64,000 nt of DNA. Source: a virus. Below are positions 1 through 64,000 of the stretch, piece by piece. Numbering within the stretch: the first letter of the stretch is position 1; each line of letters starts with the position of its first letter. The stretch is taken from IMG/VR virus record IMGVR_UViG_3300032073_005220, positions 93,015 through 157,014 of that record, one strand, 5' to 3'. The notes beneath the pieces were generated by a model, which saw only the letters and a program-made list of their open reading frames with translations, made no database searches and was not told the origin of the DNA. The translations under genes and the position numbers were made by a program.

Positions 1-2
1 TT

Positions 3-398
3 ATCAACGAGAAAGAACTTAACGAATACTTCTCTATGGACAGAAATGTTATTGAAAAATTATCTCCAGAAGACACAGCTCAAATTTCATATAGACTATC
101 TCAGTTCGCTTTTCATGTACAAAGAACTTTAAACAGAGAAATAGCTAGACATAATTGGGCCGAGGAGACTATCAAAGAAACTATAGCTGATGAATTAAAC
201 AGCTATAAAGGTTATGGTTATGTAGAAAAATATTACCAAGCAGTTAAGCACAATGAAGCTGCTCAATCCTTAAGCAAGATTAAAAAATACGCTAAACAGA
301 GAATGGATAGATTGTCATATACTGCTAACTCCATAAAAAATCTTTCGGACATACTTATGGCTATTAATAGGAATAAGAATAAAAATGGACATCAATAA
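3..398 (+). CDS. Partial helical protein of unknown function, 5' end outside the window
   Basis: The frame is open from the left edge of the window, so the true start is probably outside. The first internal ATG is at 36, but the codons before it (reading INEKELNEYFS) are compatible with coding. The visible 131 residues are charged and predicted mainly helical, with a long basic helix near the C-terminus (RMDRLSYTANSIKNLSDIL). There is no catalytic motif. The size, helical make-up and position just before helicase and primase recall small phage recombination mediators of the UvsY kind, but no diagnostic residue proves this and I do not assign it. Its stop overlaps the start of the next gene by 14 bases, so it belongs to the replication operon. 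Confidence 0.6.
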   Translation: MNEKELNEYFSMDRNVIEKLSPEDTAQISYRLSQFAFHVQRTLNREIARHNWAEETIKETIADELNSYKGYGYVEKYYQAVKHNEAAQSLSKIKKYAKQRMDRLSYTANSIKNLSDILMAINRNKNKNGHQ

Positions 399-807
399 AT
401 TAAAACAAGATCCTGAAAAAATCCAACAGCTTATAGACTTGTTGGGCTCATTGCTGCCTGAAACGGAACTAGAACCTCAAGCAGTAAAGAAAAAGACTAC
501 AAAGAAAAAAGCGACAAAGAAAAAGACTTCAACCACAAAAAAGCCTAGAAACACTAGGAAAAAACCAGAAGAGCAAGAGTCTACTAATAAATTTTTAGAC
601 ATGCCCGAAATGAATATGCATAAAGAAGACGGGAAAATAGATAAACAACTTCAACAGTTCCCACCCACGCCTAGATCAAGACCTTCTGTCCAAAACGTTT
701 CTGTTAGATGCAGGATTTGTGGCAAAGAAGAGACCATAAGCCAAGGTTTGCTTTTTGAGGGAGCAAACAGATATAAATGTAATAAATGTTCTACACAGTC
801 AGGCTAA
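385..807 (+). CDS. Lys-rich zinc-ribbon protein, function unknown
   Basis: 140 residues. Residues 1-30 are a short acidic helical segment. Residues about 35-60 are a run of Lys/Thr/Arg (KKKTTKKKATKKK and following) like histone H1 tails, likely to bind nucleic acid. A Pro-rich spacer follows. The C-terminal 35 residues hold a CxxC (CRIC) and a second CxxC (CNKC) about 23 residues later, a treble-clef or zinc-ribbon layout. The protein therefore looks like a DNA- or RNA-binding accessory factor. It overlaps the gene before and ends one base before the helicase start, so it is probably co-translated with the replisome. A role in transcription or replication-fork loading is possible but unproven. 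Confidence 0.7.
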   Translation: MDINKLKQDPEKIQQLIDLLGSLLPETELEPQAVKKKTTKKKATKKKTSTTKKPRNTRKKPEEQESTNKFLDMPEMNMHKEDGKIDKQLQQFPPTPRSRPSVQNVSVRCRICGKEETISQGLLFEGANRYKCNKCSTQSG

Positions 808-808
808 A

Positions 809-2272
809 ATGATATTATCAAACCCTTCCGCTGAACGTGCTATATTAGCAGCCATAATCAAATATGGTTCAGATATATTTTATGATGTTTCTGACATACT
901 AACAGATAAGTGTTTTACTATAGATAGCAACTGCAATATTTTCCAGTGCATTAAAAAGTCTATAGAGAACAATAATCAAAGTCATATTGACTTAGCTTCT
1001 ATATATAGCAGTGCTCAGGAATTAGGAATGTCGAAAGTGTTTTCTACGAAAGAAGAGAACCAGCACCTTAAAGCTGTCATAGACTTTCCTGTAGAAAAAG
1101 ACAACGCTAGGAAATTCGCTACGCAGATTAGAAAACTAGAAGTAGCTAGAGCCTTAAGAGAAAACCTACAATCTGCACAAAATGATTTGCTAGAAGTAAC
1201 AGGTACTGAAAATGTGTCATCTATTTTATCCATAGCAGAAGATAAAGTATTAAATTTTTCAGAAAGTTTGACAGATACAGAGAATCATCCAGCTCCTATG
1301 AGCGATGATATAGATGAGTATATCCAGCATCTTATAGATAATAAAACAGAACAAGTGGGTATTCCTACGGGTTTTCCTGTCTATGATTCTGCTATTGGAG
1401 GAGGACTTAGAAAAGGCACAGTAAATGTCATAGCAGCTAGACCTAAAACTGGTAAAACGCTTTTGTCTGATAACATGGGATTTTTTATAGCAAGTAAAAT
1501 GGGTATCCCTGTATTAAATTTAGATACAGAAATGAACAAAGAAGATCATATCAACCGTATACTAGCTATGATCACAGAAGTGTCTATAGACAAGATAGAA
1601 ACCGGTAAATTTGTAGATTCGGCTAGTCATAAAACTAAAATAGAAAAGGGCATACAGAAGATTAAAGACTCTAAGTTGTATTATAAATCTATTGCAGGTA
1701 AAGGTTTTGATGAACAGATCTCTTTGATGAGAAGATGGATAATGACGGAAGTGGGCATGAATACTGATGGAACGGCTAAAGATTGCGTAATATTTTATGA
1801 TTACTTAAAATTGATGGATACACAAGGCATGTCTCAAGATATGAAAGAGTATCAAGTCTTAGGGTTTATGATGACAGCGTTGCATAATTTTGCCGTAAAA
1901 TATAAAATACCTATTGTGTCATTTATACAATTAAATAGAGATGGAATCACAAAAGAAACTACTGATGCCGCAAGCGGCTCAGACAGAATCGTGTGGCTTT
2001 GTAGTAATTTCAGTATATTCAAAAGAAAAACAGATGAAGAAATAGCAGAAGATGGCCCCGATCATGGTAATAGAAAATTAGTTCCTATTATCAGCAGGCA
2101 CGGAGGAGGCTTAGATGATAATGACTATATTAATTGTCATATGAAAGGTTGGTGCGCTAAAATTACAGAAGGTAAAACTAGACTTGAGGTAGTTAATAAC
2201 ACAGGAGACGATAAGGATGGCTTTGTTATTGGAGAAGACGGTGAAGAAGCAGAAACATTCCCATTTAATTAG
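809..2272 (+). CDS. dnaB: DnaB-type replicative DNA helicase
   Basis: 487 residues from the ATG at 809, one base after the previous stop. An upstream in-frame ATG at 755 would add 18 residues lying inside the zinc-ribbon gene and is rejected, because the conserved N-terminal domain begins at the later Met (SNPSAERAILAAIIKYG resembles the DnaB N-terminal helical bundle). The RecA-like motor follows a linker. Walker A is ARPKTGKT at about residues 210-217, Walker B lies around VIFYDY, and a following strand reads PIVSFIQLNRDG, as in DnaB motif H3. This is a hexameric helicase moving 5'-3' on the lagging-strand template, and it would work with the primase encoded next. Length matches DnaB (about 470 residues). 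Confidence 0.93.
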   Translation: MILSNPSAERAILAAIIKYGSDIFYDVSDILTDKCFTIDSNCNIFQCIKKSIENNNQSHIDLASIYSSAQELGMSKVFSTKEENQHLKAVIDFPVEKDNARKFATQIRKLEVARALRENLQSAQNDLLEVTGTENVSSILSIAEDKVLNFSESLTDTENHPAPMSDDIDEYIQHLIDNKTEQVGIPTGFPVYDSAIGGGLRKGTVNVIAARPKTGKTLLSDNMGFFIASKMGIPVLNLDTEMNKEDHINRILAMITEVSIDKIETGKFVDSASHKTKIEKGIQKIKDSKLYYKSIAGKGFDEQISLMRRWIMTEVGMNTDGTAKDCVIFYDYLKLMDTQGMSQDMKEYQVLGFMMTALHNFAVKYKIPIVSFIQLNRDGITKETTDAASGSDRIVWLCSNFSIFKRKTDEEIAEDGPDHGNRKLVPIISRHGGGLDDNDYINCHMKGWCAKITEGKTRLEVVNNTGDDKDGFVIGEDGEEAETFPFN

Positions 2273-3386
2273 TCAAGATAAACTAAAAGTAATCTGTGAC
2301 GGATTGTGCGACAATATTGAAGAATTATTAGAAAAATTTGATATTGAATATTCTTGTAATGGAAAGCTTTTAAGTATGGCTTGCCCTATACACGGAGGGG
2401 ACAATACGACAGCTTTAAATATATATCCTCAAGGAGATTCTTACAGAGGAAACTGGAAGTGCAGGACACATGGCTGCGAAGAAGTATTCAAGGGCTCTGT
2501 TATAGGATTCATTAGAGGTATTTTATCTAGAAACAAACACGCTTGGGAACAATCTGGAGATAAAATGGTTTCTTTCCAAGAGACGTTAACTTTTTGTTTA
2601 GCTTTTCTAAATCAAGAGTTAGACAAAATATCTATTGACCATACCCATAGAGACAAAAGTAAGTTTGTTGCAGCTATTAAGAATACCAGCAATCAATCAG
2701 AAAAAGTTTCTAGCGGAGTTCCAAGAAGCGTTGTCAGAAAACACTTAGACCTAACCCACCCCTATTATATAGACAGGGGGTTTTCTAAAGAAATTTTAGA
2801 TAGATACGACGTAGGATACTGTAGCGTGTCTGGCAAAGAAATGTTTGGTCGTATTGTAGTTCCTGTCTATGACCATGACTATCAACATATGATAGGATGT
2901 ACAGGTAGAACAGTTTTTCCTGTTTGTACAAAATGCAAACATTATCACGAAGCAGAATCAAAATGCCCTAACGAGAACGTGATGTTTCTTTACAGTAAAT
3001 GGAGGCATAGCAAAGGACTTAAAACTCAAAATTATTTATATAATATATGGTTTGCAAAACAACATATCAAAAAAAGTTATACTGCCATTATAGTTGAAAG
3101 TCCGGGCAACGTGTGGAGACTAGAAGAGGCTAATATACATAATAGCGTAGCCATATTTGGTTCTTCAATGAGCGATAGACAGAAAATGATACTTGATGCT
3201 TCGGGAGCCATGAATATAATAACGATTATGGATAATGACGAAGCAGGACAAAAGGCTGCGGAAAAAATTAAAAACAAATGTTGCAAAACCTATAATGTTA
3301 AAAACATAAACATAAAAGCGTCAGATATCGCAGACATGTCTATACAAGAAATTGATGAAGAAGTGAAACCTTTACTTAATATGTGA
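2217..3386 (+). CDS. dnaG: DnaG-type DNA primase with CHC2-like zinc finger and TOPRIM domain
   Basis: 389 residues from the ATG at 2217. The N-terminal zinc-binding domain has C56, H59, C82, H85 and C87 (CPIH, then CRTHGC). A central RNA polymerase-like region contains GRIVVPVYD and a second Cys cluster (CTKCKHY...KCP, about residues 240-255). The TOPRIM domain has the acidic residues E294 (IIVESPG) and D339/D341 (MDNDEAG). It makes RNA primers at the fork. It overlaps the helicase gene by 56 bases; a GTG at 2241 preceded by a GGAG sequence is an alternative start that would remove eight residues without touching a domain. No C-terminal helicase-binding domain is obvious; the protein is shorter than cellular DnaG (about 580 residues), as usual in phages. 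Confidence 0.92.
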   Translation: MALLLEKTVKKQKHSHLISQDKLKVICDGLCDNIEELLEKFDIEYSCNGKLLSMACPIHGGDNTTALNIYPQGDSYRGNWKCRTHGCEEVFKGSVIGFIRGILSRNKHAWEQSGDKMVSFQETLTFCLAFLNQELDKISIDHTHRDKSKFVAAIKNTSNQSEKVSSGVPRSVVRKHLDLTHPYYIDRGFSKEILDRYDVGYCSVSGKEMFGRIVVPVYDHDYQHMIGCTGRTVFPVCTKCKHYHEAESKCPNENVMFLYSKWRHSKGLKTQNYLYNIWFAKQHIKKSYTAIIVESPGNVWRLEEANIHNSVAIFGSSMSDRQKMILDASGAMNIITIMDNDEAGQKAAEKIKNKCCKTYNVKNINIKASDIADMSIQEIDEEVKPLLNM

Positions 3387-3393
3387 GTTTATA

Positions 3394-4119
3394 ATGAGTA
3401 CAATAATAGCGCTTTCAGGAAGAAAGCAATCTGGTAAAACTACAATTGGTAATTTCTTTATTAGCTTATTTTTGTCTAATATGGGAATTTCTAAAGAGAT
3501 TAAAATAGAAGATAATGGAGACATTACGCTTTCTGATTTGTATGGCAATGAACTGTATAATAAAATAACACCAAGATATGAATTAGAAAAAGATTTCGTA
3601 ATAAGCAATCTATACAAAGATCTAGATCAACATATAAAAATATATAATTTTGCCGATACATTAAAACAAAATGTTTGCATGGATGTTCTAGGTATGTCTT
3701 ATCAGCAGTGTTATGGTTCTGATGAAGAAAAAAACAGCATGACCGGACTGTACTGGGAAAATCAAGAACTGTCCGCTAGAGAAGTCATGCAGTTTATTGG
3801 TACCGACATCTTCAGGAAAGTTAAAAAAACTGTATGGATAGATAGCACAATGTCTCAAATAACTAAAGAAAAGCCGAAAATGGCAATTATTACTGACTGT
3901 AGATTCCCAGACGAGGTTGACGCCGTTAAAAATGCAGGAGGTTATGTAATTAGACTGACTAGAGATTTACATAATTCATCACATATTAGTGAGACTGCTT
4001 TGGACGAAGATAACTATGATTGGAATAATTTTGATTATGTGTTAGATAATCAGAATTTAACGATATATGAACAATCTTTACAAATACAGGAATGGTTAGA
4101 CACATTACCAGCTACATAA
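3394..4119 (+). CDS. Deoxynucleoside monophosphate kinase
   Basis: 241 residues. A P-loop sits at the very N-terminus (GRKQSGKTT, G9-T17), followed by a phage-type dNMP kinase body. Mid-protein features include a VMQFIGTDIFR segment and IITDCRFPDEVDAV, both typical of the T4 gp1-like family, in which the Asp-Arg segment helps bind substrate. The enzyme phosphorylates dNMPs to dNDPs from ATP, feeding the dNTP pool for phage replication. Its place between primase and polymerase fits a nucleotide-supply role. It starts eight bases after the primase stop. Whether it accepts a modified nucleotide, as some phage kinases do, cannot be told from sequence. Confidence 0.85.
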   Translation: MSTIIALSGRKQSGKTTIGNFFISLFLSNMGISKEIKIEDNGDITLSDLYGNELYNKITPRYELEKDFVISNLYKDLDQHIKIYNFADTLKQNVCMDVLGMSYQQCYGSDEEKNSMTGLYWENQELSAREVMQFIGTDIFRKVKKTVWIDSTMSQITKEKPKMAIITDCRFPDEVDAVKNAGGYVIRLTRDLHNSSHISETALDEDNYDWNNFDYVLDNQNLTIYEQSLQIQEWLDTLPAT

Positions 4120-4120
4120 T

Positions 4121-5164
4121 ATGATTATAACTTATTTTCGTTCTTCCAGCTATAACACGCACAACATGTGCCCTCAGCAATATTATTTTGAATATGTTCT
4201 TGGGTGGAGAGGTAGTTCTGGACTAAAAGCTGACAAAGGTACTATTGTACACAAAGTATTGGAAATACTAGCTGTTATAAAACAAGGTTTACAAAACGAT
4301 AAAAAAGAAATTATAGACGATATACTAGGGAATATTAGTACTACAGGATATGATTTAGAAGAAATTATTAAACAAGTGTATGATTATTATTCTTCTCATA
4401 ATAGTCACCATAACTGGAAACCCAGAGATAGTAAAGACTGTAGAGAATGGGTCTATAAAGCTTTGGAATTTAACGAGGGAATGTTTGATCCTAGAAATAG
4501 AGACATCTTAGAACCAGAGCAGCATTTTGATTTTGAAATAGATAAGACATGGGCAGACTATGATTATGACACTTCAGAAGGTAAATTATCTGGTAAACTG
4601 GCACTAAAAGGAACAATAGATTTAATTACTTTAGTCAATAAAGACACCATAGAAATAATTGATTGGAAAACAGGAAAAAGGCGAGATTGGGCTACGGGAA
4701 AAGAAAAGACTCAAGAAAAACTGGAGGTAGATCCTCAATTAAGGATATATTACTATGCTATTAAAAATTTATATCCCAATATTAGATATGTCATTTTCTC
4801 TATATATTTTATAAATGACGGAGGTCCTTTTTCTGTATGTTTTGACGATTCTGATATGGAAGCAACAGAACACTTATTAAGACAAAAATTTGAACATATC
4901 AAACACACAAGAAAACCATTCTTGAAAAAAAGCTGGATGTGTAATAAGCTGTGCCATTTTGGAAAAACAACTTTTGAAGATACTCATATAGAACCTATGG
5001 AAGAATACAGAGATAATCAAAGAACAACACCGGGTTATGTGATGACTAAATGCGAACAAGTTAAACACGATTTAGACTTGTATGGTATCGACGCTGTCAC
5101 TAATATATATAAACACCCTAATCACAAATTTGGAAAGTATCAAGCTCCCGGATCAACAGAATGA
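4121..5164 (+). CDS. RecB/Cas4-like PD-(D/E)xK nuclease
   Basis: 347 residues. The RecB-family nuclease motifs are present: an N-terminal SSSYNTHNMCPQQYYFEYV segment (family pattern S...Y..CP..Y.y), GTIVHKVLE, then LKGTIDL with D167 and IIDWKTGK with D184 and K186. Cys17 plus C274, C278 and C311 near the C-terminus are spaced like the four iron-sulfur cysteines of AddB/Cas4 nucleases, although the C-x3-C-x32-C spacing is not standard. Expected activity is single-strand or end-resecting exonuclease in recombination, perhaps serving the annealing protein encoded at 17366. It overlaps the polymerase start by 4 bases (ATGA), indicating translational coupling. Iron-sulfur binding is inferred only. 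Confidence 0.82.
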   Translation: MIITYFRSSSYNTHNMCPQQYYFEYVLGWRGSSGLKADKGTIVHKVLEILAVIKQGLQNDKKEIIDDILGNISTTGYDLEEIIKQVYDYYSSHNSHHNWKPRDSKDCREWVYKALEFNEGMFDPRNRDILEPEQHFDFEIDKTWADYDYDTSEGKLSGKLALKGTIDLITLVNKDTIEIIDWKTGKRRDWATGKEKTQEKLEVDPQLRIYYYAIKNLYPNIRYVIFSIYFINDGGPFSVCFDDSDMEATEHLLRQKFEHIKHTRKPFLKKSWMCNKLCHFGKTTFEDTHIEPMEEYRDNQRTTPGYVMTKCEQVKHDLDLYGIDAVTNIYKHPNHKFGKYQAPGSTE

Positions 5165-7041
5165 ATCAGTATATACCCTTGCATGTGCATTCGCACTATT
5201 CTTTATTGGACGGATTATCTAAGCCTGCGCAGATAGCTGATAGGTGTTTAGAAATAGGCGTCAAATCTTGCGCTATCACAGATCATGGTACAATATCTGG
5301 TTGTGTGCAGTTTTATGAAACCATGAAGAAAAAAAATATTAAGCCAATACTAGGTTGTGAAATCTATGTTTGTTCTCAAGATTCCGAAATTAAAAAACCA
5401 GAAAATGCTAAATTAAGTCATTTCCTACTTTTGGCTAAAAACAAGGCAGGCTGGGATTCTCTTATAAAACTAGTTTCTTACAGCAATATGGAATCTAGAT
5501 ACTACCATAAACCCAGAGTTTCCCTGAATGATCTGCAACAATTTATAGATGGTAACACTATAGGTTTTTGTGGACATCTTGGTTCTACCTTGGCTAATCT
5601 TATACAAAACAACAAAGATAATTCTGCAATTACAGAAGGTTGTGAATTTGTGTCTAGGATGCAAAGCATGTTTGGTAGAGATAATTTCTTTTTAGAAGCT
5701 CAACTTATGGACAGGGAAAACAATCCAGAGCAACAAGAGATGACAGATATAGTTAGAAATATATCTAATAAAACTAAATGTAAAATCATCTGCACTCCAG
5801 ATGCTCATTATTGCAGGCAAGAGGATTCTATAGACCAGAGAATACTATTGTGCAACAATTTAAAAACTACACTAATAGATGTAAACAAAAAGTGTTTAAA
5901 TAATGAAAAAGTTCCTATGGGTGTGTTTTTCACTTCGGATAATTATCACATTCTCTCTCAAGAAGAAATTTCTAACCTACATACAGAAGAAGAAATTGAA
6001 AACACGAATTTAATTGACAGTATGTGCGAAGAATATGATATTCTAAGCGCTCCTGTATTACCTCCGTATGATTGTCCAAACAATGCTGATCCAGCTGAAT
6101 ATTTAAGAGAATTATGCAGACAAGGGTGGAAGCAGAAAATAGCTAATGATGTGGACAAAGAAAAACATCAAATTTATGTAGACAGAATAAAAAGAGAGCT
6201 AGACGTATTGCAAGGCGCTAATTTGTCTAGCTACTTCCTAACCGTTGTGGATATAGTGAATTATGTTAAAAGTCAAGGATGGCTACCCGGTCCCGGACGA
6301 GGTTCAGCGGCCGGGTGTTTGGTTTCATATCTTATAGGTATTACCTCTATAGATCCTATTAAGTACAATCTTATTTTTGAAAGATTTTACAACTCTGGCA
6401 GAAATACTGAAGATAGGGTGTCTATGCCAGATATTGATGTTGATGTTCCTATTAATAAAAGAGAAGATGTTATATCTTATATAAAGAATAAGTATGGAGA
6501 AGATAAAGTTTCTCAAATGATTACATATAACACTATGAAAGGTAGAGGTGCTTTAAAAGAAGTATTAAGAGTCTATGGAAATATTAATTTTGAAGAAATG
6601 AATAATATCACCAAGAACATACCTGATGAGGCTAAAATCGCAGATGAACTACAAGAAATGAAAGAGAATACAGGAGAATCGTCTATTATTAGATGGGCAT
6701 TAGAAAATAATGTTGACAGACTAAAGGAATGGTGCTATATTAATGATAGTGGAGAATTGGCTGGGCCACTCTCTAAAAGATTTGAACAGGCCATTCGTTT
6801 GGAAGGCACGAAGTCTAATCAATCTAAACATGCTGCTGGTGTAGTTATTAGTAGCACTCCTTTAAGGGATATTTGTCCGATGGTTTTAGATACCAAAAAT
6901 AAACAACAGATAGCCGGAATGGAGATGCAAGATTTAGAGGCCCTTGGCATGATTAAATTTGATATTTTAGGTATTGCTATGTTAGATAAAATCATGTCTA
7001 TATCAGCACAACTATCACAAGGAGACACCCATGATAACTAA
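5161..7041 (+). CDS. dnaE: DNA polymerase III alpha subunit, N-terminal half (PHP and catalytic palm)
   Basis: 626 residues. The PHP domain opens the protein (H8, H10, H12 in LHVHSHYSLLDG; ITDHGT; GCEIY). The C-family polymerase core follows: GWLPGPGRGSAAGCLVSYL, the catalytic acids D426 and D428 in MPDIDVDV, and the third acid D601 in IKFDILG. The protein then stops about 25 residues later, at the point where intact alpha subunits continue into the FQLES segment. That segment is found at the start of the gene at 7911. All three catalytic Asp residues lie in this half, but fingers, beta-binding and OB parts do not, so the halves must associate to work. The gene starts in an ATGA overlap with the nuclease gene. 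Confidence 0.92.
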   Translation: MNQYIPLHVHSHYSLLDGLSKPAQIADRCLEIGVKSCAITDHGTISGCVQFYETMKKKNIKPILGCEIYVCSQDSEIKKPENAKLSHFLLLAKNKAGWDSLIKLVSYSNMESRYYHKPRVSLNDLQQFIDGNTIGFCGHLGSTLANLIQNNKDNSAITEGCEFVSRMQSMFGRDNFFLEAQLMDRENNPEQQEMTDIVRNISNKTKCKIICTPDAHYCRQEDSIDQRILLCNNLKTTLIDVNKKCLNNEKVPMGVFFTSDNYHILSQEEISNLHTEEEIENTNLIDSMCEEYDILSAPVLPPYDCPNNADPAEYLRELCRQGWKQKIANDVDKEKHQIYVDRIKRELDVLQGANLSSYFLTVVDIVNYVKSQGWLPGPGRGSAAGCLVSYLIGITSIDPIKYNLIFERFYNSGRNTEDRVSMPDIDVDVPINKREDVISYIKNKYGEDKVSQMITYNTMKGRGALKEVLRVYGNINFEEMNNITKNIPDEAKIADELQEMKENTGESSIIRWALENNVDRLKEWCYINDSGELAGPLSKRFEQAIRLEGTKSNQSKHAAGVVISSTPLRDICPMVLDTKNKQQIAGMEMQDLEALGMIKFDILGIAMLDKIMSISAQLSQGDTHDN

Positions 7042-7213
7042 AAAATTTGCAGATTTATCGATAAATGCAAAATTTGTACATAATAATCTTGAGTATCAAA
7101 AGTTACAACCAATCAAAATATCTTGTTGCAAGTCCGTCAACGCTTGTGTAGCATCTCAACCTGCTAATAAAGTATTTATCAACCCCAACCAGGAAGTTAA
7201 AGTAAATGTCTAA
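7031..7213 (+). CDS. Small Cys-containing protein between the polymerase halves
   Basis: 60 residues (MITKKFADLS...). The ATG at 7031 lies inside the end of the polymerase N-half gene and is preceded by a strong AAGGAG seven bases upstream, which supports real translation. The stop overlaps the exonuclease start by 8 bases. The body reads like a short beta barrel, with an SCCKSVNACVA segment at its centre and a conserved-looking KVFINPNQEV end. I know similar small proteins of this pattern from phage genomes, but no function is established that I can cite. The position suggests a structural or bridging role near the polymerase, but co-translation alone does not prove contact. Confidence 0.7.
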   Translation: MITKKFADLSINAKFVHNNLEYQKLQPIKISCCKSVNACVASQPANKVFINPNQEVKVNV

Positions 7214-7904
7214 TTTTCATAAAATTTGTGTATTTGATTTAGAAACAGACGGAACAGATCCCAACTCCTGCAGCCCTGTTCAAATTGCTGCTCTTATGGT
7301 AGATCCGTTAAAGTTAGAAATTATACCCGATTCTAAATTTAATATAAATTTAAAACCAGAAAAATTAGAAGATAACCCAGACTATTCTTATGAAGATAGC
7401 GATGTATTGGATTTTCATGCTAAAGTTAAAGGAATAACTAGCGCACAAGTATTAGACGAATGGAAAAACTATCATTCACAGAAGCAGGGATGGACTTCTT
7501 TTGTTAGCTATCTAGACATGTATCATTTAGGTAACAGAAAAAAGAAATCTCAATTCACCGCACCTATTGCTGCTGGTTATAACATATTTAGATTTGATTT
7601 AAAGATTGTTGATAGGCTTAGTAGAAAATACGGTAATACAAATAAAGAAAAAAATAGCGACTTGTTTTTTCCTAGAGACACACTTGACTTAATCAACAAT
7701 GTTTTTTGTTGGTTTGAAGGAAATGACGAATTAAAAAATTACACCCTAGATCATCTCAGAGATTACTTTGGTATGGCAAAGGAAGGCGCTCATGACGCAT
7801 TGAAGGATGTAGAGGACACTGCTGAATTGACTATTAGGTTTCTAAGACTTCATAGAAAACTTTCAGCAAAAATTAAATTTAAGGATTCTTTTGTAGCACA
7901 TTAA
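7206..7904 (+). CDS. dnaQ: DEDDh 3'-5' exonuclease (DnaQ/epsilon-like proofreading subunit)
   Basis: 232 residues. Exo I motif: D11 and E13 in FDLETDG. Exo II: N126/D131 in GYNIFRFDLK. Exo III: H196-D197 and D201 in HDALKDVEDT, the DEDDh signature. The protein is close in length to E. coli epsilon (243 residues) but has a long middle segment between motifs I and II. In bacterial replicases this subunit removes mismatched 3' ends and binds the PHP domain of alpha. Here it is encoded exactly between the two halves of alpha, so it should form part of the same replicase. A possible AGGAAG ribosome site lies upstream, inside the small gene before it. Confidence 0.92.
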   Translation: MSNFHKICVFDLETDGTDPNSCSPVQIAALMVDPLKLEIIPDSKFNINLKPEKLEDNPDYSYEDSDVLDFHAKVKGITSAQVLDEWKNYHSQKQGWTSFVSYLDMYHLGNRKKKSQFTAPIAAGYNIFRFDLKIVDRLSRKYGNTNKEKNSDLFFPRDTLDLINNVFCWFEGNDELKNYTLDHLRDYFGMAKEGAHDALKDVEDTAELTIRFLRLHRKLSAKIKFKDSFVAH

Positions 7905-7910
7905 TATCTT

Positions 7911-9527
7911 ATGAAAAATAAATATTTGACTTTTTCTTGCGGGTGTAAGTTTCCGCTTGGAGATAATAACTCTGTATCTTTTGATACAGATGTGACTTCT
8001 CTGAATAAGGAATGTTCTAAAACGTGGGACTTAATCTCAGATGGTAATACCAAGGGCTGCTTTCAGTTAGAGTCTAGGCTTGGTCAGTCTATGTCCAAGA
8101 AATTGAAACCTTCTAATATAGAGCAATTGTCTGGACTTATTAGTATTTTAAGACCTGGGTGTTTAGAAGCCTATAGAGAAGGCAAGAGCGTATCTAATCA
8201 CTATATAGACAAAAAAAATAATTTAGAAGATATTGATTATTTTCATCCAAGTTTAGAAGATATATTACAGCCTACGTACGGAGAAATGATATATCAAGAA
8301 CAGGCTATGAGAATTACACAGAAAATAGCTGGGTTTGACCTAAAAGAAGCAGATATGCTCAGAAAAGCTATTGGTAAGAAAAAACCAGAAGAGATGGCCA
8401 AAGTAAAGAAAAGATTTATATCTGGGTGTAAACAGCAAAATATTGTTACGATAGAAGAAGCAGAAGAAATATTCGGCTGGATCGAAAAAAGTCAAAGATA
8501 CTCATTCAACAAGAGTCACGCCATATCTTATGCAATAAACGCTTATCTTTCTGCATATGCTAAAGCCCATTTCCCCAAAATGTTTTTTGCCTCATATTTA
8601 AAGTTCGCTAAAGATAAAATCGATCCGCAACAAGAGATTAAAGAACTTATCAGAAACGCTAGTGAAATGGACGTTTCTGTTAGCACTCCAGATTTAAGAA
8701 ACCTAAACCGTTTATTCGTTGTTGGATCAGAATATATATATTTTGGACTAACAGACATTAAGGGGGTTGGCAATTCTGTGTTTAATAAAATTATACAAAT
8801 AACAGGTGACACAGATTTTGATATTAATAAAGAATCTTGGTGTTATCTCTTGTTTGGTCTCTTATTAAAAATAAACTCTACTGCCGTGAAAGCCCTAATT
8901 AGTTCAGGAGCTTTAGATTACCTTAAAATAAATAGAACTGAAATGCTCTTTGAATACGATGTGGCATCTTCTTTAACAAAAAAAGAAGCATCGATTTGTG
9001 AGGAAGCTTCTGTAGAAGAAAATAAGCTAAAAAATATTTTAGAAAATCTTTTAGATGCACCTCGTATCAACAAAAACAGAAAAATCAAAATAAATGATGC
9101 GATCAACATGCTTAAAAAACCTCCGTATTCTTTACAAGATAGGATAGAGTGGTTGTCAGACAGCGAAAGTTCATTATTGGGCGCCGCTATATCTTGCTGT
9201 AAGTTAGATTCTTATGATATAAGTATGACTAATACAGACTGCAAGACATTTAAAAAGACACACATTAAAAATAATATTATTATTGCTGGAGAAATAAGTG
9301 GAGTTAATATAGTCAAGACTAAAAAAGGTAAAAATCCTGGTCAAGAAATGGCTTTTGTCACAATAGAAGATAGTACGGGGTTGTTGGATTCTGTTATCAT
9401 GTTTCCAGAAGCTTGGACCCAATATAAACACCATATTTTTAATAGTAATGTTCTGGTTTTTGTAGGCAATAAAACGAAACAATCGGACGGTTTCATAGTA
9501 GAAAAATGTTTTGACGCGCACACTTGA
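7911..9527 (+). CDS. dnaE: DNA polymerase III alpha subunit, C-terminal half (fingers, HhH, OB fold)
   Basis: 538 residues. After an unusual leader (SCGCKFPLGDNN) it enters the alpha sequence where the gene at 5161 stops: KGCFQLESRLGQS, then RPGCLEAYREGKS, YQEQAMRI, AGFDLKEADMLRKAIGKK and SFNKSHAISYAINAYL, all hallmark Pol III fingers segments. Later come a helix-hairpin-helix-like IKGVG and an OB fold (IIAGEISGV...MAFVTIEDSTG). The tau-binding C-terminal domain of E. coli alpha seems absent. The combined halves (1,164 residues) are close to an intact alpha (about 1,160). No Shine-Dalgarno is obvious before the ATG, six bases after the exonuclease stop. The stop overlaps the -35 box of the ssb promoter. 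Confidence 0.92.
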   Translation: MKNKYLTFSCGCKFPLGDNNSVSFDTDVTSLNKECSKTWDLISDGNTKGCFQLESRLGQSMSKKLKPSNIEQLSGLISILRPGCLEAYREGKSVSNHYIDKKNNLEDIDYFHPSLEDILQPTYGEMIYQEQAMRITQKIAGFDLKEADMLRKAIGKKKPEEMAKVKKRFISGCKQQNIVTIEEAEEIFGWIEKSQRYSFNKSHAISYAINAYLSAYAKAHFPKMFFASYLKFAKDKIDPQQEIKELIRNASEMDVSVSTPDLRNLNRLFVVGSEYIYFGLTDIKGVGNSVFNKIIQITGDTDFDINKESWCYLLFGLLLKINSTAVKALISSGALDYLKINRTEMLFEYDVASSLTKKEASICEEASVEENKLKNILENLLDAPRINKNRKIKINDAINMLKKPPYSLQDRIEWLSDSESSLLGAAISCCKLDSYDISMTNTDCKTFKKTHIKNNIIIAGEISGVNIVKTKKGKNPGQEMAFVTIEDSTGLLDSVIMFPEAWTQYKHHIFNSNVLVFVGNKTKQSDGFIVEKCFDAHT

Positions 9528-9551
9528 CTTATTCGATAATTAGGCTATAAT
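9524..9551 (+). promoter_or_regulatory. Sigma70-type promoter for ssb
   Basis: TTGACT at 9524-9529 and TATAAT at 9546-9551 are separated by 16 bases, near-consensus for a sigma70 promoter. The -35 box begins within the stop codon of the upstream polymerase gene. An AGGAG ribosome site at 9584-9588 precedes the ssb ATG at 9602. This is the clearest promoter in the window. Confidence 0.85.
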
Positions 9552-9601
9552 ACACTATTGTTGTGTTACATTTTTAAATTTTTAGGAGTTAAATTAAAGT
9601 T

Positions 9602-9991
9602 ATGAATATTACTATTTTAAGAGGAAACCTTGCTAGAGATCCAGAGTACAGAACCGTTAATACAAATGGCAAGCAGACAGGAGTAGTCAATTTTACTGTC
9701 GCTGTTTCTAGAGAATACACAAAAGCAAATGGAGAAAGAGATAAGATCGCTTCCTTTATTAATTGTGAAGCTTGGGATACTGGAGCTGAAATTATTAGCA
9801 ATTCTTTTAAGAAGGGCGACTTGGTTCTTGTAGAAGGATCTCTAAGGAATGATAGCTGGGAGAAGGACGGCGTTAAGCATAGCACTCTTAAGGTGAGAGT
9901 AAATAACTTTTCTAAGATTACTAAACTTAGCAGACAACAGAAGAAAGAAAAGGTCTCTTCTGGGCAGGAAAACGAACCCGTTAGCTTCTAA
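9602..9991 (+). CDS. ssb: Single-stranded DNA-binding protein
   Basis: 129 residues. The N-terminal OB fold matches bacterial SSB: ITILRGNLARDPEYR, VNFTVAVSREY, FINCEAWDTGAE, KGDLVLVEGSL. The C-terminal tail is short and ends EPVSF instead of the usual acidic DDDIPF tip, so contacts with partner proteins may be altered. It coats single-stranded DNA at the fork and during recombination. The gene has a private promoter at 9524-9551 and is followed by a long hairpin terminator, so it can be made at a level independent of the polymerase operon upstream and the glycosyltransferase run downstream. Such uncoupling suits a protein needed in stoichiometric amounts. Confidence 0.95.
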   Translation: MNITILRGNLARDPEYRTVNTNGKQTGVVNFTVAVSREYTKANGERDKIASFINCEAWDTGAEIISNSFKKGDLVLVEGSLRNDSWEKDGVKHSTLKVRVNNFSKITKLSRQQKKEKVSSGQENEPVSF

Positions 9992-10010
9992 ATAAAGAAT
10001 GCTTTTAAAA

Positions 10011-10070
10011 ATGGTGTCTGTATTGCTAATCTAAGACTCACTCCTTTAGTTATAGCAATGCAGGCGCCAT
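10011..10070 (+). terminator. Rho-independent-type terminator after ssb
   Basis: An 18-base stem, ATGGTGTCTGTATTGCTA at 10011-10028 against TAGCAATGCAGGCGCCAT at 10053-10070, pairs along its full length with three G-U pairs. It encloses a 24-base loop with a small inner CTAA/TTAG pairing, and is followed by ATTTTTAT. An A-rich stretch precedes the stem. It ends the ssb transcript; some readthrough into the next gene is likely because no separate promoter was found between 10071 and 10096. Confidence 0.8.
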
Positions 10071-10096
10071 ATTTTTATATTGAAAGTAATTAATAT

Positions 10097-11770
10097 ATGA
10101 CACGAAAACCTAAAATATTAATGGCTACAGAAGCTAGTTTTCTTAGTACTGGCTTTGCCAATTATACTAGAGAACTACTAACAAGACTTCACGCTACCAA
10201 TAAATATGAGATAGCTGAATTTTCTGCATACGGTCATGTGAACGACCCTAAAGACGTTGGCATATCATGGAAATACTACGCCAATGCTGTTAGACCCAAC
10301 GATAAAAGACATCAAGAGTATATGTCTAGCGCAGATAATCAATTTGGAAGATGGCGATTCGATCAAGTAGTGCTGGACTTTAAGCCAGATGCCGTTATAG
10401 ATATTAGAGACTATTGGATGAGTCATTATGAGCAATTCTCTTCATTTAGAGATTTTTTTCATTGGATATTAATGCCAACCGTTGACTCTGCTCCGCAACA
10501 GCAAACTTGGTTAGATACTTACGAATCTGCTAATGCAATATTCACATACTCTGATTTCGGAGCAAAAACTCTAAAGGAACAAACAAACGACAATATCAAT
10601 TATATTGACACTGTTTCTCCAGGCATAGACCTAAATACTTTTTTTCCTGAAACGGAAGAAAATAGAAAATTACTAAAACAACAAATGGGGATACCTGTAG
10701 ATGCGATCATAATTGGATCAGTAATGCGTAATCAAAAGAGAAAACTAATACCGGAACTTGTTAAATCTTTTAGGATAACATTAGACTATTACAGGGAAAA
10801 TAATCCAGAAATTGCAGACAAAATGTATCTGTACTTACATACCAGTTTTCCCGATGCTGGTTGGGATTTGCCAGAAATTCTTAAAGACGAGCAAGTTCTT
10901 AATAAAACAATAATTACATATAATTGCGAGCAATGCAACAATATATCTCCTAGTAATTTTGTAGGACCAAGAGCAATCTGTCCGTTCTGTCATAGCAAAA
11001 CTAGAATCATACCTTCTGTGGCTCAAGGTGTGAGCGTAGAAACATTACGTCGCATATATTCTGTCATGGACATATATGTTCAATATGCTATATGTGAAGG
11101 TTTCGGCATGCCTCAAGTAGAAGCGGCTGCTTGTGGTGTTCCCATCGCTACTGTTAATTATAGCGCTATGGAAGACGTTGTAGAGAAACTAGAAGCATAT
11201 CCTATATCTATAGGTTCGTATTTTAAAGAACTAGAGACAAAAGCTATTAGGGTATATCCTGACAACCAAAGTTTAAAAAATATTTTAATAGAATTTCTAA
11301 ACAAGACAGAAAAAGAAAAACAAGATATTAGAGCAAGAACAAGAGCATTAACAGAAAAGCATTATAATTGGGAAAACATAGCTAAAAAATGGCAGAATTA
11401 TTTAGACACTATTCCGTCTAGTGAAGCAAAATGGCAGGAACCTCCTAATTTTCTTGTTCCTATAGATCCAAATATCTGTAACGAAAATCCACAGAATATA
11501 AACCATATGGCATTAATGACCAGCATATGTATAAATAATTTAAAAAATATAAAATTGATATCTAGCAAGAGAATATTAAATATTTTACAAAATTTAGAAT
11601 ACGGTTATGTGCAGCAGGGACCTAATGTTAGATCCTATGGATTAAAACAAGCTGTAGAAGAACTCAATGTATATATACAAAATATTAACAACTCAGAAAA
11701 AGCCAGAACCTCTAACTATAAATCAGAAGAAGATTATATAAAATACTCTAAAATAAAGGCTTCTACATGA
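10097..11770 (+). CDS. GT4-like glycosyltransferase with inserted zinc ribbon
   Basis: 557 residues, a GT-B fold glycosyltransferase. The N-terminal acceptor domain has FLSTGFANYTREL, typical of the family. The donor domain carries a G-rich loop region (IIIGSVMRNQKRK) and the nucleotide-sugar motif CEGFGMPQVEAAACGVPI at about residues 332-349. Between these, C277, C280, C295 and C298 (CEQC...CPFC) form a zinc ribbon inserted in the Rossmann-like donor domain, unusual for GT4 enzymes. About 170 residues follow the catalytic domain and are not recognised. It would transfer a sugar from a nucleotide donor to an unknown acceptor (virion protein, DNA base or a host glycan). It overlaps the next gene by 4 bases and heads a run of eight genes. 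Confidence 0.85.
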   Translation: MTRKPKILMATEASFLSTGFANYTRELLTRLHATNKYEIAEFSAYGHVNDPKDVGISWKYYANAVRPNDKRHQEYMSSADNQFGRWRFDQVVLDFKPDAVIDIRDYWMSHYEQFSSFRDFFHWILMPTVDSAPQQQTWLDTYESANAIFTYSDFGAKTLKEQTNDNINYIDTVSPGIDLNTFFPETEENRKLLKQQMGIPVDAIIIGSVMRNQKRKLIPELVKSFRITLDYYRENNPEIADKMYLYLHTSFPDAGWDLPEILKDEQVLNKTIITYNCEQCNNISPSNFVGPRAICPFCHSKTRIIPSVAQGVSVETLRRIYSVMDIYVQYAICEGFGMPQVEAAACGVPIATVNYSAMEDVVEKLEAYPISIGSYFKELETKAIRVYPDNQSLKNILIEFLNKTEKEKQDIRARTRALTEKHYNWENIAKKWQNYLDTIPSSEAKWQEPPNFLVPIDPNICNENPQNINHMALMTSICINNLKNIKLISSKRILNILQNLEYGYVQQGPNVRSYGLKQAVEELNVYIQNINNSEKARTSNYKSEEDYIKYSKIKAST

Positions 11771-12744
11771 ATATTTTAGTGTTTAGTCCTTACAGGCATA
11801 TGAACAATCTAGGAATATATTCTGCTTTTTTATTAAAAAATTGCTTTGCTGAACACCAAAATGTAACTTACAGACACATAAATGTTAATAATGCACCAAC
11901 AGACTATAATAAAAAATTGGAGTCTGAAGCTCTTGACAAATATGATGTAGTTATCCAACATTGTCCTTATGATTATATTAACTATATTCCAGGCATAAAA
12001 AACATATGGATTCCGATCATAGATAATTTGTGTCATATACAAGATCCTTATATCGAAGATCTTGTGAAAAATATGGATCTTATATGTATAGAAAATCCAT
12101 TCACAGAAATGGTTATAGCTAAATCCATTAAAGACTCGACAAAAATTAGACTGTTTGACTTTAAGCTAGACAGTAATGATATAAAAGAATGCAATAATAT
12201 AGATTTTGGCATGCTTAACTCATCACATAAATATTACAGTGTTTTAGATTATAATTTAGATGAATTAGTTTTATTTAATCTTATTAAAAACTTCATAGCA
12301 GTCTATAGGAATAACACAGACTTCTCTTTAATAATTTTACTTGCTTGTTCACCAGAACAATATGATAACGTGACTAAAGCAATAGAACAACTATCTAAAA
12401 ATCTCTCTATAACAGGAAACTTGTCAAATATAAAAATATATGCAACAGCAAACATATCACTTCCAGATACGCTGCCTCTGCACAAAAGTTGTGACACATA
12501 TCTTAATATTGAGAACAATACAGAAAGCATACATAAGCGATTCGCTGAGTTATACGGCTCTTCCGTGTCGGAAAAAATTGATTCAGACTACTCTGAGGCT
12601 TATGGCTATATGAATAATTCTTGCTTCGGATACAAGAACAAAGTATATTCTTTAGTATCTGACAGTTTTGATAACATATATAAAGTATCAAACAAATCAC
12701 CAGATCGCCAAAAAACCTTAATGGAGATTTTAAGTGAAAAATAA
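11767..12744 (+). CDS. Divergent GT-B-like protein
   Basis: 325 residues, starting in an ATGA overlap with the GT4-type gene. The layout is that of a two-domain GT-B glycosyltransferase: MNILVFSPYRHMNNLGIYS at the N-terminus, YDVVIQHCPYDY in the first domain, LICIENPFTEMVI at the domain hinge, then FNLIKNFIAVYRNNTDFSLII resembling the first donor-domain helix and strand. The usual donor-binding EGFG or E-x7-E motif is not seen. It may be an inactive scaffold, a partner of the preceding enzyme or a very divergent transferase. The assignment is by overall pattern only. Confidence 0.55.
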   Translation: MNILVFSPYRHMNNLGIYSAFLLKNCFAEHQNVTYRHINVNNAPTDYNKKLESEALDKYDVVIQHCPYDYINYIPGIKNIWIPIIDNLCHIQDPYIEDLVKNMDLICIENPFTEMVIAKSIKDSTKIRLFDFKLDSNDIKECNNIDFGMLNSSHKYYSVLDYNLDELVLFNLIKNFIAVYRNNTDFSLIILLACSPEQYDNVTKAIEQLSKNLSITGNLSNIKIYATANISLPDTLPLHKSCDTYLNIENNTESIHKRFAELYGSSVSEKIDSDYSEAYGYMNNSCFGYKNKVYSLVSDSFDNIYKVSNKSPDRQKTLMEILSEK

Positions 12745-13534
12745 TATTAATAATATATATAGTATTATATCTAAAAATATCAATATCAGCTATGCTGAAA
12801 ATCCACTAAATAGCTCTGTTATAATTAATCAGATCTCAGAAATATATAATACGCTACCACTACATCATAGCTTGCAATATGGTATAAGGTCTAGTTATTG
12901 TTTGTTTTTTGATCCTATCAATCAAGAACAAGATATTTTATTGGCTAAGTCAAATAATATACAGCCAATATTGTTATTAAATCATATTCCTCAGCAATTA
13001 GCCAAGAAAGAGGATTTTTATCTATTTAATGAATCTCATAAAGACACGTATAAAATTACAATGTTTCCCAGTTTGTTGAATATCTTTCAAACAGACGTTG
13101 TTTTGATAGATAGACCTCAGATATCTTCTGAGAATATAGAGAAACTAAAAAACAAAAGTAAGTATGACGCACTGATTTTATGCTCAAACCAATCTTTGGG
13201 ACAATCTATAAATCAGGCAATAAGGTCGTTTAATCCTAATTATCAGATAAATTATATGGAGTCATACTCAAATATTAAGCATTTGGAAAATTTATATCAA
13301 CAAGTATCGGAGTATAGCCTAATAGTAACAATAAATGACGAGCTACTTGCGCAGGTAGCGATGGATCTTAACATAAGAGCTATTAGTAATTTGGATATAG
13401 AAGGTGTTGAAAAATGTAATAGTACGAAAGATGTATCTGAATTATTAAACAACCCAACATCAAATAAGGTTGTAGAATTTAAAAAATATGATTTTGAAAA
13501 TAGTTTTAAAACATATATAAACAACTTAACTTAA
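12734..13534 (+). CDS. Unknown Rossmann-like protein, possibly GT-B-like
   Basis: 266 residues using a GTG start at 12734, with GGAG at 12724-12727 six bases upstream and an 11-base overlap with the preceding gene. Two alternating alpha/beta halves can be seen: an N-terminal half with ILLLNHIP and VVLIDRPQ strands, and a C-terminal half with YDALILCSNQSLGQSINQAI, YSLIVTINDELLAQVAMDLNIRAIS and KDVSELL. The latter resembles the donor half of GT-B enzymes of the glycosyltransferase 9 or kinase-like type, but no signature residue set is complete. It is part of the coupled gene run and is best called a candidate glycan-related protein. Confidence 0.45.
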   Translation: MKNNINNIYSIISKNINISYAENPLNSSVIINQISEIYNTLPLHHSLQYGIRSSYCLFFDPINQEQDILLAKSNNIQPILLLNHIPQQLAKKEDFYLFNESHKDTYKITMFPSLLNIFQTDVVLIDRPQISSENIEKLKNKSKYDALILCSNQSLGQSINQAIRSFNPNYQINYMESYSNIKHLENLYQQVSEYSLIVTINDELLAQVAMDLNIRAISNLDIEGVEKCNSTKDVSELLNNPTSNKVVEFKKYDFENSFKTYINNLT

Positions 13535-13546
13535 CAGGATCAGTTT

Positions 13547-13969
13547 ATGAGTAAGAATATATTTATACTAAATAGCCCAAATGATGTCAATCCTTTTAAG
13601 GATCAAGTTACTTTTGATCCTGTGTCCATCTCGAACTTAGATCAATTAACAAATAATTATTGTAATATAATATGTGTTACATGTATTGAGGATGTAGATT
13701 TAGAAAATAGAGATAAAATATTTCAAAGTATAATTACAAAACTTAGGCCTAGCGGAGAGGCTATAATTATTATAAACGACAAAAAAAACTTATGTAGACT
13801 ATACCTGGACAATGTCATAGACGACGATATGTTTGTAGGCCAAATTGCTCAGTCTAGATATGCTATCAACGAAAAAAACATACTTGATAGTCTTCAAGAT
13901 CATTTCAATGTGATAAACATCAATAAAAACAATGGGAAAATAGTATTACATTTGGGCAAAAAACAATGA
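13547..13969 (+). CDS. Small methyltransferase-like protein of unknown function
   Basis: 140 residues, with an AGGAT ribosome site before the ATG. The middle reads NIICVTCIEDVDLENRD followed by KLRPSGEAIIII, the pattern of the second half of a class I SAM-dependent methyltransferase (strand 4, then LkPgG and strand 5). The glycine-rich SAM-binding motif that should come before is missing, so the protein is either a truncated fold or a non-catalytic relative. The stop overlaps the next start by 4 bases. Its setting among transferase-like proteins is the main reason to link it to glycan or base modification. Confidence 0.45.
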   Translation: MSKNIFILNSPNDVNPFKDQVTFDPVSISNLDQLTNNYCNIICVTCIEDVDLENRDKIFQSIITKLRPSGEAIIIINDKKNLCRLYLDNVIDDDMFVGQIAQSRYAINEKNILDSLQDHFNVININKNNGKIVLHLGKKQ

Positions 13970-14757
13970 AAACTAAATGCAAAGAATGTTTGTATCTATC
14001 AGAAGATAAACAGTGCGAACACGATATCCATTCTCTGATATCTAATAAAATAGATTATGATCAACAAGCATATCCTGAGATTAATGAATATAGGTGTTTG
14101 TATGCTTTTCCTAAAAATTTCAGTACTCATCAAGAGCTGAAAGATTCAACATTAGACCAATTAGAAGAATTTAGACTGTCTAAAATACCGAAAATAAAAA
14201 CAAGTATAATAGTAGATGGTTTCAAGCAGTCTTATGAAGAGATATATAAAACTATAGAGTCTTTAATGCCTATTCTAAATAACGATAATCAGAATATTGT
14301 GTCTACAGACTTATGCGTACTACTTTGTAGTGAACAAAAAGACAAATTAAAATTTGTGGAATATTTAGAAAATAATATCAAAATTAAATGGAAATGTTCT
14401 TCAATGAAGCTTTGTTTGAATCTTTCTCATAAATTCCTATTCTCATTACAGCATATCGATCAAAAGTCAAAAATGATATTATATGTTAAAGCGGGTCACG
14501 ACCCGATAAAAACTCAGCGTGTTATAGATGAGACTGTAAACGTATCTATAATTGAGCAAAGACCCTACGTATTTTTGCATAACGATAGTCTTGATTTAGT
14601 AGACCAATTTGATTGCTTCTCTTGCAATCTAATCAATTTTAATACGTTAAAAAGACACAATACGTCAGATACGGATACTCAAGCAGATAAAAACCTAATT
14701 TATGAATGGGTTTCCAGAGAAAATAAACCAGAATTAATAATTAATGTCAATAAATAA
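13966..14757 (+). CDS. Cys-rich N-terminus plus GT-A-like domain, function unknown
   Basis: 263 residues. The first 45 residues hold a cysteine and histidine set (CKECLY, CEHD, YRCLYAFP) that could bind metal. The body starts KTSIIVDGFKQSYEEIYKTIESLM, reminiscent of the opening of GT2-type GT-A glycosyltransferases (strand, then a helix carrying a repeated ti.Sl pattern), and later has ILYVKAGHDP, where active enzymes have a DxD-type site. No clear DxD is present, so catalysis is doubtful. It overlaps neighbours at both ends (4 and 14 bases). The GT-A reading is pattern-based and weak. Confidence 0.45.
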   Translation: MKTKCKECLYLSEDKQCEHDIHSLISNKIDYDQQAYPEINEYRCLYAFPKNFSTHQELKDSTLDQLEEFRLSKIPKIKTSIIVDGFKQSYEEIYKTIESLMPILNNDNQNIVSTDLCVLLCSEQKDKLKFVEYLENNIKIKWKCSSMKLCLNLSHKFLFSLQHIDQKSKMILYVKAGHDPIKTQRVIDETVNVSIIEQRPYVFLHNDSLDLVDQFDCFSCNLINFNTLKRHNTSDTDTQADKNLIYEWVSRENKPELIINVNK

Positions 14758-15448
14758 ACTTACAGCTATTGTATTATACACAGATCTAATTAAAGGAGCT
14801 AAAACCAAGCAATGCAAGTCTATATGTAGCATAAATAAAAAAACAACAGTAATACAAGAACAAATTGCCTCTCTTAAGAAAATAAACAGAAGAATAGAAA
14901 TTATTATTTTGGCAGGCAAAGGCCATAAAGACATACATAAGGTTTTAGAAGAAACTAAAAATACTAACAAGGTAAAGCTAGTCTGCGTAGATGAGTATCT
15001 TCATGTTAATCAAGGCCAAGTATTCTTGAACGCAATAAATAAATTAAATGTCGAAAATAATGTGTTGCTTATATTAGGAGAAATATTATTTAAGAATATA
15101 TGTTGTAAAAAGCTTTCTAATAATACTACTTGGCTCATAGACAAAAAGAGAGATGACTTTAATATAAACTGTAGAACTTCAGAAAATGACTCTGCGCAAT
15201 ATTTCTTTTATGACTTGCCAAACGAAAAGCAGTGGTCAGAAATTATTTTCCTTCATCATGACACTATAAAACAAATTAAACAATCCACAGAAGTCAGCAA
15301 CAAGATAAAACAAATATTTATGTTTGAACTACTAAATAAACTAATAGATAATTCTATAAAAATAGATACGCAGAAGATAAGATATAGAGACATTATTAAA
15401 GTTAGAGCTAGTAAAAATATACACAAAGCAAAGGCCTTTATTAGATGA
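14744..15448 (+). CDS. Divergent nucleotidyltransferase-like protein
   Basis: 234 residues. The order of elements follows sugar-1-phosphate nucleotidyltransferases: an opening strand LTAIVLYTD, a segment KQCKSICSINKKTTVIQEQIASLKK like the K-P-x-x-x-I-x-x-K-P-x-I region, strand IEIIILAG, and later VLLILGEILF where active enzymes have a GD-x-x-F segment. The G-x-G-T-R nucleotide loop and the catalytic Asp are not recognisable, so activity is uncertain. An active relative would make the sugar donor for the transferases in the same run. The start overlaps the gene before by 14 bases and the stop overlaps the next start by 4. Confidence 0.45.
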   Translation: MSINKLTAIVLYTDLIKGAKTKQCKSICSINKKTTVIQEQIASLKKINRRIEIIILAGKGHKDIHKVLEETKNTNKVKLVCVDEYLHVNQGQVFLNAINKLNVENNVLLILGEILFKNICCKKLSNNTTWLIDKKRDDFNINCRTSENDSAQYFFYDLPNEKQWSEIIFLHHDTIKQIKQSTEVSNKIKQIFMFELLNKLIDNSIKIDTQKIRYRDIIKVRASKNIHKAKAFIR

Positions 15449-16146
15449 CAACACTAATACAATATCATACAGATAAATTTATCAAATCTCTAGCAGGAAA
15501 TCTAGAAAATAGTATATTATCTAATATAGACGGAGTATTGTATTCGCTATATTTCCAATATAATTTTGACAATGTTTGTTTTGTTGTTGATGGTAAAATT
15601 TCAACAGAAGTAAACAACTTTATTATTGAGTTTCAAGAAGCCAAAAATATTATTTTGTATTATGCAAACAATACTGAAGACTACAGTGAGACATTCAAAT
15701 ATGTTAAACATATTACCAGAAACGGACTATCTTTAAAAGGAAAGCATTTAGAATTACCCGAAATCATAGTAGACACCAACATATTCACTAAAACAAACGA
15801 AGAAACAAGAAAAGATAAGTATTGCGTATTCTTAAATTATGCTAAAAGCTTACCGGACGATCTGTCTTGCTTGCTATATCCTAATACAAATATACCGATT
15901 AATATGTTTGATTCTCCATATATTCCACATACGCAAAATTTAGGTATTGTTGCTTCCGAATTAGAAAAGTCTAAAATATTAAATAGATATAAATATTTTA
16001 TAGACATAGATCAACAATATGTTTACGAGGCTTATCTTTGCGGATGCACCTTAGTTAGTATAGACTGTAATAAGAATATAAGTAATGTTTCGGTAGACAA
16101 AAATAAAATCGTATCTCTTAGCAATATAATCAAGGACATATTATGA
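15445..16146 (+). CDS. Divergent GT-B-like protein
   Basis: 233 residues, in ATGA overlaps at both ends. The C-terminal third, RYKYFIDIDQQYVYEAYLCG followed by CTLVSID, resembles the donor-site helix of GT-B glycosyltransferases (E-A-x-x-C-G-x-x-V). The N-terminal part reads as alternating strands and helices. The size is only half that of a complete GT-B enzyme, so it could represent one domain that pairs with the product of the adjoining gene at 16143, whose content looks like an acceptor-side domain. That pairing is inference. Confidence 0.45.
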   Translation: MTTLIQYHTDKFIKSLAGNLENSILSNIDGVLYSLYFQYNFDNVCFVVDGKISTEVNNFIIEFQEAKNIILYYANNTEDYSETFKYVKHITRNGLSLKGKHLELPEIIVDTNIFTKTNEETRKDKYCVFLNYAKSLPDDLSCLLYPNTNIPINMFDSPYIPHTQNLGIVASELEKSKILNRYKYFIDIDQQYVYEAYLCGCTLVSIDCNKNISNVSVDKNKIVSLSNIIKDIL

Positions 16147-16604
16147 TAGATAATGTAGGCTTCTTTCTTCCTAAGCTAGACGGAGAAAAACACACAGCTA
16201 TTGTAGAACATATATCTACTTATATCTCTAACAATAAAAATAAACAAGTCGTTATATTCTGCAGTAATTCTAACATTATTTTTCCTTGGAATGTACCTGT
16301 TTTACACATTAATGAAGCAAAATATTTTGATGGATCTATAGTTGTATTCGATATACTTTCTGCTTTAATAATTAAAGATTTCAAAACACATAACAATAAA
16401 TACTTTTGGTTAGGCAGCGCGATACCTTGGTCTTCACAACCTTCTGAGAACTATAGAACATTTGAAGACATTTTTGATAATACGGACATGAAACTAATAG
16501 TAACAGATAATACAATACAAGATATATATGAAATATGTTTTAATAAACCAGAATACGTATCCCAAGAGTTTAACCATGAAAACTTACAAAGAATTATCAG
16601 ATAA
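16143..16604 (+). CDS. Small unknown protein at the end of the glycosyltransferase-like run
   Basis: 153 residues, starting in an ATGA overlap. The sequence MIDNVGFFLPKLDGEKHTAIVEHISTY and later VVIFCSNSNI and IVVFDILSALI look like the first Rossmann domain of a GT-B protein. No catalytic residue is identifiable. The 3' end is overlapped for 29 bases by the following nuclease gene. It may be a half-enzyme complementing the preceding gene, or simply an unrelated alpha/beta protein. Confidence 0.45.
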   Translation: MIDNVGFFLPKLDGEKHTAIVEHISTYISNNKNKQVVIFCSNSNIIFPWNVPVLHINEAKYFDGSIVVFDILSALIIKDFKTHNNKYFWLGSAIPWSSQPSENYRTFEDIFDNTDMKLIVTDNTIQDIYEICFNKPEYVSQEFNHENLQRIIR

Positions 16605-17364
16605 AGAAAAAAAGACCATCATACAAAAATTGTATGAAAAAGAAAATAAAAGCTTTGCAGACATAGCAAAAGAATACGATACATATGCTAATAAGATTAG
16701 AAGAGATGCTATAAAATATAAAATTAATATTAAGAATAAAAGCGAAGCTCAAAAATTAGTATTATCTACAGGAAAAACCAAACACCCTACTAAAGGCAAG
16801 CAGAGAACAGAAGAAGAGAAAAACAATATAGGTATGGGTGTTTATAAAGCTTGGCAAAATATGGACGAAGAAATTCTAGAAAAAAGAAAACAAAAAAGTG
16901 CTGAAAATTGGCAAAAAATAGACAGACATAAAAAAGAAAATATGATGAACCAAGCTAATAAAGCTGTTAGACTAGCAAGTAAAACAGGATCAAAATTAGA
17001 AAAATTTTTCCTACAAGGCTTAATAGATGCTGGTTATAGAGTAGAATTTCACAAACAACAAGTTTTAGGAAATACCAAGCTTGAAATTGACCTGTTTCTG
17101 CCTACTATAAACATAGCGGTAGAAGTTGACGGACCCTCCCATTTCAAAGAGATATGGGGTTCTGACAATTTAAAGAAAAATCAAACATATGATAGAAAGA
17201 AAACAGGACTAATATTGGGCAGAGGTTGGTATTTAGTCAGAGTAAAACAAGATAAAGATTTCTCTAAGTCTTATGCTAATATTTTACTTAGCAAACTACT
17301 GCAACAAATATCAACTATAGAATCTAATGGAAGTAATATTAAAGAATTTTTTATAGAGGAATAA
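16576..17364 (+). CDS. Vsr/EDxHD-like nuclease with N-terminal helix-turn-helix; possible homing endonuclease
   Basis: 262 residues from the ATG at 16576. An in-frame ATG at 16528 lies 48 bases upstream, deeper inside the preceding gene, and adds residues unlike the family, so it is not used. Residues 1-50 look like a helix-turn-helix (SFADIAKEYDTYANKIRRDA). Then comes a basic linker with KGKQRTEEEKNNIG, a NUMOD-like segment often seen in homing endonucleases. The C-terminal catalytic part has E170-x-D172, then VEVDGPSHF with E183, D185 and H189, matching the pattern of Vsr and phage EDxHD enzymes. It either spreads as a free-standing homing nuclease or cuts DNA in repair. Low-complexity Lys/Asn content matches its neighbours, so there is no compositional sign of recent arrival. 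Confidence 0.75.
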   Translation: MKTYKELSDKEKKTIIQKLYEKENKSFADIAKEYDTYANKIRRDAIKYKINIKNKSEAQKLVLSTGKTKHPTKGKQRTEEEKNNIGMGVYKAWQNMDEEILEKRKQKSAENWQKIDRHKKENMMNQANKAVRLASKTGSKLEKFFLQGLIDAGYRVEFHKQQVLGNTKLEIDLFLPTINIAVEVDGPSHFKEIWGSDNLKKNQTYDRKKTGLILGRGWYLVRVKQDKDFSKSYANILLSKLLQQISTIESNGSNIKEFFIEE

Positions 17365-17365
17365 A

Positions 17366-18094
17366 ATGGCTAAAAAGCAAACTAAAGTACAAAAAACAGA
17401 AACTCCAGAAGCACAGGAACCACAAGAGATTTCCAAGCCTGATATTAATTCATTAGAATGGAACGATTATGTTCTAGGTCTATTATCAGAAGAAGAAAAA
17501 ATTGCTGGCAACCCTACGACGGATGGATTGAGAAGAGTATTCGAAATAGCTTTAGATTGTGTGATTATAGACTCAACTTCAGAAGTTGTGCAATCTCCAA
17601 GTCCAGACAACGAAAAAAGAGCAACAGTAGTGCATTCTCTAAGCTATTTTTTAAATGATGAGTCATTGCCAGTAGAAATTAAAGCAAGGGCTGTCAACGG
17701 AGCTGCTGACGTCTACTGGGGTAATTGTGATAAGGTTTATAGAAATCATCCTGTTGCAGTGGCTGAAACCAGAGCTGAAGGCCGAGCTCTTAGAAGGGGT
17801 CTTAAGTTAAGAAAGGTTATAGCAGCAGAAGAAGTGGCCAATGAAATTGAGGATGATCCGGATGGTATTAGTGTCTCAAAAATAACAAATAATCAAATTA
17901 ATTTCATTGACGTTTTGTCTAAAAGGCTTAATATAAATGTAAATAACATGTTGACGATTAAAAATATTACAGAATCTATATATAATGTATCTCATACAGA
18001 TGCTGTGACTTTAATTAGAGACTTGTCTAAATATCAGCAAAAAGTATCAGATATACCAGAGAATATCATCGGATACGATTCCTCGTGGAAATAA
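17366..18094 (+). CDS. Probable single-strand annealing protein (Rad52/Sak-like superfamily)
   Basis: 242 residues, one base after the nuclease stop, with a GAGGAA ribosome site. After a charged leader, residues 45-165 carry the features that suggest a phage annealing protein: PTTDGLRRVFEIAL, a beta stretch with PSPDNEKRATVVHSLSY, then HPVAVAETRAEGRALRRGLKLR. The A-x-TRAxGRALR pattern is seen in Rad52-like and Sak-like recombinases, where the basic helix contacts DNA. The C-terminal 80 residues form a helical tail that may bind SSB or partners. It would pair complementary single strands in recombination-dependent replication. The fold call rests on that motif and the gene context; a structure-based search would settle it. 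Confidence 0.55.
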   Translation: MAKKQTKVQKTETPEAQEPQEISKPDINSLEWNDYVLGLLSEEEKIAGNPTTDGLRRVFEIALDCVIIDSTSEVVQSPSPDNEKRATVVHSLSYFLNDESLPVEIKARAVNGAADVYWGNCDKVYRNHPVAVAETRAEGRALRRGLKLRKVIAAEEVANEIEDDPDGISVSKITNNQINFIDVLSKRLNINVNNMLTIKNITESIYNVSHTDAVTLIRDLSKYQQKVSDIPENIIGYDSSWK

Positions 18095-18106
18095 AGGTAA
18101 AATATT

Positions 18107-18427
18107 ATGAAAGCCAAATATAAAGTAGGCGATAAACTTGAGTTTGAATTAGATGGTGCTGGCCAGAAAGAACTTTTTAAAGAAATCGCTAGTATTCAAG
18201 AAATTTTTGGAGAAACTAAATGCGGAATATGTGGATCCGAAAATATTAAGTTTGTAGTAAGAGTTGTAGACGATAATGAATATTATGAATTGCGTTGCAT
18301 GGATTGTGGAGCAATCCTCTCGTATGGTCAACACAAAAAAGGCGGAACACTCTTCCCGAAAAGAAAAGATGCTGATGGTAAATGGATGAAGAATAATGGT
18401 TGGTATAAATATGATCCAAAAGCTTAA
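18107..18427 (+). CDS. Zinc-ribbon protein paired with the annealing protein
   Basis: 106 residues. A beta-rich start (KYKVGDKLEFEL) leads to CGICGS and CMDCGA, two CxxC knuckles about 28 residues apart, then LSYGQHKKGGTLFPKRKDADG and an aromatic end (WYKYDP). The pattern is well ordered and looks conserved, so this is a real protein. I associate it with phage recombination loci next to annealing proteins, but its function is not known to me; it may bind single-stranded DNA or load the annealing protein. It is the last gene of the rightward arm. Confidence 0.7.
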   Translation: MKAKYKVGDKLEFELDGAGQKELFKEIASIQEIFGETKCGICGSENIKFVVRVVDDNEYYELRCMDCGAILSYGQHKKGGTLFPKRKDADGKWMKNNGWYKYDPKA

Positions 18428-18447
18428 AATATAACCACCAATACCTA

Positions 18448-21400
18448 TTATCCGCCAACGCCTATAGTTAATTGAGTTTCTCCTATAATACCATCATAAA
18501 ACACTATTCCAGCCGCACTTGTTGCCATTAGCTTAATGGCGTCGTTGTGACAAGAGAACTGATAAGGATCACAAGAGGGGTGTTGTGGTCCAGGTGTCTG
18601 TGATAAGCCTCCAGGAGGGACGTATTGTGGACCATCCTCTTCGTCTATTTCTGGTTCAGGAGTATACTCTCCTGCGCACTGACAAACTAGTTGTAAAGTC
18701 ATAAAAACTCCGCATGTTCCTTCGGTATCGGTTGAAACACCAGCTATATCGTCAGCAGTAACAGTATACGAAAAAGTGGCTCTATCACATAATTCCTCAA
18801 CACTTGGACCAGGAACACCGGGATACCCTACTGCATTATTTAAATTCATACCATAATAAGCTATTCTTCCATTTATTACTAAATTATATACAGCTCTATT
18901 GCAACAGTGACCTTCAGGTATTCCTGCTGAAAAATCTAGTACAGCACCTAATAGAGTGCCTATATTCACACTGTCAGTAGCAACTTTATAGTCATAAGGT
19001 ATCCATTCCCAAGCTTCTTGAGATGTTAATGCTATTTTATTGGTTTGTTCAACTCCGTCAGTACTGCCAAAAAATCCCCTAAAAGCCATTTCATTCATCA
19101 TCTTAAAAAAAGGAGTAGTAGCAGTATATTGATTGTTTTGATCTACGCACCTCCAGCAATAAAACTCGTTAGCTATAGTACCAAATTGAGTACTTATGGG
19201 CTTAACGCTTCTAGATAATCCTCCGTCTCTAGTAGGAATGTATATTTTTCCTCTCTGATCATGATATCTTAATTTTCTAGGCGGCATTACCCTGAATTTC
19301 ATATACACGGGCTTATTGAAATCTATCACTTCTTTAAGTTGATAATCTGCATATGTGCTTCCTAAAGCAGCAGGTCTTTCATAGGTGTCCTGCCAAGCAA
19401 TTAATGCTCCATTCGTATTATCTCCAAAATTTAGTAGCATTTTATTTACGTCGACACTGCTTGTGTTTGTTGATCCAAAACTATATTCTACCATATTGCT
19501 AAAATCTAAGCTAGGATCAACTTCTTTCCAAGCGTCTTTAACTTCTTGTTGTTTTTTATCTGTGTAGTCTATTCTATAATTTCCTCCGTTTAAGTCAGTA
19601 ACTTCTATAACACCATCCTCTCCTTGAGGAACAGGATAAGTACTGCTATTGCTGTCAGGAGTAATATGACTTTGAGTGGTAATTTGGTTTCCATTAATAG
19701 TACTTCCGATATCAAGCAATTGATATTCAGTATATGTGGGTATTTTAACACTCATTTCATTACTAACAAAACAACCATTTTCTGGATCTACATGTATCCA
19801 GTAATGACTAGTATCGTTATAAGATATAGAACTATCATTAGTTCCATTCATATTAAATGAACCCCTAGTATGAGGAGTCCTCTGTCCTCCCGTATATGCT
19901 ATATTCAGAGCATGATAGATATCGTTTGCTTCATTTTCTTTACTGCGTATTCTGTGTTTAAGATAAGTTTTATGACAGTCTTCTGGAGTGTAATATCCAG
20001 ATGTTTGACATTCTATGGGGTCGTTTGGTAAAGTGTTAAAGTAATTCCTTAATCCTATTAAATTACTCGACACCTTAGCCTGATCAAAAGTTGTTATGGC
20101 GTTTTCTTGGCGGCCTGTAATATCTTCATAATGACCTGTCATACTAGCATATTCTTGTGGATAAAATGATACGATCTTATTGTTGTAATTGAGGTCTTTG
20201 TCAATCATTAAAACCCCAGTATCTGATAGGTTAAAACTTCCTGAATCTTCAGCCTCTTCAAAAATTTCATTGTTAATATCTCTAATTTTATTTGTTGCAA
20301 TTTCAATAAAATCTTCTTCATATAATTCTTGTATAGCAAAATAAATAGGCTTATACGCATCATCTAGTGTTTTTGAAGAAATTGTGTCTACCCCTTGTGC
20401 AGAATCCAATAAATCTAATTCTTGAGATAAGCCGTGACCACTATATATTCCCAAGTCCTTAATACTGTATCTATATGCTCTCATTTTATCACCCGTCGAA
20501 TCGTCGGACGAAAAAGTTAAACGAGAAGTTTTCTCTTCTAACATATAGTCTCCATCTATAGGATTACCCTCTTCATCCTCATTTACTGCTATAGTTCCGA
20601 GCTCATCGACGTAAGGAGCTTTATGTGTTACAGAAAAATTGAAATACTTATATTGATCATTATTTTTATTATTAGCTTGATCATGTATATCAAAAGATTT
20701 ATTAGTTTTTTGCTCTGTGTCTAATGTTCCGTGTCTAATAGTGTCTGTACCGTATCCAATATTTCCCTCTGGTGTGGCGGTATTGGTGAAGTTGTGTGAA
20801 TCTGTATTTAATCCCTGTTTGTGTTCTTCCATAGGCCATTTATAAACAAAATGTGAGTCTTCCACCCAGTTATTGCTTTTTTGGCTAAGATCTTGTTCAG
20901 ATGTCTGGAATCTAGGATTAAAAACTAAAATCCTATTACTTGCAGAAGCAGAATAGCCTACGTAACCATCTCCTTTAACAGCTTCTCCAAATCCTAGTAT
21001 TGTCTTATAACCAGAATTTGTACTAATTAAATTTGAAGATGTAATTGTATTAGCGATATTTCCAGCAAGCAAAACTGTTTTTCCTACATCAAAATGATAA
21101 TATGCTCGATAGCCGTCAATAATTATATGATGACCACCATACCAATTAGTGCTTGAGGATACATTAAGCTTATGATTTTGCAGAAATATATAGTTATTAT
21201 CAGGAAAACTAATCCAACTACCCTTCTGTACTAACCAATAACCATTATTTTCTAAAATAGGCTGGTTGTTTAATTGAACTATATCTCCAGCAAAAAGATT
21301 TATTTTCTTTTCATGAGTACTTCCATCAATAGTACTTTGGTAACTGTAGTTATGGTCTAATTTTTCTCCAATTAAATCTAAGTAATCATTTGACATATCT

Positions 21401-24400
21401 TCGTTTAATACATATTTACAGTTTATCAAATCTAGCGATCTATAATTTTCTAATACAGAATAACTAAATCGACCAAGACCTCCGAACGGACTTTTTTTAT
21501 GAATCAAAACATATGCAAGTTGTTGACGATAGGATTGGGTAGTATTTTGATATTTAAAAATAGGAACCTCTGTAGCATACCAATAAGATTTATTATTACT
21601 TAAACATACAACAACTCTATCTGGTTTGCCAAAACCCGAATTTCTATAGACAGGAGTAAAGTATGCTCTATTCAAATTTTCTATTCTTGCTGCAATTCTA
21701 TTTTGAATAAAGTAATTTACAATAGGATCATTTACTCCTCCATTAGATAAACTATTAGCTAAAGTAATTAATCCTCCCATAGCGCCAAGTCCAATACCTC
21801 CGAAAAAACTACCTATAAATAATAAATAACCAATAAGATTAGGAAACCCGACGGCAGTGGGCAAAGTGTCCCCAAGTAAATCATTTAATGCGTCGTAATA
21901 AGAGCAATTAGAAACGCCTTCTATATATGGATACGGCGCATTCACGTTCACATTAGGAATAATGGTTTTTCTATTTGCATTAAATATATAATTAAAAGGA
22001 CCAATACTATTCTGCACAGATGAGCTCTTGTCATAAGCTATTTTACCTAGAGTGTCTTTTCTGTGATATCCCGGAACATCATCTCTATGTAAAATTAATT
22101 CCCAATTACATAAGCTATTGTTTATCGTATTTGATGTTGTTCTTTTATTTAGACTTTTCAAATTTGAAAGCGTATCATTAGATAATAAATTATCCATAAT
22201 TGTTGTTCTATAATCAAAAGGATTAATCACATAAACCGCAAGTTTGGCTGTAATACCTCCCATTTTTTCTTGGCTAAATTTATCTAAATGGGTAAAAAAT
22301 CCTCCTATAGAACTGTTTTTTATAGCATTAACCATATGAACATCGCTTGCAGATTGGGTTTCTGCGCCTGGAAGATCAGCGAACGCTGTTGGCGATAATT
22401 TTTCTTCATTCTGATGGTCTGATAAATTGAGGTGTGTGCGTTGTGTACCTAAACTGTTAAATGTCTCTCTGGTACTAGCTACGATATTCTTATTATAAAA
22501 ATCAGAAAATCTCAAAACGTAATTAGGATTATAATTTTTTATATGTTCCTGATTAATTAAACATACCTGTCCCGTAGCATGCAAAATTCTTAAAGCATCA
22601 TAATAGTCTTTTAGATTATCATTATAGTCACTAGGCGGAGTATAGGACATGGTGTCTATCTGATTTTCATATTTAGTTCCATACTGATCATACATTTCTA
22701 ATACAAAACTTAGATTTTGAGGATTTTGATAATTTAAATAATTTAGATTTACTTCTACATGTTTAATGTCAGCATTTAAAGAATCTTGTTCGTACAGGTC
22801 GTAACTTTCTTGCAGTTCTCCTGTAACATAATCTTCATCATATCCATTAGGAGTACTCTCTCCTATACGATACATAGAATGATCTCCGTGTTTCGGTCCT
22901 CCAAAAGATTTGTATCCGTAAGAATCTCCTTTGCGCCTATTGTCTCCTCCTTGAAAAGGCTGATTGGGGTCTACAAATTTATTTGGGTTTATATAAATAC
23001 TGCTTCTGTGAGGTTTAGATAATCCGTTTTCGACATGAGGTCGAAGATCATAAAAACCCCTACCTTCAAATAAATGGGTAGAATATTTTTCTGTTCTATC
23101 TTCTAAGGCATATGATATGTTGTCTATAAAATTAGGATCATCGGGATATACAAAACCCACCTCAGGATCAAAAAGACCTTTTTGTAGAGCGATTTCATTG
23201 CCTGTAATAGCGATATTTTCTCTATAACAAAAAACACCTGTAGGCCTAAACATGTCGTTTCTTCTATCTAAAGCAGTCAGACCCTTGTGATTCGCAATTC
23301 TGCTTGATCCTAAAATTTGGCTTAATTGTCTTTCATCGAATCCTCCATACGATCTAACTGGAGCTCCTGTATATATCTCGTCTGTAGGCCATCCAAATTC
23401 TGTAAACACATTTGAAGAAAAATCCTTACTTTTCCAAGTTTGTAAATTTCCATTAACCCTATTAGGACCTCTATAAAAAGCAATACCTTGCGGAGCTACG
23501 TCTCTTTTTGCATAAATTCTATCACTATAACTAGAAGCACAATAAGGATTACACTCATCTCTTAAGTAAGATATGTTTAAAGAATATATCGAAATGGTAG
23601 TGTTTCCTGGTTTGTAAGTTAAATCTAGATAAGTATTGGTAGCAGCTATTGGCTGAATACCATCGAAAGCTTTACCTCCTGTATCGTCCGTAATAAACAA
23701 TCTAATATCTTCAGCTTTTAAACATTCTGAATGGCCGCCTTCTACTATATTATTATCATTAGTATTAATATAATTAGGAGTATCTACTAACCATATTAGT
23801 CCAGCTTTATCAAAAGCAATAGTATTGGCAAATCCGCAATTAATTTTACGAAAATAAATAGGTTTTGAAGTAATGTCTGATGATAGATCGGGGAGTAAAT
23901 AACTGTTTGATTCTGTAGTTATTATGGTTCTGTCAACTTGAGAAAATGGCCCTACACTTCTTATTAGCTCAATCTCCCAAGTTCCAGCTTGTGTTATGCC
24001 CAAAAATACGTCTGGTATAATCGCGGTGTTGAAAGTTTTACCAGTTCGGAAAGGTGTTCCTCTGACACCTCCTGCATTAATATTTGGTACTGATACGCTA
24101 TCTTCATAACCGAATCTTAATCCTCCTGGTCCTTTTCTTACTCTCCAACTATATTGAGCGTCAGCATAATTAGTTTCAAGGGAGCTACTATCAGGCAAAG
24201 CGTCCTCAATTTCTAATCGCTCGCCCGATGAAATCTCACCAAAACCAAAAGAAGTAGCTATACTCCCCACATGACCTCTACCTAAATACAAAGTATTATC
24301 TGACATTGCAGGCAACTCATAGTCGGCATAATATACAATCTTATTACTTGATTTATCTGAAGTAAACTCAGGATCATCAGGTGGAGCCTTTTGAAAAGTG

Positions 24401-25905
24401 CTTATGTCGGCTTGACTTTGAGTTTCATTAAAATCTGTCTGATAGCTCATATATTGGTATTCGTCATGACCTAAATATATGCCGTAATTATTATACAAAG
24501 TTGTTGACTCAGAAACAGAAGATTCATCATAGTATGTGGTGGCGATATTAGCGAAACTAAGATGTGGGCCATTTGTACCGTCTCTAAATGTTGATCTCCT
24601 ATCTTGAGGTTCTTCTGGATCTACATAACGCAAAATAGTATTCTCTCCAGGACCCAAAGTTAATTCAGGAGTATACTTACTTATTATCTTATAAAATAAT
24701 TGTTCTTTGCTGGAAACATAATCATTTAAAGATATTCTATCCACTTTATCATACATACTATCGCTAGCAATATTGATAATATTATAGATACATTTAAATA
24801 CTTCTAGTTTTTCTTGTTCTGGGTCTCCGCCTTGCAAACTATTTAGAAAATTTAAAACAGTAGTTTTAATACGACTATCACTAAGACTACTAATAGTAAC
24901 TCTATCTATTTGAGGTCCAGTGCTCATAAAATTACACAAAAGATTAAAAGCTCTGGTTTTATTTTCTGACATAGTATACCCTCTAGCATAAGGGTAAAGA
25001 GCATTAAATATCTCTCTATAGATACCATGTAATGCTGGAGACACATAAGAGTAACTATATAAACTAGAAGCTTGTGCTCTAGCCGCATCTACTGCATTGT
25101 CATGAAAAGCAAAACTTTCTCCATTAGGTATGTAAATAGCATCTACTCGATTAGAAAAAGTACTGCCACCTACTATTCTAACAACTTGATAGCTTGTATC
25201 TCCGTTTAAACTATAATTATACAGTTCCTCCTCATCTGTAAAACTAAATTCTGGAGGATTATCTACATTCAAACTTGAATTTAGAACAGATCTGTCTACA
25301 GATAATTTTTTAGCAGTTCTGTCATCTGTTTTTTGATAGTATCTATCCTCTTCATACTGTTCTTCTTGTACTAAGAATATCGTGCCAACTGGCATGAATC
25401 TAAATTTCATATTTAAATCAGCGGTTGAATTTCTACGATACCAGCATAAAACACCATATAAAGGCGAAAAATTGTTATATTTATTAGTTAATCTCCAATC
25501 GCTTGACATAAATCTGTTTACCTCAGATCCTCCATCGGCGTCCAATGTTTTCCAGTAATTAAATTTGCCAACAAAACTTATAAAATCATTTATACCTAAA
25601 GAATCTTCTTTGAAATCTATTTTTTCGAGTACTGTTTTTTTACCTTGATCACTTTGGGATGTTGTAATAAAAGCAGGATACCAAGCGTTGTCTAAGGTGT
25701 CTGCATCCTGTTCTTCTGCTGTGCTAATACTACTTCCTATAATATCATTTAGTCTATCTATTTTTAAATTAACATCATAAGTATCTCCATTAGCTTCATA
25801 TGTAATACTTCCATTATTGGTAATAGAAAAATAATATTGTCGCAAATCATTAAATAATGAGCTATTGTACATGCTACAATCAGGATATTGGCTGTGTGTA
25901 TACAT
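18448..25905 (-). CDS. Very large virion structural protein with one hydrophobic segment
   Basis: 2,485 residues, last gene of the leftward structural run. Most of it is beta-rich, with many Tyr, Asn, Asp and Ser residues, as in baseplate or fibre proteins. Residues about 1354-1387 (NLIGYLLFIGSFFGG and following Gly-rich residues) are strongly hydrophobic, the only such stretch in the protein, and could enter a membrane. The C-terminal 200 residues contain several cysteines (GHCCN, VCQCAG) and a Pro-rich stretch (YTPEPEIDEEDGPQYVPP). No enzymatic domain is recognised. It starts eight bases after the 2,235-residue gene ends. A role as distal tail, baseplate or host-interaction component is inferred from size and place. 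Confidence 0.75.
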   Translation of the reverse strand: MYTHSQYPDCSMYNSSLFNDLRQYYFSITNNGSITYEANGDTYDVNLKIDRLNDIIGSSISTAEEQDADTLDNAWYPAFITTSQSDQGKKTVLEKIDFKEDSLGINDFISFVGKFNYWKTLDADGGSEVNRFMSSDWRLTNKYNNFSPLYGVLCWYRRNSTADLNMKFRFMPVGTIFLVQEEQYEEDRYYQKTDDRTAKKLSVDRSVLNSSLNVDNPPEFSFTDEEELYNYSLNGDTSYQVVRIVGGSTFSNRVDAIYIPNGESFAFHDNAVDAARAQASSLYSYSYVSPALHGIYREIFNALYPYARGYTMSENKTRAFNLLCNFMSTGPQIDRVTISSLSDSRIKTTVLNFLNSLQGGDPEQEKLEVFKCIYNIINIASDSMYDKVDRISLNDYVSSKEQLFYKIISKYTPELTLGPGENTILRYVDPEEPQDRRSTFRDGTNGPHLSFANIATTYYDESSVSESTTLYNNYGIYLGHDEYQYMSYQTDFNETQSQADISTFQKAPPDDPEFTSDKSSNKIVYYADYELPAMSDNTLYLGRGHVGSIATSFGFGEISSGERLEIEDALPDSSSLETNYADAQYSWRVRKGPGGLRFGYEDSVSVPNINAGGVRGTPFRTGKTFNTAIIPDVFLGITQAGTWEIELIRSVGPFSQVDRTIITTESNSYLLPDLSSDITSKPIYFRKINCGFANTIAFDKAGLIWLVDTPNYINTNDNNIVEGGHSECLKAEDIRLFITDDTGGKAFDGIQPIAATNTYLDLTYKPGNTTISIYSLNISYLRDECNPYCASSYSDRIYAKRDVAPQGIAFYRGPNRVNGNLQTWKSKDFSSNVFTEFGWPTDEIYTGAPVRSYGGFDERQLSQILGSSRIANHKGLTALDRRNDMFRPTGVFCYRENIAITGNEIALQKGLFDPEVGFVYPDDPNFIDNISYALEDRTEKYSTHLFEGRGFYDLRPHVENGLSKPHRSSIYINPNKFVDPNQPFQGGDNRRKGDSYGYKSFGGPKHGDHSMYRIGESTPNGYDEDYVTGELQESYDLYEQDSLNADIKHVEVNLNYLNYQNPQNLSFVLEMYDQYGTKYENQIDTMSYTPPSDYNDNLKDYYDALRILHATGQVCLINQEHIKNYNPNYVLRFSDFYNKNIVASTRETFNSLGTQRTHLNLSDHQNEEKLSPTAFADLPGAETQSASDVHMVNAIKNSSIGGFFTHLDKFSQEKMGGITAKLAVYVINPFDYRTTIMDNLLSNDTLSNLKSLNKRTTSNTINNSLCNWELILHRDDVPGYHRKDTLGKIAYDKSSSVQNSIGPFNYIFNANRKTIIPNVNVNAPYPYIEGVSNCSYYDALNDLLGDTLPTAVGFPNLIGYLLFIGSFFGGIGLGAMGGLITLANSLSNGGVNDPIVNYFIQNRIAARIENLNRAYFTPVYRNSGFGKPDRVVVCLSNNKSYWYATEVPIFKYQNTTQSYRQQLAYVLIHKKSPFGGLGRFSYSVLENYRSLDLINCKYVLNEDMSNDYLDLIGEKLDHNYSYQSTIDGSTHEKKINLFAGDIVQLNNQPILENNGYWLVQKGSWISFPDNNYIFLQNHKLNVSSSTNWYGGHHIIIDGYRAYYHFDVGKTVLLAGNIANTITSSNLISTNSGYKTILGFGEAVKGDGYVGYSASASNRILVFNPRFQTSEQDLSQKSNNWVEDSHFVYKWPMEEHKQGLNTDSHNFTNTATPEGNIGYGTDTIRHGTLDTEQKTNKSFDIHDQANNKNNDQYKYFNFSVTHKAPYVDELGTIAVNEDEEGNPIDGDYMLEEKTSRLTFSSDDSTGDKMRAYRYSIKDLGIYSGHGLSQELDLLDSAQGVDTISSKTLDDAYKPIYFAIQELYEEDFIEIATNKIRDINNEIFEEAEDSGSFNLSDTGVLMIDKDLNYNNKIVSFYPQEYASMTGHYEDITGRQENAITTFDQAKVSSNLIGLRNYFNTLPNDPIECQTSGYYTPEDCHKTYLKHRIRSKENEANDIYHALNIAYTGGQRTPHTRGSFNMNGTNDSSISYNDTSHYWIHVDPENGCFVSNEMSVKIPTYTEYQLLDIGSTINGNQITTQSHITPDSNSSTYPVPQGEDGVIEVTDLNGGNYRIDYTDKKQQEVKDAWKEVDPSLDFSNMVEYSFGSTNTSSVDVNKMLLNFGDNTNGALIAWQDTYERPAALGSTYADYQLKEVIDFNKPVYMKFRVMPPRKLRYHDQRGKIYIPTRDGGLSRSVKPISTQFGTIANEFYCWRCVDQNNQYTATTPFFKMMNEMAFRGFFGSTDGVEQTNKIALTSQEAWEWIPYDYKVATDSVNIGTLLGAVLDFSAGIPEGHCCNRAVYNLVINGRIAYYGMNLNNAVGYPGVPGPSVEELCDRATFSYTVTADDIAGVSTDTEGTCGVFMTLQLVCQCAGEYTPEPEIDEEDGPQYVPPGGLSQTPGPQHPSCDPYQFSCHNDAIKLMATSAAGIVFYDGIIGETQLTIGVGG

Positions 25906-25913
25906 ATAAAATT

Positions 25914-28900
25914 TTAGTCCTTAGTAGAAATTAAAGTCCATGTTCCTTCTGAGTAAGTAAACATACCTACGCCATTTATAGTAGATAAAGTTAATGGGTT
26001 TTTAAATGTAACTACCATACTAGGTGCTCCATCTCCCTTTTTCTTACCTTGTACATAACTCATTGTAATAGTTGCCGTATTAGTGCCTGGAGTTGTTGTT
26101 CCGTAAACTATAAATTGCTGCTTACTAATTGGTTCATAGTATCCTGTGTCTGTATCATATCTACAAAATAGCCTAGCTCCTCTTGGAGCAGTATATCCCG
26201 ATCTGTCTCTTACATAAACTAATTTTCTTTGATTGTCAGCTAATGCCTGAGTAGAATAAGATGCGTCATCAAAAAATCCGCGAGCAGGAAAGGTCTCATC
26301 TAAATCGGGATCTTTTACCATATCTTCTTCTAGGGTTATATAAACATCCTTATAGACTTTAGGGCTGGTCATCCCCCAAACTTTTCTATTTTCGTCCCAT
26401 CTTAAATCTACTGGGCCTACTGGCCACATATCTGGACGTTCAGCCCAATTGAGATAGAACTGTTTTAATTTAATTTTCTTTGTCCAGCCATTGGTGCCAT
26501 ATGATTGTGTCTTACTAATAATAGAACCGTCATACCCCTCGTCTGGTTCATAGCCTCCTTCCTCGCTTAAATCATCATTATAGAAGACTGAATATACATC
26601 TGTACTTAACCCTATATCACCACCACCACCCCTGGACCAATCTGTATCATTTTGTAGTGTTAAGTTTGCTAGCTTTACTGTTTCCGACTTATCATTCCCA
26701 GATTCTGCAAGAAATGCTGAACCTACAGCTAAAGAACTATAGGTCACTGCCGGTCCTAGTGTTCTTGTTCTCTTGAATCTTTTAGGCCTGCCAAATTCAT
26801 CAATATCAATAGGTTCATCACAAGCATTCGGTACTGGATATCCTTCTGTGTCATAGCCCCATCCGTGTATCATCATAGGTCCTCTCAAGCCTACAAATCT
26901 CATATTGTGTTCTGGGCTTATGCCTGTTACGGGGTAGTCTGTATCAGAAAACCTATCGATAAATCTACTATCTAAATAATCATAATCATAGTTTTTTACA
27001 GGTGTTGATTTACTAACACTACCAGGCTGTGATAAATGCGTCTGACTGCGAAATCCTGCTCCAACAATCTCTTTGTATATTGAACCCCTGCCTATTATAG
27101 AAATACTATTTCTTCCTTTATCTACAAAAGTTCTATTTTTTTCAGCTATTTGTAGTTCTTGATGAGCTCCATCAGGATGTTCTCCTACATAATTTTGTGC
27201 ATTAGCGTTTCTAAATTCGTGTTGTGGCATTACTATAGGCTGTAATGTAGTAATATTGATTGGTATATTTAAAGATAATCCCAGTCTTGCGGTGTTATCT
27301 CTAATTTGAGACTGATAAACTAAAGCATTATATTTTTTTAATTCTTCTAAAGAATTTCCTGTGGTGGTAATAAAAGGAGGGTACAACTCTCCTTGTGCGG
27401 TGGTCGTTACGGTAGAACTATAAGCAGCTGCGTGTAACTTTTCATAAGGCTTCACACAACTATCACAATAGTATTCTACGATACCTGTTGCCAAAGTTGT
27501 GTTGGAAGACGGATATTTCTTGTATGTACGCTTAACTTTCTTAGTACCTGCGCAAATTGGACATGATTCTCGATCATACTTAGAAATACTGTATGTACTT
27601 TTTGTATTAGTTGGATAAAAAGATATAGGAGAAAATATACCATCTAAACTCATAACAGAAGAATTAGACCACTCGTCCCGTAAGGAATCTCCCAGTTCGC
27701 TGTCTGTATATATTTTAGTATCAGTATTAACTCTGTGTTCTAAATACAAATAAGGAAGCTGAGAATCATTTGATTGGTCAGAAAATCCTCCTACTATATG
27801 CCCGCTACCTCCAGGATCATCCGAATGTTGATATCTAACTTCGGCTTTTTCTTGATCATTACCCAACAAAAGTCCTGGAGCAGAAAAACTCGAAAGCATC
27901 GCTTTTTCATCTAGTCCGCTAAACTTAGGCAAGAACTTATGTGCTGTACACACTATAGTTGTTACTGGACTTGTACCATAAGTCATACTGTTTTCAGGAA
28001 TATTTCCTGCGTCTATTTGTCCTCTTCTTATCGCCTGTCTGTCCGTAAAGCGATTATTTACTATAGATCTTTTAAGATTGCCGATTTCTTTTTTTCTCAA
28101 CATATTCTGTTGAGCCATTTTTTTAAATCTTTCTATATCTTGTCTATCAAATAATGATAACTTTCTAGTATATGTCCTAAAAGAGTATTTGGTAGTAATT
28201 CCATTTTGACCCATACTCGTCATAATATTTGTCAATATAGGAGCTTGAGTATAGGAATCATGACGTATTCTATTGCCGTCTTCATTTACAATGGACACAT
28301 CAGCAACAGCATATGGAATAGTTCCTTCTAGATAACTAGGATTCTCTAAACTCATATATTCATCTAGTTTGGTTAAAATAGGAGGAGCAAAGGATTTGTT
28401 GCTCTTAATCTCTGTAAAAACAAAATATTCTTTTTGGTTTACATTCTTAATATATCCATTTGTAGCATTTCTGCCAAATGAACCTCCTAAATTAAATATA
28501 GGACTACCCGCAATGTCTATACTTCCAACTTCTATGTTAGTTTGATAGTTTGCGTTTGCTCCAACATACTTTGTTGCATTCTCATCTAGTCCTCTCATTC
28601 CTCCGAAATTCCACGGGGCAAAATCTGAAACTACTTCAAACTTAGTGTCTCCAATCCAGTTATCTATTAATTTATGTTTTTGATCATCTGAAGGTAACTC
28701 TAAAACGAGCTCCTCACAGCTACTATAATTTACATTACTGTTGCCGATATAAGTCTCGATTCCTGTAGCAAATACTTCGCTAGTAGGAGATAATGCTGGG
28801 TAGTTGGTCCAAGGGCCGTAAGAATAAATATTTGATTTAATCGGAATTCCAGCAAATAAAGGGTGTGCGCACTTTGGTGATATTTTTGTATTTTGTGCGG

Positions 28901-31900
28901 TAGGATTACCCCCCATAGAATTACTCTTTTGAAGACTGCCGAATGTAGAAATGAAAGGCTGAAAAAACCCTTTAAGTATCTTAATTCTATCGGGGTGACG
29001 ACCACCAGCTCTAGTATATATAGCAAGGTCCTCCATGCCTATAGTTGCAGAAACCGTATTAGCAGGATCTGTTTGATATTGTTCACTACTATTATTAAGT
29101 CTCAAAATATTAGTTTCTACCATCATTCTAGGATCTAGCATTTTTTCTGGATCTAAAAAGCTAAACTTAGGAGACACGTTGCAGTTTATATAAAGTTTTC
29201 TCTTTATTGCTCCGTGATTTTGCCCAAAAGCATCTAGTCCTGTAATTTTAGGAGGAGAAATGAAAGGATTTTGCGAGGCAATAGTATTTTCCAAAGAGTT
29301 AGTGGCCATACAATCTACTATGACAAAACTACCAGCATTACTAGCCAAATCGCTTAGTAATAAGTTCTCAAAATAAAATTTATGTTTTTCAAGACCATCT
29401 CCTCTTTTAAGAGCTTGAGCATCATCCCAAGCACTATAACTAAAATAAGGATGCAAATCATCCACATCCGAATTCAGAAGCACATTTTGGGCATTAAGCT
29501 TGGAAGATTTAGCTAAAGCAAATCTTTGATAATCAAAAGAATATGTAGCATTATATCCCAATATAGGATTAATTTGACCTTTATCGTTAGACAGAGAAGC
29601 CCAATTTTCATCTCCGCATACAATATTATCGTCGATTTGATTTCCATACTCTTCCCAAGCTCCGTCTCCATCAGAGCAAGGCTCATAACTATGTCTAATT
29701 TCTCCTCCGCCTTTAAATACATTAATGGTTCCCTGATCGTTTGATAAACTAAAAGAATACGGCTCCATCTCTGTTCTGCTTTGTAAATATGGAGCTGTGA
29801 CCATATATCGTTTACCATAGTATTCTTGACCAACAGATTTAATAAAAGCAGCTACAAGATCCAAATCTTTTCTAGCTTCTCCAGGAAAAGTAGCCATAGA
29901 AGTTGAACCCGTGTTCTCGGTGAGATCAGCATTTCCCTCTGGACCACAAGTATTTTCATTCGTGAACGACCATTTCCAATCATTTTCTTTTAGAGCCATC
30001 TCAGTCGCCCTGATATCACTGTGTCCTTCGTTAATAAAGTGTGCTTTAGATCTGGCAACGTAAGCACTATGCAGCATTATGTATATGTCTGTTTTATATA
30101 TTTTGCCCAAATTGTACGCTGCAAAACTATCGTTCCCGGCCATAGCTGACCTAATTTCTGATTCAGTAACCATAAACCATTCTGCTGTATAGCTTGGAGT
30201 AGCAGTTTCTTCTTCTGGTGATGCCTCGGTAGCTTCTGGTGGTGCGCCAGGATCAAAACCCTTCGTGTGAAATGACACACTAGAGTTTAGTATATTTACA
30301 TTAGAAGCACGATTTAATTTATAGCTCGTATATCTACCCTGTAATCCAATTCTTGTAGCAGGCAACTCATCTTTATGAAACAGTACACATATTTGACCTG
30401 TCCAAAAATCATACCAAACCGGTCTAATTCTTCTAAAATCTGTGTTTGCGTTTTGAGCATCTATTTTATATCTATTTTCTAAAAGATAACCAAAAAAAGG
30501 ACAGATAGTATCTCTATATAAAGGGAAAAATCTTCTTGCTGTAATTTTAGACTGCTCTGTGATATTTGAACCTTCTGCGATATCTAGTGTTGTTACTGAA
30601 GTACCAGCACAAGGATCTAGTGCATATCTAACGTCGACCCCATGAGAAATAAATTTAGATTGACCATAATTACCACTTCTAATTTGTGTAGTATTAGGGT
30701 TTACTTCACTGTCTTCAAAAGCGGCATCTCTGTCGTTAAAAGCTAGTCCTAATTCAGCTTTAACTGCTTCGTCATTTTTTAAGCTAGTATTTCTATTATC
30801 TAATGCTGGATTTCTATTTGAGAAGAAAGCAGGAAATCTAATCTTTCCATAACCAAAAGTTTTAGTAAAATCAACAGAGATTCTCGTTCCAGTATTTGTG
30901 TCGCAATCCACCGAAGATAACTCTGGAACCCTAATTTTACCTAAAGTGTAATAGTCAACAAAACAACCACCAGCCTCTCCATCTTCAACATTATCTCCAG
31001 GGCTGTAAATATAAATGCTTTGTGTATATGCAAGTCTGGTATTTTTCGTCTGATATAGTCTTTGCTGATTAGGTCCAATAACTAGAGACCTACTGGAGGC
31101 GTCATTTTTTTCTTTACCGTAAGACAAAGATCCCACAGGAAAATTATCGCAAACTAATTTACTAACAGTACTTTGAATACCATTAACTAAAGGAGCAAAT
31201 CTCCTACTTACAGCAACCACCTTAATAACCCAGCCATCATTAGTATTAATCATGCTAGTAGTCCAATCCAATCCGTGGTCTTCGCAAATTTGATCAATCA
31301 GTTCGCTGATACTCATAGAATCAGCTTTAATTCTTTTATCACTTCCCATAATAGCGTAATGCAGATCTGACAGATCTAGTCTAAACTGGCACCTATTATT
31401 ACCTGTCCAGTTTCCCGGTGTAGGAGCAATTAGTCCCCATTTGTTTGTAGTTACAAAATCTCCTGTAATAGGATCATGAGCAGTAGGAGCTATAATTCTA
31501 CCAAAAGGAGAAAAAGCATTTTTAGGACTAAAGTCATTATTTTCCGTAGAAGCTCTCAAGGTAAGATCGTCTGCACCAGCAAGTACTCGTAGCCCCATTA
31601 CTATATCTGTAACTAAAAAACCTTCTTCTTGTTTGTATGAAGAGCCTCCAAAATAATCAACACCAAAAGATTCTAAAAAACCATAAACGTTAAATACATT
31701 TGGCATATTGCCGTAAGAATTATCTGTATTATTATATTTTAATTTATTGCCAACATAGTTAGTAGGAGCAGACCAATCAAAACTATCCAGACTGCCAGCT
31801 ATAGATCCTCCATAATTATCTAAAATTACAGTACAAGTATTTAAAATACTTTGAGGACTATTAACAACAACAGTATATATATCTCCGCTATTAGATTTGT

Positions 31901-32621
31901 TCTTTTTCCAAGATTGTACAAATCCACCAAAACTAAAATCTCCCATCTTAAAAAAAACTGGAGAATTAGTAATATTATATCCTCTATTATTATAGAAATC
32001 TAAAAAGTCCGTCGACGGTATACCGTCAGGGTTCTCTTCACTTGGGGGAACGCTATATAGTCTATTAGTATTTGGAGGTACTACAGATCCATCAAATTTA
32101 ATATTATTTGCATCTCCTAAAAAACCAGGATCTTTTTTGGTCCACCAATACTGATCTACCTGTAATGTTCCGCTATCGTAAGGCCGACGGAATTCATTTC
32201 CCTCAATATCCCTCCCTGCTGTAGCAGCAGGAAAATTAGTCTGATAATACACTTTGGCTTTAACTCTAGCTGTAGGATCACGCACACTGCAGGGCTGATT
32301 ATCTTTATTTATATAAATGTCTTCTTCTAGTCCTTGATAATAAGCATTAGCGGATATTCCCTTCCCAGGAGTACTACTAGAAGGATGTTGATCATCACCA
32401 CAGCCTACCGCAGTGTCTTCAGGCGATGTGTCTATTAGTGGAGCAGCATTATCGTTAACTAGATTTACAGTTAAAGTACTAGGTTGAGTGCCCCATCCTA
32501 GATTACAATTGTAGTCCATGACGCTAGCACCCAAAAAAATAGTTTGAGCAATAATCTTGCCATGCATTCTGTATTCTGTTTTACTTAAGCAATAATTTGG
32601 TCCATTAGCGTCATAGCTCAT
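25914..32621 (-). CDS. Large baseplate/tail-tip structural protein with a zinc ribbon
   Basis: 2,235 residues. Around residue 440 a segment MSISELIDQICEDHGLDW resembles gene D/hub-type phage baseplate proteins. Around residues 1480-1550 a segment with GITTKYSFRTYTRKLSLF precedes a helix DIERFKKMAQQNMLRK; this TTxYSFRTYTxK pattern is one I recognise from structural proteins of large phages. At about residues 1687-1720 CPICAGTKK and CDSC form a DnaJ-like zinc ribbon. The start codon overlaps the stop of the gene before it by 4 bases (ATGA), so the two are coupled. No signal peptide or enzyme motif is seen. Hub-like function is inferred; virion location is likely from its place in the operon. 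Confidence 0.75.
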   Translation of the reverse strand: MSYDANGPNYCLSKTEYRMHGKIIAQTIFLGASVMDYNCNLGWGTQPSTLTVNLVNDNAAPLIDTSPEDTAVGCGDDQHPSSSTPGKGISANAYYQGLEEDIYINKDNQPCSVRDPTARVKAKVYYQTNFPAATAGRDIEGNEFRRPYDSGTLQVDQYWWTKKDPGFLGDANNIKFDGSVVPPNTNRLYSVPPSEENPDGIPSTDFLDFYNNRGYNITNSPVFFKMGDFSFGGFVQSWKKNKSNSGDIYTVVVNSPQSILNTCTVILDNYGGSIAGSLDSFDWSAPTNYVGNKLKYNNTDNSYGNMPNVFNVYGFLESFGVDYFGGSSYKQEEGFLVTDIVMGLRVLAGADDLTLRASTENNDFSPKNAFSPFGRIIAPTAHDPITGDFVTTNKWGLIAPTPGNWTGNNRCQFRLDLSDLHYAIMGSDKRIKADSMSISELIDQICEDHGLDWTTSMINTNDGWVIKVVAVSRRFAPLVNGIQSTVSKLVCDNFPVGSLSYGKEKNDASSRSLVIGPNQQRLYQTKNTRLAYTQSIYIYSPGDNVEDGEAGGCFVDYYTLGKIRVPELSSVDCDTNTGTRISVDFTKTFGYGKIRFPAFFSNRNPALDNRNTSLKNDEAVKAELGLAFNDRDAAFEDSEVNPNTTQIRSGNYGQSKFISHGVDVRYALDPCAGTSVTTLDIAEGSNITEQSKITARRFFPLYRDTICPFFGYLLENRYKIDAQNANTDFRRIRPVWYDFWTGQICVLFHKDELPATRIGLQGRYTSYKLNRASNVNILNSSVSFHTKGFDPGAPPEATEASPEEETATPSYTAEWFMVTESEIRSAMAGNDSFAAYNLGKIYKTDIYIMLHSAYVARSKAHFINEGHSDIRATEMALKENDWKWSFTNENTCGPEGNADLTENTGSTSMATFPGEARKDLDLVAAFIKSVGQEYYGKRYMVTAPYLQSRTEMEPYSFSLSNDQGTINVFKGGGEIRHSYEPCSDGDGAWEEYGNQIDDNIVCGDENWASLSNDKGQINPILGYNATYSFDYQRFALAKSSKLNAQNVLLNSDVDDLHPYFSYSAWDDAQALKRGDGLEKHKFYFENLLLSDLASNAGSFVIVDCMATNSLENTIASQNPFISPPKITGLDAFGQNHGAIKRKLYINCNVSPKFSFLDPEKMLDPRMMVETNILRLNNSSEQYQTDPANTVSATIGMEDLAIYTRAGGRHPDRIKILKGFFQPFISTFGSLQKSNSMGGNPTAQNTKISPKCAHPLFAGIPIKSNIYSYGPWTNYPALSPTSEVFATGIETYIGNSNVNYSSCEELVLELPSDDQKHKLIDNWIGDTKFEVVSDFAPWNFGGMRGLDENATKYVGANANYQTNIEVGSIDIAGSPIFNLGGSFGRNATNGYIKNVNQKEYFVFTEIKSNKSFAPPILTKLDEYMSLENPSYLEGTIPYAVADVSIVNEDGNRIRHDSYTQAPILTNIMTSMGQNGITTKYSFRTYTRKLSLFDRQDIERFKKMAQQNMLRKKEIGNLKRSIVNNRFTDRQAIRRGQIDAGNIPENSMTYGTSPVTTIVCTAHKFLPKFSGLDEKAMLSSFSAPGLLLGNDQEKAEVRYQHSDDPGGSGHIVGGFSDQSNDSQLPYLYLEHRVNTDTKIYTDSELGDSLRDEWSNSSVMSLDGIFSPISFYPTNTKSTYSISKYDRESCPICAGTKKVKRTYKKYPSSNTTLATGIVEYYCDSCVKPYEKLHAAAYSSTVTTTAQGELYPPFITTTGNSLEELKKYNALVYQSQIRDNTARLGLSLNIPINITTLQPIVMPQHEFRNANAQNYVGEHPDGAHQELQIAEKNRTFVDKGRNSISIIGRGSIYKEIVGAGFRSQTHLSQPGSVSKSTPVKNYDYDYLDSRFIDRFSDTDYPVTGISPEHNMRFVGLRGPMMIHGWGYDTEGYPVPNACDEPIDIDEFGRPKRFKRTRTLGPAVTYSSLAVGSAFLAESGNDKSETVKLANLTLQNDTDWSRGGGGDIGLSTDVYSVFYNDDLSEEGGYEPDEGYDGSIISKTQSYGTNGWTKKIKLKQFYLNWAERPDMWPVGPVDLRWDENRKVWGMTSPKVYKDVYITLEEDMVKDPDLDETFPARGFFDDASYSTQALADNQRKLVYVRDRSGYTAPRGARLFCRYDTDTGYYEPISKQQFIVYGTTTPGTNTATITMSYVQGKKKGDGAPSMVVTFKNPLTLSTINGVGMFTYSEGTWTLISTKD

Positions 32622-34576
32622 ATATCATCCCAGTTATTTTCTGTAGTGCATTGTTGGTAAGCCCATGAAATTGAACGACTATATCTACCTTCTGAAGGAT
32701 TCCAACTTTCATCATCTCGCCTAACGAACACCTGTCCTCTGCTTAAAGCGGCTCTAGAACCCCCAGGAAATACACTGTTATCTCTAGCCCCAAAAGGTCT
32801 TAAGCCTGATACCATTGCAGACACAAGATTATAAATACTACCACTTTTATATAAAGGGCAGGCTGTTTGCGTCATAAAAAAGCCATTGAATCCAGTAGGC
32901 GGCATTACAGTCAAATCAATATTTACATCTCTTGTAGTAGTAGTTTTAGCTCCTAAGTTTTGTAATACGGGACCTAGCTGCCTACCCAAAACAAAAACTT
33001 CTGCCAGCACATCTGTAGGCCCAGTATCGTTAACTGTTACACTTTCTGATATAGCTCCAGATATAGCAGATAATTTGTTACTAAACTCATAGCTGTAAGA
33101 TATAGATCCTTTTTTAGGATCAAATGTTTCACTAGTACTAATAGGAATAGGATTTAATAGACTTTCTCTACTATTGATAGGATTGTTTGTAGTACTAAAT
33201 CTATTATAGTTTGCAGGAACAAAGTCTGAAGTGTAAATTCCATCTCTAGATGTGTTTAAAGCTGTACTAGCTCTCCAATATAATAAATTTTTAATACCTC
33301 CAGTGTTATTAGTAGAACCATGCCAAGCTAGGGAGGCATTGTCAAATCTACTGGTTCCACTAGTAATTATACTTTCCCAGCCATCAGTCTTGCCTGTATA
33401 AGGCACCAATACGCCTCCAGTTATTGCTACTGCTTCACTGTCTCCAAGTGCTTTAAGCTCAACATCTCCACTAGGAGTCAAAGGCGTTCCATTTACAATA
33501 TAAGTAGAGCTGGCCCCTATAGCTCCTTGTATATTTCCATTTACTCTTATGGTTTTCTGGTACTTTTCATTAGTGCTAACCTCAAGAGTGTACTCTTCTG
33601 TAAATAAAGATCCACTTGGCATACTAGTCCAACTGTCAACAACTTGATACAATGCAGTATTCATATCAAAATTGACAGACCTAACAAAATCGTATTTTCT
33701 ATTAGGGTCTTCATCCGTCCTAGGGGCAACGCTTCTATTTCCATCTTGATTTTCTGCTGCGTCTAATCTACCACTTACCCATTTACCAGCATTTTCTAAC
33801 GCTTGTGCGTAAGCTTTTTCTACATCCTCTCCGCCTGTAAGACCTGTCCCGTTATCTCTAATGCCATTAGCAGCAACTGTATGTGTAACTTTAAATTTAG
33901 GGAAATTATATTCATGAACATTTTTACTTACAGCACCATTTGAAGTTTTGATCTTAGCATTCATAGTGATGTGTTCAAAATTAACTAAATCACTAACAGG
34001 CTCAATACTCCAACTGTCTATAGTATTTCTCACAGGAGCTTGTCCCACGCCTGTTATAAGGCCACTATTAACTCCTACAAAAGTCATATTATATGTTAAA
34101 TATTGTGTCCAATTATTTTCTGATTTATTTAGAGCTAAGTCTGTTGCCCTCGCAGAATCTAATTTATATAAAACATTCTCACTACCCTCAGGTCCACACT
34201 TAATTTCTAATGCTGCTATAGGGTTAGATAATAAGTGAGCTTCTAAGCCACTAGCTTTAGTAAGAAAAACTGATGGTCCAGCCCCGGTACTAATACCAGT
34301 AGCAATAATATAGCCTTCAACACTGACAGTATCTTCTACAGCTGTAGTGATACCTATATCGTTTTGAATAAAGTTTTTAGTAATACTAACGAGAGGAGAA
34401 GGAGCTTCATCAGTACCTACTTGACATATCTCTCTAAATCCGCTACCAGCATAAAAGATATCTGTGTGGTCATGAGCATCTCCCGTATTGTGTTGTATAC
34501 TAATACTATTTCCGCCCATCTGACTACTATTAGTATAGTCATCAAACAGAGGGTTAATAAATACTCCGTCATGCAT
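32618..34576 (-). CDS. Virion structural protein (probable baseplate component)
   Basis: 652 residues, AAGGAT ribosome site upstream of the ATG. The protein is beta-rich throughout, without transmembrane or coiled-coil segments. A C-terminal part containing GSISYSYEFSNKLS, then VLGRQLGPVLQNLG and a NIDLTVMPP strand, has the regular look of a conserved phage structural domain, and the extreme C-terminus is WAYQQCTTENNWDDI. It is coupled by an ATGA overlap to the 2,235-residue gene, which suggests the two proteins assemble together. I do not recognise a named family. Confidence 0.7.
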   Translation of the reverse strand: MHDGVFINPLFDDYTNSSQMGGNSISIQHNTGDAHDHTDIFYAGSGFREICQVGTDEAPSPLVSITKNFIQNDIGITTAVEDTVSVEGYIIATGISTGAGPSVFLTKASGLEAHLLSNPIAALEIKCGPEGSENVLYKLDSARATDLALNKSENNWTQYLTYNMTFVGVNSGLITGVGQAPVRNTIDSWSIEPVSDLVNFEHITMNAKIKTSNGAVSKNVHEYNFPKFKVTHTVAANGIRDNGTGLTGGEDVEKAYAQALENAGKWVSGRLDAAENQDGNRSVAPRTDEDPNRKYDFVRSVNFDMNTALYQVVDSWTSMPSGSLFTEEYTLEVSTNEKYQKTIRVNGNIQGAIGASSTYIVNGTPLTPSGDVELKALGDSEAVAITGGVLVPYTGKTDGWESIITSGTSRFDNASLAWHGSTNNTGGIKNLLYWRASTALNTSRDGIYTSDFVPANYNRFSTTNNPINSRESLLNPIPISTSETFDPKKGSISYSYEFSNKLSAISGAISESVTVNDTGPTDVLAEVFVLGRQLGPVLQNLGAKTTTTRDVNIDLTVMPPTGFNGFFMTQTACPLYKSGSIYNLVSAMVSGLRPFGARDNSVFPGGSRAALSRGQVFVRRDDESWNPSEGRYSRSISWAYQQCTTENNWDDI

Positions 34577-34600
34577 TATGTTTTATCCTTAATGTTCCTA

Positions 34601-36232
34601 TTAGCTTCTCTTTACAATACCAAAATGACCATTATTAATTTCTGTGGGTGTCCATTTTTTAGCGGGAGTGTGTAATGAGTTCTCCATCAAATACTGATTT
34701 TGATATCTATAAACAGTACCAGTAACACTAAATTGTTGACCAATACCACTAACATCATAATCGTTAGTTAAAGGCAAGTCTCCAGAAGGAGCAAATACAT
34801 TTTGAAATTGAACTCCTGTGCTTACTGCTCTAGAAGAATTAGTAATCTTAATTCCTCCAATAACATAATTGTTAATATTCAGAGCAGCATCGATGGTGAT
34901 GTTATCAAAGTTAAACATTAAAGCATTATTATTATTTTCTGCATAAACGTAAGTATTATCTCCATCATCATCTTGCAAGTATTGTTTCACGTCGGTATTG
35001 TTGATGTCTGCATAACCATCATCTGCACTAAATTGTCTCCAAGATCCACTCTGATTAATACCAGTAGTATCTGGGAACAGAGCAAACACTTTCGTGCTAG
35101 AGCCTAAGAAATTATCCGCATGAGTAATACTTGCACTAGTTAAGCCAGTATTAGCAATAATGTAAATATCGTCAATCCAAGTAGAATCATTCAAAACTTT
35201 TGTATTAGGACCGCTAGTATCAGCAGTATCAAAACGAGCAACTCCCGTTCTAGATCCATACCAATCTATTCTATCAAAAAATACATTTGATGTAGCAGTA
35301 TGAAAATACTTACCCTCTAATCCTACGACAGTTTGATCATCTTGAGTTTTTCCTCTCTCGTACAAATTCATACCATTAAGTCTAATTTGCATTTCGTAAT
35401 GACTATTTGTGGCGCTATTTGCGGCAGTACCAGTAGGCAAAATAGATAGTTCTACAAAAAGTCCGTTGTAATAATCATCTCCATTAAATGTAGCAGTGCC
35501 CGCAACTTTATCTGATGCGCTATTTTCTTTAAATGTTGATATAATTCTTTGATCTGTTCTTGTATAGTTACTGTCTGAAGCAGGCTGTAAATAATTCCAA
35601 GTAGATCCTAGCACATTAGTATCAAAATATTTTTCTACCCAAGCTGTACCTGCTGCATCTGGCGTACGAACTCTAAGGCTCAAATTTCTAGAATCACTAA
35701 CCGAAATAGTATCAGAATATCCTGAAGGAGCACCCGTAGAATGAATTACATCAATCTCTATAACTCCACTAGTATTAGCAAAATCACTACTGTAATTAAA
35801 CGAATTGTTATTATAAATCTTTAATAGTCTTTGAGCAAAATTAGGTGCAAGAGTACCGCTAGGTTCACTAGCTAATTTGTTAATATAAAAACCTATTCCA
35901 ATACCTCTTACATTTGTTCCGTCGTCATTAGTAGTAATTTGACTAAAAGTCTGAGGAAAGCCTGTTAATGCAATAATACCTTGACCTGTATATACTCTGT
36001 TATTACCGGCTAGGTCAGTATGATCATGAGGAGAAAGTTTATACATGTTAAATTTTGTATCGGTTGAGCCATCACCCCAGCCTGCAGGATCAAGTCTAGG
36101 ATGCTGACCAATACTGCCAACACCAGATGGCTTAAGCCAATATGACGGGTCTAGATTTACTCCGACTTGAGTAAAATCTGTAGTAAAATCTGTAGTAAAC
36201 CCTTCAAAAAATATAGTGTTTGGATTGCTCAT
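34601..36232 (-). CDS. LamG-like (concanavalin-type) structural protein, paralogue A
   Basis: 543 residues with an AGGAG ribosome site. The opening IFFEGF...LDPSYW, a mid-protein FFDRIDWYGSRTG and WIDDIYII are the marks of a jelly-roll lectin-like sheet used in phage fibres and decorations. The protein at 36347 shares the same order of motifs (IFFESF, LDPTYW, LDRVEFHGTHH, IIDDLYLA), so the pair arose by duplication. No catalytic residues are seen. Likely role: exposed virion protein binding glycans or another fibre. The N-terminus contains a short tandem duplication (TTDFTTDFT), visible as two nearly identical 12-base units around 36180. Confidence 0.75.
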   Translation of the reverse strand: MSNPNTIFFEGFTTDFTTDFTQVGVNLDPSYWLKPSGVGSIGQHPRLDPAGWGDGSTDTKFNMYKLSPHDHTDLAGNNRVYTGQGIIALTGFPQTFSQITTNDDGTNVRGIGIGFYINKLASEPSGTLAPNFAQRLLKIYNNNSFNYSSDFANTSGVIEIDVIHSTGAPSGYSDTISVSDSRNLSLRVRTPDAAGTAWVEKYFDTNVLGSTWNYLQPASDSNYTRTDQRIISTFKENSASDKVAGTATFNGDDYYNGLFVELSILPTGTAANSATNSHYEMQIRLNGMNLYERGKTQDDQTVVGLEGKYFHTATSNVFFDRIDWYGSRTGVARFDTADTSGPNTKVLNDSTWIDDIYIIANTGLTSASITHADNFLGSSTKVFALFPDTTGINQSGSWRQFSADDGYADINNTDVKQYLQDDDGDNTYVYAENNNNALMFNFDNITIDAALNINNYVIGGIKITNSSRAVSTGVQFQNVFAPSGDLPLTNDYDVSGIGQQFSVTGTVYRYQNQYLMENSLHTPAKKWTPTEINNGHFGIVKRS

Positions 36233-36346
36233 CTCTTCTCCTATTAAGATATCTATAGTTCAGGCTGGTAAGTCTTTGATAGTAGTCCGATAATATTAGT
36301 ATATACACCAATGGTAATATGAATAAATATTATTTTGGCCAATTTA
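36233..36346 (-). other. Longest gap inside the structural run
   Basis: 114 AT-rich bases between the two lectin-like genes. On the - strand it holds an AGGAG ribosome site just before the ATG at 36232 and a short TTGGCCAA palindrome at the upstream end. I see no convincing -10/-35 pair and no terminator with a T-run. It may carry a phage-specific late promoter of unknown sequence. Confidence 0.4.
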
Positions 36347-38113
36347 TCAAGGTATGTAGTCTAAGTTTTGTGGCGAAGTATTGCTATAATGAGGTATATT
36401 CAAAGAGGCTGTGGTATTTGGAGGAGGATAAGTTCCATAGTCTGATAATGACCAATTTAGCATAGGGGCTTTGGTTCCAGCCACCACGTTATTTTTATAA
36501 ATTTTGTTATCTGATCCATCATACACATACCAGCCAGCATTACTGTCTCCTGTATTATCATAGGATATATAATACCCATTATCTTTTGTATTAGAGTAGG
36601 TTTTAAGAAAATTAGATTGTATAGAAGATCCTCCGCTAGATTGATCGCAATATATACCATTAGCTTGATCCGATCCTGCTCCTTGTATTATATATCCTCC
36701 ATTACTCTCACAGTCTGAAGTAACGGTGCCTGCGACTACCCCCATCTTTAATCTTTGTATATCTATTTTTGTCCAATTAGTATTTGTGGTAGGGTTAGTA
36801 AATGAAAAATGATTATTTTGTTGAAAACTTCTAGAGTCTACAGATTTTACAGAACCTAAAGAAACGAACGGCCCATTCTTTCCTCCCTGCCAATTCCAAT
36901 CGCTGGGATTTCCACCAGATACCATAACATTATTGTATTTTTTAACACCAAAGTCGGATTGATCTATATTGATTACTTTTACTCCGTCTATAATACTATT
37001 ATTGGTATTGATATTATCGTAACCGTTTATTACAATAGCTCCACTGACATTAGCCCCTATCCATGTTTGATTGTCGTTAGAACTTAGTATGCCCGTAGCT
37101 ATATTAGGTAAATCTTGATTTCTACTCCAAAAATCGTTCTTAAAAACTTGATTAGGGGTTGATCTAAATATTCTCACAGAAGCTCCTAAATTAACGTCGG
37201 ATGCTGCTGCTCCTGACGCTAAATATAAATCATCTATTATTCTGTATTCATTTTGAAATGTATTATACTTACTATATCCATAGCCCTGACTGTCAGCATC
37301 ACATTCTCCACTGGCGTGATGTGTTCCGTGAAACTCCACTCTATCTAAATTATTAAATCCGCTAATACTAATTCCTGTACTAGCCGTGATCCCTGAGCCA
37401 TCAACATTGATATGTATAGTTCCTGTAGTAGCTGGAACTGCTCCGTCATTGGCTTGTCCAAATATTTCTAGATATATAGCTGATGATGTCACAATTTCTG
37501 GTTTTTGCTGAACGCATAAGTCTGTGACCATTTCATTGGTTCGAATAGAGTTAGAAGGAGTAAATAATCTCCAGGTTTTCCTATCGTTTTCAGTGCTAAC
37601 AGTATGTGTTCTTTGTTGTAGAAAATGCTTAGAATTATTCTGCTTTCCTCCAGGCAAAGGAGCATAAAACAAAGGCACTTCGAAATTATTAGAATTTTGT
37701 TGCACCTCTATTGCAATACCAGAATCAGCCATCCAGGTTGTATTAATATCAAAAATTAAACCCGTTCCACTATAAAAAGATAATAATTTTTCACGATAAG
37801 GAGCAGAACTACCATTACCGCTAGTGTTAGTTTGTATGTGACTAATAAAACAACCCAGGCCATAATAAGATTGACTATCGCCAATTGAAGGGAATCCTGA
37901 AAGCATTAGTGATGCAGAATTAAGCGTTGCTGTTTCAGCACTTCTTGATGGTATAATATGTGCATTATTAGTTCGTCCTTTTTTAAATTGATACAAACCA
38001 TAATCTGGTTTAGATATAGAGGCATCTGCACTTACTCCAGACCAATAAGTAGGATCTAGAGTAGTGTAATCAGAATCGCTATAATTAAAACTTTCAAAAA
38101 AAATACAGCCCAT
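36347..38113 (-). CDS. LamG-like structural protein, paralogue B
   Basis: 588 residues from the second of two adjacent ATG codons: the AGGAG site at 38119-38123 lies only two bases from the ATG at 38116 but five bases from the one at 38113, which is a more usual distance. Residues 1-330 match the paralogue at 34601 (IFFESF, LDPTYW, GFP, LDRVEFHG, IIDDLYLA). The C-terminus departs: it carries an extra segment with GGYIIQGAGSDQANGIYC, then NGYYISYD and GWYVYDGSDN, a small beta module that I have seen repeated in aquatic viral proteins. The ribosome site overlaps the stop codon of the gene before it. Exposed virion protein, binding role inferred. Confidence 0.72.
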   Translation of the reverse strand: MGCIFFESFNYSDSDYTTLDPTYWSGVSADASISKPDYGLYQFKKGRTNNAHIIPSRSAETATLNSASLMLSGFPSIGDSQSYYGLGCFISHIQTNTSGNGSSAPYREKLLSFYSGTGLIFDINTTWMADSGIAIEVQQNSNNFEVPLFYAPLPGGKQNNSKHFLQQRTHTVSTENDRKTWRLFTPSNSIRTNEMVTDLCVQQKPEIVTSSAIYLEIFGQANDGAVPATTGTIHINVDGSGITASTGISISGFNNLDRVEFHGTHHASGECDADSQGYGYSKYNTFQNEYRIIDDLYLASGAAASDVNLGASVRIFRSTPNQVFKNDFWSRNQDLPNIATGILSSNDNQTWIGANVSGAIVINGYDNINTNNSIIDGVKVINIDQSDFGVKKYNNVMVSGGNPSDWNWQGGKNGPFVSLGSVKSVDSRSFQQNNHFSFTNPTTNTNWTKIDIQRLKMGVVAGTVTSDCESNGGYIIQGAGSDQANGIYCDQSSGGSSIQSNFLKTYSNTKDNGYYISYDNTGDSNAGWYVYDGSDNKIYKNNVVAGTKAPMLNWSLSDYGTYPPPNTTASLNIPHYSNTSPQNLDYIP

Positions 38114-38121
38114 CATATCTC

Positions 38122-41100
38122 CTAAGGAATGATATATCTAGTTGGTATTACAAGTATGTTAAATTCATCGCTAGGATCAGCCTGTCTAGTCATAATGTCT
38201 AGTAAAATAGCACTAATATTTAACTTATAAGGATCATTAAGCAACGACTCAATCATATATAGACTATCTTCTGCCACATCAATATCCTCTATTCTGCCTT
38301 GAAGAACATCAACATCATCCAACCCTTCGTGTACAACAGAACTAGCGGTTCGTCCAATAAAAATATCTCGATTTTCCAAAGAGTTATTTATAATAGTAGT
38401 ATGATCAGGTGTTGCTGCAAGATTTAGGTAGTTATAATTAAACATGTCAATATAACTATAGGAAATATTTGCTTTTTTCTGCCTTAGGTCATAATTAAAC
38501 ATATCTATAAAACTAGTACTTATATTACCTATTCCTTCTTTTGGTTTGGATATATGTACATCCATATAAATAGCGCTATCATTCAATCTTTTAATAGCAG
38601 GAGGAAGATGGTTAAATACAGACAAATCTATATAAGAGCCAGCTAAAATTTCTCCTGTATGAGTAGATAGTGTTTCGACATCTGTTAGGGTGTTATGTAA
38701 TATTTCCGTATTCTGACCAGCAAACACCTCTAAATTTTTATGCTGACTATGTAATCTTTCTTCAGGTTCTGTTTTGAAGACACCTATAAGATCGTAAGAC
38801 AATAGATGTTTTTCTGATGGTTCGCTAAATATTAAATCCGTAATAGTAAAAGAATTAATATATTTGTTATTAGAAGGATCTTCATGAGCAATAAAGTCTT
38901 GTGATATTGCAGAAATAGTGAATCTTTGGTCTCTGCTTTCTGCCATTAAGTCCATAGAATTATTACTATAATATATATAATCTTTCCCTTTGTTCGCAAT
39001 AACATCAAATTGATGATAAGAGGTTCTAGTTAAATCTTTTTTAGGAACAAAAACTTCTGAAGACTGATGAGATACTACGGCTTTTTCTTGTGGAGATTCA
39101 GACAGAACTTCATGAGACAAGAGCGAATGCACAGTATCTACTCTTGGAGATGGAGGTGGCGTAGGAGCGCATTGATTTGGTCTATAGGCCAATCTTTCAA
39201 AACCTCCCATGAAATCATCAATAGCTGAATGATAGGAGAAAATAGTGGCCGGAATTTTTATAGGAGGGCCTTGATCTATTGCAAGAGGCTCTAGGTATAC
39301 TGTCATGGTGGGATAGTAATACGTGTGTGTTCCTACAGTACCGCCTAATGGGTATACTGTTGGATTATCTCCAGAGACTACAATCCAAAAAGCGAAAGCC
39401 CCTTGACCATCAAGAATAGTCATAGGGTGAGTAGCTGGTATATTAGTAAATTTATAGTACTTACCGTCAGTTAAACATAATTTTTGATTAGAATCAAGAG
39501 GATTAAAGTCTGTTTCTCCTGCTATGTCTGGAGTATTTTCCTCTGTTATATCAAAGACGTAATACTGTTGACCTCCTGGACTTCCTGAAATAGAAACCGG
39601 GATTTCTTCAGGCTGTATTGGCAAGCATACACACTCTCCAGTAAATGTATCGTCTTCTCCTGTTCTCGGACCTCCAGTACCTGGACCGGGGCCTGGACCT
39701 GGACCTGGACCGGGACCTGGGCCGGGGCCTGGACCGGGACCGGGGCCTGGCGGAGGTGGAGGTGGCGGCGGTCCTGGTGGCGGTCCTCCTCCTGCAGGTA
39801 GCTCGCATTTGTGTGTTGTGCATTTAGTAGTGGCGAATTGAGATATATAAAGTTCTCCCCTGCCAAAAGTATTATCATCTGTTTCTACAAAAAATCCGAA
39901 CTTATTAGTAGCAAAAACAATGATAGCAACTTCTTCTCCCTTGTCTGATTCTCCTGTATCTCTATTCTCTGGAGCATCAGAAAGAACAGTATAGCGGTCA
40001 TTCACGAAATAACCAGCTCTGTCATGTCTTTCTGCATCTAAAGTATTGTAAGCCCATTTGAAACATATGAGAGTGGACTCTGGAACTTCTATCTCAAATT
40101 TTGTTAAACCTTTTAGTCCTTCATGAGCATCAGAGTCTCCACCGTATAAAATAAAAGAATAAGGTGTTGTAGGATCATCAAACTCATCAGTAGTATCTAC
40201 ATAACCATCTGAATTCTCATTAGATAAAACCCAATTATCTATTAAATAATCACACTGGAAATAACAACACTCGTTAGTAGGCGTTGGAGTAGGAGTATAT
40301 GTTTGAGAAGGAGTAATTGATATTGTCGGAGTTTGAGTATTAGTAGGTGTTGCAGTGTGGGTTGGTGTTGGGGTGTGTGTTGGAGTATGGGTATTTGTTG
40401 GTGTGTGAGTTGGAGTGTGGGTTTGACTTTGGGTGATTGACGGAGTAAGACTGTGTGTAGGACTCTGACTTTGTGTGAGGCTTATTGTGGGAGTAAATGA
40501 AGGCGTTTGAGTATGACTAGGAGTCAGAGATGGTGTGTGAGTATTTGTGGGAGTATGTGTTGGAGTATGTGTTGGCGTATGAGTATTTGTAGGAGTATGA
40601 GTAGGAGTGTGTGTTGGGGTTGAAGTAATTGTTGGTGTTATTGTTGCCGTAGGAGTAATAGTCGGAGTTTGTGTAACTGTCTGAGTAGGAGTGGGAGAAT
40701 TCGCAGGTCTCGGTCTTGGTGGTGGAGGATCATCGTCGGGATTCAATGGGTCATTATCTGTGTCGGTACTTGGATTTCCCGGAGGAGGTGGCGGTGGTGG
40801 CGGAGGAGGACCAGCAGCTGCTGTTTCTCTACCTTCTGGATCATCTTCCCAAGGAGGTTTATTTGTGCAGATAGGGCCATACTCAAAACTTACAGCATTA
40901 GAAATACATTCTATGTCAGATCTTGGATAGGGTCTATTATATCTGTCTTCTAGGTAAATTTTATATCTTTGAATACTATATTGAGGATATATATCTGTTA
41001 GTATAAAACCTTCGTTCATTACTTGAAAAGCAGCAATTCTTGAATATTCACCGTTGTCGTAAGACGCTTCTATAATTATATGAGTGAAAACTCCTATTCT

Positions 41101-42627
41101 CGCATCTTTCCAATATAGTCTACCCTTTTTGGTGTTAGTACTTTCTTTGTAGCTATCTTTTATTTCGCAAGCGTGTAATTGGATAGCGCAAGGTTCACCA
41201 TCTGGATTTAAACCAGGAGGCGGCGGCGGAGGAGGAGGTCCGGGTGGCGGAGGCGGAGGCGGCGGTGGTCCCGGAGGTGGAGGAGGCGGAGGCGGAGGCG
41301 GTCCCGGCGGAGGAGGTGGCGGAGGAGGAGGAGGAGGAGGTCCCGGTGGAGGTGGAGGCGGAGGAGGTGGAGGTGGCGGAGGTGGTGGAGGCGGAGGTCC
41401 AGGCGGCGGAGGTGGAGGCGGAGGTGGAGGTGGCGGAGGAGGTCCAGGCGGAGGTGGAGGCGGAGGAGGTGGAGGCGGCGGAGGTGGTGGCGGAGGTGGA
41501 GGTCCAGGCGGTGGAGGTGGCGGAGGTGGAGGTGGCGGAGGAGGTGGTGGTCCCGGAGGCGGCGGCGGAGGAGGTCCAGGTGGAGGCGGTAAAGGATTTG
41601 TATCTCCATCAGGAGGTACGGAGGGATCAAAAGGTTCAGGATGAGCAAAATCTATATCAGAACCATTATCTATATCAACAGGATTAGAAACTGTTACAGT
41701 ACCCGTATCTCTATCAACATCTGTAATCACAGTTCCTGGAGGAATATTGTTATTAGGATCGTCAGAAGTAACAGGCATTCCTGGCTGTAATCCAGTAACA
41801 TCATCAAGTTTAATTTTATTATTAGAGCCATCTGGTGCGTCTTTATCCGTATCCTCTACTGCTTTTTTTGTAACTTTATCTCCAGGCTTAGGACAAGTAT
41901 CTTCAGCAGTAGGTGGACAGATAAAAAAGTTGGTATTACCTGTAAATTGAGCGTCAACACCGATAACAAAATTTTGAGGTTTTACAACAGGAGCTAGAAC
42001 AAATGCTGATCCAGGATTGCAAACATCAAAATCTAAAATATTTCCAGACGAACCAATAGATGTTACTATTAATGTTGCATCATTACTAACCCTATTATCT
42101 GTAACAGTAAATTTATCATTAATTTCATAATTACTACCCCCATTTATTAAAGTTACAGACTGCTTAGTGATTCCGCAAGTAGCAGGAGTAGGAGTTGGAG
42201 TCTGTGTTGGAGTAGGGGTTGGTGTTGGGGTATAAGAAGGCGTAGGAGAAGGAGTTGCTGTTGGAACATCTGAACTAAGAGGGGCTCCAGAAACAGAGCA
42301 TAAATCTCCACAAATAACAGTCAAATATCTTGCTGTATGTACTAGATTTGTAGTGTTGTCTTTGAGGGTTAATTTAAATACAACATTACAGGAATTATCA
42401 GCAGTTCTTAAAGAAATAACACGAGCATGACTAGTAATGTCTATAACATCCTTGTTTGCTCTTATATTTATTACAGTAGGATTTATAAACACCCTAGTTC
42501 TTTTAGGTGTTGCTTTAATGCTTTCTATATATGCAGTATATGAGTGGCGAGGTTTTAGTCTTATGTTTTCAAAAACTAATTTAAAGCCTTCTGCGCCGCA
42601 CTGTGTAGTTATATTTAATGTTGCCAT
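38122..42627 (-). CDS. Modular fibre-like protein with polyproline, Thr-Pro and Gly-Pro tracts
   Basis: 1,501 residues built from compact domains joined by low-complexity linkers. Residues 1-120 are a Cys-framed Ig-like domain (TQCGAEGFKLVFENI ... VICGDLC) shared with two neighbouring genes. A short Thr-Pro linker follows, then a small beta domain, then residues about 346-472 of almost pure proline punctuated by single glycines. A second beta domain and a Pro-rich patch precede a 140-residue Thr-Pro/Thr-His linker (about 643-786), a jelly-roll-like domain, a Gly-Pro repeat (about 953-985) and another beta domain. The last 320 residues are a degenerate repeat of roughly 20 residues. It is probably an extended virion fibre or stalk; no catalytic motif is seen. 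Confidence 0.75.
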   Translation of the reverse strand: MATLNITTQCGAEGFKLVFENIRLKPRHSYTAYIESIKATPKRTRVFINPTVINIRANKDVIDITSHARVISLRTADNSCNVVFKLTLKDNTTNLVHTARYLTVICGDLCSVSGAPLSSDVPTATPSPTPSYTPTPTPTPTQTPTPTPATCGITKQSVTLINGGSNYEINDKFTVTDNRVSNDATLIVTSIGSSGNILDFDVCNPGSAFVLAPVVKPQNFVIGVDAQFTGNTNFFICPPTAEDTCPKPGDKVTKKAVEDTDKDAPDGSNNKIKLDDVTGLQPGMPVTSDDPNNNIPPGTVITDVDRDTGTVTVSNPVDIDNGSDIDFAHPEPFDPSVPPDGDTNPLPPPPGPPPPPPPGPPPPPPPPPPPPPPPGPPPPPPPPPPPPPPPPPPPGPPPPPPPPPPPPPPGPPPPPPPPPPPPPPPPPPGPPPPPPPPPPPPGPPPPPPPPPPGPPPPPPPPPGPPPPPPPPGLNPDGEPCAIQLHACEIKDSYKESTNTKKGRLYWKDARIGVFTHIIIEASYDNGEYSRIAAFQVMNEGFILTDIYPQYSIQRYKIYLEDRYNRPYPRSDIECISNAVSFEYGPICTNKPPWEDDPEGRETAAAGPPPPPPPPPPGNPSTDTDNDPLNPDDDPPPPRPRPANSPTPTQTVTQTPTITPTATITPTITSTPTHTPTHTPTNTHTPTHTPTHTPTNTHTPSLTPSHTQTPSFTPTISLTQSQSPTHSLTPSITQSQTHTPTHTPTNTHTPTHTPTPTHTATPTNTQTPTISITPSQTYTPTPTPTNECCYFQCDYLIDNWVLSNENSDGYVDTTDEFDDPTTPYSFILYGGDSDAHEGLKGLTKFEIEVPESTLICFKWAYNTLDAERHDRAGYFVNDRYTVLSDAPENRDTGESDKGEEVAIIVFATNKFGFFVETDDNTFGRGELYISQFATTKCTTHKCELPAGGGPPPGPPPPPPPPGPGPGPGPGPGPGPGPGPGPGPGTGGPRTGEDDTFTGECVCLPIQPEEIPVSISGSPGGQQYYVFDITEENTPDIAGETDFNPLDSNQKLCLTDGKYYKFTNIPATHPMTILDGQGAFAFWIVVSGDNPTVYPLGGTVGTHTYYYPTMTVYLEPLAIDQGPPIKIPATIFSYHSAIDDFMGGFERLAYRPNQCAPTPPPSPRVDTVHSLLSHEVLSESPQEKAVVSHQSSEVFVPKKDLTRTSYHQFDVIANKGKDYIYYSNNSMDLMAESRDQRFTISAISQDFIAHEDPSNNKYINSFTITDLIFSEPSEKHLLSYDLIGVFKTEPEERLHSQHKNLEVFAGQNTEILHNTLTDVETLSTHTGEILAGSYIDLSVFNHLPPAIKRLNDSAIYMDVHISKPKEGIGNISTSFIDMFNYDLRQKKANISYSYIDMFNYNYLNLAATPDHTTIINNSLENRDIFIGRTASSVVHEGLDDVDVLQGRIEDIDVAEDSLYMIESLLNDPYKLNISAILLDIMTRQADPSDEFNILVIPTRYIIP
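38140..39150 (-). repeat. Degenerate ~20-residue protein repeat in the fibre C-terminus
   Basis: Residues about 1160-1496 contain a recurring short unit with a small residue, two variable positions, a hydrophobic, Asp or Glu, and two hydrophobics: SYIDLSVF, SFIDMFNY, SYIDMFNY, NRDIFIG, DVDVLQG, ILLDIMT, SMDLMAE, QDFIAHE, NLEVFAG. Spacing is about 18-26 residues. It predicts a repetitive beta structure. Confidence 0.6.
39680..39775 (-). repeat. Gly-Pro dipeptide tract
   Basis: The fibre protein reads PPPPGPGPGPGPG and onward for about 30 residues. On the + strand this appears as runs of CCTGGACCGGGG-type hexamers. Confidence 0.9.
40270..40710 (-). repeat. Thr-Pro/Thr-His linker tract
   Basis: About 145 residues of four- to six-residue units such as THTPTHTPTNTHTPT, with Ser and Gln variants. 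It is an extended stalk-like linker, and similar shorter tracts occur in the neighbouring genes at 44974 and 46161 and near the N-terminus of the same protein. Confidence 0.9.
41215..41595 (-). repeat. Polyproline tract with spaced single glycines
   Basis: About 126 residues of proline, broken by roughly ten single glycines. Proline runs are about 7 to 19 long. Codons mix CCT, CCG and CCA irregularly, so selection is on the protein, not on a DNA unit. The + strand is almost pure G with A, C or T at every third base. Confidence 0.95.
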
Positions 42628-42648
42628 ATTCCTTTATTATAAAAATTC

Positions 42649-44967
42649 CTATTTTTGCCACCACCACTGATTTTTGCTTATATTTCTCTCTGCTGTTTTT
42701 TTGTTAATTTTGTCTATAATTTTTTCTATGTCCTCTTGATAGATATTGTAATCTTGGGTGTCTGTTGACGACGGAGTAAATCCTGAATCGTCACTAGAAA
42801 CGTTATCATCAAGATCTTCTCCTATACCAGACTCATCTAGTCCGCTACCGCTACCAGAACCTGCATCTACGTCTCCAATTATAGAAGGAGGCTTCTGTAA
42901 AATATCTCCACAAGCTTCGTAGGTAGCATCAAAATATATACATTTACTGGGTGCTCCCTTTAAACTAAATTTAGCCAAGTCATTATTCAACGATCCAGAA
43001 ACGCCATACTCACTATAAAATTCATCATAAACAATAGCCCCAGTACCTACAATGCCTGTATCATACAAATTATCTACAGCAGTACCCGTAACATAAGCTA
43101 GTCCACTAGCTTGAGCTTGGTTGCTATTAGAAGGCCAACCAGCGCTAGGGTTGGGAATTACTCTTATAATATTAGGCTCGCTAGAGGTCTTATATCCCAA
43201 TTGTTTATGAGAATTACCATTAACAGCACAATAATAGTAAAGATCTGGAGCTCCAACAGGAACTACAATCTCTAATTGATTACTGGTAATAGTTACTCCT
43301 GTAGTATAATCATAACTACTATCTACAGTGCCAGCTACTCTTCCATCCGGTATAGTAGATAATCTAAAAACGTGTGTACCAATACTAGTATCACTCAAAT
43401 CAAACTGATAGGTATTTCCTTCGTACAAAGTTACGGAAGAGTTATAACTACCATCTATTTCAAATCTTGTACCAGCGGGAGTACTGTTATTCAAAGTAAC
43501 AGTTTTTGTAATGGTCTGTGTGGTCGCATTTACTCCACTGTTCTTTTTGCTTTGAGCAACTTGTCCTAGAATACCACAAACCTGAGGACTAGAAAAACTT
43601 GTTCCCCAACCAGCATTCATGCCAGAAACATTATCAACATAAGCCCCAGCACTATTCTGATTAAATGTAGCTCCTACCACGGCCGCTCCGGGGGCAAAAA
43701 TTGTAATGCCAGAACCGCAAACACTCCATTTGGATTTATAATTGTGATTACTAATAGATCCTACTGATATTGTTTCGTTAGTAACAGGGGTACTATCATC
43801 TTGTTCATTTTTAATAGATGCTGGAGTAGACGGTCTATTATAGTAATAACCGGATGGTGTGCCGCCATTAAATATTACCCTGTTGTTATAATTAGCTCCT
43901 CCGGGAAGATCAAGCTCAAAGCCAGAATTACCTCCAGCAGCAACCACTATCATACCACTTGCAATAAATTCGTCTATTACATCATTAGCAGCAACGTCTA
44001 TGGCTGGTATATGAGCTAATTCAATAGCTCCTTCTTTATAGTCGGGATCGCTTCCTCCTGTATACAATTGTCGTATAGCAAAACCTTTACTAGTATACCA
44101 ATTACAAAAATCTGCAAGACCTGAAACTTTTTGTTCTTTAGTATAAGAAGAAAAATTAGGATGTTCAGTATTAAAAACAGGTTTAGTATATTTGGTGCCT
44201 TGATGATATATCCCACTAACAATGGCAGAACTTTGATTTCTAACACTCCAACCAAAACTACAATTGACTATAGTAGGTCTATCGCCAGATTTAGATACAT
44301 GCCAATTTAAAATTTCTTGAGCATTATCAACAAAATCATAAAGATTAGTAGTAATAATTCTAGCATCACGAGACCAACCTTGAGTTTTGCCAGCAGCAAC
44401 AGAACCAACCAATGTGCCATGATTGTTTTGCAAGTAAGAGTCATTCGTGTTGTCTAAATTTTTAAACCTAAATACTCTACTATTATCATTGGTATTTGGA
44501 AATATATCTAAGAAACTATCTTCAGGAAAATTAGGATCAGAATCAGCTATAAACTCTGAGTGGTTTGGAGCTACAATACTGTCTATAATAACTATGTCTA
44601 TGTCTGGAGTAGGAGGAATTGTTATTGTGGCGTATTGATTTCCATAATACCTGGAATCTTGAGACAAAACATTAAAATGAAAACTAGGAGGCTCGTCATC
44701 TAATGGCTGGTCTATATCAAAAAGAGTTGGAAGAATATTCGGGTCTACTTTTACTATTTTTTTAATTCTTGGGTCTTTACTCAAAGAGTTTACTTCTGAT
44801 TCAGATAGCTCATACCTCAAAATTCGACTTTTAGGATCTGCAACAATAGAACGGCAAGATCTTTGTGGTATCACAGAATTTTGCAACTGCACCTGAGATT
44901 GCATTTCTCTTATGAAAGCGTCTTTGTCTTTGTACTGTTTTAAGATTATATTATATTGTATGTCCAT
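42649..44967 (-). CDS. Subtilisin-family (S8) serine protease in the fibre gene cluster
   Basis: 772 residues. Residues 1-80 resemble an I9-type propeptide (YNIILKQY...; SLSKDPRIKKIVKVDPN). The catalytic triad is intact: D129 in IVIIDS, H183 in NNHGTLVGSVAAG, S457 in GWGTSFSSPQ, with the oxyanion N347 in VVAAGGNSG. No signal peptide is present. After the protease, residues 481-595 form a beta domain (THVFRLST, DYTTGVT, PDLYYYC) like a module of aquatic phage fibres, and the C-terminus is an acidic Gly-Ser-rich segment ending with an aromatic and basic tail (KNQWWWQK). It could mature virion proteins, trim the neighbouring fibres or cut host surface proteins. The setting among tail genes suggests it is a virion protein. 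Confidence 0.9.
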   Translation of the reverse strand: MDIQYNIILKQYKDKDAFIREMQSQVQLQNSVIPQRSCRSIVADPKSRILRYELSESEVNSLSKDPRIKKIVKVDPNILPTLFDIDQPLDDEPPSFHFNVLSQDSRYYGNQYATITIPPTPDIDIVIIDSIVAPNHSEFIADSDPNFPEDSFLDIFPNTNDNSRVFRFKNLDNTNDSYLQNNHGTLVGSVAAGKTQGWSRDARIITTNLYDFVDNAQEILNWHVSKSGDRPTIVNCSFGWSVRNQSSAIVSGIYHQGTKYTKPVFNTEHPNFSSYTKEQKVSGLADFCNWYTSKGFAIRQLYTGGSDPDYKEGAIELAHIPAIDVAANDVIDEFIASGMIVVAAGGNSGFELDLPGGANYNNRVIFNGGTPSGYYYNRPSTPASIKNEQDDSTPVTNETISVGSISNHNYKSKWSVCGSGITIFAPGAAVVGATFNQNSAGAYVDNVSGMNAGWGTSFSSPQVCGILGQVAQSKKNSGVNATTQTITKTVTLNNSTPAGTRFEIDGSYNSSVTLYEGNTYQFDLSDTSIGTHVFRLSTIPDGRVAGTVDSSYDYTTGVTITSNQLEIVVPVGAPDLYYYCAVNGNSHKQLGYKTSSEPNIIRVIPNPSAGWPSNSNQAQASGLAYVTGTAVDNLYDTGIVGTGAIVYDEFYSEYGVSGSLNNDLAKFSLKGAPSKCIYFDATYEACGDILQKPPSIIGDVDAGSGSGSGLDESGIGEDLDDNVSSDDSGFTPSSTDTQDYNIYQEDIEKIIDKINKKTAERNISKNQWWWQK

Positions 44968-44973
44968 AAAAAA

Positions 44974-45591
44974 TTATCCGTATTGAGAAACTATTCTGAA
45001 TAAACCCCAGTTCTTATATTCTTGATATTGAGTACTATCACTCTCAATAGTCACTGCATTATTATAATTATCATAAGAATTTGAGCAAACTAAAGATGGG
45101 CTAGGAGTAGGAGTCATAGTGTGTGTTGGCGTCACTGTTGGCGTAGGAGTAAGAGTAGCCGTAACGCTAGGAGTAGGAGTAGGAAATCTAGAGGCTACAA
45201 ATTCAAATCTTGGCTTTCCATCCTCAGTGCATGTGTCACCGCATTGTATAACACCAATATTCTCATAGATAAATCTACTAGAACTATCATAAACTCTAAC
45301 GCCTATAACATTCTTAGTACTATTATCATAATTAAAATTAGTAACAGATCTAAAAAAAGTGGATACGGTATGATTATTGCTTTGTTCTACAGGAGTAATT
45401 GTATAAGTTTGTGGTTTAAATTCAATAATAGGAGATGAAGGTATTGTGCTATACCAATCAAAAAACACTGTATATGTTTGATGTGGACGCATAGGTACGC
45501 CACTGAAATTAATTAGGACGCCTTCATTACAACAATGAGCATTAGCAAAGTTAAATTCTTGTGGTCTATTAGTATTTTTGCTATAAGGCAT
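44974..45591 (-). CDS. Small fibre-type protein: Cys-framed Ig-like domain plus Thr-Pro linker
   Basis: 205 residues. Residues 15-130 form a beta domain framed by cysteines (AHCCNEGVLINFSGV at the start, VIQCGDTC at the end) that also occurs in the genes at 45610 and 38122. It is followed by a linker of about 30 residues (FPTPTPSVTATLTPTPTV) and a 35-residue C-terminal part (LVCSNSYDNYNNAVTIES). No enzyme motif is present. It ends six bases before the protease gene begins. Likely an accessory fibre or adhesin-like tail protein. Confidence 0.7.
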   Translation of the reverse strand: MPYSKNTNRPQEFNFANAHCCNEGVLINFSGVPMRPHQTYTVFFDWYSTIPSSPIIEFKPQTYTITPVEQSNNHTVSTFFRSVTNFNYDNSTKNVIGVRVYDSSSRFIYENIGVIQCGDTCTEDGKPRFEFVASRFPTPTPSVTATLTPTPTVTPTHTMTPTPSPSLVCSNSYDNYNNAVTIESDSTQYQEYKNWGLFRIVSQYG

Positions 45592-45609
45592 TATCTATTC
45601 CTAAATATC

Positions 45610-46149
45610 TTAAGTAGTTGTAGTTGTAGTGCCACAATCAGCACAGGCTATAGGAATCATTGTTTCAGCTATGACAACACTATTTTTCAAAACACTAAAT
45701 TTAAGCAAGGCATTTTTCTGAGTTTCGAATATATAAGTACTAATACTAACTGTTCTAGTAGAAGAATCCTCTGGGAATAATGTACCCTCTACTAAAGAAA
45801 AACTAGTAGATAAGTAATCAAAATAAACAAGGCTGTCCGTTATGGTATCTGTAATTCTAAAAGTATATGCATTACTAGCCAATAGATTATTTACAGTAAT
45901 AGTAAGAACGTCTCCATTGCAGCAAAATGTGGATACGTCTTCATGACTAATTACAGGAGCAAAACTATTGACATCATTACCAGGATTACAATCGTCTATA
46001 GCAACAGACATAAATTTTATAACTTTACCATCTGCTCTTTTGCTATACAAAATACCTGTTTTAGCATTAATAGCTAATTCTCCTATTTCTAATTGATCCG
46101 CCGCAGGGGGGTTGTTTGTTGCGGTTTCTCTTTTAAGTATATATTTCAT
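45610..46149 (-). CDS. Small tail-fibre protein with GELAIN motif and Cys-framed domain
   Basis: 179 residues. The N-terminus (LEIGELAINAKTGILYSKRADG) is the short repeat common at the attachment end of phage tail fibres and hyaluronidases. The second part is a beta domain bounded by STFCCNGDVLTI and IACADCG, matching the domain in the genes at 44974 and 38122. A poly-Thr tail (TTTTT) ends the protein. It is probably an adaptor that joins the fibre to the tail, with the shared domain as an interaction module. Confidence 0.75.
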   Translation of the reverse strand: MKYILKRETATNNPPAADQLEIGELAINAKTGILYSKRADGKVIKFMSVAIDDCNPGNDVNSFAPVISHEDVSTFCCNGDVLTITVNNLLASNAYTFRITDTITDSLVYFDYLSTSFSLVEGTLFPEDSSTRTVSISTYIFETQKNALLKFSVLKNSVVIAETMIPIACADCGTTTTTT

Positions 46150-46160
46150 TTCTTAAACCC

Positions 46161-48242
46161 TTAAGTATTTGTATCGTGATTTCCGTCACTATTAAGTGTA
46201 ACCCAAGTAATTTGTTTGTAATTTGCATTGTAACCATTTGTGCTAGTCGTTGAGTTATCTCCAACATATTGATGTATTCTCTTACCGTTAACTAATACAT
46301 GATGTTGACTATTTAGGGTAAACGTAGCACCAGTTGGGACAGGAGCATGCGCTCCAGTATATGATCCTTCGTAGTAATCAATTTCAGAATTGATAGGCAT
46401 GTAATAGATTGTTCCATAATGGGTGAATGTGTTGAAAACATTACTGTCATTAGAAGCATGTCCTTCTGCTCCAGCCTGTGTTGTGTATAAAGGATAATTT
46501 CCACTAATAGCAAATGGTTCTGTTCCTGCTAACTGTTGAGCAGTGAAATATGGTTTTACTTGAACCTTAAGAGGACTTGTTGAGTAAATATAAGGGAAGA
46601 AACTAACAGTGTCTGCGTCTAGTGTAGCTGGTGAAACACCTGATTGTACATAAACAGTACGATTAGCTGCTGTGGAATTACCAATTGGCATGGCGTTTTG
46701 AATTTGTAAATATTCTTTATCGTTACTATCTAAGTGAAGAGTAGCAATAAGAGTGTTAAGTTCACAACTTCCGCCACTGCCACTACCACTACTATCATCT
46801 ATTGGGCAGTAATTGATAGGCGTTGGAGTTGGAGTTGGTGTTGGAGTTAAAGTAGGAGCAGGACCATATTCATAAATACAATCACTAGGAACTCCTGTAA
46901 AAGAAATTATACCAGCATCCATAACTAGCTTAGGCATAGTCACAGAACCAGTAATGTTAACTAATGGACTGTTAATAAGAACACCAGTATTAGACAACAT
47001 TAAACTAGTATTATCTAAATTTACATTAAAAGCATCATGCTGTAAAGATACTCTGTCTACAAGAGTACCACTTTTACCTACTGAAAATATAAGTTGTCCA
47101 GAAGTAGAAGTAGCTTGGGTATTATCAAGCACAACACTCTTAATCTGGGCTAATTGAGCAGTAGAGCTTGTATTATCTCTTGCGTTAAAATCAATTGTAT
47201 TGCAGATAGTGCCCGTGGCTGGAAGTATTGAAGGTCTATGATATAAGTTAATATTTGCTGTAGTATTAGCATTTCTATTTTCTACCTTGATTACTCCTTC
47301 TGTGCAATTTTCTACATTAACTAAATGTAAAGGAGTGCTAGGTGTGTCTAAAGGAGCAATATTAATACCAAATCTACCTGTATCGCCAGCCCAATAAATA
47401 TTTTTTTGACCACTACCATAAACTATAAAATCAGCATGAGTATATGTTTTATTAAATATTGTATTATTGCCAGTAGTAGAAATAACAGAATAAGCATTAC
47501 TTTCTCCACTAGCTCCTAATAGCAGATTGTCTGTAGCTGTGTCATAGAAAACACCAGAAGAAAAGAATCCGTTTGCTCCATTAGAATATTGTAAAGCTCC
47601 TGAGACTCCTGCTGAATCTGACTGTATGGAAAAATTAGTGTTTTGTTGAGATGCTCCAGAAGAATCTACAAGCACATGCCAGTTACTACCATCAGAAACA
47701 ATTTTAGTATAAGATTTATTTGTAGATAAAAAGTCAACTACATTATTTTCTGATAGAATATATGCGGAACAAGAGTCTTGTATATTTTTGATTTCAACAA
47801 CAACACTTTCTGAAGTTGAAGCAGAAGGCAGGTTGATATTGACTGTTTCATTATCAGAATCTAAAATGTGAATACTAGTAACAGGATCAATAGAAAAACT
47901 ATCTTGATGAACTATTACATTATTAAAACCAGTGTTGTAATTCTGTGCATTTGGGATTATATAAAAAGTACAATCATAACCCTTAAAATTTAAAGACTTA
48001 CCATTAGAAGAAGATATTAATCTATCTCTACTAATCATAAGACCCTTATCTGTAATAATAGTACCAACACCCATTTCCCATACAGTATTTTTACTGTTAG
48101 ATCCTTTAATCATGTAACTAACAAGTTTATTATTATCACTAGCTTTTAGTGAATTACCTAAACTCTTGGATAACATAATATTATCTTTATCAACAACGCA
48201 AGAATATTGTACGCTGTCAATAAAATGTATACTATTATTCAT
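46161..48242 (-). CDS. Tail fibre protein
   Basis: 693 residues. Residues 1-200 are beta-rich (NVIVHQDSF, IHILDSDNETVNINLP, VVDFLSTNKSYTKIVSDGSNWHVL, the last typical of phage fibre sheets). Residues 210-450 read like triple-beta-helix fibre shaft sequence with short glycine-containing turns (ALQYSNGANGFFSSG, RFGINIAP, TPLHLVN). A Thr-Pro linker (APTLTPTPTPTPTPI) and an SGSGSGG stretch separate the last 210 residues, a compact C-terminal domain with HHVLVNGKRIHQYVGDNS. The gene follows the tape measure gene by ten bases and has a poor ribosome site. Role: receptor-binding or shaft fibre. Confidence 0.75.
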   Translation of the reverse strand: MNNSIHFIDSVQYSCVVDKDNIMLSKSLGNSLKASDNNKLVSYMIKGSNSKNTVWEMGVGTIITDKGLMISRDRLISSSNGKSLNFKGYDCTFYIIPNAQNYNTGFNNVIVHQDSFSIDPVTSIHILDSDNETVNINLPSASTSESVVVEIKNIQDSCSAYILSENNVVDFLSTNKSYTKIVSDGSNWHVLVDSSGASQQNTNFSIQSDSAGVSGALQYSNGANGFFSSGVFYDTATDNLLLGASGESNAYSVISTTGNNTIFNKTYTHADFIVYGSGQKNIYWAGDTGRFGINIAPLDTPSTPLHLVNVENCTEGVIKVENRNANTTANINLYHRPSILPATGTICNTIDFNARDNTSSTAQLAQIKSVVLDNTQATSTSGQLIFSVGKSGTLVDRVSLQHDAFNVNLDNTSLMLSNTGVLINSPLVNITGSVTMPKLVMDAGIISFTGVPSDCIYEYGPAPTLTPTPTPTPTPINYCPIDDSSGSGSGGSCELNTLIATLHLDSNDKEYLQIQNAMPIGNSTAANRTVYVQSGVSPATLDADTVSFFPYIYSTSPLKVQVKPYFTAQQLAGTEPFAISGNYPLYTTQAGAEGHASNDSNVFNTFTHYGTIYYMPINSEIDYYEGSYTGAHAPVPTGATFTLNSQHHVLVNGKRIHQYVGDNSTTSTNGYNANYKQITWVTLNSDGNHDTNT

Positions 48243-48252
48243 AATTTAATTA

Positions 48253-51200
48253 TTAGGCGTAAAAGCTTAATCCTCCATCGGTATCGCTTTGTATTTTGGA
48301 TTGTACATCTCCTACTTTTTTATCAGCATAATTTTCACCTTGCTGACTTCCCATAGCTACTGCCCTTCCTAAACTTTGACTATCTAAACCAACACTACCA
48401 TTTACGTTTACATTATTGTTAATGTCAATGCCATTACTAGGTACGGCACTGGCCAACTGTTGAGCTGATGATCCTATGCTTGAACTAGCTTCTAATATTG
48501 CTGGTCCTACGCTATTAAAAGCACTTAAAACATCATCAACCCACGATGGCCTCTCCATACTAACATTATTTACACCACCAGAGCCAGCGCTTTGAACCTG
48601 TTGACCACTAATTGGTCCTCCACCTTCTTGCAGTCTTTGTGGCTGTACATAACCACCACTAGCCATGTATCTTACTAATCCTCCAGAGTTAAATTGGCCA
48701 CTATTCATAGATTCTAGCAACGGTCTATTTTGACTAGTAGCTAGTCTGTTCATTACGAATTCACCAGGAGTTAGCATGGCTGGAACAGTGTCACTACCAC
48801 TAGACTGAGCTTGAATTAAAGCTCCGTTGCTAGCATAAACAATACCTCCACGAGCCTTCTTATCAGGATCTACTATAGGAAGAGTATCAGGGTCAACAGA
48901 TTGATCTGTCACATCTGTAGTCCGTAAAAATTCCTCAATATTATCAGCACCAATGAGCGCCGTAGTACCCCCTCCCACAAACACGCCGCCGCCCACGAGA
49001 GCAGATTTTCTTGGGTGATTCTTTATAAGTCCTAACATTGTAAATCCGCCTTGGCCTGCAGGTGCCTGTTGCGGACCATATACAGCTGGCGTACCAGCTG
49101 TAGGTGTTGGAACTGAAGGAGTTTGACGCACTACTACGTTTGGTTTTAGTGCTCCTGTGGTTGGGTCTATTGCTTTTCCTGTAGCTGGATCGATGATTAT
49201 TCCTGACACCGGATCTTTTGTTGCGTTCTGCAGACGTCTATCTGTAGCAAGTGAATCTTCAAGTCGTCCCAAGGCATTTGGCCCTTGCGGCTTTGGTGGA
49301 TTTGCTGCTTCGGAAACAATGGTTGGAATAAAATCGTCAGACGCAGGATCAATAGGAGGCTTAGGCGGTCTTGGAGGAGTTACTCCCAAGGCACTGTCTA
49401 CTTGTGTCAAAACTTTTTGTTGCGCCGCCGATAACTCTTCTCCTATAACGGTTTTGAAAAATGCCGGATATCCATCTTCATCTATTATCTTTTGAAGTCT
49501 AGTCAAGTCTTCTGCTGCTCCTGATTCTATAAATTCCGCCAATCGTTTTTCCATTCCTAATTTTCTAGCCATTGCTATCGCTTTAGGAGCCATTTTAGGA
49601 GCGACAGACGAAAAAGCTTTAAAAGCACTTCCTATTGCAGGCAAGCCCATACCGATCGCTGCGTCAGTTAATCCTGCAGCAGCACGAGCATCATGGCCAT
49701 AATTACCCTGGGCTGCTTCTGCCTGCATTGTTGATAGCCCCTCACCAAGCAGAACAAGATTAGGATCATTTAAATCTGGCCATTTACCATTTTGTGCTTG
49801 AGATATAATACCCTGCCAAGCATTAAAAAAGTCTTTTCTATAGTTTGTGTCCATTGAGCCAAGACCTTGTCCATAAATAGGACCACTTAGTATATCAAAA
49901 GCACCTCCTGCTGCCCATACTGCATAACCAGGAAGTGATGCAAGCTCAGCTTGAAATGAACTTATATCTTTAGCAAACTTAGCATTTCTTCTTTCTATCT
50001 CTTCCTTGCTCATTAGAAGAGGATCTCCTCCAATAGCATCTCGATGCATTTGTCTTTGTCTCTTTTCTTCTTCGAAACTAGTCGATCCAAATATTGCGTT
50101 GTCATTTAAAACTCGACGAAAACCTTCTGTAAAATTCGCACTGGAATTATACGCTTCGTGACCAAAAGCACCTAAGAAATAAGTCAAAGGATCTGGACTA
50201 TCAAGCCATCTAGTGCCATCTAGAGGATCTTGAATACCTGGTATATCTGTCAATTTTCCATGACCTTGCATGTTTAATTGAGCAAGTCTAGCAGCTTTTT
50301 CTGGAGACAAAGCAGGCTTAGGATTTGTTAATTCTTCAATCCTAGCTAATCTTTCTCTCTCAGATTCTGAATCTGCCATCTTATTATCTTCGTGTCTTAG
50401 CATGTCAAAGAGAGGAATAATCGTATTTCCCGCTGTTATTAATGCTGCTCTTTCAAGTGTTCCTCCTATAGTTGTTGCGTATTCTGCCTGAGTTTCTGCT
50501 TCTTTAGCTTCGGCTACTAATTTCTGGTATTCTAGTTCGTCTTTTGCTTTGTCTGAATTCTCTTTGTCTCTTTTGTTTCTCTTCAATACTTCAGGATCAA
50601 CACCCCGACCAACTCCTAATGCTTTTCTAAATACAGGATTATCTAAAAGAGCTTCATCTTGAAATTCAGGTGATGTATGATATTTATATGTGCTTTCATC
50701 AAACGCATTAAATTCTGGTTTTTCAAATGAACTGAATAGTTGTTGGTATCTACTTAATGCAGAATTCTCTTCTCCTAAACCACTTACATAGTTATCAAAT
50801 GCTTCTGCGCGAGTTACTCCAAATTGATCACTAATGTCTGTTTGAGAACCTTCTATTCTTCTAGTTAATTCATCTTCTAAAACTCTTCTAAAAGCAGGGT
50901 CTGCACTAAAAGCCTTTTGCATTTCTAAGCTATTATCGGTCTCATCGTTAAAGAAATCATCTATTAATTTCTTTCTTGCCTTTTGCTCTTCCTGTAATTC
51001 TCTAAATCTTTTATCTTTTTTCGCTTTATCTACATGCATACTATCAAAATATTCACGCTCTTCAGGAAATGTATTGTTTATGTATCTTTGATCCCATGAT
51101 AAGGGTGGTTTATTTGTGTCTTGTTCAAGCATCTCATATGGAGTTAATAAACTTCTTTCTTCGGCTTTTTCGTCTCTCTTAGTTTTTCTTTGTTGCTTAA

Positions 51201-54200
51201 CTGCTTGATTGGCAGTATAATCATCAGAGATATCAACTTTATTACCTTGTTTATCGTATGTCTCAATACCTCCACCGAGCATTTGTGCAGCGCTTGATGT
51301 TGAGATATCAACTTTTGTTTTGGAAAAATCTATTTTATTGCCATTAGCATCATATAGATCAACCCTATTTATACCTGTTGGATCATACTCTTTTTTCTTA
51401 TCTCCAAATCTTTCTTCCCATTCTCTATCTTCTATTTTTTTTCTGAAAGCAGTACGGAATACGCTGTCGCCATCTTTGCCTGTTGATAGTTGATTACCGT
51501 TAGCGTCATAAACTTTAAAAGGTTTTTCTCCTTGATTAAATTGAATAGAATCTCCTTCTGCTTCAATAGTCTTTTTTCTATATTCTTGTTCTGTTAAAGG
51601 TCTGAATCCTCCTTGTCCATCGGACACATACAAATCTTTAAAAGTTCCTGTACCTCCCTCTTCAATAGCCTTTCGCCTATCTTTGGTATCTCTACGTCTT
51701 TTTTCTTCTCTTGCTTCTTTAGCTTTTCTCTTATTTTCTAGCTCTGCTTCTCTAGCTGCTTTTTCTGCTTTTGCTCTGTCTGCTGCTGCAGCCTCTCTAG
51801 CTTCTCTTCCAGCTTCCCATTCTGCAGCTTCTCTTTTTTCTTTTCTCTCTTTTGCTTTATATTTATTTATTTCTATGGTTGACATATTGGCAAACATCGC
51901 ATTGCGTTCAGCATTAGGTGACTGCACGTTTGGTCTAACATTTTCTTGATAATTTTCAATATAAAATTGTTGAGCCGCTAGTCCGGCAGCATTAGCTTCG
52001 GCCAAACTGCCATTGTTTTTTAAAACTTCGCTTCTTGCTTGAAGTCTTTTCCTTTCGGCTTCCTTTAAAGTTTTAATATCTTCCCTTCGTAAAGCTCTAT
52101 TCTCTACTGCTTGATATTCATTCATGCGAGCATTAGCTCTTTTAACTTCTTGATTATAAAGAGTATTATCTCCTGGTTTAGATGAGTTGTTTGATCCAAG
52201 GCTGTGATCAAGAAATTCTGCAAGATCAACAGAACCAGAACCATCTGAATCATAAAAAAGATCATCGGCAAACTCCTCTTGTTCTAATCTTCCATTTCTA
52301 TTTTTATCTAGAGCAACAAAGCGTTGTATTATAGCATTTCTACTTGCCTGACCCCCTTCTTCAAGATAAACAACGCCGCCTTGACTATATCCTCCAACAC
52401 CATTATTAATAGCCTTAAGTAATGGCAGATTGTTTTGCGTAGCTTTCTTATTTATAACAAACTCACCAGGAGTCAACATAGCAGGAACAGTGTCAGTACC
52501 TTGAGGTTGGAAATTAACTAATTGACCCTGACTAGCATAAATCATTCCTCCTGTTTGAAGTCCAACAGGATCTACAGGCTTCTCTTTTGGGCCTCCAATG
52601 CTTTTGTAATAATCAAGACTAGGTAAAGATCCTACTTTAAATAAAGCTCCCAGCTCTTCCATACCTTTTTTTGCTTTTTTATAAATATCTCCATAACCAG
52701 CAAAATTGTATAGTTCTGTTAATCTTGTATTATAGTCTGGAGTAGGAGGATCTCTATCATACAGATAGTCAACACCCTTCCATGGAACTATTTTCTTTCG
52801 ATCTTTTTTCTTTTTGTCTTTATTACCAGCAGGCTGTTCTTCGAACCCTTCTGGAGGTTGAGAGATATCAGTATTAGCACCAGGCTGGCCTCCAAACCAC
52901 AGCTTAACATCATCCATACTTTGTAAAGTATTTGCCATCATTTGTTGACTATACAAAGGTCTGCCATTAGGTCCGTCAGTAGCTCCCATAAATCTTGATT
53001 TGATAGCATTAATTAAAATTTTTCTATCTGTAATTTCATCAAATTTATTATAGGGATTAAATGCCATTTCGACTACTTGTTGAAGATTTTCAAGTGTTGG
53101 AGGCGACTTACTGTCAGTAACCTTTCCATCAGAAGTTGGTGTAGCGAAAGTATCTCCATCTCCTATAATAGTTGATAAATCTAACTTATCATCAGCACTA
53201 AGTTGCCCTTGCTCTCCACTCAAAAATCTGTTAGCTCTTTTACCTCCTCCTATGGCCCTAAACATAGTTAGAGTTTGTTGTTGAAGAGCTCTCCAATCAA
53301 AGTTAGGTTTATCTAGATCTTCTAATTTTAAATATCTAGTTATTGCATTAGTATTTGATTCAGCTATTTGACCAAATGCTGCGCCAGCACCGTATGACAA
53401 AACTTCCGCATTGTTATACAGGTCATAGGCATTTAAATTTGGAAAATTGCCTTCGGTTACTATTTTATTAATATTTGTATAGTAGCTGTCTAGTTGACCA
53501 GATAAAATACTGCTAAGTTGTTTAATTTGGTCTTTATTTGTTAAATTTTGTAAAGGTACTCCGAATTGAGCTCCAAAATTATAAGGAGCACCAGCGCCGA
53601 ATAAACTAAATGCAGTATTAGCAATAGTCTCAAAAGCTGGTTTAAGATATTTCATGTTAGAAAGATTAGAAGTAAACTCCTTAGTATTAGCGACCTCGCT
53701 ACCCGCCTTACTTCGGGCCGTATTCTGTCCCTTTTCTAATTCTTCTGCTACATAATCTAAATACTCTGTAAAAGATGTCTTTTTAGCATTAGTAGGTACG
53801 TTTGTAGCTGTAGCAGGATCTAAAAATGTTTGACCATATTTTTTCAAGAAAGACAGTGGCTCTAAACCTTTATTGCTTCCAGATATAGTAGTACTCATAA
53901 CATTAGCAGCAGCTGCTCTACTTCCTGCAGCAGCCGCTATTCCTTGTTCTAATACTTTTCCTAAATATTTTTTAACATCAGTATTTTGAAATTGTTTTTT
54001 AATAAAATTTGGCTTAACTACGGCGTCACTATTAAAAGCCTGTTTGTTAGCAAGTAGACTTATGTCTGCTCCGGCGTCGAAAGTTTTGTAAGGATTGGAC
54101 ACATGATCAATGGCATTTAATACATATCCTGGTCCTCCTAAAACATCTGATAATAATTTTTCAGGATTTGAAGGAGCTCCCAAATTAGAATCCCACAATT

Positions 54201-57200
54201 GACCATCGGTTTTAGTATAAGATAAGAAGTAAGGTATGTCGACCTTTTGTTGTTTTCCGTGAACCGGTATAGTTAAATCAAAAGCTCCTTTTTTCAGAGG
54301 TAATCGCTCTCCTTTTATTTTGGATATTTTGTCTTTTTCTTCTTGTTGTTTTTTGTTAAAATCAGTGTCTAGATCGGATGCATTAATATCACTCGTCCAA
54401 CCAAAATCTTTGGTTCCGATGATCCTTCCTGCAGCATCAATTTGAGACAGATTAATAGGTTTTCTTGTGTAGTAAGAACTATTATCTTTTGATGTCTGTC
54501 CTCTGTCAAACATATTTTTTAAAGTCGTCCCAAACTCATTTTCAAATGCTAGATTTCCTCCACCATAAACATTAATAGATCCATCGTTTGCATCTAAACT
54601 ACCTAAGTTTTTAAACTCTCCGTTAGGGAAATTGTAAGAGAGAAAAGGACTATTAGAATTATATAACTGATTTAGGCGATTAATAATGTCATTTTGTGAA
54701 GTGTCTGCTACAAAAGCAGCATCTCTCATAGCCAAAGTATCTTTTAAGAGCTTTCTTTGATCTTTGAGTCTGTTTAGACCTTCGGTATATTTATCAAAAG
54801 TTTTAATAGCGACGTTACTATTGTCTACGTCCGATCCTATGAAAACTGAAGAACCAATTTTCTTAGACTTTCCAGCTCCAAATTCAGCTATATTCTTATC
54901 TGAATCAGAGTACCCCAATAAGGCAGAAGCAAACATACTAGGTAAATAACCAGTACTTCCTTGCTGAAATAAGCCCAAACCAGCATCAGGATCCGCTATT
55001 CTGGAAACTAAATTACTTAGAGTTACCATAGCAATATCGTTGAAAAAACCTTGCCTAAATTCTGTCTCAATACTAGGATTAGCAACAGTAAGATCTTGTG
55101 TATTTGTAGGTACTTTTAGTTTTTTGCCACTCACCCCTGTATATTGTAAATAAGAACCAACTTTTTTAGGAGTCTTGATATTTAAGTATTCAGGTTTTAT
55201 TGCAGCATAGGCTTGCTTAAGCTCTTTCAATCCCTTTCTGTCTAATTTTTCTGATCTTTCTGGCCAGTGGAAAAAAGGAAAGGATAATACTTCTGGAGTT
55301 CCTATATTTGCAGTACGTTCTCCTACCTTGGTACTAATACCAGAACTATCTTTAGCAAATGATATTTTGGCTCCAGTTAAAATAGAACCTTGATCAGATA
55401 TACTAAGAATTTTTTCACTATTGTAATAAGGAATCTCTTGAGATCCAACTCTTCGATTATCTTTGTCTAATCCAACATTATAGTCTCCACCAATTTCAAT
55501 CTTGGCGCGATCGTCTCCAAAAGTAACCTTTCCGTTAGCAATTTTGTGTCCTACAGTAAGTCCTTTATAGCCTGTGTATATTTTAGGTGTTGGAGCACCA
55601 TCAAATTCATCTTTGGTTTTGGGTGTGACAGCAGTCTCTTTCCATATATCGTCCGCGTTAGGACTACTACCTACTACATGACCCCCAGTAGCATAGTAAG
55701 ATACTCCTCCTCCTTTAGAGTAGCCATTATTAATTGCTTCTAGTATAGGTCTATGTTTTTGTGTGGCAGATCTATTTATTACAAATTCGCCTGGAGTAAG
55801 CATAGCAGGAACTGTATCCGTACCTTTAGGACTAAAGTCTATGGCGGTTCCTTGACTAGCATAAATAATACCACCCGCAGCTTTGTTGTCAGGTTGTTGT
55901 CCTGCCGTTCTAATTCCATCTACCATATCCTGAATTTGTTTTTCATCAAATTTAATAGTAACACTTTCTAACGCTTCCTTAATTGCTTCAGAAGTGTCTT
56001 TGGCTATTTTTGAAGCCAGTTCATCATTAAGTCTAGCAAGTTGCACATTTGCTTGAGCTTGTACATTTATAGCTTTTTGATAAGTAGCAATAGCTTTAGC
56101 CGTAGCCGGATCTAGTGATGGATTCCTCATAGCATCAATAACATCACTAAGCATAGGAGTCATTCCTACGCCACTTTCTCTCAACATGGTTTCAAGAGCA
56201 CTAGCTCTTAGATTATTTGATTGTTGATTATCTCCTAAAAATGGACTAATTTCTTTTAGTAAAGATAAAGCATTACCTCTTTGATCTGCGAATGCTTTTT
56301 GTGCTTCTCTTTGAGCATCTCTAGGATTAGCTCCGCTTCTCAGAGCTTTTCTATAAGCTTTTTGAGCTGCTGTACTCTGTTGAATAGATATGGATTGCCC
56401 GCTAATATATCTTTGTAAATCAGCAAAAGAATTATTTAAATCTTTCAATTGTTCTGGAGTACTAGTTACTAATTTTTCTATAAAAGTAACTTTTCCTGCT
56501 TGATCTTGCTGAGCTTTTTGTATTTTATTTAATGCTGCTGAAGCCAAATTAGAATCATTGGCTAAACTTTCAAGTGCCGCTCTAGTTTCATTTATCTGAA
56601 AGTTTGTTTTAGCTAATTCTTGAGTGGTTTTAATTACGGCCGCAGAAGCGTCAGGAGCATTAATATTCTCTCCGGCAAAATCTCTATCTGCTTGTTGACG
56701 TTCTCTTCTAGATTCTAATAATCTTAGCGAATTAGTAATATCTACAGGATCAGTAGTTCCCCCTGTTCTAGACCTAATATCTCTGTCTCGTTCTCTCTCC
56801 AAAGTATTTAGATCTACATCCTGACCAAGAGCGCTAGCTAAATTAATTTGAGCATCAAACAATATGCTGGTTGCTTTTCTTAGACGATTTGCAGATTCCA
56901 ATTGAATCTCTGTCATTTTATTGATAGCACTAGCATAAGAATTTAATGATGCTTGCCATTGATTTAAGGCATTAATAGCGGTTTTTCTAGCTTGAGCAGA
57001 TGTGCCTATTAAATCGTTTAGTCCTGATATTTTTTCCGTTAACTCTTGTAAAGATATAGATCCTTTGTCTGTTTCGTTAGTAATATCTCCTACAGCTTTA
57101 GCAATTTCTCTAGCTAGTTTAGACGTTAAAGAAGCAGGAAGACCTAGATTCTTTAATTCCTCTTGAACAGCTCTGCTGACTCTACCTTTTGCTACTTCTG

Positions 57201-60200
57201 GATTATCTCCTTCATTACTCAAAACATTATTAATAGTTTTAAGTAAACTATCTTCTAGGGCTGGCCCAAGCTGTAATAAACCCCTAACAAGGCCAGAATC
57301 TCCACCAAATCTATCAGCAGCCATGCCACTAGCTCTACTGAAATCAGCATTACTGTATCCTAAAGGATTTTCCAAAATATTTGCGTCACGAGATGAGAAA
57401 TTTCCTATACTAGCAGAACCACGCAGGGAGTTTATTGTTAGTTCTAAATTTTTATCGAATTCACCTAAATTAAAATTAGCTCTAGAAATATTTTGATCCA
57501 TTGTGCTAAATAATCTTTTAAAACTTAAAGAAAGTTCTTTAGATATCTTATTAAGATCATTAAGCGATTTGGTATTAATACTAATATTAATTTGTTCTCT
57601 AGCTCTTTCAGCAGCAGCTTGTTGTATGAATTCACCCCTTTGAGCAGGGTCGGTGATATTCTGTAACGCTTTTTGTACAGAAAGGTCAGCTAAGGCTAGA
57701 TTTTCAGAAAATTTAAGTAAAGTGGGATCTGATACCAGTTCTTCATAAGTTTTTCCTGAGTCAACTAAAGATTGTATAAATTGTCTAGTTGCTTGAGTAG
57801 TCTCAGCAAATAACTTAGCGTTCTCTCTAGCTATTCTGGGTCGTTCTTTATCAAAATTTGATTCTCTCTTACTAGAAAACATTAAACTTTCTAGAAAAGG
57901 TATAACTCCTTGATTGTTTAAGATATCTCCTCTCTGTTTAGCTTCTTCGGAGGAATTAAGAATATCAAATATATTAAGTAATCCAATTTTTGTATTTTGT
58001 TCATTACTAGCCGCCAACTTTCTTGTCTCGCCGCTAATAGTGCTTAATTCCGCTTGAACTACATCTAAAGCGGCAGCATTTGTAGCATTTTTAGATAATT
58101 CTTCAAAAGCTTTATTTATTTTTTCTGCTGACTCTTCAATTTTGCTTCTACTAAGTTTGTCCGCAAACTCGATTGCTGCGTTTTTTGCATCAGCAAATGC
58201 CTTGACCATAGATATTGCGCCAGCAGCAACACCAGCAATAGGACCGGCAATACTGCCTACAGCAAGACCAGTAGAAATTGCTCCTGCTCCTCCTTGAACT
58301 AATGCCTGACTAGATGCTCCGCTAGCACTAGTAGGTTCTCCTCCAGCAAAAAAGTCTGTTATCATAGGAAGAGCTAAACTAGCAGCAATACTAGCTTGAG
58401 TTCCACCCATACCTTTAAGTCTGGCGCCAAAACCTTCTCCTGTAGGTAGTCCTTTGGACTTAGCTAATTGTGTCGTAATTTTTCGTCTTTCCTGAATTTC
58501 TTGATTTGCTAATTTTTTAGCTTCTGCTGCTGTATATTTTGCAACACCGGCCGTCGTTTTTTGAGATAAAAGCTGTTGCGTTCTAAGCTTTCGCATTCTA
58601 GCATAAAAAGCTTTGGATTGATTAGCATCCATTTCAGTTTCAGATATATATCTTTGAATATCAGAACCTTGAATACCCGACGCTTTAAGATCAGCGCCAG
58701 AAACCCCTGTTACCGATCTGGTTGCGTCAGAAAAAGCCTGGTCTCTAATTCCGGCAATATCTTCAGCTGTTAAATTATTTCCTTGGGTTGCTGTAGCTTT
58801 TTTTATACGTGCGTGAGCTAAATGTTCTGCTTGATTTAAAATATCTGCTTGTCGAGAAGCAGTATTTGCTCCACCTTTGGTAAAAGCCTTCTCTAGTCCT
58901 TGTCTTTTGGTAATGTTATCTTGTGCTTCAGTTTGAAGATTTATTAGATTTTTAGTCAAAATACCTATCTGAGTAGATGATGCTCCTGCTGCTTTAGCTT
59001 TTTGCAAGTCTGCTTTGGCAGCATCAATTGCTGTTTCATAACTGACTCTACCTTGATTAGCAACTATACCAGAAGTTGCTTTCGATTGAAGTCCCAGCTC
59101 TTCTAGAACAGATACAATTTCTTCTAGTCCTTGTCTGGCGGTATCGGGAATAGCTACAGTAGATCGTTCAATAACGTCTGGTTTCAGAGGCACTCCTCCT
59201 CCATTAGAAAAACCAAACCCAACAGCTCCGCCTTTATTAAAGCCTTGAAGTTTGTCTGCTTTATTAAGAGAATTGAGTTTAAAGGACCCTAGACTTTTGG
59301 CAGCTTTTCTATTTATTACAAATTCACCAGGAGTCAGTAAAGCCGGTACTGTGTCCTTGACGCTACCACCACTGGCCATCATTTCATACTTGCCATCAAA
59401 TGGGATTGAATATCCTTTTTCTATTGCGTCTTTCTTGCTTTTGACACCAAAATTTGCTTTTAATTGATTTAAAGAATAACTCTGTCCCTTTACTGGCTGA
59501 GCGGCAGCAGTAGCGGCGGCAGCCTGTTGTTTTTTATTTGTAGGCAATAAATAAGCACTTCTGTCATTTCTAATTTCACCTACAATTTCATTTAGAGCTT
59601 TTGCTTCTAGAAATCTGGGCTCTGAGGCTTTCTTTGAAGCCTTAGCATCAACCCATTGGTCTGGCAGATTTGGAAAATTATCTTTAAGATTAGGACCAAG
59701 GCCTTTAGGAAAATCAAAATTTGTTCCAGGCTTACGTTCGAGATATTTACCTGTGATACCAGTTAATACATCTTCAAACAAATTACCAATAGCTGCATCG
59801 TTTACACCCTGAAGAAAATCTTGTTTATTTTTTTTATTGACTGCTGTAAAGTTCATGCCTAGATCTGAAGATAATCTACCTCCGGCTAAATTTACAGCTT
59901 TAACCAACCCATCGTCAAGAGCATCCTTAAATTTCTTATTAGTGTCCTTGCTTAAGCCTTCTCTAGTAGTACTAATATTCTTGGCAAAATTTCTTGTAAA
60001 AATTTTAGGATTTAACTCTTCTGTTGCTGGTTTCTTTGTTGTTCCTTCTATGCCAAGAGATTTTCTTATCTTTCCAAGACTAATGGGTATCTCAGTTGTT
60101 TTTGGTGATGCGGTCTCGAAAACAGCTGCTCCAACATTTACTGCTCCTCCTTGAAGCTGTTTTATAAAACCTCCACCAGCAAATTTTTGTACTTTTCCTC

Positions 60201-61938
60201 CTCTACCATATTTATTCATTCTTCCTAATCTAGAAGCACCAATAGTTTCAACTGCTTTTTTTCTAATGACAAACTCACCTGGCGTTAGCATTGCTGGCAC
60301 AGTATCTCTATTACCCTGACCAGGAACCAAACCTCCTGTAGCGAAACCACTAGGAGCCCCAGACATCCTTGAGCCAAAACCTCTAGCCCCACCACCTCTT
60401 TGTATACCTCCGGCAAATCCAGCAGTAAATTGTGTAACCGCAGAAAGACCTTTGGCAGCCCCCATGATAGCTAAAACAGGTAGAACACCTTTAACGCTAT
60501 CTGCAATTTTAATTAAAGCACTAGCTAAACCTAAAGCTCCTTTAGCTATTGTTTGAAAACTATCACTTCCTCCTATCTCTCTAAACAGTCCTAAAAATTC
60601 TTCTCGAACTTTAGATATTTGATTGGCTAAACTTAATTGAGCAATTGCTGCGTCTTCCGCTAGAGAAGCTTGACCAGCATTAGCTACTCCTAAAGCTCTT
60701 TGAGCGGTAGCAAACTGTTGAATAAGAGGAATAACTTTACCAATTTGACGGAAACCACCAAGCTCTTCTACAATATTTGAAAATGAAATATCTCTAGGGT
60801 CTAATTTTCCAAGACCTTGACTTAATAATTGAATAGCTTTAAATGGTCCAACAAATTTACCTTCTAAGTCTGTAAGAGTAACTCCAAACTCTTTAAGAGC
60901 TTCTATTGTAGAGCCTCTTTGTATTCTTGTAAAAATAGTTCTTAAACCTGTCGCAATAGTTTCTGCACTTTCACGAGTAGTAGCTCTAACACTAGTAAAT
61001 ACTGCAATGAATTCGTTAAGAGCGTCCGTACCTTCACTTACTCCTTTACTAGCATTAGCAAACACACCACCAGTTCTACTAATAGCTTTGATAATATCTC
61101 CTGCTTCAACAGCAAAACTAGCCGCAACAGCATTAATACTACCCAAGGCTTTGCCTAAGTCATTAGAGCTAATACCAAACTGACGCATCAACGCAATACT
61201 ACCTTCGACAGTATTGTTAAGATTATCAAAAGAAGGAGCCAAAGCACTAAGAGCTAATGCTTCTAATGCTTTTTCTGTTTCTCTCGCATTTAAACCAGCC
61301 TGAGCCAACGTAACAGAAACTTGACTTAATTCTTGAGAAGTAACACCCAAACCAGTACTAAGTTTGGTGATAGAGGTTTGTAGTCTACCTAAAGACTGAG
61401 CACTATCTCCGGTGACCTGTTGTAATCTAATAAATTGTTTTTCAAATTCTATAAAAGAGCTAACGCCAGTAGTAATGGCATTATTTAATTTAAAAACAAC
61501 AGCAGTTACAGCACTAAATGCAGCAAATCTTCTAATGGCCAAACCTGATTGTTTGCCGAACTCTTCCATTTCTGTTCTAGAAGATGCTAAAGATTTACTA
61601 ACGCTCTGCTGTTTGCTAGCTAGTTGAGCAGAAGCTTGGGTGGCTTTATTAATAGAAGCACTAACCTGATTAGCATTAATACCATTAATTGCTGTGCCTA
61701 AACTACTAATAGCCTTGGCTGCATTTCTGCTAGTAACAGTTGTAGTATTTAATGTTTTATTAAGGGCTTTTAGTCCAGCATTTAGTTTTGCTATATTAGT
61801 ACTACTATTTTTTGCTACTGTTAAATTAACATTAGCATTAATATTACCCAATTGTGATTTAATATTTTTTATCACAGGCTTAAGATTAGACGGACCTCTA
61901 AGATTAAGCTGTGCTGTCAAGTTAAAAGCATTGGCCAT
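48253..61938 (-). CDS. Giant tape measure protein
   Basis: 4,561 residues. Residues about 130-460 are the phage minor tail/tape measure domain (FEKQFIRLQQVTGDSAQSL, LGVTSQELSQVSVTLAQAG, FGVTLTDLEGKF). Hydrophobic segments follow (GAISTGLAVGSIAGPIAGV near residue 1240 and others), as in proteins that form the DNA channel. The middle is long helical regions interrupted by globular insertions: a candidate PD-(D/E)xK domain (E722, D742, D764-A-K766), a paired EF-hand (about 3211-3241) and a charged helix (about 3365-3420). Five copies of a DTVPAMLTPGEFVI signature divide the chain. The C-terminus, INNNVNVNGSVGLDSQ, is typical. An AAGGAT ribosome site lies before the ATG. It sets tail length and passes into the host with DNA. 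Confidence 0.93.
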   Translation of the reverse strand: MANAFNLTAQLNLRGPSNLKPVIKNIKSQLGNINANVNLTVAKNSSTNIAKLNAGLKALNKTLNTTTVTSRNAAKAISSLGTAINGINANQVSASINKATQASAQLASKQQSVSKSLASSRTEMEEFGKQSGLAIRRFAAFSAVTAVVFKLNNAITTGVSSFIEFEKQFIRLQQVTGDSAQSLGRLQTSITKLSTGLGVTSQELSQVSVTLAQAGLNARETEKALEALALSALAPSFDNLNNTVEGSIALMRQFGISSNDLGKALGSINAVAASFAVEAGDIIKAISRTGGVFANASKGVSEGTDALNEFIAVFTSVRATTRESAETIATGLRTIFTRIQRGSTIEALKEFGVTLTDLEGKFVGPFKAIQLLSQGLGKLDPRDISFSNIVEELGGFRQIGKVIPLIQQFATAQRALGVANAGQASLAEDAAIAQLSLANQISKVREEFLGLFREIGGSDSFQTIAKGALGLASALIKIADSVKGVLPVLAIMGAAKGLSAVTQFTAGFAGGIQRGGGARGFGSRMSGAPSGFATGGLVPGQGNRDTVPAMLTPGEFVIRKKAVETIGASRLGRMNKYGRGGKVQKFAGGGFIKQLQGGAVNVGAAVFETASPKTTEIPISLGKIRKSLGIEGTTKKPATEELNPKIFTRNFAKNISTTREGLSKDTNKKFKDALDDGLVKAVNLAGGRLSSDLGMNFTAVNKKNKQDFLQGVNDAAIGNLFEDVLTGITGKYLERKPGTNFDFPKGLGPNLKDNFPNLPDQWVDAKASKKASEPRFLEAKALNEIVGEIRNDRSAYLLPTNKKQQAAAATAAAQPVKGQSYSLNQLKANFGVKSKKDAIEKGYSIPFDGKYEMMASGGSVKDTVPALLTPGEFVINRKAAKSLGSFKLNSLNKADKLQGFNKGGAVGFGFSNGGGVPLKPDVIERSTVAIPDTARQGLEEIVSVLEELGLQSKATSGIVANQGRVSYETAIDAAKADLQKAKAAGASSTQIGILTKNLINLQTEAQDNITKRQGLEKAFTKGGANTASRQADILNQAEHLAHARIKKATATQGNNLTAEDIAGIRDQAFSDATRSVTGVSGADLKASGIQGSDIQRYISETEMDANQSKAFYARMRKLRTQQLLSQKTTAGVAKYTAAEAKKLANQEIQERRKITTQLAKSKGLPTGEGFGARLKGMGGTQASIAASLALPMITDFFAGGEPTSASGASSQALVQGGAGAISTGLAVGSIAGPIAGVAAGAISMVKAFADAKNAAIEFADKLSRSKIEESAEKINKAFEELSKNATNAAALDVVQAELSTISGETRKLAASNEQNTKIGLLNIFDILNSSEEAKQRGDILNNQGVIPFLESLMFSSKRESNFDKERPRIARENAKLFAETTQATRQFIQSLVDSGKTYEELVSDPTLLKFSENLALADLSVQKALQNITDPAQRGEFIQQAAAERAREQINISINTKSLNDLNKISKELSLSFKRLFSTMDQNISRANFNLGEFDKNLELTINSLRGSASIGNFSSRDANILENPLGYSNADFSRASGMAADRFGGDSGLVRGLLQLGPALEDSLLKTINNVLSNEGDNPEVAKGRVSRAVQEELKNLGLPASLTSKLAREIAKAVGDITNETDKGSISLQELTEKISGLNDLIGTSAQARKTAINALNQWQASLNSYASAINKMTEIQLESANRLRKATSILFDAQINLASALGQDVDLNTLERERDRDIRSRTGGTTDPVDITNSLRLLESRRERQQADRDFAGENINAPDASAAVIKTTQELAKTNFQINETRAALESLANDSNLASAALNKIQKAQQDQAGKVTFIEKLVTSTPEQLKDLNNSFADLQRYISGQSISIQQSTAAQKAYRKALRSGANPRDAQREAQKAFADQRGNALSLLKEISPFLGDNQQSNNLRASALETMLRESGVGMTPMLSDVIDAMRNPSLDPATAKAIATYQKAINVQAQANVQLARLNDELASKIAKDTSEAIKEALESVTIKFDEKQIQDMVDGIRTAGQQPDNKAAGGIIYASQGTAIDFSPKGTDTVPAMLTPGEFVINRSATQKHRPILEAINNGYSKGGGVSYYATGGHVVGSSPNADDIWKETAVTPKTKDEFDGAPTPKIYTGYKGLTVGHKIANGKVTFGDDRAKIEIGGDYNVGLDKDNRRVGSQEIPYYNSEKILSISDQGSILTGAKISFAKDSSGISTKVGERTANIGTPEVLSFPFFHWPERSEKLDRKGLKELKQAYAAIKPEYLNIKTPKKVGSYLQYTGVSGKKLKVPTNTQDLTVANPSIETEFRQGFFNDIAMVTLSNLVSRIADPDAGLGLFQQGSTGYLPSMFASALLGYSDSDKNIAEFGAGKSKKIGSSVFIGSDVDNSNVAIKTFDKYTEGLNRLKDQRKLLKDTLAMRDAAFVADTSQNDIINRLNQLYNSNSPFLSYNFPNGEFKNLGSLDANDGSINVYGGGNLAFENEFGTTLKNMFDRGQTSKDNSSYYTRKPINLSQIDAAGRIIGTKDFGWTSDINASDLDTDFNKKQQEEKDKISKIKGERLPLKKGAFDLTIPVHGKQQKVDIPYFLSYTKTDGQLWDSNLGAPSNPEKLLSDVLGGPGYVLNAIDHVSNPYKTFDAGADISLLANKQAFNSDAVVKPNFIKKQFQNTDVKKYLGKVLEQGIAAAAGSRAAAANVMSTTISGSNKGLEPLSFLKKYGQTFLDPATATNVPTNAKKTSFTEYLDYVAEELEKGQNTARSKAGSEVANTKEFTSNLSNMKYLKPAFETIANTAFSLFGAGAPYNFGAQFGVPLQNLTNKDQIKQLSSILSGQLDSYYTNINKIVTEGNFPNLNAYDLYNNAEVLSYGAGAAFGQIAESNTNAITRYLKLEDLDKPNFDWRALQQQTLTMFRAIGGGKRANRFLSGEQGQLSADDKLDLSTIIGDGDTFATPTSDGKVTDSKSPPTLENLQQVVEMAFNPYNKFDEITDRKILINAIKSRFMGATDGPNGRPLYSQQMMANTLQSMDDVKLWFGGQPGANTDISQPPEGFEEQPAGNKDKKKKDRKKIVPWKGVDYLYDRDPPTPDYNTRLTELYNFAGYGDIYKKAKKGMEELGALFKVGSLPSLDYYKSIGGPKEKPVDPVGLQTGGMIYASQGQLVNFQPQGTDTVPAMLTPGEFVINKKATQNNLPLLKAINNGVGGYSQGGVVYLEEGGQASRNAIIQRFVALDKNRNGRLEQEEFADDLFYDSDGSGSVDLAEFLDHSLGSNNSSKPGDNTLYNQEVKRANARMNEYQAVENRALRREDIKTLKEAERKRLQARSEVLKNNGSLAEANAAGLAAQQFYIENYQENVRPNVQSPNAERNAMFANMSTIEINKYKAKERKEKREAAEWEAGREAREAAAADRAKAEKAAREAELENKRKAKEAREEKRRRDTKDRRKAIEEGGTGTFKDLYVSDGQGGFRPLTEQEYRKKTIEAEGDSIQFNQGEKPFKVYDANGNQLSTGKDGDSVFRTAFRKKIEDREWEERFGDKKKEYDPTGINRVDLYDANGNKIDFSKTKVDISTSSAAQMLGGGIETYDKQGNKVDISDDYTANQAVKQQRKTKRDEKAEERSLLTPYEMLEQDTNKPPLSWDQRYINNTFPEEREYFDSMHVDKAKKDKRFRELQEEQKARKKLIDDFFNDETDNSLEMQKAFSADPAFRRVLEDELTRRIEGSQTDISDQFGVTRAEAFDNYVSGLGEENSALSRYQQLFSSFEKPEFNAFDESTYKYHTSPEFQDEALLDNPVFRKALGVGRGVDPEVLKRNKRDKENSDKAKDELEYQKLVAEAKEAETQAEYATTIGGTLERAALITAGNTIIPLFDMLRHEDNKMADSESERERLARIEELTNPKPALSPEKAARLAQLNMQGHGKLTDIPGIQDPLDGTRWLDSPDPLTYFLGAFGHEAYNSSANFTEGFRRVLNDNAIFGSTSFEEEKRQRQMHRDAIGGDPLLMSKEEIERRNAKFAKDISSFQAELASLPGYAVWAAGGAFDILSGPIYGQGLGSMDTNYRKDFFNAWQGIISQAQNGKWPDLNDPNLVLLGEGLSTMQAEAAQGNYGHDARAAAGLTDAAIGMGLPAIGSAFKAFSSVAPKMAPKAIAMARKLGMEKRLAEFIESGAAEDLTRLQKIIDEDGYPAFFKTVIGEELSAAQQKVLTQVDSALGVTPPRPPKPPIDPASDDFIPTIVSEAANPPKPQGPNALGRLEDSLATDRRLQNATKDPVSGIIIDPATGKAIDPTTGALKPNVVVRQTPSVPTPTAGTPAVYGPQQAPAGQGGFTMLGLIKNHPRKSALVGGGVFVGGGTTALIGADNIEEFLRTTDVTDQSVDPDTLPIVDPDKKARGGIVYASNGALIQAQSSGSDTVPAMLTPGEFVMNRLATSQNRPLLESMNSGQFNSGGLVRYMASGGYVQPQRLQEGGGPISGQQVQSAGSGGVNNVSMERPSWVDDVLSAFNSVGPAILEASSSIGSSAQQLASAVPSNGIDINNNVNVNGSVGLDSQSLGRAVAMGSQQGENYADKKVGDVQSKIQSDTDGGLSFYA
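48750..48792 (-). repeat. Tape measure TPGEF signature, copy 5
   Basis: Near residue 4390: DTVPAMLTPGEFVMNRLATS followed by PLLESMNSG, preceded by GGIVYASNGA. Confidence 0.9.
52210..52310 (-). other. Paired EF-hand loops inside the tape measure protein
   Basis: D3211-KNRNGRLEQE-E3222 and D3230-SDGSGSVDLA-E3241 both fit the 12-residue loop rule (positions 1, 3, 5, 6 Gly, 8 hydrophobic, 12 Glu). The loops start only 19 residues apart, closer than in a classical pair. Confidence 0.85.
52450..52500 (-). repeat. Tape measure TPGEF signature, copy 4
   Basis: Near residue 3150: DTVPAMLTPGEFVINKKATQ followed by PLLKAINNG, preceded by GGMIYASQGQ. Confidence 0.9.
55775..55825 (-). repeat. Tape measure TPGEF signature, copy 3
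   Basis: Near residue 2045: DTVPAMLTPGEFVINRSATQ followed by PILEAINNG, preceded by GGIIYASQGT. Confidence 0.9.
59313..59361 (-). repeat. Tape measure TPGEF signature, copy 2
   Basis: Near residue 865: DTVPALLTPGEFVINRKAAK, preceded by MASGGSVK. Confidence 0.9.
59640..59780 (-). other. Candidate PD-(D/E)xK domain core inside the tape measure protein
   Basis: GNLFED (E722), then NFDFPKG (D742), then WVDAKAS (D764, K766) is the order of helix Glu, first Asp and D-x-K in PD-(D/E)xK folds, spaced 20 and 22 residues apart. Confidence 0.5.
60263..60311 (-). repeat. Tape measure TPGEF signature, copy 1
   Basis: Near residue 550: DTVPAMLTPGEFVIRKKAVE, preceded by a Gly-rich stretch (GGLVPGQGNR). 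Confidence 0.9.
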
Positions 61939-61967
61939 TTAAGTATATATCCTTAATCCTTATACAA

Positions 61968-61994
61968 AGAGATCCCACTGCGTGTGGGATCCCT
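61968..61994 (-). promoter_or_regulatory. Stem-loop between tail-chaperone gene and tape measure gene
   Basis: GATCCCAC at 61971-61978 pairs perfectly with GTGGGATC at 61984-61991 around a 5-base loop. On the - strand it is followed by TCTTTGT, a weak T-run, then the AAGGAT site of the tape measure gene. It could be a partial terminator or attenuator that lowers expression of the giant gene relative to its upstream neighbours, or an mRNA-stabilising hairpin. Confidence 0.6.
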
Positions 61995-62027
61995 TATATA
62001 AAAAGCAACACTATAATATACACTAAA

Positions 62028-62948
62028 TTAAGCTGATTCTTCCTTTTCTGCTTTATCTTCTTTAGATTTTTTAGATTTGGAAGATTTAGCCGTAGGAGCC
62101 TCTTCTTTTTCGGTAGAATCTTCGGCTGTTTCAGCAACAACTTCTTGTTCTTCCTCTAAAATAACAGGCTTTCCATCATCATCCAAGAAAGGTTCTGCCT
62201 CAACGACATATTCGCCCTCAGCATCAACGATATTACCAAATCTATCAACAAAATTACCCTCTTTGTCGATATATCTACCACTCTCATCAACCAAACGCCC
62301 TTCAGCATCAACAAATTCTCCTTCTTTATTTACAAGTCTAAGACTTTCATCTACAAACTTATATTTTTTAAGGAATTTATTTTCTGGTAGATTATGCTCA
62401 TAGTCATTATCTAAACCATAAATCATATTGGCTAAATGCTGAGCTCCCAAAATAGCAACTTCTTCACCAGACCTATTTAAGTAATCTTCCATACTAGCAA
62501 AACACGGTTGTTTTGTTTCGTTGTCTACGACACAGGCAGATACTAAATAATTAAATCTAGCATTATCAGCTTGACCCTCCGCACTATGATTGTCTAAGCT
62601 AGTTCTAACGCTTACCAAAGTTCTAATTTCGTCACGAACGGTTTTCATTCTCAAGGCTAATTCTCTAGCTTGAGTAAGGCCGAAACCGCCTTTAGCTAAT
62701 TTCTTTTCTCCGTCTAATAGCTCTCTTTGGAGAGTGTCGAATTTAAGCTGTTTGTCGTCGTCCCATAAGCCTTGATCTTTCAATAGATCTTCTAATTTGG
62801 CCCTAACGACACTCTTAGATTTTACAGCATCAGTAAAAGCCTGATTATAAACTTTCTGAGCTTCTCTTTGGTCATGCAAAGAAGGGTTCTTAACTAAGAA
62901 CTCTTTATCAGTCCCTTCGATGTCTACATTAAATGTTTTTGTCTTCAT
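62028..62948 (-). CDS. Tail assembly chaperone-like protein with heptapeptide repeats
   Basis: 306 residues, immediately upstream of the tape measure gene in transcription order, the position of tail assembly chaperones. Residues 1-200 are mainly helical (FLVKNPSLHDQREAQKVYNQ, LLDGEKKLAKGG, SVRTSLDNHSAEGQADNARF, YLVSACVVDNETKQPCF). Residues about 203-245 are six tandem seven-residue units (LVNKEGE, FVDAEGR, LVDESGR, YIDKEGN, FVDRFGN, IVDAEGE). The last 50 are acidic then Lys/Ser-rich. An AGGAG site precedes the ATG, which overlaps the previous gene by 20 bases. I know of similar helical proteins with VD-x-x-G tails beside phage tape measure genes, but direct chaperone activity is inferred from position. 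Confidence 0.7.
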   Translation of the reverse strand: MKTKTFNVDIEGTDKEFLVKNPSLHDQREAQKVYNQAFTDAVKSKSVVRAKLEDLLKDQGLWDDDKQLKFDTLQRELLDGEKKLAKGGFGLTQARELALRMKTVRDEIRTLVSVRTSLDNHSAEGQADNARFNYLVSACVVDNETKQPCFASMEDYLNRSGEEVAILGAQHLANMIYGLDNDYEHNLPENKFLKKYKFVDESLRLVNKEGEFVDAEGRLVDESGRYIDKEGNFVDRFGNIVDAEGEYVVEAEPFLDDDGKPVILEEEQEVVAETAEDSTEKEEAPTAKSSKSKKSKEDKAEKEESA

Positions 62949-63252
62949 CTTCTCTCCTGTCCTGATTTATGTTAAATTTATAGTGATACTTTTCAACGCA
63001 AGGTGTTTTTTTGGGTAAAGAATTATTTCCAAATATTAAGTCTTCTAATTCTTCTGTTGCCAACCTTATTTGATGATTTCCGTTGTTTAAAATTTTAGTT
63101 CTAACATCATCCCATAATTCTGCATAATGGTCGCTACTATCTAGCACTTCTCCAAAAGCTTCCTCAAACCTAGCTAGTGAGCCTATCATGGTGGTTCTAA
63201 TTCTTGTTTCGATTTTTTTTACTATCTCTGGTCTATTTTTTTTATAACTCAT
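62929..63252 (-). CDS. Small helical protein upstream of the tape measure gene
   Basis: 107 residues. A basic N-terminus (MSYKKNRPEIVKKIETRIRTTMIG) leads to helices FEEAFGEVLD and YAELWDDVRTKILNNGNHQIR, then ATEELEDLIFG, and a short polar tail. The R-x-x-I-x-x-GN-x-Q-x-R pattern is one I associate with small tail genes of large phages. The 3' end overlaps the start of the chaperone-like gene by 20 bases and is one base from the gene before it. The pair could form a complex that holds the tape measure protein before tail-tube assembly. No frameshift signal is seen linking the two. Confidence 0.6.
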   Translation of the reverse strand: MSYKKNRPEIVKKIETRIRTTMIGSLARFEEAFGEVLDSSDHYAELWDDVRTKILNNGNHQIRLATEELEDLIFGNNSLPKKTPCVEKYHYKFNINQDRREDEDKNI

Positions 63253-63253
63253 T

Positions 63254-64000
63254 TTAGAAATTCTTTCTTACGTTTAAAGAAGCCTTTTGTTCTGGTATTA
63301 ATACTGTTTTTGTAGTATTTAGCTCTTCTACAGATACAGAGCCTTGTTTTTCCATTTGGCCAATATTAGACTTAAGCATTTGTTTTGCTAAAGGATTGTT
63401 CATGTCATGAATATCTAATAAGTCTTGTTTATCTTTAGCCATCATATATACTTCTCCTGCTCCTTGAAGTCTTTTATTCTGGTTGTCTAAATCAGATTGT
63501 TTTTTCTTTCTAGCGTTATCTCTTTTTTGTTTTATCATCCAGCCATCAAGCAAATCATGATCATCAATAATTTCTTCACTAGGAGACTCTGGATGCTCAT
63601 AAACACTGTCATACATCTTACTGGTGTTTACCAAGTTTCTTTGTTCTTCTGACCATTCACACACAGGTCCAGCAAATACATTTTGTTTGTCGGCATTCCA
63701 ATAAGATCTCCATATGTCGCTTTTTGCTATATCTCTGTACTGGTTGTTATTAATATGATATTTATTGATCTCGCTAACTAATTGATTAAATTTATTGTAT
63801 GATTGTGGAGACTTGTGCTCTTTATTATTAAATACTTTTTTATTATTACAATATAAAGAATTTACTATTAGATATTCTTGCTTAATACCTTCGGCATATC
63901 CTTCTAGTGTGTGTGTTTTAAATTCTTGCTTTTTAGCATATATTTGATTTGTTTGTCTTTCCAAGTTCCTAATCATCTTTCTGTTACGTTCTATGCTTTT
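63254..64000 (-). CDS. Partial protein of unknown function in the tail gene run, 5' end outside the window
   Basis: The frame stays open to the right edge. The first ATG inside is at 63976, giving 240 residues, but eight more codons precede it without a stop, so the real start may lie beyond. The chain is polar and helical, rich in Lys, Asn and Gln. A DDHDLLDGWMIKQKRDNARK segment near residue 140-160 is the most structured part and looks conserved. A helical tail with LAKQMLKSNIGQMEKQG follows. It ends one base before the 107-residue gene and so belongs to the same transcript. No function is assigned. Confidence 0.6.
   Translation of the reverse strand, partial: KSIERNRKMIRNLERQTNQIYAKKQEFKTHTLEGYAEGIKQEYLIVNSLYCNNKKVFNNKEHKSPQSYNKFNQLVSEINKYHINNNQYRDIAKSDIWRSYWNADKQNVFAGPVCEWSEEQRNLVNTSKMYDSVYEHPESPSEEIIDDHDLLDGWMIKQKRDNARKKKQSDLDNQNKRLQGAGEVYMMAKDKQDLLDIHDMNNPLAKQMLKSNIGQMEKQGSVSVEELNTTKTVLIPEQKASLNVRKNF

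Follow-up and report, generated by a model that had tools for sequence, protein, structure and literature searches.

Genomic setting of the gene

The DNA analysed here (the window, 64,000 nucleotides) covers positions 93015-157014 of a 157,014-base virus record. Its minus strand carries a run of genes separated mostly by short gaps, in which the gene for a 4561-residue tape measure protein (48253-61938; PhageMin_Tail, 1.1e-21, and PHROG tape measure families), the first gene of the operon considered, is followed by three smaller genes, a subtilase gene (42649-44967) and several large genes without assignment. The plus-strand part holds replication genes, for example those for a DnaB-like helicase, a primase and a DNA polymerase. 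An earlier sequence-only reading had placed the subtilase among tail fibre genes; this holds in so far as the gene follows the tape measure gene in a tail operon, but most of its neighbours match no known family.

Directly upstream of the subtilase gene, at the position usually taken by a partner gene (see below), lies a gene for a 205-residue protein with a Cys-containing N-terminal domain and a TPTP stalk (44974-45591, minus strand). The downstream gene (38122-42627, minus strand) encodes a Pro-rich modular protein of 1501 residues. The N-terminal domains of the two are related (22% identity, 3e-5) and lead into TPTP stalks, to which the 1501-residue protein adds long Pro and Gly-Pro runs. 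The 205-residue protein found no match in phage records, and searches with a 693-residue gene product and the tape measure end recovered no close relatives of the window phage. Within the tape measure protein, 'DTVPAMLTPGEFVI' repeats occur several times and residues 3201-3224 weakly match an EF-hand. Outside the window, the same genome encodes a second, stand-alone subtilase of 307 residues that has no prodomain (G000:C1:36389-37060; L001:1366-2286, plus strand; PF00082, 1.4e-55). This enzyme is of the intracellular type, its nearest phage relatives being large Bacillus phage proteases such as that of SP-15 (38% identity), and has no close relationship with the subtilase of the tail operon.

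A complete subtilase with an intact active site

The subtilase gene (42649-44967, minus strand) begins with ATG and encodes 772 residues. Pfam Peptidase_S8 matches residues 125-490 (E=1.3e-15; score 58 bits, cut-off 21.8) and PHROG_9158 matches at 5.9e-29. A leave-one-out profile, built from ten cyanophage relatives with the window protein excluded, scores the protein at 116.9 bits and matches residues 1-74 (prodomain) and 122-486 (catalytic domain) separately. The S8 catalytic domain, counted as far as the serine helix (residues 121-475; 43543-44607, minus strand), is marked both by PF00082 and by this profile (6.2e-33). In an AlphaFold model that is mostly confident at residues 1-80 and 121-475 and poor past 475, the protein adopts a predicted subtilisin fold; the highest-ranking PDB structures are subtilases, and among these are several pro-forms, for example ProN-Tk-SP (2.8e-12) and unprocessed pro-subtilisin E (1.7e-10). 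A PDB search by sequence gave no match. Together, the Pfam, PHROG_9158, leave-one-out and PDB fold matches rule out chance as the source of the S8 call.

The motifs of peptidase family S8 are all present: catalytic Asp129 (44581-44583), His183 in HGT (44419-44421) and Ser457 in GTSFSSP (43597-43599), with the oxyanion-hole Asn347 (43927-43929), all on the minus strand and exactly where the sequence-only reading had put them. In a family alignment of 86 sequences, Asp and His are each found in 86/86 members, Asn in 85/86 and Ser in 84/86, the Ser exceptions being one truncated and one misaligned copy. Conservation of Ser is somewhat favoured by the search, because one scan pattern spanned the SPQVCG behind the serine; Asp, His and Asn are unaffected. 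Practically every full-length member examined retains the triad and Asn, and because the active site is intact in more than 80 members that are 24-30% identical to the window protein, catalytic activity appears to be under selection. The open reading frame is confirmed as a complete subtilase by sequence and predicted fold, and proteolysis is the predicted activity.

One feature of the window copy stands apart. The residue after Ser457 is Phe, where most relatives have Met (M458 is nearly invariant in the family), and the substitution may lower activity. It would also suit a protein that reuses the protease fold to bind a host-surface target with little or no cutting, and virion adhesins do often reuse enzyme folds. 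We nevertheless consider such a binding role improbable, since retention of Asp, His, Asn and Ser across so divergent a family is expected only if catalysis matters.

Upstream of the catalytic domain, residues 1-80 (44728-44967, minus strand) form a putative I9-type prodomain, with a profile match over residues 1-74 (i-Evalue 2.1e-7), a confident alpha/beta model and a predicted strand-helix-strand-strand-helix-strand order at residues 4-73, which gives a prodomain fold in front of the S8 domain. Pfam Inhibitor_I9 (PF05922) does not match the window protein and reaches only E=0.15 in a single relative. Despite this, we assign the prodomain fold to the N-terminal 80 residues, because the first PDB matches of the model include pro-forms, with the best of these aligned over at least 500 columns. 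The fold and order of prodomain and catalytic domain are those of the family S8 proteins pro-subtilisin E and ProN-Tk-SP, although these are cellular enzymes with about 12-15% identity to the window protein. The I9-like propeptide proposed earlier is therefore borne out as a predicted fold, as is the absence of a signal peptide, there being no hydrophobic N-terminal stretch.

A cupredoxin module behind the catalytic serine

Residues 484-604 (43156-43518, minus strand) make up a module with the motif YYYC that is 40-49% identical to its closest counterparts among many phage modules. It had been described as a YYYC-type fibre module. In a model of this stretch (pLDDT 79.5, pTM 0.77), the PDB matches are almost all cupredoxins, among them a nitrite reductase domain, pseudoazurin, plastocyanin and rusticyanin; as modelled, the YYYC module is a cupredoxin beta-sandwich, which replaces the fibre repeat. 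The fold is shared with plastocyanin and pseudoazurin (PF00127), and of their type 1 copper ligands the window copy retains H532 and C580. By contrast, its C-x2-H-x2-M motif is replaced by CAVNGNSHKQL. With the second His displaced, the Met missing and only H532 and C580 remaining, copper binding by the window copy is doubtful. Other phage cupredoxin modules keep the ligand order H...C-x2-H-x2-M, and aquatic phages commonly have modules with an intact H-C-H-M set in their virion and tail fibre proteins (loci L109-L159). In Synechococcus phage ACG-2014h, a single protein of 974 residues (L005:12001-14922) joins a subtilase, an alpha/beta-hydrolase-like part (weak Pfam matches to AXE1, BD-FAE and DLH) and a cupredoxin.

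The position of the module varies among relatives. It occupies the C-terminus in ACG-2014e, S-H9-1 and AG-345-P14 and sits between the last S8 helix and a conserved tail at two further loci (L063 and L078); in the window protein it starts directly after the serine helix. The earlier description had the module simply following the enzyme; it instead lies immediately behind the helix of the catalytic serine and possibly precedes the protease domain's final helix. The segment after the cupredoxin (residues 605-680; 42928-43155, minus strand) may hold this displaced helix, for which residues 618-641 are a candidate (weak profile match AQASGLAYVTGTAVDNLYDTG, 1.9 bits); nesting of the cupredoxin within the S8 domain is only weakly supported. 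A helix at residues 478-489 in the first model, considered as the completion of the S8 domain, was discounted, because the better module model and a 42%-identical Pelagibacter phage module (aligned to residues 483-604) assign this stretch to the start of the cupredoxin. The protein closes with an acidic Ser/Gly linker and a C-terminal helix (42652-42870, minus strand; helix at residues 737-760 in the model) ending in QWWWQK, a terminus shared by none of the operon's other proteins.

A widespread phage family

The sequence-only reading had proposed a search for the gene in related phages, and relatives were found in many cyanophages (Kyanoviridae) and in IMG/VR. Searches by tblastn recovered Synechococcus phages, one Kyanoviridae single-cell record and others, to which a second query added P-SSM2, P-SSM5 and S-SCSM1; the subtilase of jumbo phage Atu_ph07 was found by fold match. 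In IMG/VR, the window protein alone as query gave no matches and only an alignment query reached the family, with at least 548 related stretches. Bacterial and archaeal genomes yielded only six members, three of which, from aquatic metagenome-assembled genomes (L103-L105), we take to be phage DNA because they have the same upstream partner as the phage loci; one of them (L105) also has a phage baseplate gene of the gp6 type, with the subtilase just downstream of it. On one viral contig, two family subtilases lie side by side (L017:7170-9875 and 9880-11523), the first of 902 residues.

Cyanophage records annotate the family as 'subtilisin-like serine protease' or 'peptidase' (S-WAM2 AOV61888, S-RSM4, S-H38, S-CREM1 and the ACG-2014 phages; T4-GC 292 in P-SSM2; PHROG_9158). 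The Kyanoviridae proteins resemble the window protein in their prodomain, S8 domain, triad, lack of a signal peptide and setting among baseplate and fibre genes; in the named phages, the genes beside it are annotated as tail fibre, 'tail pin' or baseplate. Some members also carry the cupredoxin module, C-terminal there but behind the serine helix in the window protein. The window protein differs in its longer C-terminal part and in lacking the conserved upstream partner, and its identity is 23-27% to the named Kyanoviridae phages and 24-30% across IMG/VR members. As it matches the PHROG_9158/T4-GC 292 profile over prodomain and catalytic domain, the window gene is, by sequence, a divergent new member of a widespread phage family.

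A conserved upstream partner

Across the family, the gene just upstream of the subtilase falls into one cluster in 77 of 89 loci, compared with 16 of 79 for the commonest downstream cluster. With a profile of the partner's C-terminal domain, 81 of 88 loci have the domain immediately upstream and only five occurrences lie elsewhere; some loci are near-identical, and the set contains 67 distinct partner tails. The domain has about 110 residues (SYALLKIxTSxAAWVTLYTD...DPxPGSGVIAEV...; PHROG_9627/15343; loci L003-L105), and the gap between partner gene and subtilase gene is mostly 2-5 nucleotides. The N-terminal parts of the partners vary in length and type. They match T4_gp9_10_N, the domain by which T4 gp9 and gp10 dock to the baseplate, in S-H38 (9e-8, above the Pfam cut-off) and at L105 (4.8e-5, just under it), and 26 of 88 partners have an NDGTGD-type motif of the gp9/gp10 N-terminal kind. 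In a smaller group of loci, a PA14/GLEYA protein takes the partner position, and in P-SSM2 and S-SCSM1 the partner ends in a C-terminal domain of yet another, third type. The partner is thus common, not universal, and does not strictly define the PHROG_9158/T4-GC 292 family.

From these sequences the partner is inferred to be a fibre that docks to the baseplate and holds the protease at its end, with the C-terminal domain of about 110 residues as a candidate docking domain or substrate. The profile of this domain finds no match in the window (E=0.66 at best), so that the mounting model does not transfer simply to the window phage.

The second role of the domain, as substrate, belongs to the main rival of surface digestion, fibre maturation, in which the enzyme would act during assembly on the upstream stalk or fibre, on the large modular neighbours or on itself, and then stay in the virion. 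Phage maturation proteases do exist, as is known for heads. The strict pairing with one upstream protein, whose conserved C-terminal domain could be cut, and the very large neighbouring proteins in the window fit such a role. Against it, the partner domain is conserved to its last residues, though it may still be cut, and family members occur in fusion or pairing with modules typical of surface contact (lectin-like, PA14/GLEYA and hydrolase-like). We regard maturation as possible but unlikely.

Evidence for a place in the virion

An indication of location comes from S-SCSM1 gp144, a relative of 1411 residues with a prodomain-like N-terminus, the same triad and, as read from its sequence, a lectin-like C-terminal part. 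It is like the window protein in prodomain, triad and tail or baseplate setting (viral structure match, 9.6e-23), and unlike it in length, in the lectin-like part and in its different partner domain; the second viral fold match was a concanavalin A-like protein. The gp144 record bears the note '(virion protein)'. In the S-SCSM1 study, virion mass spectrometry detected 45 proteins (PMC9602691), in approximate numerical agreement with the 47 features that carry a virion tag in the record. The tagged entries include NMNAT and D-Ala-D-Ala carboxypeptidase, both named as detected in the paper, whereas the tag is missing from the terminase genes and from part of the predicted structural genes. Because of the near-equal count, the tagged named proteins and the untagged terminase genes, the tags most likely mark proteins detected by mass spectrometry. 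The accessible portions of the proteome papers on S-CREM1, S-CREM2 and S-SZBM1 do not name the subtilase. By analogy, a virion location of the window subtilase is backed by the tagged S-SCSM1 relative, and the conserved partner gene for a putative baseplate fibre lends it further support.

This bears on whether the enzyme could instead be a cytosolic protease of host takeover that is merely located among tail genes. The window subtilase has no signal peptide, and the intracellular-type, stand-alone subtilase in the same genome indicates that phage subtilases can have roles away from the tail. Such a role is nonetheless very improbable here, given the constant placement beside baseplate or fibre genes across the family, the virion tag in S-SCSM1 and the cupredoxin module, which is common to tail fibre and virion proteins.

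Proposed function

Sequence, model and analogy with relatives give what we judge to be an even chance that the protein is an active, tail-borne subtilase, at the baseplate or a fibre end, that acts outside the host cell. It would be a late product, expressed together with the tail genes and kept unsecreted in the cytoplasm, with the I9-type prodomain serving as folding chaperone and inhibitor and probably being self-cleaved. The protease would then be mounted on the tail, in most relatives on the upstream fibre-like protein through its conserved C-terminal domain; in the window phage, another stalk protein may take over this role. At adsorption, the exposed enzyme might cut proteins of the host surface (S-layer, outer membrane or sheath) and so clear a path or loosen attachment, and the cupredoxin would have a structural or a binding role.

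Modules that act on surfaces accompany the protease in some relatives, namely an alpha/beta-hydrolase (a weak match), the lectin-like part of gp144 and a PA14/GLEYA partner. Because such lectin-like, PA14/GLEYA and, possibly, hydrolase modules are joined to the protease in relatives, we favour surface digestion above fibre maturation, and by this analogy host surface proteins are probably the substrate; a protease beside fibres could equally cut fibres, which speaks against a surface-only reading.

Discussion

Phage tails carry enzymes that cut sugars and cell walls; tail-borne proteases have, to our knowledge, hardly been studied. A search of the open full-text literature, with subscription papers and preprints largely outside its scope, found no functional or experimental study of phage tail subtilases. 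Genes for S8 peptidases in T4-like cyanophages were mentioned in 2010 (PMC3037559).

Of more interest than the window gene itself are the conserved partner cassette and the identity of the cupredoxin. Taken as a whole, we put forward only tentatively, as something rather less than an even bet, a widespread entry device in which a baseplate-docked fibre would hold, by its C-terminal domain, a protease that activates itself and, at adsorption, digests proteins of the host surface; this joint reading includes a swappable mount, a copper-binding cupredoxin in some lineages and a different stalk in the window phage. The two-gene cassette, a fibre with its C-terminal domain and a protease, provides a concrete model that is testable in cultured phages.
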